In this document: one piece after another, positions 1 through 36,181 of the stretch
Numbering within the stretch: the first letter of the stretch is position 1
Layout of the letters: every line of letters starts with the position of its first letter
Virus record (IMG/VR): IMGVR_UViG_3300022602_000246
Span: 1-36,181 of that record
DNA from: a virus
DNA: 36,181 bases
Direction: 5' to 3' (one strand)
Translations under genes and position numbers: made by a program
Notes under the pieces: model-generated
Database searches by the model: none
Told to the model about the DNA's origin: nothing
The model's input: only the letters and a program-made list of their open reading frames with translations

Positions 1-522
1 AGACATTTTTACGCCTTCTCTGAAGCCGGCTCGCCATGCTTGGAATGGACTGGCATTGGTAAAACTTTCTGAATAGTTTTCATTAAATTGGTAATATTTT
101 TCATCAAAACAAAATTCAACTAGACCCTTTGTATCGTTAGGATCCGAATTTTCATGTGTACGCATATTGTTGACAAATTCAGGAGTCCACATTTTAAGAC
201 CACCGTTGCCATACATCAAGTGATTAACATGAACTTTACCACACCAGCTAAACACATAGTCCTTGGTTAAACCTAATTCATCTAAGTCGATTTCAACTTC
301 TAAAAATGCAGGGTCAACAATGTTGTCACCGTCTACTGTAACAAAGTACTCAGTTTCGCATTTGGCCGCGCAGGCTTTATGTGCTGCATCACTGCCTTTA
401 ACTCCGTGTACACGTTTTGCCCATGGCACCTTAGTTAACAAATCTGCATAGTTTTTCTCAGCATTAGGTTCGTCATAGCTGAGGAAAACAATATCTTGTT
501 CAATTACTTTAATCTTGCTCAT
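1..522 (-). CDS. Glycosyltransferase-like protein, GT-A type (3' end cut by window edge)
   Basis: The open frame starts at ATG 522-520 and runs off the left edge after 174 codons with no stop, so the C-terminus is missing. The N-terminus reads as a beta strand followed by FLSYDEPNAE, a pattern I know from glycosyltransferase-like proteins of T4-like cyanophages. At residues 60-70, FVTVDGDNIVD carries a DGD (64-66) like the DxD metal/nucleotide-sugar motif of GT-A enzymes, preceded by a conserved DAAHKACAA helix (45-53). The expected role is transfer of a sugar from a nucleotide-sugar donor; the acceptor is unknown. The gene overlaps the upstream gene by 14 bases and is last of five visible genes in an overlapping operon, so translation is probably coupled. 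It does not look like a close paralogue of the other two glycosyltransferase-like genes. The fold call is fairly safe; the substrate is not determined. Confidence 0.7.
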   Translation of the reverse strand, partial: MSKIKVIEQDIVFLSYDEPNAEKNYADLLTKVPWAKRVHGVKGSDAAHKACAAKCETEYFVTVDGDNIVDPAFLEVEIDLDELGLTKDYVFSWCGKVHVNHLMYGNGGLKMWTPEFVNNMRTHENSDPNDTKGLVEFCFDEKYYQFNENYSESFTNASPFQAWRAGFREGVKMS

Positions 523-1138
523 TTATTTTCCAAACTTTTAATGAATAACGCAAACTTGATAAATTAGCGGTCAAAGAAATCATATCGATATTCGATTCCC
601 ATTTACTTTCAAATTTAATAACAACTTTATCTTCGACTAATTTTTTTAAGTCGATGGCTATAGATCTTAATAAGAAATTAGGATCTTGTCCTAGCGTAAC
701 AAAGAACGATATAGTACTAATAGGTAATTTATTATCATAATATTTTTGCCTAAATTCATCCGATACTAAAAATACCCATTGTCCATTGTATTGATCCCAA
801 TGTACATAGATGTCTGCCGGATCATGTTCCTGATCAATCCATGTTAAAAATCTATTTTTAAAATTATGCTCTTGAATTATTTTTTTAGATACTAGACCGT
901 TTATTGCAGACCCATCAGATTGAATTACAACACCCACATGAAAGTCGCTAAACTTATCTCTACCTGTAACTAGTCTATCATATTCGTCAAACGAAATTTC
1001 TACAGCATGTGTATATCCATCGTGTCTATGATTGTTTACGCTGACAATTTGATTAGATGTTGGATCGTAGTGTACATAATATTTTGGTAATACTACAGTA
1101 TCTTCTACAATCTTACTTTTACGAGAAATTTTAGCCAC
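509..1138 (-). CDS. Unknown 209-residue protein in the glycosyltransferase operon
   Basis: I do not recognise this family. The start is GTG (1138-1136), supported by AAAGGA at 1147-1152. The gene overlaps its upstream neighbour by 8 bases and its downstream neighbour by 14. The protein has no signal peptide or membrane segment. It has a weak internal duplication: YYVHYDPTSNQIVSV near the N-terminus and IYVHWDQYNGQWVFLV in the middle, suggesting two related beta units. The N-terminus is basic (KISRKSK) and the C-terminus is rich in charged and beta-forming residues. Its place between two glycosyltransferase-like genes suggests a role in the same process, for example as acceptor, adaptor or structural partner, but nothing in the sequence shows a catalytic site. 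Confidence 0.75.
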   Translation of the reverse strand: MAKISRKSKIVEDTVVLPKYYVHYDPTSNQIVSVNNHRHDGYTHAVEISFDEYDRLVTGRDKFSDFHVGVVIQSDGSAINGLVSKKIIQEHNFKNRFLTWIDQEHDPADIYVHWDQYNGQWVFLVSDEFRQKYYDNKLPISTISFFVTLGQDPNFLLRSIAIDLKKLVEDKVVIKFESKWESNIDMISLTANLSSLRYSLKVWKINEQD

Positions 1139-1961
1139 GTGATGTATCCTTTAATTTACTAATAATTTCATCAGTTAAAAAATCGTTGTCTATATAATGA
1201 AATATTTTACGTTGGGGTATATTAGACACAGATAGCGTATTGCTAAAATTAGTTAAAACAAAATCTTGCCAACTACTAGAATTGACTCGCCAATTTTGCA
1301 AATGAGATTTCATGTGTATAAATTCTAACGGACTGTTAACATCTAATACTTGTTCATGCATACCTGTAATTTCTATTGCTATTGCTACCGCAAGATCCAT
1401 GCTTAACCAGTTTTGATACTCTTCTGGAGCAAACGTATCCCAACACCATTCCCAATTATTACAGACAAACTCTAGTACACGATAAAACTCATACGCTGTT
1501 TGTGACTTTTTAAAGTAGTGTAGTGCGCTATATGGACTAGTTAAACAGTTAGCAATAAATGCTCGTCTGTGCATTGAATCTTCTACAATTTCCATTTTAT
1601 AATTACGAATTCTACTGGTATACTTTATATCATAGTTGCTACAATAAGTCCACCAGTTAGCAATATCTTCCAGTAACAACATGTCTGTGTCTAACACTAT
1701 TGTTTCTTCATACGGTGTTGCATGATATAATTTCCAACGATTTTCTGCACGGTAAGGCGTTACAATTTCAGTATTGCCAAACGGAATAGGGATTATTTTA
1801 TCAAATACAGTTTGATATTCTTCTGGTACAGGATCGTCTGTTACTAATGATATTTTTGTTATAGTTTGACTATTGCGTATACTTAATGCCAGTGCATAAG
1901 CCTGCCGAACATAGTCAACATCTTTATTATTTTGAGCTAAAACTAAAAATCCCTTAGACAC
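1131..1961 (-). CDS. Glycosyltransferase-like protein (GT-A/GT8-like), paralogue of the next gene upstream
   Basis: The likely start is GTG at 1961-1959. A perfect GGAGG (1967-1971) lies five bases before it, and the resulting N-terminus MSKGFLVLAQNN matches MSQGIVIFAQNN of the neighbouring paralogue. A TTG at 1976 would add five residues that the paralogue lacks and would put the Shine-Dalgarno inside the gene. The 276-residue protein shows the GT-A pattern: an N-terminal beta strand with AQNN and a DVDYV helix, then IVLDTDMLLL with a DTD at about residues 91-93, the expected metal/nucleotide-sugar site. A Trp-rich stretch (NNWEWCWDTF) and SMDLAVAIAI follow, as in enzymes that handle sugar donors. 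Acceptor and sugar are unknown. It overlaps the upstream gene by 8 bases. GT8-like is a judgement from motif order, not from an alignment. Confidence 0.7.
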   Translation of the reverse strand: MSKGFLVLAQNNKDVDYVRQAYALALSIRNSQTITKISLVTDDPVPEEYQTVFDKIIPIPFGNTEIVTPYRAENRWKLYHATPYEETIVLDTDMLLLEDIANWWTYCSNYDIKYTSRIRNYKMEIVEDSMHRRAFIANCLTSPYSALHYFKKSQTAYEFYRVLEFVCNNWEWCWDTFAPEEYQNWLSMDLAVAIAIEITGMHEQVLDVNSPLEFIHMKSHLQNWRVNSSSWQDFVLTNFSNTLSVSNIPQRKIFHYIDNDFLTDEIISKLKDTSRG

Positions 1962-2793
1962 CTGAACCTCCGTCAATATATCTACTGAGGCTAAATTTGT
2001 TCATTACATGCACATCTATACCTTTTGTTTTTGCAGCAATATACTCGCCAACATAATCTTTTTTCTCAAGTAAAAATTGCATTTGATCATCTTGCATGCC
2101 AACTAACAAATCTTTATCTTTAGTGTATGTCATACGACCTGGTAATTCTGTAACAAAGTTTTCTCCGCCCATGATATGAATTGCAATACTAAATGCATAA
2201 TCATTCCTAAACAATACAGCATCAATATTATAAAGCATTCGGTAGTAATTCCAATTTGTTTTTATATAAGCAACTAGATCAAAAAATGCTTCAGTGACTT
2301 TAGTTTTTTCAAATATAAATGCGGTTGCCCAATAGAACGGAACGCTGAACATGTTGATACGTGTAAATTCATCTGTGCTACGCCATTCGGCAAGATCCAT
2401 ACTATTTGAATATATTTGTAATGGTATATCCCTATCAAATGCGGGGTTTAAGATACTGCTGTTGATAATATAATCACTATCAATTACTAGAGTAGTATGA
2501 TATGGGGTCAAATCATATGCCCTATTACGTGCAAAATTTCTCCACTCAAGTGTTTTAGATGTTAATGCACCATCAAAGAAATTTTTACGCTGTGCAGATA
2601 CAGTATAATCCACATCTATGATTTGATCAAAAGGATGATCAGGACAACTTTGTTCTAGCCAACCTCTACTGTCTGTGATTATACTTACAGGCAAGTCGAG
2701 ATATTGTTGTGCTCGACGTGCTGAAAATACTGATAATTTTATATAATCGATATCAGCATTGTTTTGAGCAAAAATTACGATGCCTTGACTCAT
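1954..2793 (-). CDS. Glycosyltransferase-like protein (GT-A type), tandem paralogue
   Basis: The 279-residue protein shares its layout with the next gene downstream: MSQGIVIFAQNNADIDYIK at the N-terminus, VSIITDS near 36-42, LTPYHTTLVIDSDYII around 95-110 with a DSD (105-107) at the DxD position, and a late NIDAVLFRNDYAFSIAIHIMGG resembling the paralogue's acceptor-side segment. The two genes are therefore a tandem duplication that has diverged strongly. The expected activity is a nucleotide-sugar-dependent transfer in the infected cell's cytoplasm. Candidate acceptors are virion proteins, lipid-linked surface sugars or DNA. The start ATG overlaps the stop of the 116-residue gene in an ATGA arrangement, pointing to coupled translation. 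The gene ends in IDGGSGV, with the stop inside the next gene's start region. Confidence 0.7.
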   Translation of the reverse strand: MSQGIVIFAQNNADIDYIKLSVFSARRAQQYLDLPVSIITDSRGWLEQSCPDHPFDQIIDVDYTVSAQRKNFFDGALTSKTLEWRNFARNRAYDLTPYHTTLVIDSDYIINSSILNPAFDRDIPLQIYSNSMDLAEWRSTDEFTRINMFSVPFYWATAFIFEKTKVTEAFFDLVAYIKTNWNYYRMLYNIDAVLFRNDYAFSIAIHIMGGENFVTELPGRMTYTKDKDLLVGMQDDQMQFLLEKKDYVGEYIAAKTKGIDVHVMNKFSLSRYIDGGSGV

Positions 2794-3140
2794 AGATCCA
2801 CAATATCTGCAATTTTACGTTTAACTTTTATTTCGTTAAACTTGTCAGCATATGTAGACACAGTTTCTAAATATGTTGATACAATGTTATTTAGAAAATC
2901 TTCTAAATTATCAATTAGTACTGGAAAATTATTGCTATCTACAAGTACAACATTTTCTGTTTTACCCAAATCAACTAGTGTCTTTACAAAACTAATTAGT
3001 TCGTAGGTAATTTTAAAAGTTGCACCATTGATATAGTGTATCAAATTTTGATTGTATTCTTCTAAAATAACACGTCTTTGATTTGATAATGTAGCCATGT
3101 AGTTAGCAACACCAAAGGCTTTTTCGATTCTTTCGTCCAT
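2790..3140 (-). CDS. Small conserved T4-like phage protein, function unknown
   Basis: This is the first gene of the left-hand operon, 116 residues, starting at ATG 3140 after ACGGAG. The N-terminus MDERIEKAFGVANYMATLSNQ and the middle ELISFVKTLVDLGK resemble a small hypothetical protein I recall from T4-like cyanophage genomes; I know of no function for it. The sequence is mainly predicted helix with one acidic central segment (VLVDSNNFPVLIDNLEDF) and a basic KVKRK near the end. It has no membrane segment or nucleic-acid-binding motif I can name. A near-consensus sigma-70 promoter lies 20-48 bases upstream of the start codon, so it is probably transcribed early, with the glycosyltransferase genes behind it. 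Confidence 0.8.
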   Translation of the reverse strand: MDERIEKAFGVANYMATLSNQRRVILEEYNQNLIHYINGATFKITYELISFVKTLVDLGKTENVVLVDSNNFPVLIDNLEDFLNNIVSTYLETVSTYADKFNEIKVKRKIADIVDL

Positions 3141-3159
3141 AGATAACTCCGTAGCTATA

Positions 3160-3188
3160 ATAATATACTACTTTAATTATCTTGTCAA
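3160..3188 (-). promoter_or_regulatory. Sigma-70-type promoter for the glycosyltransferase operon
   Basis: Read on the - strand, a perfect TTGACA (-35) lies at 3188-3183 and TATTAT (-10, one mismatch to TATAAT) at 3165-3160, separated by exactly 17 bases. Transcription would begin near 3153, giving a leader of roughly a dozen bases with ACGGAG before the ATG at 3140. The element sits in the 74-base gap after the 311-residue structural gene, the widest gap between same-strand genes here. I see no convincing terminator in this gap, so late transcripts may also read through into the operon. Confidence 0.8.
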
Positions 3189-3214
3189 CGGTTAGAGGTG
3201 ATTATTTTATGAAA

Positions 3215-4150
3215 TTAAGCAGTGCCACCAGTCATTGTAGCACTATAACTAGGTAAGCTAACTTGAACGTTTGAACCAGTAGCATAATATGCTTGTACTA
3301 AACTAGTTAGTGTGCCTTCCACATTTTCATCTGTGCCACCAGTTGAAAGATCAGAAAATTGTATATCAAAAGTTATTATATTACCGCCAGCATTGACACT
3401 TGCCAAAATATCATACTGATTATTTGTATAATAAGGACTAGAAGTTTTCTTTTGGAAAATATTCTGGGGTGTTGTAGTCAGCTGATAAAAACCAGTACTA
3501 CTAGCAATAGTAGTATATGATCCAGTATTACTAGTACCGTTAATACCAAATGTAATAGTACCCATGTTGGATAATAACATGTTCCAGTCACTGTCCTTGG
3601 CATAGCTTCCATCAGCTGATCCGTATCCTGGATATCCAGGGTAGTTAATCAAACTAGCACTGAATTGAAAATTTCCACCAGAATTAAAATAATATCTAGC
3701 AGCCGCTGCCGAAGCAAATGTTAAAGTCACAGTATGATGCACTGTTCCGTTCCATGCAGTAGTACGTTGTCCTGCAGAAAAAGAAGTAAGACTTGCTTGT
3801 CCCGATGGGGGTGTAACATTTACATTATTATAAATTGAAGTTGCCAGTGCCGAATATAATGCATAATCTGCAGCTGTAACTTTTGCTGCTGTAGCAGGAA
3901 TTGCTGGAATTGTTAAATTACCAATACTTCCTTGATGATAATATGCATTAATTAAATCGTTACGTAGATTTCTCCACTGTGTAACAGTAATTGTAGGATT
4001 TCCTGTAATTTGACTACTAGTGTATTGCGGACTAGTTTGACCGTAACCGTAATTACCAGATCCTGTCCCCATAACAGAAGCAACTTTCGATTGCAATGCA
4101 TTATAATCACTAGCAAGAATTTTTGATCCAACTGAAGGGGTTGTTGCCAT
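3215..4150 (-). CDS. Virion structural / tail-fibre-associated protein (311 residues)
   Basis: Last gene of the structural block, starting at ATG 4150 with AAGG upstream. The N-terminus (SVGSKILASDYNALQSKV, then GYGQTSPQ) is a pattern I associate with uncharacterised structural proteins of aquatic T4-like phages. A second, weaker copy follows at about residues 88-107 (AAKVTAADYALYSALATSI), so the first third looks like a duplicated helical unit. The rest is a Ser/Thr/Gly/Tyr-rich beta region (about residues 115-311) with several aromatic YPGYPGYG-like turns and no helix-rich core, as in fibre tips or fibre-attached domains. It has no signal peptide or enzyme motif. A late-promoter-like octamer precedes it. 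Candidate roles are a fibre tip or minor fibre protein; this is inference from context. Confidence 0.75.
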   Translation of the reverse strand: MATTPSVGSKILASDYNALQSKVASVMGTGSGNYGYGQTSPQYTSSQITGNPTITVTQWRNLRNDLINAYYHQGSIGNLTIPAIPATAAKVTAADYALYSALATSIYNNVNVTPPSGQASLTSFSAGQRTTAWNGTVHHTVTLTFASAAAARYYFNSGGNFQFSASLINYPGYPGYGSADGSYAKDSDWNMLLSNMGTITFGINGTSNTGSYTTIASSTGFYQLTTTPQNIFQKKTSSPYYTNNQYDILASVNAGGNIITFDIQFSDLSTGGTDENVEGTLTSLVQAYYATGSNVQVSLPSYSATMTGGTA

Positions 4151-4174
4151 TTTCTACCTTTTATTTTTAAAAAC

Positions 4175-4182
4175 TATTTATT
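4175..4182 (-). promoter_or_regulatory. T4-type late promoter octamer before the 311-residue structural gene
   Basis: The - strand reads AATAAATA, one mismatch from the T4 late consensus TATAAATA. It is 24 bases before the ATG at 4150 and directly abuts the stop codon of the upstream adhesin gene. The spacing agrees with the other octamers in the window. Confidence 0.6.
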
Positions 4183-5709
4183 TTAAAGTATAACACATTC
4201 GACATTTTTTATCGAATCTGTTAAATTTGTTTCTAAAGCTACGGCAAACACTAGTGTGTTATCAGTAGCCAATTCTGCACAACCATTATCAGTAGCAGAT
4301 AATCTTTGACCTTTAGTAATTGGTCCTAATACTTTAACTGGAACTCGTCCTTTTAGTGCTACATAAACGCCGCCGACTAACGTTTGGTTCATTCTAAACG
4401 CAGGATGCTCACTGATAACACCAATAGCTAAATCACCATTGGCACTGGCTGTAATTTCAGCTTCGCCGCCAACACTTACCACTGTACCAGTTTCATATTC
4501 GGCATCTGCAAGATATTTTTCTGCTAAGTCAGCATAGTTAGCTGTAGTAGCTGTACCGTGAATTACGTTTGCAAAAATATCTTGATTGCTGTCTCTGCCT
4601 ACAATAGTATTTGCACTGCTAGCTGTTGTAGCAGACACAGGTGTACCACCTAAAGACAAGTAATTGGCATTTGTAGCTGTACCGATAAAATTAGTAGCAT
4701 ACACATTAGCCCATGCTGCTGAATTGCTACCAATATTGTTTACATTGTTACTAGTAAATCCATTTGCAGATAACTGTCCGCCTGGTAACAAATCAGCACC
4801 TTTAATTGTTAAAGGATAATATGTTACTGGGGAATTGTTATTAGTTGTTTGGAATAAGATTGAGTCATTTATTATGTTCTGGATTAACGGTGTATTTCCG
4901 TTATTTGTAATACTTACTTTTAACTTAGTAGTATATGTGCCGCCTGAACCGCCTACCGCATATCCTAAATCTGAAAAATTTACCGCTGTAGAAAACTGTG
5001 GACTTAGCGATGATAGATAACTACTTGCTGGAAGGCCATTTAACTTATCTGCGTTAGTTGCTGTTCCCCAGAATCTATAACTTGAACTGCTGTTTGTCAC
5101 ACCATTGTCTGCATTTTGAGTATATGCTAGTGTAATACCTTGATGAATTTTATCAAATCCAGTTATAGCATTTATTGAAGGATCGAGAGTAAAAGGCACA
5201 GCATCTGGACTAATTATGAAAGCCACACTTCCATTTACAATGGCTTGAATAACATCGTGTGTTGCACCATTTTCTAGATCTTTAACTGAAACACTTTGCA
5301 TTTCAGTTGGAAGGGCGCCTGCTATGCCTTGAGGGCCGATTAATGTAAAACTAGTACCATTATATACAAACAACTGATCGCTAGCCGTATCAAACCATAA
5401 ATCACCTGCTGTTAATCCAGTAGGCTGAGTAGAACTTACTTCAGTGCCGCCGGCAGTTCTAAATTGGCTACCGTCATAGAATTTTAATTTTAAATTCGCA
5501 CTATCGAACCAAACTTGACCAGCTAATGGGTTTGGAGGTTGCGTAGTATTGGCAAAATTTTCCAATAACCACACAAAATTATCGTTCTGTGACTGGCCGT
5601 AACCAGCATAGTTTTTACCAATTAGGGTAAGATCGGTGCTCGTATCAACAGTACCGTCTGCAACTGTAGTTAGTAAAGTACCATTATAATGCTTAATCGT
5701 ATATGACAT
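4183..5709 (-). CDS. Tail fibre/adhesin with ADLAEKY-type C-terminal domain (508 residues)
   Basis: The N-terminal ~125 residues form the module shared with the two genes upstream: GTVDTSTDLTLIGKNYAGYG, then NDNFVWLLENFANTTQP, then two WFD copies (GQVWFDSANLKLKFYDG and GDLWFDTASDQLFVYNG). A second shared module ends in ITGFDKIHQGITLA. The middle is Asn/Ser/Thr-rich beta sequence. The C-terminus from about residue 385 begins TATTANYADLAEKYLADAEY, followed by GTVVSVGGEAEIT and VALKGRVPVKVLGPI, a C-terminal domain common in phage fibres and reminiscent of intramolecular-chaperone (peptidase G2/IMC-like) ends. The expected role is receptor binding at the tail tip. The paralogues differ mainly after the N-terminal modules, as expected if the N-terminus docks to the baseplate. 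Whether the C-terminus self-cleaves cannot be told from sequence alone. Confidence 0.85.
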   Translation of the reverse strand: MSYTIKHYNGTLLTTVADGTVDTSTDLTLIGKNYAGYGQSQNDNFVWLLENFANTTQPPNPLAGQVWFDSANLKLKFYDGSQFRTAGGTEVSSTQPTGLTAGDLWFDTASDQLFVYNGTSFTLIGPQGIAGALPTEMQSVSVKDLENGATHDVIQAIVNGSVAFIISPDAVPFTLDPSINAITGFDKIHQGITLAYTQNADNGVTNSSSSYRFWGTATNADKLNGLPASSYLSSLSPQFSTAVNFSDLGYAVGGSGGTYTTKLKVSITNNGNTPLIQNIINDSILFQTTNNNSPVTYYPLTIKGADLLPGGQLSANGFTSNNVNNIGSNSAAWANVYATNFIGTATNANYLSLGGTPVSATTASSANTIVGRDSNQDIFANVIHGTATTANYADLAEKYLADAEYETGTVVSVGGEAEITASANGDLAIGVISEHPAFRMNQTLVGGVYVALKGRVPVKVLGPITKGQRLSATDNGCAELATDNTLVFAVALETNLTDSIKNVECVIL

Positions 5710-5731
5710 CTCGCTCGTTCCTTGTTCCTAG

Positions 5732-5739
5732 TATTTATA
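5732..5739 (-). promoter_or_regulatory. Perfect T4-type late promoter octamer (TATAAATA)
   Basis: The - strand reads GTATAAATAC, an exact match to the T4 late consensus TATAAATA, in the 49-base gap before the 508-residue adhesin gene and 22 bases before its ATG. It is the best match among the six octamers found. Confidence 0.75.
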
Positions 5740-5758
5740 CAGTTTTAGCTTTTAATTT

Positions 5759-7690
5759 TTAGACAATATCAAATTGATAGCTCCAAGATCCGTCTATCAG
5801 CTGATACTCTTTTAGTGTGCTATCGGAGCATTGAACCCTACAAATTGTTAAATTGCCGTGTTCGCTAGGAGGGAAAATTTTGGTCAATAGCGATGTTCCA
5901 ATTGTAGTATTATTATAACCAGTGGTTATTAAACCGATACCTAAGGGTGCTGTTGTAACTTGGGTGACTACATACTGTTGATTAGCTGCATCTAAACTAG
6001 AAAGTGGTGCTTGTAAATTACTAATTCTTGCACCACTAACATCAACAGTGCCATTTCCTTTTGGCGCTAGGTATACTGTACCGTTAGATTGAGAACCGTT
6101 TACATAGCTAATTGTGCTGCCATTAATATACAAATTGCTAACTTGAAGATTTGTTAATGTACCAACACTAGTCAAAGAAGAACTAGTTATATTAGATCCT
6201 AGGCTAAACTGCGTATTATTTGTATTCACAGTAACAGCCGGTTGTCCATTAAGATAATAGCCTGCGCTAGTACCGGATGATCCAATATTGACAAAATCAC
6301 TAAAATTCCAATAACCTGCATTAGATGAACTGCTGCTAGAACTTGCTGTAGCAGCCCAAGTAATCGTTTTACTTGTAGATCCGGCAACAGTAATGCCTCC
6401 GCCGCTAGCTGTAGAGTCAGTTGGAGTTGCTGTTTGACCTAGTACTATATTTTTATCAGCAATGGTTACTGTGGTACTGCTAATTGTTTCCATTGTACCA
6501 TTGACTGTTAAATTTCCCTCAATGATTACATCTCCTGCTACATCCAGCATAGCTTGAGGATTAATATTATAAATTCCCACACGCTGGTGTTGAGTATCAA
6601 AATGCATAGCTGTTTGTAAACTGCCTGCTGTTTGCAAATTGATTTCAAAATTTTGATTTACAACATTTGATTGTAATTGGAATGTATTATTAAAAGTATT
6701 GAATTTTAATGTAACATTAAAATTCACTCCAAGCGTTAGTGGGCTAACATTTTGAATTGTAATCGATCCGTTAGTGGTACTGTTTCCATCGACAGCTAGA
6801 AAACTTTCAGCTGTTTTTAAACTACCGTCGGCAGCTAATAATGCATTTGCTTCTGTGGCAATAGCATTAAAGACTACACCCGGGTATGAACTTGTATTAA
6901 ATCCAACATTGATAACATCGCTGGTTGCTGTAAGTGTAACTGGACTAGCAGACGTTCCCACTGTAGCACTTGTGCTAACTGTATATGTACCTATACTACC
7001 AGTATCTCCTGACAACTGAGTGGTAATTTGTGTATTTGCTAATATACCTGTGCCAGAAATAATTTGTCCTGTACTTAAACTTCCTGAACTGATCGTTTGT
7101 ACTGTTAAAACATTATTTGTTTGATAGCCTATAAATTGTGCTATACTAGTAAAACCTGCAATAGGGCTAGCAGGAATAAATGTATCTTTACTAAAAATAC
7201 CCAATATTGTTCCAGCAACATAAAGTACAGCAATAGTATGATTTTGTCCATTGATATCGATTACCGATTCTATGTTAAATCCGCTAACTCCTTGACTAGT
7301 AGTATACAAAGGCCCTGCTAACTTTGTCGATAATCCGTCGTTAAAATATAACTGCCCGTTTGCATTATCAATCCAAATATCCCCAATAGTTATACCGCTA
7401 GGTGGTGTTGAAGAAACTATGGTCCCACTTGTTCCGGCAAAACTACTACCAGTATATACTTTCAAACGACTTTCTGAAGTATCATACCAAAGTTGACCCA
7501 CAGTAGGATAGTTTGGCTGTGTAGTATTGGCAAAATTTTCTAGAAGTCTAATGAAATTATCATTAAAAAATCCGCCATACCCTGTAGCATTTTTACCGAC
7601 TAGTGTTAAGTCAGATGCTGTTTGGTTAATTTGTCCGTCGGGTATGACTGTTAGTGTAGTTCCATCTGTATGGGTTATAGTATAGCTCAT
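5759..7690 (-). CDS. Tail fibre/adhesin paralogue (643 residues)
   Basis: The N-terminus (ASDLTLVGKNATGYGG, NDNFIRLLENFANTTQP, GQLWYDTSESRLKVYTG, GDIWIDNANGQLYF) matches the shared adhesin module, and IESVIDINGQNHTIAVLYV with IAGFTSIAQFIGY matches the second shared module. At about residues 195-250 lies a GQIISGTGILANTQI unit of a beta-repeat type also found several times in the 5050-residue protein. The rest is Ser/Thr/Asn-rich beta sequence, including an eight-residue block with seven serines (mixed codons) near 450. The C-terminus (ISNLQAPLSSLDAANQQYV, then HGNLTICRVQCSDSTLKEYQL) is unlike those of both paralogues. The start ATG lies one base after the upstream stop and lacks a clear Shine-Dalgarno, so translation may depend on coupling. 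The inferred role is receptor binding or fibre assembly. Confidence 0.82.
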   Translation of the reverse strand: MSYTITHTDGTTLTVIPDGQINQTASDLTLVGKNATGYGGFFNDNFIRLLENFANTTQPNYPTVGQLWYDTSESRLKVYTGSSFAGTSGTIVSSTPPSGITIGDIWIDNANGQLYFNDGLSTKLAGPLYTTSQGVSGFNIESVIDINGQNHTIAVLYVAGTILGIFSKDTFIPASPIAGFTSIAQFIGYQTNNVLTVQTISSGSLSTGQIISGTGILANTQITTQLSGDTGSIGTYTVSTSATVGTSASPVTLTATSDVINVGFNTSSYPGVVFNAIATEANALLAADGSLKTAESFLAVDGNSTTNGSITIQNVSPLTLGVNFNVTLKFNTFNNTFQLQSNVVNQNFEINLQTAGSLQTAMHFDTQHQRVGIYNINPQAMLDVAGDVIIEGNLTVNGTMETISSTTVTIADKNIVLGQTATPTDSTASGGGITVAGSTSKTITWAATASSSSSSSNAGYWNFSDFVNIGSSGTSAGYYLNGQPAVTVNTNNTQFSLGSNITSSSLTSVGTLTNLQVSNLYINGSTISYVNGSQSNGTVYLAPKGNGTVDVSGARISNLQAPLSSLDAANQQYVVTQVTTAPLGIGLITTGYNNTTIGTSLLTKIFPPSEHGNLTICRVQCSDSTLKEYQLIDGSWSYQFDIV

Positions 7691-7691
7691 T

Positions 7692-9911
7692 TTAAATATT
7701 ACCAGTAAAAATTATATAGTTGATAGTCAAATATGGATTCATAATATTAACTGGAGAATTTGAACTACCATTCACTCCACCAGTATTTAAAATTGCAGAT
7801 CCTGTACCTGCGCCGCCGGTAGTTCCTTTGTTTGGCTGAGACGTGCTATCAGGCGCTTCGTTAGGAGTATTAACAGCAAAATATTGACTATGCCCATTAT
7901 TAAGCGTATGAGTATGATCAGGCAAATTACTCGGTGTCAAGGTAGTAGTGCCTGTAGCAGCTGTATTGCCTAAGCCAACGACACTTGCTGTAGATTCGTT
8001 AACACGTTTAGCAGAAGAACTTGCATTGCCATTTAAGTCTGTTGTGGTACTGATTAAATTACCAGATCCATCTGAACTTGGTACTGTATTGTTGTTATTC
8101 ATGTTGTCTGCACCTAGAGGAAATCTTCCTCTAAGGTCAGGTAATGCAAATGTTCCTGCGCCTTTTAATAAAGTTTGATCTTTGTATGTAAATAAAATTT
8201 TTGAATAAAGTGTAGAATATTCACTAATTAAAACTTCAGAACCATCGCATAATAGATATCCGGTAGGCACAGTTGTACCAGCAAATGGTAAAATTGTCCC
8301 TACCGGTATTACTGGTACATGAGATAACAATACCGACTTTGGCATTTGCAACAACCCAGTACCAGAACGATATACTAATATTGTATCTGTATCAAATGAA
8401 TCAGTTGCTGGTGTTTTAGCAGAAACAAAATTTTCACTAATCTGTGTACTAAAAATTGCTGTACCATTTTCAGTTTGACCGTTGAAACTAACTGTATTAC
8501 TAGTTACATCTCCAATAATGCTGAATACTGTAGGACTTGCTAGTCCTGCCGACGTACCATTAACACTACCTTCTAATGTTCCTGTAAATAATCCGGCAAA
8601 ATTACCAGAAAAATTTGTAGCATATATATTTCTAAACGGTCTAGTAGCTGTTCCAATATCATATACCGGAACTGAAACATTTGGTAGATTCAATGCCGTT
8701 GCTTCTGTTGAATTAGTTGTATACCCTGGTACCAATACTGATGCAGGGACAGGAGTTCCGCTACTGTCTACATTGCTAAGTGTAGCTTGTCCATAGGCAG
8801 TAATTTTTCCTTTAAAATTACTGTCTAAACCGACACTTAAACCACCCTGGGTAACAATACTACCGGTTGCTGTTGTAAATGGAGTCGCTCTAGTATAGGT
8901 ACTATTAGTAGTTCCTGTAACATTCAAACCAGTACTAGCTGTAATTAATCCTGTAACATCCAATTCCGATTGAGGTGCAATGTTATTAATACCGACTCTC
9001 TGACTAGCATCAACATGCAAAACTGTGTTAGTTGCTCCGGATGAATTAGTTAATTTTACATTAAGACTAGTTCCGCTAAGAGTAGACTTTAAAGTAGGAC
9101 TACCATTTTCAATATCAATTACAAATCCCAAATTTGCACCAAGTTGTAATCCCTGATCTGATCTAATATTCAATTGATTATTGGAGGTACTGATAACATC
9201 ACTTCTTAAAAAGTTAGTGGCATCCACAACAATGTTGTTAACTAATAACGCATCTGAAGAACTTGCTGTTCCATAAAATCTAGTAGGGAACGGATTAGTA
9301 GTCGAATTGTATGTGGAATCGACAGAACTTAAATTTATACCTTCATAAATTGTGCTAAATCCGGCTATTGGAATTTTTGGAATAAATTTCTCTTTACTAA
9401 TAATTGAAATTAAATTATTATTAGCATACATTCCAATAACATAATGAGTAACGTTGTTTGTGTCGATTATAGAATCAACTATAGGTCCTGTACTAGTTCC
9501 TGTGCTGAATTGCGGTCCAATAAGTACCCATGAACCGCCAGTAAACAAATATAATTGATTAGTTGCAGTGTTGGCCCAAAGATCGCCAGCAATACTATTT
9601 GCAATTGCCGGTGCACTTGCACTCTTTTTTAAATTACCTGCGGTTGACCAGCTTGTACTATCATAAACTTTTAGTACATTAACACTAGTATCGTACCATA
9701 ACTGTCCTTGAACAGGATTAATCGGAGCAGTTGGGGCTGCAAAATTTTCTAATAAGTGTAATAAATCATCTGCAATTATTGGAGCATAGCCTGGATAGCC
9801 TCGGCCAGCAAAGCCAAGACTAGTGTCGCTGTTATTAACTGTACCATCCGCTACTTGAATTGGTTGTTTGTTAGGATTAGTAGCATCAGTAAATTGAACT
9901 TGATATGTCAT
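7692..9911 (-). CDS. Tail fibre/adhesin with phage tail-collar domain (739 residues)
   Basis: The N-terminus carries the shared adhesin module (DTSLGFAGRGYPGYAP, DDLLHLLENFAAPTAP, GQLWYDTSVNVLKVYDS, GDLWANTATNQLYLFTGG), then VDSIIDTNNVTHYVIGMY and IAGFSTIYEGINLS. Around residues 305-325 is RVGINNIAPQSELDVTG, a common fibre repeat also present in the 643-residue paralogue as RVGIYNINPQAMLDVAG. The C-terminal third is a phage tail-collar (MdpB-like) domain: VPVGTILPFAGTTVPTGYLL from about 530, CDGS, FALPDLRGRFPLG, then LPDHTHTLNNGH and NPYLTINYIIFTG at the end. The HTH and GH histidines are placed like metal-binding residues of fibre tips. The inferred role is a receptor-binding short fibre comparable in position to T4 gp12. 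AAGGAG (9918-9923) precedes the start and overlaps the previous stop. Confidence 0.87.
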   Translation of the reverse strand: MTYQVQFTDATNPNKQPIQVADGTVNNSDTSLGFAGRGYPGYAPIIADDLLHLLENFAAPTAPINPVQGQLWYDTSVNVLKVYDSTSWSTAGNLKKSASAPAIANSIAGDLWANTATNQLYLFTGGSWVLIGPQFSTGTSTGPIVDSIIDTNNVTHYVIGMYANNNLISIISKEKFIPKIPIAGFSTIYEGINLSSVDSTYNSTTNPFPTRFYGTASSSDALLVNNIVVDATNFLRSDVISTSNNQLNIRSDQGLQLGANLGFVIDIENGSPTLKSTLSGTSLNVKLTNSSGATNTVLHVDASQRVGINNIAPQSELDVTGLITASTGLNVTGTTNSTYTRATPFTTATGSIVTQGGLSVGLDSNFKGKITAYGQATLSNVDSSGTPVPASVLVPGYTTNSTEATALNLPNVSVPVYDIGTATRPFRNIYATNFSGNFAGLFTGTLEGSVNGTSAGLASPTVFSIIGDVTSNTVSFNGQTENGTAIFSTQISENFVSAKTPATDSFDTDTILVYRSGTGLLQMPKSVLLSHVPVIPVGTILPFAGTTVPTGYLLCDGSEVLISEYSTLYSKILFTYKDQTLLKGAGTFALPDLRGRFPLGADNMNNNNTVPSSDGSGNLISTTTDLNGNASSSAKRVNESTASVVGLGNTAATGTTTLTPSNLPDHTHTLNNGHSQYFAVNTPNEAPDSTSQPNKGTTGGAGTGSAILNTGGVNGSSNSPVNIMNPYLTINYIIFTGNI

Positions 9912-9921
9912 TTCAATCTCC

Positions 9922-10533
9922 TTATACCGACACTAAGCCCGTAAGGCTCTGAATACGTACAGTATAATCTATTTGCACTAGTCGATTTAAACTTTTTAAC
10001 ACCGGATGAAAAATTACATGTGTTAGTAATAAACTATCGCCTGTTGTACTATAGGATCTTAAACCTAATTCATCAAATGTATATGTGCTATTTGTACCAT
10101 TAACAGTATCAAAAGCACTTTGACCGCTAGGCTCACCGTAGTCTAGTAAACAAGTAACAAACACATCGGTATAGTTTGTTCCAGTAACGTGTCTAACTTC
10201 TGTAAAATTTCTAGTTGGATCTGTATTTGTTCCGCTGGTAGGATCGACTATTTTACTATAAGTATTATTATACAGACTGGCATTTGAACCACTAGTATTT
10301 GGAGTCAAATATGTTATTATACCTGTAGGATCGATTGCTGTACCGCCATTACCAAAGTCCATTTGATAAACAAATCCGCCAGTAGTCGAATTAGCAAGCG
10401 AACTTGCCAACGCAATACTCATGTTTTCGTAATGAATTGCATTACGTTTGTTAATATATATTTCGTTAGAAACAGGATCAAAGATCTTTATATGACCTTC
10501 TATATGGATTCCGGTTGCGTCGTTAGTCTGCAT
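9922..10533 (-). CDS. Baseplate/tail structural protein, unknown (203 residues)
   Basis: A conserved-looking aquatic T4-like phage protein lying between the giant tail gene and the adhesins. The N-terminus (GIHIEGHIKIFDPVSNEIYIN) suggests a beta-rich attachment domain. The middle contains FVYQMDFGNGGTAIDPTG and an NNTYSKIVDPTSG stretch. The C-terminus (LTHVIFHPVLKSLNRLVQIDYTV) reads as the last strands of a beta sandwich. It has no signal, membrane segment or enzymatic motif. The position corresponds roughly to T4 gp8-gp9, small proteins linking wedge and fibres, but I see no sequence match to either. A GATAAATA octamer 20 bases before its ATG makes it first gene of a late unit that continues into two adhesin genes after 10-base and 1-base gaps. 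Confidence 0.75.
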   Translation of the reverse strand: MQTNDATGIHIEGHIKIFDPVSNEIYINKRNAIHYENMSIALASSLANSTTGGFVYQMDFGNGGTAIDPTGIITYLTPNTSGSNASLYNNTYSKIVDPTSGTNTDPTRNFTEVRHVTGTNYTDVFVTCLLDYGEPSGQSAFDTVNGTNSTYTFDELGLRSYSTTGDSLLLTHVIFHPVLKSLNRLVQIDYTVRIQSLTGLVSV

Positions 10534-10553
10534 GTTAATCTCTCTTTATCTAA

Positions 10554-10561
10554 TATTTATC
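10554..10561 (-). promoter_or_regulatory. T4-type late promoter octamer before the 203-residue gene
   Basis: The - strand reads GATAAATA, one mismatch from TATAAATA, in the 55-base gap after the giant gene and 20 bases before the ATG at 10533. It would give the adhesin genes a supply of transcript independent of the 15-kb gene upstream. Confidence 0.65.
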
Positions 10562-10588
10562 TGGTATTATTATCTGGGCATTTTATCA

Positions 10589-13500
10589 TTAACTCTTGTA
10601 GCTTGAATACCAAATTCCTGGAGCAGCTTTTAAGAATTGTGCAATTTTAGTATCATCATGTATAATACTAGTAGCATTATCCCAAGCAACTCCAGTAGTT
10701 TTTACTACTGTAATTTGAGTTCCAATTGATAATAAATTAGTTAACGTTATTTTTGGAGTAGTACCGTCTACTGAAAAATCTGCTTGTCCTGTACCGTCTA
10801 TGTTTTGATTCATTACAACATCACCGGCAGGACTATAAGGTGCAACATTTACATTAAACACGCTATAAGGTTCTTTCTTAAGTCTGATATTTCCAATAAA
10901 GAATGCCCAATAAGCAGAATCATTATTGAAGACAGAACTGCTAGTATGCGATACAATACAGCGATATGTGTAACTTCCGTTATTAACAATTGTGCCAATA
11001 GTATATGAGGTATTAGCAGACCAAACAGCACTAGTGTCATATCCGCCTACAAATACTTCAATCTCGTTAACCGATTTAGGAATAAATCCTAACGGAACAG
11101 TATCTGTTCCATTTGATACAATTGTACTTGTACTAACTGAATCTTGATAAGGTATAGTTTCTGTTCTACCTATATCTTGAACAAAAGTACCTGCACGAAC
11201 AAAATTGTTAACACCAGTTCCAAGTGTGCCTCGACGTAAATTAATTAAACTGTTGCCTATCTTGCCAAAATATTCAATACGTTCGCCACGTATTTCAATA
11301 ACCCCTGCAATGTTTGCATTTTGCACAGGTTCTTCAAAATTACTAGCATCTTCTAATTCAATATTTTGGCTGTTCCAATACAAATCATTAACTAATTTAG
11401 TACGCTTGTTAGCATTTAAACGTTTATAAGTTGTTCTATTAAGAATGTCTTTAAATTGCATATAAGATATACCAGGCTTAATGACGTTGCTACCAAATGT
11501 CATTAGTGTAACAGTATCGGTTATACCAGGATTAGTAGTTAACTTAATGCTTGTGTGATCGTCATTTAATTTATAATCAACACCTGGTGTTAATAGTGTG
11601 GTATTTACAATCACCCAAACATATTTTTCATTTAATACACTTCTATCTAACACAATAGTTCCGCCAACAATCGATTGGTAAGAATAAAACTCCATAGAAT
11701 CCGGAGTTAAATTTACACTAGAATCCACTGTGATGGTAGTTCTTTGCAAATCTAAAGTATCGTGTTGGTATGCGCTGAATACTTCTACAACGTCTGTACT
11801 AAAATAAGGCCTAGAAAATGTTATTTGTTTAGTAGAAGGATCAAATATGTATCCTTGACCAGTGTTTACACTAATTACCAGTTGATTGCCTGAATATTGT
11901 TTGTAAGCTTCTCTGGTAATTTTAATTGATACACCGCCTAAATCAAGTACATAATCTTTGCCGTTAACTAATACAACTCCAGAAACACTTACAACAACAT
12001 CGGTTGCTGATACTGTGTATGGAGCCACGCGATTATTATCGATGTTATAAGTTAGTCTGTTACTACCGATAGTAAAGTATACCGACACGGGCGCTGGAAG
12101 AATATGTTGATTAACACGAACCAACATATTAGGTTCATTAGGCAACGTTTCCCCAATAGGATATGCCAATGTGTAAGTAGTATTTCCATTTGCGGCAATA
12201 GTTTCTGTATTAGTAATTGCAAAAGTTGGCTGATTTCCGCTAACAATAATGTAATTGATTAGTGCTCCAGCTACAGGTGCATTAATAAATCTAATGCCAA
12301 CTAAATTACTTAATGAATATGACTGGTCTGTTTTAAATAATTGTACATTACTTGCAATACCATTCACATAAACCGCAGACGAAATGCTATCTAGCCACGG
12401 TGCTTTTGTAACAAATTCAGTAGTTGTTCCGTCGCCGACAAAATAATCAATATCTAAGATATTCTCTCCTGCATATCCAATATTAAAGATTGTTACAAGT
12501 TGCCCTTCAGTAGGAATAGTGTTAAGTGTAATTGTCTGATTTTTGTAATCAACAGTGTAATCAGAATTATACGTTTTTATTGTGTTATCAACTTTAACAA
12601 TAATTGAACGCTCACTACTTAAAAGTTCTTTTATATTAAAAGTTGCATTTGTACCCAATGCAATATAATTTTCAACATCAATTTTTGCACTACCTGAAGT
12701 AGGTCTTTCGTATACTTTAACCACAAGTGCATCTACTACTTGTCCTGGAACAACTTCTTCAGGTGCTGGGCTAGTAGTCGGTGTAACAAATCCGTCACCG
12801 TCTATGATAATATCGTCTGCATTAAAACCATTTGCTGTAAGGTAAACACCGTGAAGACTAGTTAAATCGCCACTAGTTATGTATGTGTCTGCATTAGTTG
12901 ATGCAATGGTGCCATCACTAGTACTCTGACGTAGTATAATTATACTACCATCATTTTCTGGTGCATAAGTTAATGGAACATTTATTGTATAAGTTACACT
13001 ACCGTCTGCAAATGTGTTAACTGTTAGATATTGTGAATCTGTTCTCGATATAGTCACAGCAGGCATAATAGCATAAGGATTTGTTGGAGATACTCCAGTA
13101 TTTGTATCAAAATCTTCTGCGTCTATACGCATACCGACACCAAAGTAACCAGAAATAATAAGTGTACTACCGGCAGGAACAGGATTAGTCAATAACAAAG
13201 TACCGGTTGGAAACGATGATGCTTCTGTCGGTTGTTGTAGTACTCTAGTAAATGTAAAACTAACACCATTCAGTACACTAGAATATAATATCTGACTTAA
13301 TTCTACTGTAGAATTCACAGTATCTATAGACACTACAGTTATATTATATCCAAGAATAGAATTCTGTGTACTAGTAACATCATCGTTGACTTTTATATTA
13401 GTAACAGAATCTAAATATAAAGTTGTTGAACCTGCAACATTTCCGCTAAATGCAAGAATCTCTCCGCTTAATATAATTAAAGACGGTGCAAAACTTAGAT

Positions 13501-16500
13501 ATAAAGTTGTAGAATTTTGAACTTTAGTCACATACTGTGTGTTAAACCCGTTACCGACAACACCCATTCCTACTTCAATGCCTGTTGTGTCTGTAACAGT
13601 TAAAATTGTTCCTAACGAAAAGAATGTGTATGAACCAGTTGCATCTAAGAATAAATTATTAGATAAAATCACTTCTGTATCTGTATAATCTATAACAGTT
13701 GTACCAAACTCTACACCTGTACCAGACACATATTGTCCTATAACAATGTTTGTTGTACTAGCAAATGTAATTGTAGATTGTCCTGCAACACCCAATGTCG
13801 ATACTAACGAAGATTGAATGTTTGTAGATATTGAGAATAAATCAATTTCTGGATTAGCAACATTTGTCTGTACTGTAACGTGTGCGGGTGTTTGCGCAGC
13901 AACTATTGTTTGAACTGTAGCTTCTACCGGAAACAGATATAAATTAAATGGATATACTGTTTGCACACCATCTGATACTACTGATGTCGAAATTCGTTCA
14001 GTATAGTACACATTAATTTCAGTTCCTAGGGCTGGAGTATAAGGTAAAGTAAAATTATAAGTGGTACCAGCACTAACTGTTACAATGTAGTCATTAAATG
14101 CAGGATCAAATATATCCCAACCCTGAGTTGCATAGGTAAATTCTCCCCAACCTTGTCCTACATCAAATCCAAGATTGCCTACAACTGTTCCACCATAATC
14201 GATACCAGTCATTAACTGATTTAAATCTTTTCCTAACTCGCCAGTTACAGGATTATAGAAAAAATTAATTCTATCTGCTGCATTTAATAACGAAATATCT
14301 TTTTTGTATTGTACAACAATAGTAGATCCAGTTGGTGGAGCTGTAGTAAATGTCACTGTTCCTGCATATTGTGTATAACCATCTTTGATCGAGCTAGTAA
14401 TGGCTAACTTGTATAATTCTCTTAGCACAAGTATACCGTTAATTGTAACAGTAGATTGGCCCACTCGAATATCAGGTGCCCACTCTAACGGGAATTGAAG
14501 TAATGAGCCCGATCCCGTAAATGTATTTGTAACATCTATATTTGTAATATAGTTAGTATAAGTCAATCTATCAAATTTTATCCCAACAAGATTAGATCTA
14601 ACTACACTATTGCCAATTATTGCAACTGCTCTTGCAGCTACTCCGCCTTCACTGAGCCCACCAACAATAGCTACGGTAGGAGCTGTTAAATATCCACTTC
14701 CAGAAGTTAACAATATTAGTCTATTAATAACACCATTTGTAAAATATGCTACTGCTGTTGCGCCGGTGCCACTATTGCTTGTAAATACAATCTGTGGCTC
14801 TGTAATATATCCAGAACCGCTGTTGACAATTTTTAAATCGATAACACTATATCCGGCATTATCTAACCAGAATTTCCAAGGATAAGAATTTATTTGTGAC
14901 GAATCAATATTAATTTTCTCATCAACTAGCTGTGTATGGATTAAACTCAGCTGATTATTTGTATAAACTGGTGGTAAATCAAAGTCTGTTACTGCGGATT
15001 CTGCTGTATCTAACGCTGTGTAATCACTAATATATTCTCTAATTTTAGTTTTGTACGGCTTAACTTCATTTACATAGTCTTGGAAGTTACTTAGATTATC
15101 AACAGGATAGTAAACTGGTTGACCTAAAGTTCCTACATTATGTGTTGCTCGAACAAAACTTGTTTTGAAAATCCAATCAAGATAAAGTTGTTCGCTATGT
15201 GCATAACGAACACTTCTAAAGAATAAATCTAAATAAGTACCTTTTAGTGTATTGATAAAGATATCGTTCTTTAGTGTTGTCAATATTAATCTTAACTCTG
15301 TGGCAGCTTTAACGTCAAATGCGCCGCCATCGTAAATACTTGCATCGTATCCTACAGCAGTAAAATCAGTTTGATACAAACTACTACTTAATTGTATTGT
15401 ACCATTTTGTATTCCTACAACGCTATAGCTTAAAGTCCAATCAACACTAGTTGAATCTGCATACTTGTAGAGAAGTTCCCAACCTCCAGTATTAACTGTT
15501 AATACTTTTACAATTTCTCCTACCGACACTGAAATAGAATTTAAGTCAGTGTAGGTTTGTACACTATGATCTGCTGCTGTAAATTGAGTGGCTGTGTACA
15601 ATATTTTGCCTGTTGAATCAGTATAAGAACCGTACCAATCAATGTAACTCCAATAATTTCTAACATCGTAACTTTGTGTTAAAATTCTAGACCATAATCC
15701 TGTAGTTAATCCCGATGCGTTATCAACATAAGTTGGATCAAAAGAATATATACTCCAACTTCCATCGGCTTGTGAATCGCTATGCACTAATACACTATAA
15801 TCTCTAACTGTACAGGTTGTTGTATCATCATAACCATATCCCGGAGATATTACTGTTGCATTTACAATTCTGCCTAAAGTATCAATGATTGCTCGCACAA
15901 CAGCACCTTTACCTGTACCAATAATATTGATGTAAGGTGCAACTAAGTAACCTTTACCTGGACTTACTACTGTTATTCCTGTAATATTACCATTTGTAAT
16001 AACTGGAATTATAGAAGGACGTTGAAATAATGCTATATTAATATACGATAATTCTACAGAAGTATCTAAGGTTGTATCATACAATCCTGTAATTAAACTA
16101 GGCTCAGTATCATAAGATTCTAACCCTGTTAGATTGTAATTTTTAACAATTTGATTTGATGCTAACGCAATATTAGCAGCTTCTACAAATTCTTTAAGTG
16201 CTTCAACTCGGTTGATGAACATACCCTGACGTGGACGATTTTCAATACCGTATTTTAATTTAACAGGTAAGTTGATATCAGGCACAGGACGGCCTGCTGT
16301 ATCAACTCCGCATAGACTATCTATCCATTTTTGTTCAATAGTATGCGGTAGATCAACAATCGTATCTGTACTAATAAGTTTCCACTGACTGTGGATATTT
16401 CTATGTATACTATCAGTATTCCAGTATTCAACAGCTAATGCAATTTTAGTATCGTTAAGATACTGATATGCATTGACTAAACTAAAAGAATCGTTGCCAA

Positions 16501-19500
16501 TTAATGCCATATAAGTGTATGCAGCATTTTTTGGTTTAGCGATAAGGTTAGAAACAGCTTGTGCAGAAATATGTCTGCCATTTATATTAGGCACTAATGT
16601 TTTATTTTTTACCCAGTAATAGTAAGTGTTTACAAATTTTTTCGTTACTGAATTGTATCGTTGTCGAACTGTATAAGCACTATTACCGTATAAACTTGTT
16701 CCGCTAATACCTAGAGCTAGTCCAGCAGGAGTGTCAGCTTGGGCATCCCATTGACTTGGAGTTAAGTTTGTAGAGATCCATTCGTATATGTCGACGCTTG
16801 CTCCAGGAGCAAGCTGATTCCACACATTGTTTCTATAAGCAACATCTGAAAAATAAGGTGTAACAAATTTAGTTGTTCTTAAATCCCACCATAGTTGTCC
16901 TAGTTGATTGTTGGACCAATATGTGCCATTACTAACTGTTACTCCAACAGTTCCGTCTGAATAAGAATAAACAGCAGGATCGTAAAATGTTTTAAATTTT
17001 ATTTCCTCGTCAGCTGGGCCGGCAATTTTTCCTTGGATTGGATCGATCACATCTAAGTACGTTACTAATTCGTTATTGATTCTATTGTATAAAAATGATT
17101 TTTTAAGTTTACTAACATCCACTACATCGATTTGTGATCTGTATTGTGTCCAACTTAGAGAATTCAACGGTTTAGTATATGCATACACTATTCCAGAATT
17201 AGCATTAGTTTTAACTGTTGCTAACGGAGATCCTACAAAAATATTGTTATTGCCGACAGCAAACCCTAGACCAAATCCATCTAATTGTTGATCTTCATTT
17301 ATTATACTTTCACTATAGACCCATACATCATTGTATCTATCATATACATCAATACGACCACTACCTACAACTGTAGTACTAAATTGTGTAGAATTTTTAT
17401 CAAAAGTTGTTTCTGCTAGAGATTTATTAGATGCAGAATCCGATACATATGATGTACCGTACAATGTCTGGCTATCTGTTAATAAAGAAGAATATACATC
17501 GAATGTAGTTTCAATCGATCCTGCAGCATTTTCACTGTATATCACAAGAGTATTTGAATTATTCATGAAAGCAACTTTGGTTCCAAAGTTACTGCCTAGA
17601 TCGAGATAATGATCTTTTATGTCTTGTACTTTAACATATTGTCCGTTAATAAGTTCATATACACCAACATTGCCGTGTTCGTTTATTTTAGTAGTTGTCG
17701 ATAATTCGTTGCTTATTGCAATAAAATTGCCATCTGACGAAATAGCAGTGCTTGTTCCAAAACTATTATCTAATCCAACTAACGGTTGCGCAGATGACCA
17801 ATTTCCGTCTGTATTTGTAAAAATGTATACTTTTCCAGAAACTCCTCGACTAGCAGATACAACTAGGGTATTAGAATCTGAACTTAAAGAAAGATTAGAT
17901 CCAAAATTACTAAGGTCTTCAGTACCTGTAAATGTTCCTGTAGAGTCATACTGCCATGCTAAACTTGTAAATGTCAATTTTCCATCAGGAGTAGAGTCAG
18001 GCGCTGTTGTTACAATAATCGTAGCTGCACTAATTACAGAATTAACCACAGCATCAAATGAACTAGTACTATTAGAAAATGTTACAGTTGTAATAGTTGG
18101 TGGTAAGTCTTGAATACTTCTAATTAATACAAAACCATTTCCCGAAATGTCTATTCCGGTACTTACCACAGATGTATTACTAAAAATACCGGTACCTGAT
18201 ACTAGTGTACCTGTGGTAATATTTGTTAATGGAATATTGTTATTTTGTGTATCCCTGATATATCTTGGCAAACCACTTATAGGTGGAAATACTAATTTAG
18301 TTAGCACTGAACCTACTAGTTGTCCGCTAGAGAAACCAGTACCACTGATTGTCTGCCCAGCTACTATACCACTAGAACTTAATACCTTAATTGTTTTCCC
18401 TGAACTACCAATGTCATCATAAAATGTAAAAAATTCTGTAACTGTATTGTAGGTTAATTTATAAACTCTGCCTTTTGAATTATTAAATCCGCTGGCGCCG
18501 ACAAACAAATTATCAGTATCAAATACTAGACTAGATCCAAAATTTTCATTAGCTGAAGGAAACGGACTTATGATACTGTCAACTAGTTGATATACGTTGT
18601 TAGCATCTTTTTTGTATAAGCTAATAACACCTTGTTGAGCTAATGTCGAGTTTGTTGCTGTAGAATCTACAGGAATATAAGATATAGGATTCCAATAATA
18701 CAAATCTATACCCGGAGTTGAATTTACAGGAACTGCAAAAGTTGCTTTATAATACATATCCAAATATGACACAATATCACCTTGTGAATACGTATGAGTT
18801 GCATTATAATTTTCTATATATCTTGTGGCTACAAAGCCGGCTAACGGAGAACCGGTTGCAAGCCAACTGCCATCCGAACTGATAGCAAGTGTCGATGCAA
18901 TTGTGCTAAGATCATTGGCATTGTTATTTGCAATGAACGGAGCGTGAATATACTGGCGTTGAGTCCAGGCAACTGATCTACCAACCTTATCGTATACACT
19001 AATTTGACCAGTTCGCATGCTTACTGCAGCAATCGTTCCCCGGGTATTCATTGCAATGGTTCTACCAAATTGTAAATTATTTGACGAAATTATATTTGCA
19101 ACAGAAGATTTTTTATAAACAGGATCATAAATCCAAGATGCCCATTTGCCGTCTCCCTTATCATCAGTCCAGATAAAATCTCCAGCTTTGATATTCTTTG
19201 GCAACATTGTGTCTATGTAATCAATAGAGCCGGCACGTTGTGATACTAGGTTATAAACAACTAAATTAGATGCCTGACTAAACTGAGGAGGTAGTCCTAC
19301 TACTGTAGCAGATACTGTGAATACATTAAGAGTAACACTCGTGATTTTATAAAATCCATTTATACCCGTAATATTTGAACTAATATCTAACATGAGTCCT
19401 ACATAAGAACCTACACTAAATTTTACAAGATCTTGACAGGTAATTGTTAGTACATTGTTGTTATACGTTAATGCATTAACGCGAATCCCTGCATCGGTAA

Positions 19501-22500
19501 ATCTGTAAATGTTCCAACTATTAACTTCATATGTGTTATCAAAAGCACACCAAACATAAGCACCTTCATTTACTTGTGTAATATCAACTGACACTGTTCC
19601 AGTACCGATTCCAGTACTAGATGCGTTAAATGAGATACCTACCGTGTTGCTGGCAGCTCCTATTTGTGTAAAATCAGTAGTGCCCACAGATAATATTACA
19701 TAATCGACTCCAGGTGTAATAGTATCTACAGTTTGACTAGATAATTGTGAAATGTTTCCTAAACTTAAAAACACATCCGCTGTATTGACATATCCCGCAC
19801 TTCTTAAAAATGGTTCAAAATTTTCTACAACAGGGAACGGTGTTGAGTTATAACCTAACGGTTTAACATAAACATCATTAGGAGTTTGTTGAATTACAAA
19901 TAGATTAATTGTAGAGTCAATACTGTTAACTAATACCGTTGCTTGCGGATTGCTTCTATTAAATTTACCTTGATCTAAAATAAATTCAATGTCATCAAAT
20001 GCATTAGCAGCTCCGTATTGACCTACACGCAATGCCCATTCTTCATAGAATGTCAAACTTTCTTCTGCATCAGAACTTAGTACATCAAATAATTTATTAA
20101 GAACATTCTGTGTGCCTTTTTCACGAATCATTCCTTGGTAGAATTTAAATTCGCTAACATCATCTTGAATAATATTATCAAGATATTGTCGTTTTTGATA
20201 GCCAATTAGATGCTGTGCCATTTTTTGTTGTGCACTATCAAAGCTATCCACTTCTAAACTATAAAAGTCTTTAAATTGAGTAGCACTATTGGTCCAGTTT
20301 GGTAAAATTTGACTTATCGGTTTACCGGCTAGTTGTGTCCAGCTAGAAGAAATAAATGTAGGCGATCCTGCAACAAATTTATTTGCGCTATAATAATAGC
20401 TTTGGTATGACACAATGTCGCCTGAATTGTAATCTTGATACGGTTGCCACAATTCAATAGCGGCAGCATCAAAAATAAATCCTGGAATATCTAGGCCACC
20501 GTACCAATCATTTGTAATATATCCGCTTACTTTTAGACGTTCTTGTCTATAACCGCTAGTTGGATTATAAATTACATCATTAAAAATAGTCGAGTTGTTA
20601 ATAACAACTACGTGTTCATTTTGTACTAGATAAAATGCTGCTCCATAAATTCCATCAGTAGTTCTAGGATTATATGTTACAGAATTTCCTTGACGATAAC
20701 TATCAATTTTAGCGATTTCAAGTGGAGTACCATCTACTTTAAAAATTTCATAAGGATTAAATTTGTTAGTAATACTATCAACTACTGTAAGATTTGTAGT
20801 AAAGTTTACGCCATTTGCACTTGGACTTAAACTAATAACACTAGCTCCGACATTGCTCAGCCCTGGCATTAAAGACCATTTACCGTAGTCAAACGATGAA
20901 GAAAGTGCTACATTTGTCAAGGCGCTATAATAATCTCCTTCATATTTTACAATACTGCCGTATGAATAAGATTGATTAGGTTCCCAATTACTCCATTTAT
21001 CTTGACCCGAACTCCAGTTTTGTGTAGTCCAGAACATGAATTCACGAGCACTAGTTTCCCAGTTAGCTACAGAACTTAAATTGTTATTAAAATCATCAAA
21101 TACAAATCCTTGATCTTTTAAGCACTCGCCATAACCTATTAAAAAATCCACTACATCTTGAATAGTAGTAAACAACACACCGTAAGGTGCAACTAGAGTG
21201 TTTGATTTGTCCCAACTAGTTCTAATATAAGCGGTTGCCCCACCTGTGATAGGCAGAGAAGATAACGGTGAAAATGCTGTTTGATCAAAGCTAGTAGACG
21301 AAGTTACTGTTGAGATAGCTCTGTAATATTTTCCGCCATACTGAACTATAGTACCAGCAGAATAAGTCTGTTGTTCAGTCCAGTCTACATAATTTTCTGA
21401 TATACCGCCAACATTGATGTACATACCAGTATTGTTTGGGGCATAATATTTAAAATAAGGTTGAGTAATGCTATAACCTTTAATTTCAAACCCAGTTGAA
21501 AGTTTCGTTATTACTACTCCGCTATATACTAATTTTTCTACACTACTAGATTTATTCAGAAATACCGTATAATCTTCTGTAGGGACAAACACGTTACCCG
21601 AGCTACTTGGAGTTTTAGATTCTAGGAGTAAATTAAATTGACTTTTATTTGTAAATGCACCGACCCTGTAACTTAATTTAACATCCATTGTTGCTAAATC
21701 AGTTGCATATGAATTATATCCAGCAATGTTATTACTAAAAATATAATTAAAAATTAAATCAACAATATAATTTACTAAGCCGGCTGTTTGTACTCGAGTA
21801 CTGCTTGAATACACACTCGGTAGTAAAATGTCAGAAGGTTTAATACGTAAACCGGTTTCTGAATATACAAGTTGTCCTGCTATGTTTCTAGAAATTCTAG
21901 ATCTGTCTAATAAAATTCCAAATGTCTTAGCCGGTGTTAATAAGATAGCAGAAATAATTACCGAAAACGGATAATAACTGCTACGTGTCCAAGCAGATTC
22001 AACTGGACTACCATCGCCAAATACAAAGTTATTATCAATACTTGGTCGAATCATTCCGCTAGCAAGTCCTGAAAATTGTGGACTTAATAAATTTCCAGAT
22101 TCGTCAACTGGCAAACGCTCTAATAAGAATGGCTTTGCAAATTTAGGTCTATACGCTACAGGGTTATTAGGTTCTCTCACTATACCTGCTGCAATATCTT
22201 GCCACATTGGCAAGTTATTACTTGTATATGGAGCTGGACCGTATACTGAATTCCACCACGCAGGTTGAATACTAAATCCTAGCATCTCCCAAGGACAAAT
22301 ATTTGGACGGTCTGTGTCAAGCAGCCAGCGATAAACGCCGCGCCAGTAACCTGGTAATCCTGTTCCATCTGGAGCAGTATTCAAAGAATAATTATATGTA
22401 AAACTGTTGGTTCTGTCATAGTTCAACGGAGTAGTTAAATCTTTACCAACTAAGCTAATCCATTTATAAAAATTAGGAGCCAAAATTTCATTAAATTCGG

Positions 22501-25500
22501 TCAAACTATAATCTGTAGATCTATTATAACTTGGAATAAAATCTGTTACATCAAATATATCTACATCATAATTGACTTTTATATTATTAAAAATTCTTTT
22601 TTCTAATTCTAACAATAATTGATCTCTGTAATCACCGTAGGCAAGAATTAAACTACCATCGTGACCTTGAATCACCAGTTGAGGATTTACAAGTGTTGTG
22701 TCTGTATAAATTTTTGGAACATATGCAGGCCACATTCCTAATTTTGTAGGAGTAGAAGGAACAAAACAGCCGTCAGTACTGTCGTATTCGTAAGTACTAA
22801 TTGAATCGCCGTTAGTAAGATTAACACTAGGATCAATAATAACAAATCCCTGATTATTGAAAGAATAATCTTGTCCGTGGATTAGCTGCACTCCATTTAA
22901 ATATATTCCAACTGCTTTGTTGCTCAACGATTCTAAAGTGAATACACTACTTAATGGGTATTGACGAATTCTATAATCAACCACTGTTAAATCGGTTACG
23001 ATGCATGCACCGTATGGAACCATATCGCTAAAATAGTACGGAGCAACATTTGGTTTAGCAGCATTTAACTTTTGTAATACCTGGTTAACCACAGTAACAG
23101 GATCGCCATCTACTCCTAAATTAGTAGCAGTGCTGATAAAGTTTCTTTTAAAGTTATTATAGTCCTCTCTAGATTGTTCAACAGCTTTGATTATATTGTT
23201 AGTTTCTGATGTTGTATGATAAATTCCTAAACTTAACGGTCCGCTATGTTGTACAAATTTAGTCCCATAAGGAGTTATATTTCCAAGATCTCGTAAATCG
23301 CTATCGCCAGGAAATACTCCAATAAACTGAACAGTTTCTGCGTTAGTCGAACTAACGGTATTTTGATATAAGTTATCGATAATACTATCAACATGGTTAA
23401 TAACTTCACCTAGTGTAAAATCTCCAATCTCGCCATTCAATGGATTATTTTGCAAATTAACAGGTATTTCATAATAACCATTAGCATTAATTGGTTGACT
23501 AGAAAATGCTCTAATAGTTAGTACGTCAGTTAATGCAATAGGATTTACCAAACGAATATTTTTATACAAGCCTTTGCTAGTTATAGACCACAGACTAGGA
23601 TTTAATCGCTTGCCGTTAATATAGATTCTAACAACTAGATCTGACAAGTTATTAATGTCATCGTAAATATCTAATTTAAAATTATTAGTTAACCCTGAAT
23701 TTTTATAAATTCTTACAGCAGCTTGAACTGTATCTACTTGGCAAGTTTGCCAGCCATTTATATACCGTGTGTTGCCTGCATAATCTAAACTAGATAAAAA
23801 TCCAGAATCTATTTTTTGTGTTTCAACAATTGCGGTTTTTTTGTATTCAAAACTGTCAGTCACTAAGTTAAAATTAAAAACAATATCACCTATATTGTTA
23901 ACATTTTGATAGCTTAGTGGAAATCCTAATACAGTATCTGCAGAGCCCGATCCTTGTTTATAAGAAAATATAGGAGTTCCAACAAAGGTAGTACCGCTGT
24001 AAACAGTAGTATCACCGACACTTATTCCATTACTATCAAAAATATCAAATAATGGAGATTGATTTACCGATAGCTTTTGTTGGGCTTGAACCCATGTTGT
24101 TCCGTTGTACCAGAACATTTGTCCTTGAAATTTTCCTTGTTTTACTAAAACTACTTGGTTTAATTCTGGACTAGCTACTTCAACTAAATGAAGGTGGTTA
24201 CTACCACCGTTTAGATGTTTAACATCCACGTACTCAACACGGAAAATTTTATTTTGTACTAGAGGATCTGGATCGCCTGTAAATAAAACAAGCATGCCTA
24301 GAGACAGCGCAATAGATATGCCGGCTACAGTTGTAGGTTCGTTATATCCAGAACGACCTTCAATTGCTGTAAACACTGGGACAGAATCTTTGTTTAAGCT
24401 AGTATTGCCAGTGGTATTATCTAAAATATCAACATCTAAAATAGCGGTTGTACCAAAATTAAACAATCTCAAATCTGGTTGGAATTCAATAATAGGTCTA
24501 GTAGCTCTTGCAGATTGATCTATTATAGGTGTGTTGTTATTATAAGTTGCGCTGGTATTGATAACATCTTGATGGAACCAACGATTATATCTTGACCACG
24601 GGTTATGGTCGCTGCTTGCTCTGTTAATTGTAATATAATCAGGAGATCCTGCATACCCCGTTGCATTTTCCCAGGGTTCTTTATCAAACCCTACACTGTC
24701 AAAAGGTACAGATTCGTTCGTAGAGTAAGTGCTAACTACTTCTAATACCGTCTCAGGAACTAATTTAATTGCTGTTCCTACACCTTCTACATAAAATTGT
24801 CCGGTAGCATATTCGGCAGGAGTAACATTTCCACCAAATTTAATTTTCATGCCATTACTTAACGTAGTACCATCAGGCAATGTTACCGACGATTTACCTA
24901 AAATTACAGAAGATACATCAATGCTGGTGTCTGCTTCGATTGAAAATATTTCAACAATACCTCCAAGATTGATATCTGTTTCGCTTTGATAAAATAATAA
25001 ACTAGGTGCTGTTTCTGGCACAGTAAATGTAACTGTACCCAGTTCTACTCCGTAATTATCTATTGCATTTAAGTAGGAATAACGTTGATCAGATCCAAGT
25101 GAACGAGATGTTTTAAAACTAAAAGGGTTACCAGGACTATTAACTTTAAATGTATATGTTTGTCCTCTATATAATTTTAACACAGGATCTGGTGTTGCTC
25201 CGTCTGGGGTGAAAATATATTGATTGTTAGCACCTTCTGATTGAATAGACACTGTATAAGATGTACTAATAGTAGCATTAGGACCATATATAGTAATTGT
25301 ATCAGGACCATATGGTAACCAATAATAGTTTTGAAAGTTAACAAACTTGTCCCAATCGATATGGGGATCCCACGAATAGAATTCTTGTTTATTCAAACGT
25401 GCATGATCTGTAGTATTACCACCAAATACATTAATTTGATTAATATAATCTACGTAGTCTTTAAAGAATGTTATATTTTCTAAATTGTCAGTGATAGTTA

Positions 25501-25741
25501 TTCCAGGCTCTAACTGATAATTTTGTCTTACAGCATCTGCAGCTTTAACATAAACATCAGCACCTGTACTGGCCTTGGCATTTTCTCTACCAATATATCC
25601 TGTAGTTTTTGTTAGTGTGCCTGGTTGAAATAATTGATCAACTGTTGATTGTAAAAACTTTTTATTGGCTATTGTTTGATAGAACTTAGGTAATAGATTT
25701 GCGCTAAGTCCGTTCTCACCGTTAACGTTATTAATGGCCAT
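10589..25741 (-). CDS. Giant mosaic tail/baseplate protein, 5050 residues, with CBM5/12-like modules and a beta-propeller
   Basis: One uninterrupted frame of 15.2 kb, four bases after gp6. Residues 1-150 (GLSANLLPKFYQTIANKKFL, then NITFFKDYVDYINQINVFGG and DPHIDWDKFVNFQNYYWLPY) look like the N-terminus of a very large protein of T4-like aquatic phages. Five chitin-binding-like modules start near residues 1454, 1586, 1765, 2310 and 4907. A helical conserved block follows at about 1830-1930. An FG-GAP-like propeller spans about 2225-2869 and another conserved block about 2905-3130. GSGY repeats lie near 3250 and 3625-3700, tandem SGTG-type beta repeats at 3991-4171, and six or more VNGxxLxxGxDY modules are scattered through it. 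The sequence shows no protease or transmembrane segment I could recognise. It occupies the gp7 position in T4 gene order and may combine wedge and adhesin roles, but I see no residue-level match to gp7. Host-surface glycan binding is inferred from the CBM-like modules. Confidence 0.85.
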   Translation of the reverse strand: MAINNVNGENGLSANLLPKFYQTIANKKFLQSTVDQLFQPGTLTKTTGYIGRENAKASTGADVYVKAADAVRQNYQLEPGITITDNLENITFFKDYVDYINQINVFGGNTTDHARLNKQEFYSWDPHIDWDKFVNFQNYYWLPYGPDTITIYGPNATISTSYTVSIQSEGANNQYIFTPDGATPDPVLKLYRGQTYTFKVNSPGNPFSFKTSRSLGSDQRYSYLNAIDNYGVELGTVTFTVPETAPSLLFYQSETDINLGGIVEIFSIEADTSIDVSSVILGKSSVTLPDGTTLSNGMKIKFGGNVTPAEYATGQFYVEGVGTAIKLVPETVLEVVSTYSTNESVPFDSVGFDKEPWENATGYAGSPDYITINRASSDHNPWSRYNRWFHQDVINTSATYNNNTPIIDQSARATRPIIEFQPDLRLFNFGTTAILDVDILDNTTGNTSLNKDSVPVFTAIEGRSGYNEPTTVAGISIALSLGMLVLFTGDPDPLVQNKIFRVEYVDVKHLNGGSNHLHLVEVASPELNQVVLVKQGKFQGQMFWYNGTTWVQAQQKLSVNQSPLFDIFDSNGISVGDTTVYSGTTFVGTPIFSYKQGSGSADTVLGFPLSYQNVNNIGDIVFNFNLVTDSFEYKKTAIVETQKIDSGFLSSLDYAGNTRYINGWQTCQVDTVQAAVRIYKNSGLTNNFKLDIYDDINNLSDLVVRIYINGKRLNPSLWSITSKGLYKNIRLVNPIALTDVLTIRAFSSQPINANGYYEIPVNLQNNPLNGEIGDFTLGEVINHVDSIIDNLYQNTVSSTNAETVQFIGVFPGDSDLRDLGNITPYGTKFVQHSGPLSLGIYHTTSETNNIIKAVEQSREDYNNFKRNFISTATNLGVDGDPVTVVNQVLQKLNAAKPNVAPYYFSDMVPYGACIVTDLTVVDYRIRQYPLSSVFTLESLSNKAVGIYLNGVQLIHGQDYSFNNQGFVIIDPSVNLTNGDSISTYEYDSTDGCFVPSTPTKLGMWPAYVPKIYTDTTLVNPQLVIQGHDGSLILAYGDYRDQLLLELEKRIFNNIKVNYDVDIFDVTDFIPSYNRSTDYSLTEFNEILAPNFYKWISLVGKDLTTPLNYDRTNSFTYNYSLNTAPDGTGLPGYWRGVYRWLLDTDRPNICPWEMLGFSIQPAWWNSVYGPAPYTSNNLPMWQDIAAGIVREPNNPVAYRPKFAKPFLLERLPVDESGNLLSPQFSGLASGMIRPSIDNNFVFGDGSPVESAWTRSSYYPFSVIISAILLTPAKTFGILLDRSRISRNIAGQLVYSETGLRIKPSDILLPSVYSSSTRVQTAGLVNYIVDLIFNYIFSNNIAGYNSYATDLATMDVKLSYRVGAFTNKSQFNLLLESKTPSSSGNVFVPTEDYTVFLNKSSSVEKLVYSGVVITKLSTGFEIKGYSITQPYFKYYAPNNTGMYINVGGISENYVDWTEQQTYSAGTIVQYGGKYYRAISTVTSSTSFDQTAFSPLSSLPITGGATAYIRTSWDKSNTLVAPYGVLFTTIQDVVDFLIGYGECLKDQGFVFDDFNNNLSSVANWETSAREFMFWTTQNWSSGQDKWSNWEPNQSYSYGSIVKYEGDYYSALTNVALSSSFDYGKWSLMPGLSNVGASVISLSPSANGVNFTTNLTVVDSITNKFNPYEIFKVDGTPLEIAKIDSYRQGNSVTYNPRTTDGIYGAAFYLVQNEHVVVINNSTIFNDVIYNPTSGYRQERLKVSGYITNDWYGGLDIPGFIFDAAAIELWQPYQDYNSGDIVSYQSYYYSANKFVAGSPTFISSSWTQLAGKPISQILPNWTNSATQFKDFYSLEVDSFDSAQQKMAQHLIGYQKRQYLDNIIQDDVSEFKFYQGMIREKGTQNVLNKLFDVLSSDAEESLTFYEEWALRVGQYGAANAFDDIEFILDQGKFNRSNPQATVLVNSIDSTINLFVIQQTPNDVYVKPLGYNSTPFPVVENFEPFLRSAGYVNTADVFLSLGNISQLSSQTVDTITPGVDYVILSVGTTDFTQIGAASNTVGISFNASSTGIGTGTVSVDITQVNEGAYVWCAFDNTYEVNSWNIYRFTDAGIRVNALTYNNNVLTITCQDLVKFSVGSYVGLMLDISSNITGINGFYKITSVTLNVFTVSATVVGLPPQFSQASNLVVYNLVSQRAGSIDYIDTMLPKNIKAGDFIWTDDKGDGKWASWIYDPVYKKSSVANIISSNNLQFGRTIAMNTRGTIAAVSMRTGQISVYDKVGRSVAWTQRQYIHAPFIANNNANDLSTIASTLAISSDGSWLATGSPLAGFVATRYIENYNATHTYSQGDIVSYLDMYYKATFAVPVNSTPGIDLYYWNPISYIPVDSTATNSTLAQQGVISLYKKDANNVYQLVDSIISPFPSANENFGSSLVFDTDNLFVGASGFNNSKGRVYKLTYNTVTEFFTFYDDIGSSGKTIKVLSSSGIVAGQTISGTGFSSGQLVGSVLTKLVFPPISGLPRYIRDTQNNNIPLTNITTGTLVSGTGIFSNTSVVSTGIDISGNGFVLIRSIQDLPPTITTVTFSNSTSSFDAVVNSVISAATIIVTTAPDSTPDGKLTFTSLAWQYDSTGTFTGTEDLSNFGSNLSLSSDSNTLVVSASRGVSGKVYIFTNTDGNWSSAQPLVGLDNSFGTSTAISSDGNFIAISNELSTTTKINEHGNVGVYELINGQYVKVQDIKDHYLDLGSNFGTKVAFMNNSNTLVIYSENAAGSIETTFDVYSSLLTDSQTLYGTSYVSDSASNKSLAETTFDKNSTQFSTTVVGSGRIDVYDRYNDVWVYSESIINEDQQLDGFGLGFAVGNNNIFVGSPLATVKTNANSGIVYAYTKPLNSLSWTQYRSQIDVVDVSKLKKSFLYNRINNELVTYLDVIDPIQGKIAGPADEEIKFKTFYDPAVYSYSDGTVGVTVSNGTYWSNNQLGQLWWDLRTTKFVTPYFSDVAYRNNVWNQLAPGASVDIYEWISTNLTPSQWDAQADTPAGLALGISGTSLYGNSAYTVRQRYNSVTKKFVNTYYYWVKNKTLVPNINGRHISAQAVSNLIAKPKNAAYTYMALIGNDSFSLVNAYQYLNDTKIALAVEYWNTDSIHRNIHSQWKLISTDTIVDLPHTIEQKWIDSLCGVDTAGRPVPDINLPVKLKYGIENRPRQGMFINRVEALKEFVEAANIALASNQIVKNYNLTGLESYDTEPSLITGLYDTTLDTSVELSYINIALFQRPSIIPVITNGNITGITVVSPGKGYLVAPYINIIGTGKGAVVRAIIDTLGRIVNATVISPGYGYDDTTTCTVRDYSVLVHSDSQADGSWSIYSFDPTYVDNASGLTTGLWSRILTQSYDVRNYWSYIDWYGSYTDSTGKILYTATQFTAADHSVQTYTDLNSISVSVGEIVKVLTVNTGGWELLYKYADSTSVDWTLSYSVVGIQNGTIQLSSSLYQTDFTAVGYDASIYDGGAFDVKAATELRLILTTLKNDIFINTLKGTYLDLFFRSVRYAHSEQLYLDWIFKTSFVRATHNVGTLGQPVYYPVDNLSNFQDYVNEVKPYKTKIREYISDYTALDTAESAVTDFDLPPVYTNNQLSLIHTQLVDEKINIDSSQINSYPWKFWLDNAGYSVIDLKIVNSGSGYITEPQIVFTSNSGTGATAVAYFTNGVINRLILLTSGSGYLTAPTVAIVGGLSEGGVAARAVAIIGNSVVRSNLVGIKFDRLTYTNYITNIDVTNTFTGSGSLLQFPLEWAPDIRVGQSTVTINGILVLRELYKLAITSSIKDGYTQYAGTVTFTTAPPTGSTIVVQYKKDISLLNAADRINFFYNPVTGELGKDLNQLMTGIDYGGTVVGNLGFDVGQGWGEFTYATQGWDIFDPAFNDYIVTVSAGTTYNFTLPYTPALGTEINVYYTERISTSVVSDGVQTVYPFNLYLFPVEATVQTIVAAQTPAHVTVQTNVANPEIDLFSISTNIQSSLVSTLGVAGQSTITFASTTNIVIGQYVSGTGVEFGTTVIDYTDTEVILSNNLFLDATGSYTFFSLGTILTVTDTTGIEVGMGVVGNGFNTQYVTKVQNSTTLYLSFAPSLIILSGEILAFSGNVAGSTTLYLDSVTNIKVNDDVTSTQNSILGYNITVVSIDTVNSTVELSQILYSSVLNGVSFTFTRVLQQPTEASSFPTGTLLLTNPVPAGSTLIISGYFGVGMRIDAEDFDTNTGVSPTNPYAIMPAVTISRTDSQYLTVNTFADGSVTYTINVPLTYAPENDGSIIILRQSTSDGTIASTNADTYITSGDLTSLHGVYLTANGFNADDIIIDGDGFVTPTTSPAPEEVVPGQVVDALVVKVYERPTSGSAKIDVENYIALGTNATFNIKELLSSERSIIVKVDNTIKTYNSDYTVDYKNQTITLNTIPTEGQLVTIFNIGYAGENILDIDYFVGDGTTTEFVTKAPWLDSISSAVYVNGIASNVQLFKTDQSYSLSNLVGIRFINAPVAGALINYIIVSGNQPTFAITNTETIAANGNTTYTLAYPIGETLPNEPNMLVRVNQHILPAPVSVYFTIGSNRLTYNIDNNRVAPYTVSATDVVVSVSGVVLVNGKDYVLDLGGVSIKITREAYKQYSGNQLVISVNTGQGYIFDPSTKQITFSRPYFSTDVVEVFSAYQHDTLDLQRTTITVDSSVNLTPDSMEFYSYQSIVGGTIVLDRSVLNEKYVWVIVNTTLLTPGVDYKLNDDHTSIKLTTNPGITDTVTLMTFGSNVIKPGISYMQFKDILNRTTYKRLNANKRTKLVNDLYWNSQNIELEDASNFEEPVQNANIAGVIEIRGERIEYFGKIGNSLINLRRGTLGTGVNNFVRAGTFVQDIGRTETIPYQDSVSTSTIVSNGTDTVPLGFIPKSVNEIEVFVGGYDTSAVWSANTSYTIGTIVNNGSYTYRCIVSHTSSSVFNNDSAYWAFFIGNIRLKKEPYSVFNVNVAPYSPAGDVVMNQNIDGTGQADFSVDGTTPKITLTNLLSIGTQITVVKTTGVAWDNATSIIHDDTKIAQFLKAAPGIWYSSYKS
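10898..11023 (-). other. CBM5/12-like module 5 of the giant protein (residues 4907-4948)
   Basis: WSANTSYTIGTIVNNGSYTY then a WAFF end: the W..(..)Y..G..V...G..Y.......W layout of chitin-binding CBM5/12 modules. It splits a C-terminal domain, with EVFVGG just before and IRLKKEPYSVF just after, which reads as one continuous domain if the module is removed. Confidence 0.65.
13229..13771 (-). repeat. Tandem beta repeats of the SGTG type in the giant protein (residues about 3991-4171)
   Basis: Three to four consecutive units of about 45-55 residues share the pattern of a Thr/Ser strand, a G(Q/M)xVxGxG turn and a VTxVxxxTVxLS strand, for example NIVIGQYVSGTGVEFGTTV, GIEVGMGVVGNGFNTQYV and NIKVNDDVTSTQNSILGYNI. 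The same unit type occurs near residues 2440-2500 of this protein and in the 643-residue adhesin. Boundaries were judged by eye. Confidence 0.6.
17135..19069 (-). other. FG-GAP-like beta-propeller region of the giant protein (residues about 2225-2869)
   Basis: Seven recurrences of a blade pattern are visible: FGxxxA(I/F)SxDGxxxAxxS, then a GxVYxY/VYD strand. Blade-start examples are FGRTIAMNTRGTIAAVS, FGSSLVFDTDNLFVGAS, FGSNLSLSSDSNTLVVSAS, FGTSTAISSDGNFIAIS and FGLGFAVGNNNIFVGSP. A CBM-like module interrupts blade 2, and about 175 residues with two SGTG-type units interrupt blade 3. A seven-bladed propeller is my inference from the count. Confidence 0.7.
18683..18814 (-). other. CBM5/12-like module 4, nested inside propeller blade 2 (residues 2310-2353)
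   Basis: NATHTYSQGDIVSYLDMYY followed by a YYWNPI end: the classic Y..GD.V.Y...Y.A.......W spacing, with Asn replacing the usual first Trp. It sits between ATGSPLAGFVATRYI and GVISLYKKD, which read as two halves of one propeller blade. Confidence 0.7.
20330..20449 (-). other. CBM5/12-like module 3 (residues 1765-1804)
   Basis: WQPYQDYNSGDIVSYQSYYY, then SPTFISSSW: the cleanest CBM5/12 match in the protein, with both Trp residues, GDIVSY and the Tyr cluster in place. Confidence 0.75.
20867..20986 (-). other. CBM5/12-like module 2 (residues 1586-1625)
   Basis: WEPNQSYSYGSIVKYEGDYY, then FDYGKWSLM: Trp, Y..G..V.Y.G.YY and the closing Trp are all present. It follows FMFWTTQNW and precedes a beta region starting ASVISLSPS. 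Confidence 0.7.
21263..21382 (-). other. CBM5/12-like module 1 (residues 1454-1493)
   Basis: WTEQQTYSAGTIVQYGGKYY, then a FSPL end: the first Trp and the Y..GTIVQYGG.YY core fit CBM5/12, but the closing Trp is replaced by Phe. It lies between MYINVGGISENYV and ITGGATAYIRTSW. Confidence 0.65.
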
Positions 25742-25745
25742 TTAC

Positions 25746-28700
25746 TTATTTCCCTGTATTTGGAGCTGTAGTCACTGACTGATTGCTAGTAAGACTGTTT
25801 GTAGGAGTAGAGCTAATTGTTTTTAAATTTGTTCCAGTGAGTCCTGTAACAATAACAATGTTGCTGGTTGTAGCACAACTTAAAAATATGTTGTCAGTTG
25901 CACATTGAATTTCAAATAAATTTCCAAAATATAATCCTGGTTGATTTGGTACAATAACAAATGAAATCAAATCAGGTGCTAATTGATTCATAACGTAAGT
26001 ACTCAATTCAGTAAAATAGAATGTATCTCCAAAATTCCAATTGTCCAATGCAAAAAATGTATTGATTGCTTGTAAAATTCTTGTTTGCACATCTGCAGCC
26101 GATACAGCACTGGAAGGATTTATCATAGCATTAAATGTTGCTTGTAAACTAGGATCGGCTTGTTCACCAAATAATAAAGTATAATTTACAGGATGATATA
26201 TTATTTCATCACTTATAGATTTAATTAAATTTAAATTAGTACTAAGCAGTGTGTTTAACTGATCGCTGCTAGGGGGCAGCGGAGAGTTACCTACAGCACC
26301 ATTAGATACCCATTGTCTGAACGATAAATCGTAATCTGACGTTAGCACATAGATATCTATAATATTACTTGCTCCTGGATCGATTCTACTATCGTAATCT
26401 GCACTGTGTACATATTGAAATTTCAAACCTGATCGCCCTACGTATACTTCGTAATCTAAGGTAGGACTTAATTTTCCGGTCGATAATGTTAGTTTAAAAA
26501 CAGTTGCGGTATCTATAAAATAAAAATATGTTCCGTCTGCATATTGCGTTAACGGACCGGCTGCAGCTTGAGTTGCAAATATCAACACTGGTCCACTATC
26601 TGGATCATTGGCTACATATTCGTAGTCTTCTTGTCCTTCCGAGATTGTATATTTTTGTTCAACAACATATTTGGTCAACGGATTAGTTGACGGAGCAACA
26701 ATATCTAAAAATAATTGAGGATTGTCAACAATGCCGTTTCCGTTTGAGTCGGCAAAAGTTATAATAAGTTTTTTAGGATCAATATATCCGTCTTGTCCAA
26801 TGTATTCATTTACAATTTGCCATGTAAGATCCTGAGTGAAAGGAACTGTATCGTCTGGTTGAGTGTTAATACTTAAAACTTTAATAGTGTCTGAAATAGT
26901 ATTACTGGAAATAGTGTCATAGATAGTTGTATTGCTATCAAAGTAAAATGTTACTTGATTGTCACTTTCAAATACATATCTTAAATTACGTGCGGTTACT
27001 GTATATTGCTCAGTATTAGTAGTAAACAACAACATCCAACTAGAATCTAATTGAAGATTACTAGTGTCTCCTTGATTACCAAGACTAAAAGGATTAGTAA
27101 CATTTAAATTATTTGCAAAAATAATTTGCCAGCTTTGTGTAGTAGCATCATATCGTAAACCAAAACTATCATTGGCAAATATCAAATCTATCATTGTTGT
27201 AATAACTGTAGGGCTGATTGTTGTTACAAACTGAGGAATGATCTGTGTAGCCACCGCAAGAGAAGGAATAGGTTTGTTTAATACAATTGGTCCTTGACCT
27301 GTTGTAGACACAACTCCTGTATTGTTTGCTGTACCGTCGTCGGCAACACTTACAACTTCGGCCCATATATAGCTTGCTGATCCTGGAACCGTAGCCGTGC
27401 CTGCTTTCAAAACATTGTCATCGGAGTCAATATAGTACCCCTGGGGAGCTGTAAATTTAATTATAGCGCCCGCTGTAAGATATTTTAAATCTGTTGCTGT
27501 AAAGGACCCAACTTGTAATGGAATATTAGTAGACCCCGATAACGAAGAAATCAAACTAATAAATCCGCTAGAAGTATTACTGTCAGTAGTAACAGCATTC
27601 CATTGAATGTTAAGACTGACATTTAAAAAATCTAAATAATTTGAATAATAAAAATTTCTTAAATTAGGAGTATTTAAAATATCATAAATGTTATTATATA
27701 TAATTCCTTGAATATCTGTCTGAGTTACGTAAGTAAAATTCGTAGTTGAATTATAATTTTCTTTGTATATTACACCATCATCTGCAAATAGTGTAGTCTT
27801 ACTATATTTGCCAGTAGGGTCTGTTAGGTCAAAGTAACGACTAATACCACTACTAGTTCTATTAACAGCCTGCACTTTTGCTACATTTAAATTAGCACTT
27901 AGCGGACTAATATTATAGTCTTCTCCAGTAATCATACGATTTTGTGTATAGTATGTTTGCGGAGCATTTGTTTTAACACTGGCGTTTGTTTCTGCTGTTG
28001 CAGCATTTGTAACGCTAGTAGCAAGACTTAAACTGATAGTCAGAATTTCTGCTGTATTTTTTGCACTTGTATAAGGAATAGATACTACTATATTAACAAT
28101 ATCTGCTGGATTAATTGTGTAATTTAGGCCATTGCTTACTCTATAGTAAGTTCTAAAATTACCTAAGGGTAAATTACCAAATGTTCCATCACTGAAACTT
28201 AAACTAACTGCATCACTAGCTCTAGTAATTACACTATAAATGTTTTTAATTTTTGCACTTAGACTGTTATAAATTATGTTATTACCAGTTGTAGCAGGCA
28301 CTTGTGTCCATAAATTTGTTTCTAATCCCGAGCTTTGATCGAGGCTATATAACCATATATCAGTATTATTAATATTTTGCGTAGGTATATCTATTTGCTG
28401 ATTACTAGTTGGTTGAGAAACTGTAAATGCTCCAGTATTCATCGTGCCTTGAGTAAAATTAAAAAAGAATCCTGTACCTGGACTGCTTGCACCAAACCCG
28501 TCATCGCTATATACACAGGCTATCTGATTTCCAATTTTAGGAGCTTCTTCGTAGATATAAGATTTTCCGCTAAAGGTAGTACTGGTGATTTCAAAATTCA
28601 TACTACGACCAGACACTGTTTTATTAAAATTATAAATTGGAACATTAGTATTTGAAGCATTAAATCTATACTGAGCTGTTGGAACTCCGTATATTGTTGC

Positions 28701-29228
28701 GCTATCTATAGGATTACCAAATTGACTAGTTGCTGGTAATGCAGCGTTTATAACTTTAATAAATTGATCGTACCAGTTAGCATTGCTTGGATCATTCCAA
28801 GTAATATATTGACCTGATAAATTACGACCGTTACTATCGATTACATTTTCAGTTGTGCTTACTGTGCCAAATTTTAACAAGCCTTTGGCAGCAATATTTC
28901 TGCTAGCGTTATAACCAATCATACGTGCTAGACGTAAGATACTATCACGACGTTCTGCTAGCTCTAAGAAATTTTCACGAGCATTTAAATCAACGCGAAA
29001 GGCAATACTTTGTCCAATATAAGCAATTAAGTCAATCAGAGCAAGGTATTCGCTGGATTCAATGTAGTCGTTGAAGTCTTCTGGAAAATTTGTACGGATA
29101 TAATCAATCATTGTTCGACGCAGGTTATCAAAATCATAGCTTTGAAAGTTTGCGTTTTTAAAAGACTGATAAATTTTTTGCCAATTTTCAGCAATTAAAA
29201 GATTATTCTGTCTATCCGTTGAGCTCAT
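25746..29228 (-). CDS. gp6: Baseplate wedge subunit gp6
   Basis: The N-terminal ~120 residues are typical of T4-like gp6: NFQSYDFDNLRRTMIDYIRT, FPEDFNDYIESSEYLALIDL, then FRVDLNARENFLELAERRDS and ILRLARMIGYNASRN. The C-terminus also fits the family, with QTRILQAINTFFALDNWNFG near 1055-1065 and DLISFVIVPNQPGLYFGNLF before the end. gp6 dimers link neighbouring wedges into the inner ring of the baseplate. At 1160 residues it is far longer than T4 gp6 (about 660), with the extra length in a Ser/Thr/Asn-rich middle. It starts at ATG 29228 after AGGAT, with a late-promoter octamer 18 bases upstream, and is followed after four bases by the giant gene, so both are probably on one late transcript. Confidence 0.9.
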   Translation of the reverse strand: MSSTDRQNNLLIAENWQKIYQSFKNANFQSYDFDNLRRTMIDYIRTNFPEDFNDYIESSEYLALIDLIAYIGQSIAFRVDLNARENFLELAERRDSILRLARMIGYNASRNIAAKGLLKFGTVSTTENVIDSNGRNLSGQYITWNDPSNANWYDQFIKVINAALPATSQFGNPIDSATIYGVPTAQYRFNASNTNVPIYNFNKTVSGRSMNFEITSTTFSGKSYIYEEAPKIGNQIACVYSDDGFGASSPGTGFFFNFTQGTMNTGAFTVSQPTSNQQIDIPTQNINNTDIWLYSLDQSSGLETNLWTQVPATTGNNIIYNSLSAKIKNIYSVITRASDAVSLSFSDGTFGNLPLGNFRTYYRVSNGLNYTINPADIVNIVVSIPYTSAKNTAEILTISLSLATSVTNAATAETNASVKTNAPQTYYTQNRMITGEDYNISPLSANLNVAKVQAVNRTSSGISRYFDLTDPTGKYSKTTLFADDGVIYKENYNSTTNFTYVTQTDIQGIIYNNIYDILNTPNLRNFYYSNYLDFLNVSLNIQWNAVTTDSNTSSGFISLISSLSGSTNIPLQVGSFTATDLKYLTAGAIIKFTAPQGYYIDSDDNVLKAGTATVPGSASYIWAEVVSVADDGTANNTGVVSTTGQGPIVLNKPIPSLAVATQIIPQFVTTISPTVITTMIDLIFANDSFGLRYDATTQSWQIIFANNLNVTNPFSLGNQGDTSNLQLDSSWMLLFTTNTEQYTVTARNLRYVFESDNQVTFYFDSNTTIYDTISSNTISDTIKVLSINTQPDDTVPFTQDLTWQIVNEYIGQDGYIDPKKLIITFADSNGNGIVDNPQLFLDIVAPSTNPLTKYVVEQKYTISEGQEDYEYVANDPDSGPVLIFATQAAAGPLTQYADGTYFYFIDTATVFKLTLSTGKLSPTLDYEVYVGRSGLKFQYVHSADYDSRIDPGASNIIDIYVLTSDYDLSFRQWVSNGAVGNSPLPPSSDQLNTLLSTNLNLIKSISDEIIYHPVNYTLLFGEQADPSLQATFNAMINPSSAVSAADVQTRILQAINTFFALDNWNFGDTFYFTELSTYVMNQLAPDLISFVIVPNQPGLYFGNLFEIQCATDNIFLSCATTSNIVIVTGLTGTNLKTISSTPTNSLTSNQSVTTAPNTGK

Positions 29229-29246
29229 GGTTTATCCTAATAAGTG

Positions 29247-29254
29247 TATTTATT
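29247..29254 (-). promoter_or_regulatory. T4-type late promoter octamer before gp6
   Basis: The - strand reads AATAAATAC, one mismatch from TATAAATA within the octamer, in the 50-base gap between gp25 and gp6 and 18 bases before the gp6 ATG. Confidence 0.65.
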
Positions 29255-29278
29255 GAATAAAATTATGTGCGTACTTAA

Positions 29279-29713
29279 TTATTGCAAAGCGAGACCGTTT
29301 GCTTGATCAAATTGCATTTGTAACTTTTGCTGTATGTTGTACAGTACATAGACTAATTCGCACTGTATTTCTAAGCCGGTATCGTACGGAGTTATAACTA
29401 TATTACCTGTACGAATTCTAGGATCGCTGTTAAAAATTTGATTCACATTTTGTAACACAGCATTTTTTAATTCGTCAGTAAGCGGTTCAAAGATAATGTC
29501 CCATATGATAGTACCAAATGTAGGATTCATTAAACGCTCGCCTTGGCGTACATAAAAATTATTAAGTAAATCTTGTTTGATTAATTCAAAATCATACAAT
29601 GCAAAATTTTCTGTGTGCTTGCTTACAGTACTAAATCCTCTATACCTACGTGAGCTAACATGTGGTGCGATTGACGGTGAAGATATTTGTGTTTTTGTGA
29701 ATAAACTAGACAT
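29279..29713 (-). CDS. gp25: Baseplate wedge subunit gp25
   Basis: The 144-residue protein carries the strongly conserved gp25 core RQGERLMNPTFGTIIWDIIF followed by EPLTDELKN at about residues 55-85, then RIRTGNIVITPYDTGLEIQC. gp25 is the wedge protein next to the sheath, where it seeds sheath polymerisation; the fold is shared with TssE of type VI secretion and with IraD. Length is close to T4 gp25 (132 residues). The N-terminal 35 residues are Ser-rich and less conserved. It begins three bases after gp5 and is last in the gp48-gp53-hub-gp5-gp25 unit. Confidence 0.93.
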   Translation of the reverse strand: MSSLFTKTQISSPSIAPHVSSRRYRGFSTVSKHTENFALYDFELIKQDLLNNFYVRQGERLMNPTFGTIIWDIIFEPLTDELKNAVLQNVNQIFNSDPRIRTGNIVITPYDTGLEIQCELVYVLYNIQQKLQMQFDQANGLALQ

Positions 29714-29716
29714 AGA

Positions 29717-31471
29717 TTAAACTTCCTGATTTTGTTGGAATGAATCCTCAGCTGGAGGATTACGTGTGAATGTGTCTGGAGTTGTACTGTATTTTTTCCA
29801 GAAACTAGCTGGTTCGGCCATGCTAGAACTGTTGCCTTCATACCGAGTTTCGACGTCCCTGTCTGTTAGATCTGGCTTATATTTCATTGGGTCCAGATTT
29901 TCATGTTGGGGATACGGTTCTGTCGTAGGAACACGTCTCATAATGCTGTGTACAAAACTTGCTCCGTTAGGTGGCCCTGGAAGCGTACTAGTTTGCAAGA
30001 CCTTAGGTAGTTCGGCAACAGATGCATTACTAGCTTTGGCAGCTGTGCCAGCTGTTGGGCCGTTCATGTGAATGGCAGGTGCTGTTTCAAGTATGTTGCC
30101 GCCGGCATGTGTCTCATTGGTTCCACCGGATGTTTGCAAAATATGGCCACTAACGTTTAGATCAAAATTGCCGCCTACAGTGTGTTGATAATTGCCATCC
30201 ACTACTATATCAGCATTGCCTAAGACATGTTGCAAATAGTTTTGATCAAACAGTATATTCACATCTTGCTTAACATGTTGAGTTAAACTCTGTTCATAGG
30301 TTAAATCTACATTTTGTTTGATTTGTATTTTCTGGTTACCGTCTACGATCAGAATATGATCCATTAAGACATTAGTGTGAAGTTCTCCGGCCACTTTGGT
30401 GTTGAAATTACGTCCCGCTTCAAAGTTAAAATCTCTACCTGCGTAGAAATTAAAATCTTGTTCAGTGTGCATACTGATACTGTCTTGCGCATATACATCT
30501 ATTTTGCCGTCGCTGGTTAATTCTATCCACGCTGTACCACGACTATTAGTGATGTAGATAAGATCTTCACTGTTATGTAACAGAATTTGATGCCCAGTTC
30601 GAGTTCTGAGTCTGATTAATTCATTGTTTGGTCTAGTTACATCGCCATCTAATTCGTTTTCTTCTACAGCAGCATAGTCAGGCCCGCCTTCGCTTGGACT
30701 TTTTTTGCGCAAGTATTTGTCATCGCCATCGTCCATAACAAAACTACTACCGCCTAGTCTACTCACAGGAGCATTTTTAACTTGATGTTCAATTTTTCCA
30801 TAAGGGCCAGTTTGACCATTTTTATCTAACGGTCCCGGAGTGCTTACACCAAATACCATACTTGGTGTTTCTCTTCTAGCACTGCTAGTTGTAATACCTC
30901 TCGTGTCGTCTAACAATAATCCTTGATCTGCTAGCTGTTGTGCAAAAGGGTGTACAGGTTTTTTAATCTTTGTTTTATCTGTAGTAGCGTCGTTACCTGG
31001 ATAATTTTTATTGTATTCTGCTACTGGAACCCTAGTTGCATGTCCGTAAGGAGTGCTAATACCGTTTTCTACATTATTTTCGGTGGCAGCGGAGCCTGGG
31101 ATCATAAAATTCATAGCTTCGTCTTGCACACATCCTATCCAATATCCTCGTTTAGGATTACCTTCAATAAAAATAACAATTACAATAGATCCTACATCAG
31201 GCGGAATAGCCCAAAATCCATAACTTTTTTGTGTATTATTGTAATCATTGTCTTTGCCGTTGTATCTTACATCAGTTTTTCCAAAAAATGGACTCATGTA
31301 TTTTACTTGATGTAGTTGGCCTTCGCTATCCGAATTGCCAACATCACGCAAAATTTGAACTTCTAACAAGCCCATGTATGTAGCATCGAGATGACTAACA
31401 ACTTTGGCCAAAAACGGTCCTGGTTCAGGGCTTGGTTGGCTTACTGTACTTTCATTTGGCGAGGTTGTCAT
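29717..31471 (-). CDS. gp5: Baseplate hub / central spike protein gp5, without lysozyme domain
   Basis: Residues ~17-125 look like the OB-fold of gp5/VgrG: GPFLAKVVSHLDATYMGLLEVQI, then SYGFWAIPPDVGSIVIVIFI and GYWIGCVQDEAMNFMIPG. After a linker comes the VgrG-like stretch TGHQILLHNSEDLIYITNSR and GTAWIELTSDGKIDVYAQDS, then repeating short beta units (VDGNQKIQIKQNVDLTY, NADIVVDGNYQHTVGGNF) that fit the triple-stranded needle. T4 gp5 carries a lysozyme domain between these parts; here I see only a Pro/Gly-rich linker of about 100 residues, with no lysozyme motif. The protein would form the membrane-piercing trimer under the hub. A ~75-residue tail after the needle (from MRRVPTTEPYPQ) is Pro- and Ser-rich. 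The start overlaps the upstream stop by one base (TAATG). Confidence 0.88.
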   Translation of the reverse strand: MTTSPNESTVSQPSPEPGPFLAKVVSHLDATYMGLLEVQILRDVGNSDSEGQLHQVKYMSPFFGKTDVRYNGKDNDYNNTQKSYGFWAIPPDVGSIVIVIFIEGNPKRGYWIGCVQDEAMNFMIPGSAATENNVENGISTPYGHATRVPVAEYNKNYPGNDATTDKTKIKKPVHPFAQQLADQGLLLDDTRGITTSSARRETPSMVFGVSTPGPLDKNGQTGPYGKIEHQVKNAPVSRLGGSSFVMDDGDDKYLRKKSPSEGGPDYAAVEENELDGDVTRPNNELIRLRTRTGHQILLHNSEDLIYITNSRGTAWIELTSDGKIDVYAQDSISMHTEQDFNFYAGRDFNFEAGRNFNTKVAGELHTNVLMDHILIVDGNQKIQIKQNVDLTYEQSLTQHVKQDVNILFDQNYLQHVLGNADIVVDGNYQHTVGGNFDLNVSGHILQTSGGTNETHAGGNILETAPAIHMNGPTAGTAAKASNASVAELPKVLQTSTLPGPPNGASFVHSIMRRVPTTEPYPQHENLDPMKYKPDLTDRDVETRYEGNSSSMAEPASFWKKYSTTPDTFTRNPPAEDSFQQNQEV

Positions 31472-33774
31472 TATTGTGTTCCATCTTGTTCGTTACTATC
31501 TGTATCTTTTGGATTAATTTTATTATTGTCAGTAGAAATACCAGCTGACGGACTGCCTGTACCTGAATAATTTTGACCGTTTACTATTGGGCCTTCTATA
31601 GTTTGTTTAAATTCATTTTTTTCAAATGTACTGTTTACTATAGTAATTTTATACAAGCCACTTATCATACTTATAGCACGAGTAGGACTATTAAAATTAT
31701 AAAGTCCGTTATATTGTATATCAATAGGAGTTCTAAAATTTATCGATATATGAACTTCTCCAGATTGAAAATTTACAGTACCGTCTTCATTGAGATTTTG
31801 TGTAACTGGTTTTGCAGTATAATTACCTGTTGCGCTTTGTGCGATCCAATACGGATCGCCAATTATATCTAAATGCAGATACACCATGTCACCGCCTGTA
31901 AATGCTTTATCTTGGAAAGCTCTTGCAGCACGAGTTGCTTCATTTTCTACGCCACCGCCGCCTAATCTATCTGTTTTTGATCGGGTGCCGGTATAAGTTA
32001 CTGCGGTAGGAACTGTTCCTGGTTTATTTGAAGGAAGATTTCCAGAATTATTAAGTGCTTCTTCTTGTGTAACTGGATTAGGTTCTTTGGCGCCTCCTTG
32101 ATCTGCGGCGGTTTTAGCATCCTGAGTGCCCGATGTACCGTCAGCTGGCATTATAGTCATAAAATTACTAGAATATTTTATATCAAATTTTAAAACATCG
32201 ACATTTTTTCCTGTATAGATATAGTCGTATTCTTTAACTACTTGTGCTTGCAATGCGCCATCTAGACCAACAGTTTTTGTATTAGGTAATACAGGTCCAG
32301 AACTTTGATGCACATTGTAAGGAATTACCCTATAGACTAGTAATCGCGGTTTTAATCCAGTTGCTTTATTTTCTGTGCCCGATTGATACACTTGAGTATC
32401 AGTCCACCACCAGCCTTTATAACCTTCAGGCGTAATATTAGCAGGATCGAGTGCTTGTGTTATAAACTGACTGGCTAGTATAGTTTGATTAATGGCATTT
32501 AGAATATCAGTGTCCTGTCTGAATTTCATTTCTGTAACTTGAGGATCGATACCGTTTTTACTCCTAACATTAATCTTTTTATTTTCATCGTATATTTCCT
32601 GATCCCCGCCCATAGGAGGATCGCCTTTTCGCAATTCATTAAATCCCATTTTAGATTGTCCAATAGCATTCATAGAAGACGGGTCTTGTACTAAAATATT
32701 CAACCTATCTGTTACTGCCTTAGTAGAAACATTCAATGAAGACATAAAATCTGTAGGTAAAGCCGTTGGATTCGATGTTGCTGATCCTGCATTTCCTTCA
32801 CTATCGCCATTAGATCCGTTATCTGAAGAACTTGATGCAATATTTTGTGGAAATAAAATTAAAATTCTATCTGGAACTTCGATGCCGTTAGTGTCGGCTA
32901 CATCTTTTAATTTTTGATTTAGTACAGCTTCTAAACTTTTATCACCCCATTGTAATAATTCGCCGACAGTTTTACCTCTGGCAGATTGATCACTTAGAAA
33001 ATTCTTATGTCTATCAGAAATAGCAGACTGATTGACTGGTATAGCTGTACACTGGTAAACAGCACCTTGCTCGGTTACTGTCATTTCCATGTTAGTAATA
33101 TTAATAGGTATTTGTCTATCTGTTCCTTGAATATCTTCCATTATACCAGTTTCTGTATTACCTTTAAAGTTTATAGTTAAAAGATACGGAGCATAATTCC
33201 AGTTTCCGTTTCCATTATTAGAAGCAGCTTGTTGTAATGCAGAAAAAAACAATCCTACGCTATATGGTTCGATTATTTTAAAATCAATGCCGGTTGCATT
33301 AGTATTACTGCCGTCTTCTGCTCCAATTTGGCTTCTAATTTTTAAACTGTCAATATAAAATTCAAATGATCCTTCAGGAATTTCTACACGATTAAATGGA
33401 TCAATGCTAGCCGATTTAGCAATTAAATCGCCGTACAGGCCATTTCGATATGTACTATCTGGATTATTAAGATACTCGTCAGGTATTGCACTTAATCCAA
33501 TAACATAGTTGTATGTTGCATATCTAAATAATGGGTTAGGCAACGGAAATGTACTGCCTGGTGCAATTCCTAATGAGCTTGCAATACCTGATAATGCATT
33601 ACTGATAGATGATATACCGCTAATACTTGCTAAACCGCCTGCGACAGAAGAAGTAATGCCAGATATAGCATTTGTTACACTAGATAATCCAGAAGCTATA
33701 CCAGTAGATGCAGCGTTTATTGCATTCGATATTCCAGAAGAGACTGTTGCACCTAAATCATCAAACGCACCCAT
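31471..33774 (-). CDS. Probable baseplate hub protein (gp27-equivalent candidate), 767 residues
   Basis: The first ~70 residues are a Ser/Ala/Gly/Ile low-complexity stretch (SSVTNAISGITSSVAGGLAS and similar) with heptad-like spacing. Then comes a folded region: FRYATYNYVIGLSAIPDEYL, SFEFYIDSLKIRSQIG, GLFFSALQQAA, YAPYLLTINFKGN and MEMTVTEQGAVYQCTAIPVN. A later part has DVLKFDIKYSSNFMTIMPAD, and the C-terminal region near 690-740 has GLYKITIVNSTFEKNEFKQT, a strand pattern seen in hub proteins that cap the tube. It lies between gp53 and gp5, so a gp27-type hub on which gp5 sits is the simplest reading, but it is twice the length of T4 gp27 (391 residues) and I cannot align them by eye. The gaps to both neighbours are one base or less. 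Confidence 0.7.
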   Translation of the reverse strand: MGAFDDLGATVSSGISNAINAASTGIASGLSSVTNAISGITSSVAGGLASISGISSISNALSGIASSLGIAPGSTFPLPNPLFRYATYNYVIGLSAIPDEYLNNPDSTYRNGLYGDLIAKSASIDPFNRVEIPEGSFEFYIDSLKIRSQIGAEDGSNTNATGIDFKIIEPYSVGLFFSALQQAASNNGNGNWNYAPYLLTINFKGNTETGIMEDIQGTDRQIPINITNMEMTVTEQGAVYQCTAIPVNQSAISDRHKNFLSDQSARGKTVGELLQWGDKSLEAVLNQKLKDVADTNGIEVPDRILILFPQNIASSSSDNGSNGDSEGNAGSATSNPTALPTDFMSSLNVSTKAVTDRLNILVQDPSSMNAIGQSKMGFNELRKGDPPMGGDQEIYDENKKINVRSKNGIDPQVTEMKFRQDTDILNAINQTILASQFITQALDPANITPEGYKGWWWTDTQVYQSGTENKATGLKPRLLVYRVIPYNVHQSSGPVLPNTKTVGLDGALQAQVVKEYDYIYTGKNVDVLKFDIKYSSNFMTIMPADGTSGTQDAKTAADQGGAKEPNPVTQEEALNNSGNLPSNKPGTVPTAVTYTGTRSKTDRLGGGGVENEATRAARAFQDKAFTGGDMVYLHLDIIGDPYWIAQSATGNYTAKPVTQNLNEDGTVNFQSGEVHISINFRTPIDIQYNGLYNFNSPTRAISMISGLYKITIVNSTFEKNEFKQTIEGPIVNGQNYSGTGSPSAGISTDNNKINPKDTDSNEQDGTQ

Positions 33775-33775
33775 A

Positions 33776-34075
33776 TTATAATCCCAACACTTTACTTAAA
33801 CTAGATTTTTTACAAATATAAATTCCAGTTCCTGGAACAAAATCTAATATAGGATCTTCTATAACGTTCATATTACGTTGTGCAAATACCCACCATAATT
33901 GAGTTGTGCCGTATAAATCAAAAGCTAATAGATCAGGTCTTAATGCATACTGTGCTTCTATAACATAATAAAAATCATCAGGTTCTGCACTAACCGGTCT
34001 AATAGTCAGTAAATCAAGATAATTATTTTTTACTTGTGTAGTATACCAAGGACTTGTATTTTTATAAGTTGCCAT
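33776..34075 (-). CDS. gp53: Baseplate wedge subunit gp53
   Basis: The 99-residue protein has the conserved gp53 core: ALRPDLLAFDLYGTTQLWWV, then FAQRNMNVIEDPI and DFVPGTGIYICKK. This LysM-like domain clamps the inner wedge core in T4. It is about half the length of T4 gp53 (196 residues), lacking the T4 C-terminal part. The N-terminus (MATYKNTSPWYTTQV) is also typical of phages in this group. It is three bases after gp48 and one base before the hub gene. Confidence 0.88.
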   Translation of the reverse strand: MATYKNTSPWYTTQVKNNYLDLLTIRPVSAEPDDFYYVIEAQYALRPDLLAFDLYGTTQLWWVFAQRNMNVIEDPILDFVPGTGIYICKKSSLSKVLGL

Positions 34076-34078
34076 AAA

Positions 34079-35146
34079 TTAAATATATCCAAATGGTGCA
34101 TTTAAATATCCGCCAGAGACAAATGTATCCAAACTAAAGTATCTTGCACTATCTCTACTGTATACAGGTTGCAATGTTATTGTAAATTCGCTTTTAGTAG
34201 GCACGTGACTTACGCCGCCAGTGACTGATCCTCCCATACTGCTAATTCCGCCTCCACCACCGCTGCCAAGTAAATTGCCTACCGCATTTGCGGCACCTGC
34301 AATACTACCTACAGCACCTGCAATACTGCCTACTTCACTAGCAATGCTACCTAATCCCGGTATGGCACTTGCAATTCCAGCAATACCGCCAACAGCACTG
34401 GCCGCAGAAGCAATATCGCCTAACGGCCCGCCGCCAAAACTACTACCAAAACTAATTCCGTTAGGCGCAGCTACACTGATATAATCGCAATCATTAGGCA
34501 AGGTTGTTTGAAACTGTGTTACAACTACAGGTACATTTTTAAAAACATAGTTTCCATATCCATTTAAAAATATAACAGGTGGCGGGTTACCTGCAAGATA
34601 ATCAGATCCGGTAAACATTTTGGTTAAACTTCTTAAATAATGAACAGCAGCAATCCAGTATACTCCTTGAGTAGCATCTTCAACGTTCATTGGCGCTGTG
34701 ATAGTTATGCTTCCTGGATCACTATTATGAAAAGCCTGAAAAGTATAATTGGTATGGGTGGTACTGATAGCACTATATTTGGCACTACTTTGCATAGTTA
34801 TTGTCGGAGTATATGGAAATATCAACCCGCCCGCTTGTTGCAACGGTGTTAATACCGGACTACCTTGAAAACTAGGAGCATTAGCAATGCTTAATCGTAC
34901 ACGCCAATCTGCAGGAGTAGCATCGCCGCCAAAAACAGCCGAAGCGGCTCCTAGTAAGCCGCCGGTTGGATCTCCGCCTGGGGGTAAATTAACACTTCGT
35001 AGCGCACTAGAAACGCCGCCAGCAATATTGAGTCCTGTATTCAAAGCAGAACTTAAATTATTGGCAATATTAACCCCAGCAGAAATACCGCTGGCAGGGC
35101 CTTCGACGGCTGAAACAGTTTGAAATAAGCTATCGCCAAGAGACAT
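34079..35146 (-). CDS. gp48: Baseplate tail-tube cap protein gp48
   Basis: The 355-residue protein is close in length to T4 gp48 (364). The central region DWRVRLSIANAPSF, GGLIFPYTPTITMQSSAKYS and GVYWIAAVHYLRSLTKMFTG is the pattern of gp48 in T4-like cyanophages. gp48 starts tail-tube growth on the hub. Residues 1-80 and about 235-310 are Ala/Gly/Ser/Ile-rich; the second contains a heptad-like tandem (IASEVGS, IAGAVGS, IAGAANA) and ends in a GSGGGGG run. The start ATG 35146 follows TTTAGGAAA. It is the first - strand gene and shares an 84-base divergent control region with the gp55 gene. Confidence 0.8.
   Translation of the reverse strand: MSLGDSLFQTVSAVEGPASGISAGVNIANNLSSALNTGLNIAGGVSSALRSVNLPPGGDPTGGLLGAASAVFGGDATPADWRVRLSIANAPSFQGSPVLTPLQQAGGLIFPYTPTITMQSSAKYSAISTTHTNYTFQAFHNSDPGSITITAPMNVEDATQGVYWIAAVHYLRSLTKMFTGSDYLAGNPPPVIFLNGYGNYVFKNVPVVVTQFQTTLPNDCDYISVAAPNGISFGSSFGGGPLGDIASAASAVGGIAGIASAIPGLGSIASEVGSIAGAVGSIAGAANAVGNLLGSGGGGGISSMGGSVTGGVSHVPTKSEFTITLQPVYSRDSARYFSLDTFVSGGYLNAPFGYI
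34293..34355 (-). repeat. Three imperfect 21-bp tandem repeats inside gp48
   Basis: Units at 34293-34313, 34314-34334 and 34335-34355 begin GCACCTGCAATACT... on the + strand. The first two differ at only a few positions and the third is more diverged. They encode the seven-residue repeat IA(S/G)(E/A)(V/A)(G/N)(S/A). Confidence 0.75.
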
Positions 35147-35169
35147 ATGAGTTTCCTAAATTGATATAA

Positions 35170-35177
35170 TATTTAGT
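35170..35177 (-). promoter_or_regulatory. Late-promoter-like octamer before gp48
   Basis: The - strand reads ACTAAATA, two mismatches from TATAAATA but keeping the TAAATA core. It is 23 bases before the gp48 ATG, the usual distance here. Its last + strand base is shared with the -35 box of the divergent gp55 promoter, so occupancy of the two may be mutually exclusive. It is the weakest of the six octamers. Confidence 0.5.
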
Positions 35178-35205
35178 TGACTTTTTAATGTGCGTAGTTT
35201 ATAAT
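35177..35205 (+). promoter_or_regulatory. Sigma-70-type promoter for the gp55 gene
   Basis: TTGACT (-35, one mismatch) at 35177-35182 and a perfect TATAAT (-10) at 35200-35205 are separated by 17 bases. Transcription would start near 35212, about 20 bases before the ATG, with AAAGGA (35214-35219) as ribosome binding site. Confidence 0.85.
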
Positions 35206-35230
35206 TAGGCATTAAAGGACTGAGAACAGG

Positions 35231-36064
35231 ATGACCGCAAAAGTAAATTACCTAAACAATAAAGATATGTTGGCAGAGATACACAAATCAAAAAGCTCAT
35301 ATTGCAGTTTTACCGATCCAAAGTATCACCAATACGATTTAATTCTGACTAGCGTAGATAAAATCAATATCAGAAGCATTGCAGAAGCTAAACGAAATCA
35401 AGCAAAACGCCTAGGAGATGCTGAATACCAAAGACGTAAAGCAGCTGGCGAAAAAGTTAAACAAGCAGACTGTGAAGTTGACTACAAGAAGATAGCAAAA
35501 ACAGATGTTGTTTTTAGAATTATGAGTTTTGATCATATTCCCCTGAACAGCACACGCAAGAAAAATCCAAAAAGTCTAGCGGATCATAGAGACAAAGTAA
35601 ATTTTCCACCGTTCCAACATTGGAAATTCGATGAAGCCGATCCAGAAACATTAGTGTGTGTGGGCAAAAGTCACTGGAAGGGAGACTTGGAGAAAGGTCA
35701 TTTTGACAAAGATGCTGGACAAATTACAAATACCTTGGCTAAAATGATGATTAAGTTGTGTGAACGATATGCTACACGCGGTAATGTACGTGGTTATACA
35801 TACAACGATGAAATGAAAGGTATGGCGATTTTGCAATTAACACAAATTGGATTACAATTTGATGAAAGCAAAAGTGACAATCCATTTGCATATTTTACCG
35901 CGGCTGTTACTAATAGTTTTGTTCGTGTTATTAATATAGAAAAAAGAAATCAAAATATTCGCGATGATGTACTAGAAATGAATGGTATGAATCCTAGCTA
36001 TAGTAGAACTGGTGCTGGAGAGCATGCGGCTGCTATTAAACGTTTTGATGAGAGTAGTGAATAA
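35231..36064 (+). CDS. gp55: Late-transcription sigma factor gp55
   Basis: The N-terminus has VNYLNNKDMLAEI, as in gp55 of T4-like phages. The C-terminal half contains the sigma-2-like core: LAKMMIKLCERYATRGNVRG, YTYNDEMKGMAILQLTQIGL, NPFAYFTAAVTNSFVRVINI, then EKRNQNIRDDVLEMNGMNPS. The protein replaces the host sigma factor on RNA polymerase and recognises TATAAATA-type late promoters, probably with a sliding clamp as co-activator (as in T4). At 277 residues it is longer than T4 gp55 (185): about 125 residues, including VKQADCEVDYKKIAKTD and VNFPPFQHWKFDEADPETLV, separate the N-terminal motif from the sigma core, a form I recognise from aquatic phages. ATG 35231 is chosen on the ribosome binding site and the NNKDML motif. 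Confidence 0.9.
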   Translation: MTAKVNYLNNKDMLAEIHKSKSSYCSFTDPKYHQYDLILTSVDKINIRSIAEAKRNQAKRLGDAEYQRRKAAGEKVKQADCEVDYKKIAKTDVVFRIMSFDHIPLNSTRKKNPKSLADHRDKVNFPPFQHWKFDEADPETLVCVGKSHWKGDLEKGHFDKDAGQITNTLAKMMIKLCERYATRGNVRGYTYNDEMKGMAILQLTQIGLQFDESKSDNPFAYFTAAVTNSFVRVINIEKRNQNIRDDVLEMNGMNPSYSRTGAGEHAAAIKRFDESSE

Positions 36065-36089
36065 TAAGTACACAATGCCAATCGCCTAT

Positions 36090-36097
36090 GATAAATA
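36090..36097 (+). promoter_or_regulatory. T4-type late promoter octamer before the right-edge gene
   Basis: The + strand reads GATAAATA, one mismatch from TATAAATA, 19 bases before the ATG at 36117. ATAGGAGA just downstream provides the ribosome binding site. Confidence 0.6.
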
Positions 36098-36116
36098 ATT
36101 ATAGGAGACATTAACT

Positions 36117-36181
36117 ATGAAATATAAAATTGATTATTATGGATACGTTTACGAGTGGACAAATACTAAGAATGAGAAAAA
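36117..36181 (+). CDS. Start of a gene cut by the window edge, possibly a GIY-YIG-type nuclease
   Basis: Only 21 full codons are visible, starting at ATG 36117 after AGGAG (36103-36107). The peptide contains GYVYEWTNTKNEK, which resembles the opening strand of GIY-YIG endonucleases, where a YVY/GIY motif is followed by a TN..NGK turn and then YIG. The diagnostic second motif lies beyond the window. If confirmed it would be a free-standing homing-type nuclease beside the late sigma gene. The start is well supported; the function is a guess from few residues. Confidence 0.5.
   Translation, partial: MKYKIDYYGYVYEWTNTKNEK

Follow-up and report, generated by a model that had tools for sequence, protein, structure and literature searches.

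A 5,050-residue phage protein encoded directly after gp6 is probably a giant form of the baseplate wedge protein gp7

Which protein occupies the gene slot after the baseplate wedge gene gp6 when that slot is filled by an ORF of thousands of codons, and does the position tell us its role? The window, i.e. the whole stretch of DNA analysed here, is a standalone virus record of 36,181 bases, in which a single stop-free minus-strand ORF runs from its ATG at 25741 to 10589 and encodes 5,050 aa (554 kDa), leaving a gap of 4 nt between the end of gp6 (25746) and its own start. Recognisable genes around it are those for gp5, gp25 and gp6, for another wedge subunit (phrog_7145) and for gp55, the late sigma factor. 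The two genes at the centre of the question are:

10589..25741, minus strand: the giant gene, 5,050 aa, a PHROG 10938 member and putative giant gp7 (wedge protein)
25746..29228, minus strand: gp6 (baseplate wedge), 1,160 aa, directly upstream of the giant gene (phrog_10646, E=9e-297)

That there is one stop-free frame four bases past gp6, as an earlier note on this DNA had described, is borne out by the ORF coordinates and by the lengths of homologues. One relative has a homologue of 5,036 aa with ~89-90% identity in the two tiles compared; among 80 IMG/VR relatives, the 38 homologues that are complete have 4,267-5,160 aa and several incomplete ones still exceed 5,240 aa. Given this close homologue of 5,036 aa and 38 complete ones of like length, the 5,050-aa length is no artefact. 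In 71 of the 72 IMG/VR relatives that contain the gene start, the giant gene is immediately preceded by a long ORF (1,138-1,216 aa where complete). Elsewhere in the window, three consecutive minus-strand ORFs (4183-5709, 5759-7690 and 7692-9911) encode fibre/collar proteins with like N-termini, the first having a C-terminal Peptidase_G2-like stretch (E=1e-4, below the cut-off) and the last a tail collar domain, and two adjoining minus-strand ORFs (1131-1976 and 1954-2793) contain glycosyltransferase-like DTD/DSD stretches and have no Pfam or PHROG match.

Both halves of the giant protein match PHROG 10938, 'virion structural protein', in a profile search (E=3.3e-245 over four stretches and 2.5e-80 over two), and the matches take in most of the conserved scaffold; in PHROGs the family is filed under 'head and packaging'. 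IMG/VR holds relatives at no fewer than 592 loci, and isolate homologues are found in RaK2 (3,326 aa), CBB (CBB_236, 3,340), SCTP-2 (gp140, 3,807), PA5oct (gp355, 3,857), Atu_ph07 (4,449) and Phosso (4,555). A BFVD search returned members of the family together with a few giants of cyanophages, the latter via common modules. In RaK2, PA5oct, Phosso and CBB the giant homologue directly follows gp6, SCTP-2 being the exception, with its gp6 homologue ~92 kb away. In Salicola phage SCTP-2 a 3,096-aa ORF without assigned function (6609-15899) immediately precedes the giant gene. Virion presence is known for homologues, the window protein itself being known from its gene alone: mass spectrometry of CBB virions detected 21 unique peptides of CBB_236 (PMC5259590), PA5oct gp355 is a virion protein by mass spectrometry according to its record note, and 17 peptides of phAPEC6 gp245 (381.88 kDa), which adjoins the wedge protein gp244 in the list, were found in virion mass spectrometry (PMC7247149). 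Both its size and its location behind the wedge gene suggest that gp245 is the phAPEC6 homologue. The giant gene thus adds a large new representative to a family of giant tail-baseplate proteins of big phages that was already catalogued. Among isolates, the most distant member observed comes from Stenotrophomonas phage CM1, where an open frame of ~3,150 aa starts at 3988, after gp6, and carries a KGS variant of the block described below.

Compared with distant members of its family, the giant protein consists of a conserved scaffold and inserts. Relatives conserve most of residues 1-2000, 2800-3900 and 4300-4900, and much of residues 1–1944, plus 2865–3200 and 3316–3653, is common even to RaK2, whereas the variable islands fall at residues ~2400-2600 and ~3900-4200 and at the extreme C-terminus. 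The main stretches, all on the minus strand, are:

19910..25741: residues 1-1944, conserved scaffold common to RaK2, PA5oct, Phosso and SCTP-2
17162..19069: residues ~2225-2860, about seven FG-type repeats, propeller-like (by pattern), holding the variable island at ~2400-2600
16142..17149: residues 2865-3200, second conserved block (by conservation)
15830..16003: residues 3247-3304, glycine-rich beta repeats (39% identity to the S-CAM1 gp7-position protein, E=1e-4)
14783..15796: residues 3316-3653, third conserved block (by conservation)

Conservation across relatives confirms the conserved non-repeat blocks noticed earlier, which are longer than had been said; the N-terminal block, which had been called an aquatic-phage type, is not one, being common to enterobacterial, Pseudomonas and rhizobial phages. 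As for the propeller, about seven FG-type repeats are indeed visible, and their pattern, on which that assignment rests, suggests that residues 2225–2860 form one. Predicted tiles 990–1990 and 2850–3660 matched nothing in the PDB at E <0.001 with Foldseek, and profile searches of residues 1-400 and 2900-3150 gave no gp7 match by sequence. VIA-align recovered chiefly the carbohydrate-binding (CBM) modules, with Z up to 7.9, a result that is compatible with other folds as well.

The link to known wedge proteins comes from the most conserved stretch of the whole protein:

20006..20254, minus strand: residues ~1830-1912, KGT...EEW block, candidate gpI/gp7-type core

Conservation peaks at residues 1831–1890, where the motif FYQG.I..KGT...KLF is followed by EEW; P2 gpI has KGT and then EW. 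In hhalign comparisons the block aligned with a diversified P2 gpI profile at P=0.0011 (probability 20%, both the KGT and the EW motifs aligned) and with cyanophage gp7-position proteins at P=0.0066 (probability 6%), both probabilities being low when taken by themselves (6-20%), with the short KGT motif supplying much of the score. Column-shuffled controls reached at most 20.5 against a score of 27.8 for P2 gpI, and at most 22.2 against 23.1 for the cyanophage proteins, so that in either comparison none of 300 shuffles attained the observed score; among tiles of residues 1–1909, the one bearing the block alone stands out in both. The cyanophage block is in turn clearly homologous to T4 gp7 (hhalign probability 96%, E=4e-9). 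A direct comparison of the giant block with T4 gp7 is a weak match (P=0.045-0.075, score reached by 25 of 300 shuffles), and neither the whole profile of residues 1–2010 nor sliding blocks matched T4 gp7, the latter staying within background. Neither Pfam and PHROGs nor PDB sequences yielded a gp7/gpI match when searched with the block, and residues 1-110 show no relation by sequence to the gpI N-terminus and no gpI-like N-terminal helix pair. A hit of the block to Phage_T7_Capsid (E=0.004) is weak and was judged to be chance. In single-chain AlphaFold predictions the block has pLDDT <50, and it may be that it folds solely together with gp6.

Cyanophages provide annotated precedents for a giant protein in this slot. 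S-CAM1 has the order gp25, gp6, a 3,032-aa protein and gp8, and in S-SSM7 a 3,007-aa gene labelled gp7 comes immediately after gp6. The label 'baseplate wedge initiator' is attached to proteins of 4,067 aa in Bellamy and 3,891 aa in S-8S53, and proteins bearing the block reach 6,198 aa in S-ShM2, 6,422 in ACG-2014b, 7,124 in P-SSM7 and 8,573 in P-RSM6. In the last of these, positions 103907-129628 are annotated as one 'virion structural protein', with a gp7-type KGT block. The size contrast with T4 gp7 (~1,030 aa) that had been drawn for the window is real, but cyanophage proteins already reach 3,000-8,573 aa, so that giant gp7s were known before and 5,050 aa is no record.

We consider it probable, at roughly 75%, that the giant protein is gp7, the wedge protein of contractile tails (gpI in P2, TssG in the type VI secretion system, T6SS), in a giant form. 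The gp7 position and wedge role proposed in the earlier note are supported by synteny, by the family, by virion mass spectrometry of homologues and by a KGT/EEW block that P2 gpI and cyanophage gp7 proteins have as well. An alternative that we regard as unlikely is that a giant baseplate-peripheral or side-fibre protein merely adjoins gp6, the true gp7 being another small, unrecognised protein. In favour of such a view, no significant fold match connects the giant protein with gp7/gpI, the link to them is a short motif, the ORF that follows the giant gene (9922-10533, 203 aa) belongs to a family without assigned function (phrog_11259), and in SCTP-2 the giant gene is separated from gp6. However, one would then have to account for the gp25-gp6-giant synteny in most relatives, for the giant, gp7-annotated proteins that cyanophages have in this slot and for a KGT/EEW similarity that exceeds that of shuffled columns.

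Transcription signals bear on how closely the two genes belong together. ATAAATA is the T4-type late promoter motif, and it occurs in the window as follows:

29247..29253, minus strand: ATAAATA, 19 nt before gp6 begins; candidate promoter for the gp6-giant unit
10554..10560, minus strand: ATAAATA, just past the giant gene and 21 nt before the next gene; proposed start of the next late unit
4175-4181 and 5732-5738, minus strand, and 36091-36097, plus strand: further ATAAATA sites

These five occurrences compare with 26.5 expected, and four of them lie 19–25 nt ahead of minus-strand gene starts. The motif is found at most 60 nt upstream of gp6 in 57 of 68 relatives and before the giant gene in none of 71, the commonest arrangement of gp6 stop and giant start in relatives being a 1-nt overlap. 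Within the relatives' giant genes it occurs 13 times on the sense strand, against 202 expected by synonymous codon shuffle (a ~15-fold depletion); it is likewise rare on the antisense strand, and permuted motifs are mostly near expectation, except for one that shares most letters with ATAAATA. A motif before gp6 and absent before the giant gene, the overlap of stop and start codons, and the depletion inside the gene together point to gp6 and the giant gene most likely being a single late, coupled unit, as far as can be read from sequence. Gp6 and the giant protein would then be made jointly from one late transcript on which their stop and start codons overlap or adjoin.

A second question is what the remainder of the protein contributes, and here the CBM5/12-like modules come first. 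The PF02839 profile matched four stretches (E=1e-10), and a fifth module, under the Pfam cut-off, nevertheless matches the chitin-binding domain (ChBD) of chitinase A1, which bears out the five modules described previously:

21251..21388, minus strand: module 1, residues 1452-1497, absent from RaK2
20855..20992, minus strand: module 2, residues 1584-1629, an inserted loop that RaK2, PA5oct, Phosso and SCTP-2 lack
20318..20449, minus strand: module 3, residues 1765-1808, an inserted loop that RaK2, PA5oct, Phosso and SCTP-2 lack
18671..18811, minus strand: module 4, residues 2311-2357
10895..11023, minus strand: module 5, residues 4907-4949, near the C-terminus

For modules 1 and 2 the predicted fold matches that of chitin-binding domains (Z 5-8). 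Judged by sequence comparison, modules 1-3 are optional loops within the conserved scaffold; as RaK2 has no such module and PA5oct one, with two to five in IMG/VR members, the modules in general are optional. CBMs as a defining feature of the giant protein were rejected, RaK2 having none. Of the very large glycan-binding surface that had been envisaged, the five modules stand, each of just ~45 aa and with putative binding; the giant protein might bind surfaces or glycans through them. It could be argued that the CBM5/12 and repeat modules serve above all to bind glycans and that wedge contact is secondary, i.e. that the protein is a host-surface adhesin, since there are five CBM-like modules and CBM-like folds match baseplate, fibre and tailspike chains of phages such as Milano, 7-7-1, A-1(L) and Pam1. 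We find this very unlikely, because the modules are optional and the same fold occurs in T4 capsid proteins, where it does not imply chitin binding. That the protein is a polyprotein, cleaved post-translationally into several structural proteins, would fit its size and its division into separate conserved blocks and variable islands, but is scarcely credible given that phAPEC6 and CBB each list one product with many peptides at 7.6-7.7% coverage, a result that is compatible with processing too.

How, then, might a giant gp7 work? In each wedge of phage XM1, a single gp7 homologue (gp17, 242 aa) is joined by two gp6 homologues, while two gp17 regions hold the tail spikes (PMC10457771); in the T6SS, loops of TssG hold TssK (PMC6300606). 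By analogy, the gpI-like core (~1830-1912) and two gp6 chains would make up the conserved 2:1 wedge, one per baseplate sixth, and the single gp7 chain per wedge, its copy number and the peripheral location of the rest would follow suit. The ~1,830-residue N-terminal and ~3,140-residue C-terminal parts would form the baseplate periphery and meet fibres or the host surface; they are largely conserved, with CBM5/12-like, propeller-like and beta-repeat modules plugged in. Anchoring by one end, as previously suggested, is not what is seen, since the recognisable core is internal to the chain, with those two long parts on either side. Nor does the protein qualify as a major part of virion mass: six copies amount to 3.3 MDa, about 1% of a particle the size of phAPEC6, for which capsid protein comes to ~68 MDa (capsid numbers from PMC7247149) and DNA to ~228 MDa. 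It may, though, be a large part of the baseplate. A tentative extension, possible but doubtful, is a near single-chain wedge, in which the gpI core is embedded mid-chain, exchangeable modules sit in loops, and the N-terminal scaffold and C-terminal blocks replace the T4 peripheral wedge proteins gp8-gp11.

On the gp7 reading, the family of RaK2-like and environmental 'virion structural proteins' (at least 592 loci) gains a testable identity as a gp7/gpI wedge subunit, and an ~80-residue segment is pinpointed as the candidate gp6 contact. If true, wedge proteins would span 176 to more than 8,500 residues through insertions around a small core. New here are the assignment to gp7/gpI by way of the KGT/EEW block, the architecture of inserts and the proposed joint late unit with gp6.

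Set beside known systems, the window protein shares with P2 gpI, T4 gp7, XM1 gp17 and T6SS TssG the gene slot after the gp6/gpJ/TssF homologue, and with P2 gpI also the KGT...EW block, whereas these proteins have only 176 to 1,032 aa and the link to T4 gp7 is indirect, via cyanophages. The cyanophage giant gp7s have the same slot where checked (S-CAM1 and S-SSM7), the KGT block and some of the glycine-rich beta repeats, but lack overall sequence similarity to the window protein, and their block is N-terminal (residue ~195 in S-CAM1) rather than at residue ~1875. With the chitinase ChBD (ChiA1, 1ed7) the window modules share the W...Y..G..V...Y.A sequence pattern and the predicted fold, although module 5 has Phe in place of the tryptophan after the HTS motif. 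Closest of all are the PHROG 10938 giants, which belong to the same family, have the same scaffold and usually occupy the same slot after gp6; compared with those from isolates, the window protein has the greater length (5,050 aa), carries three to five extra CBM5/12-like modules and has a repeat region of ~900 aa separating two conserved blocks.
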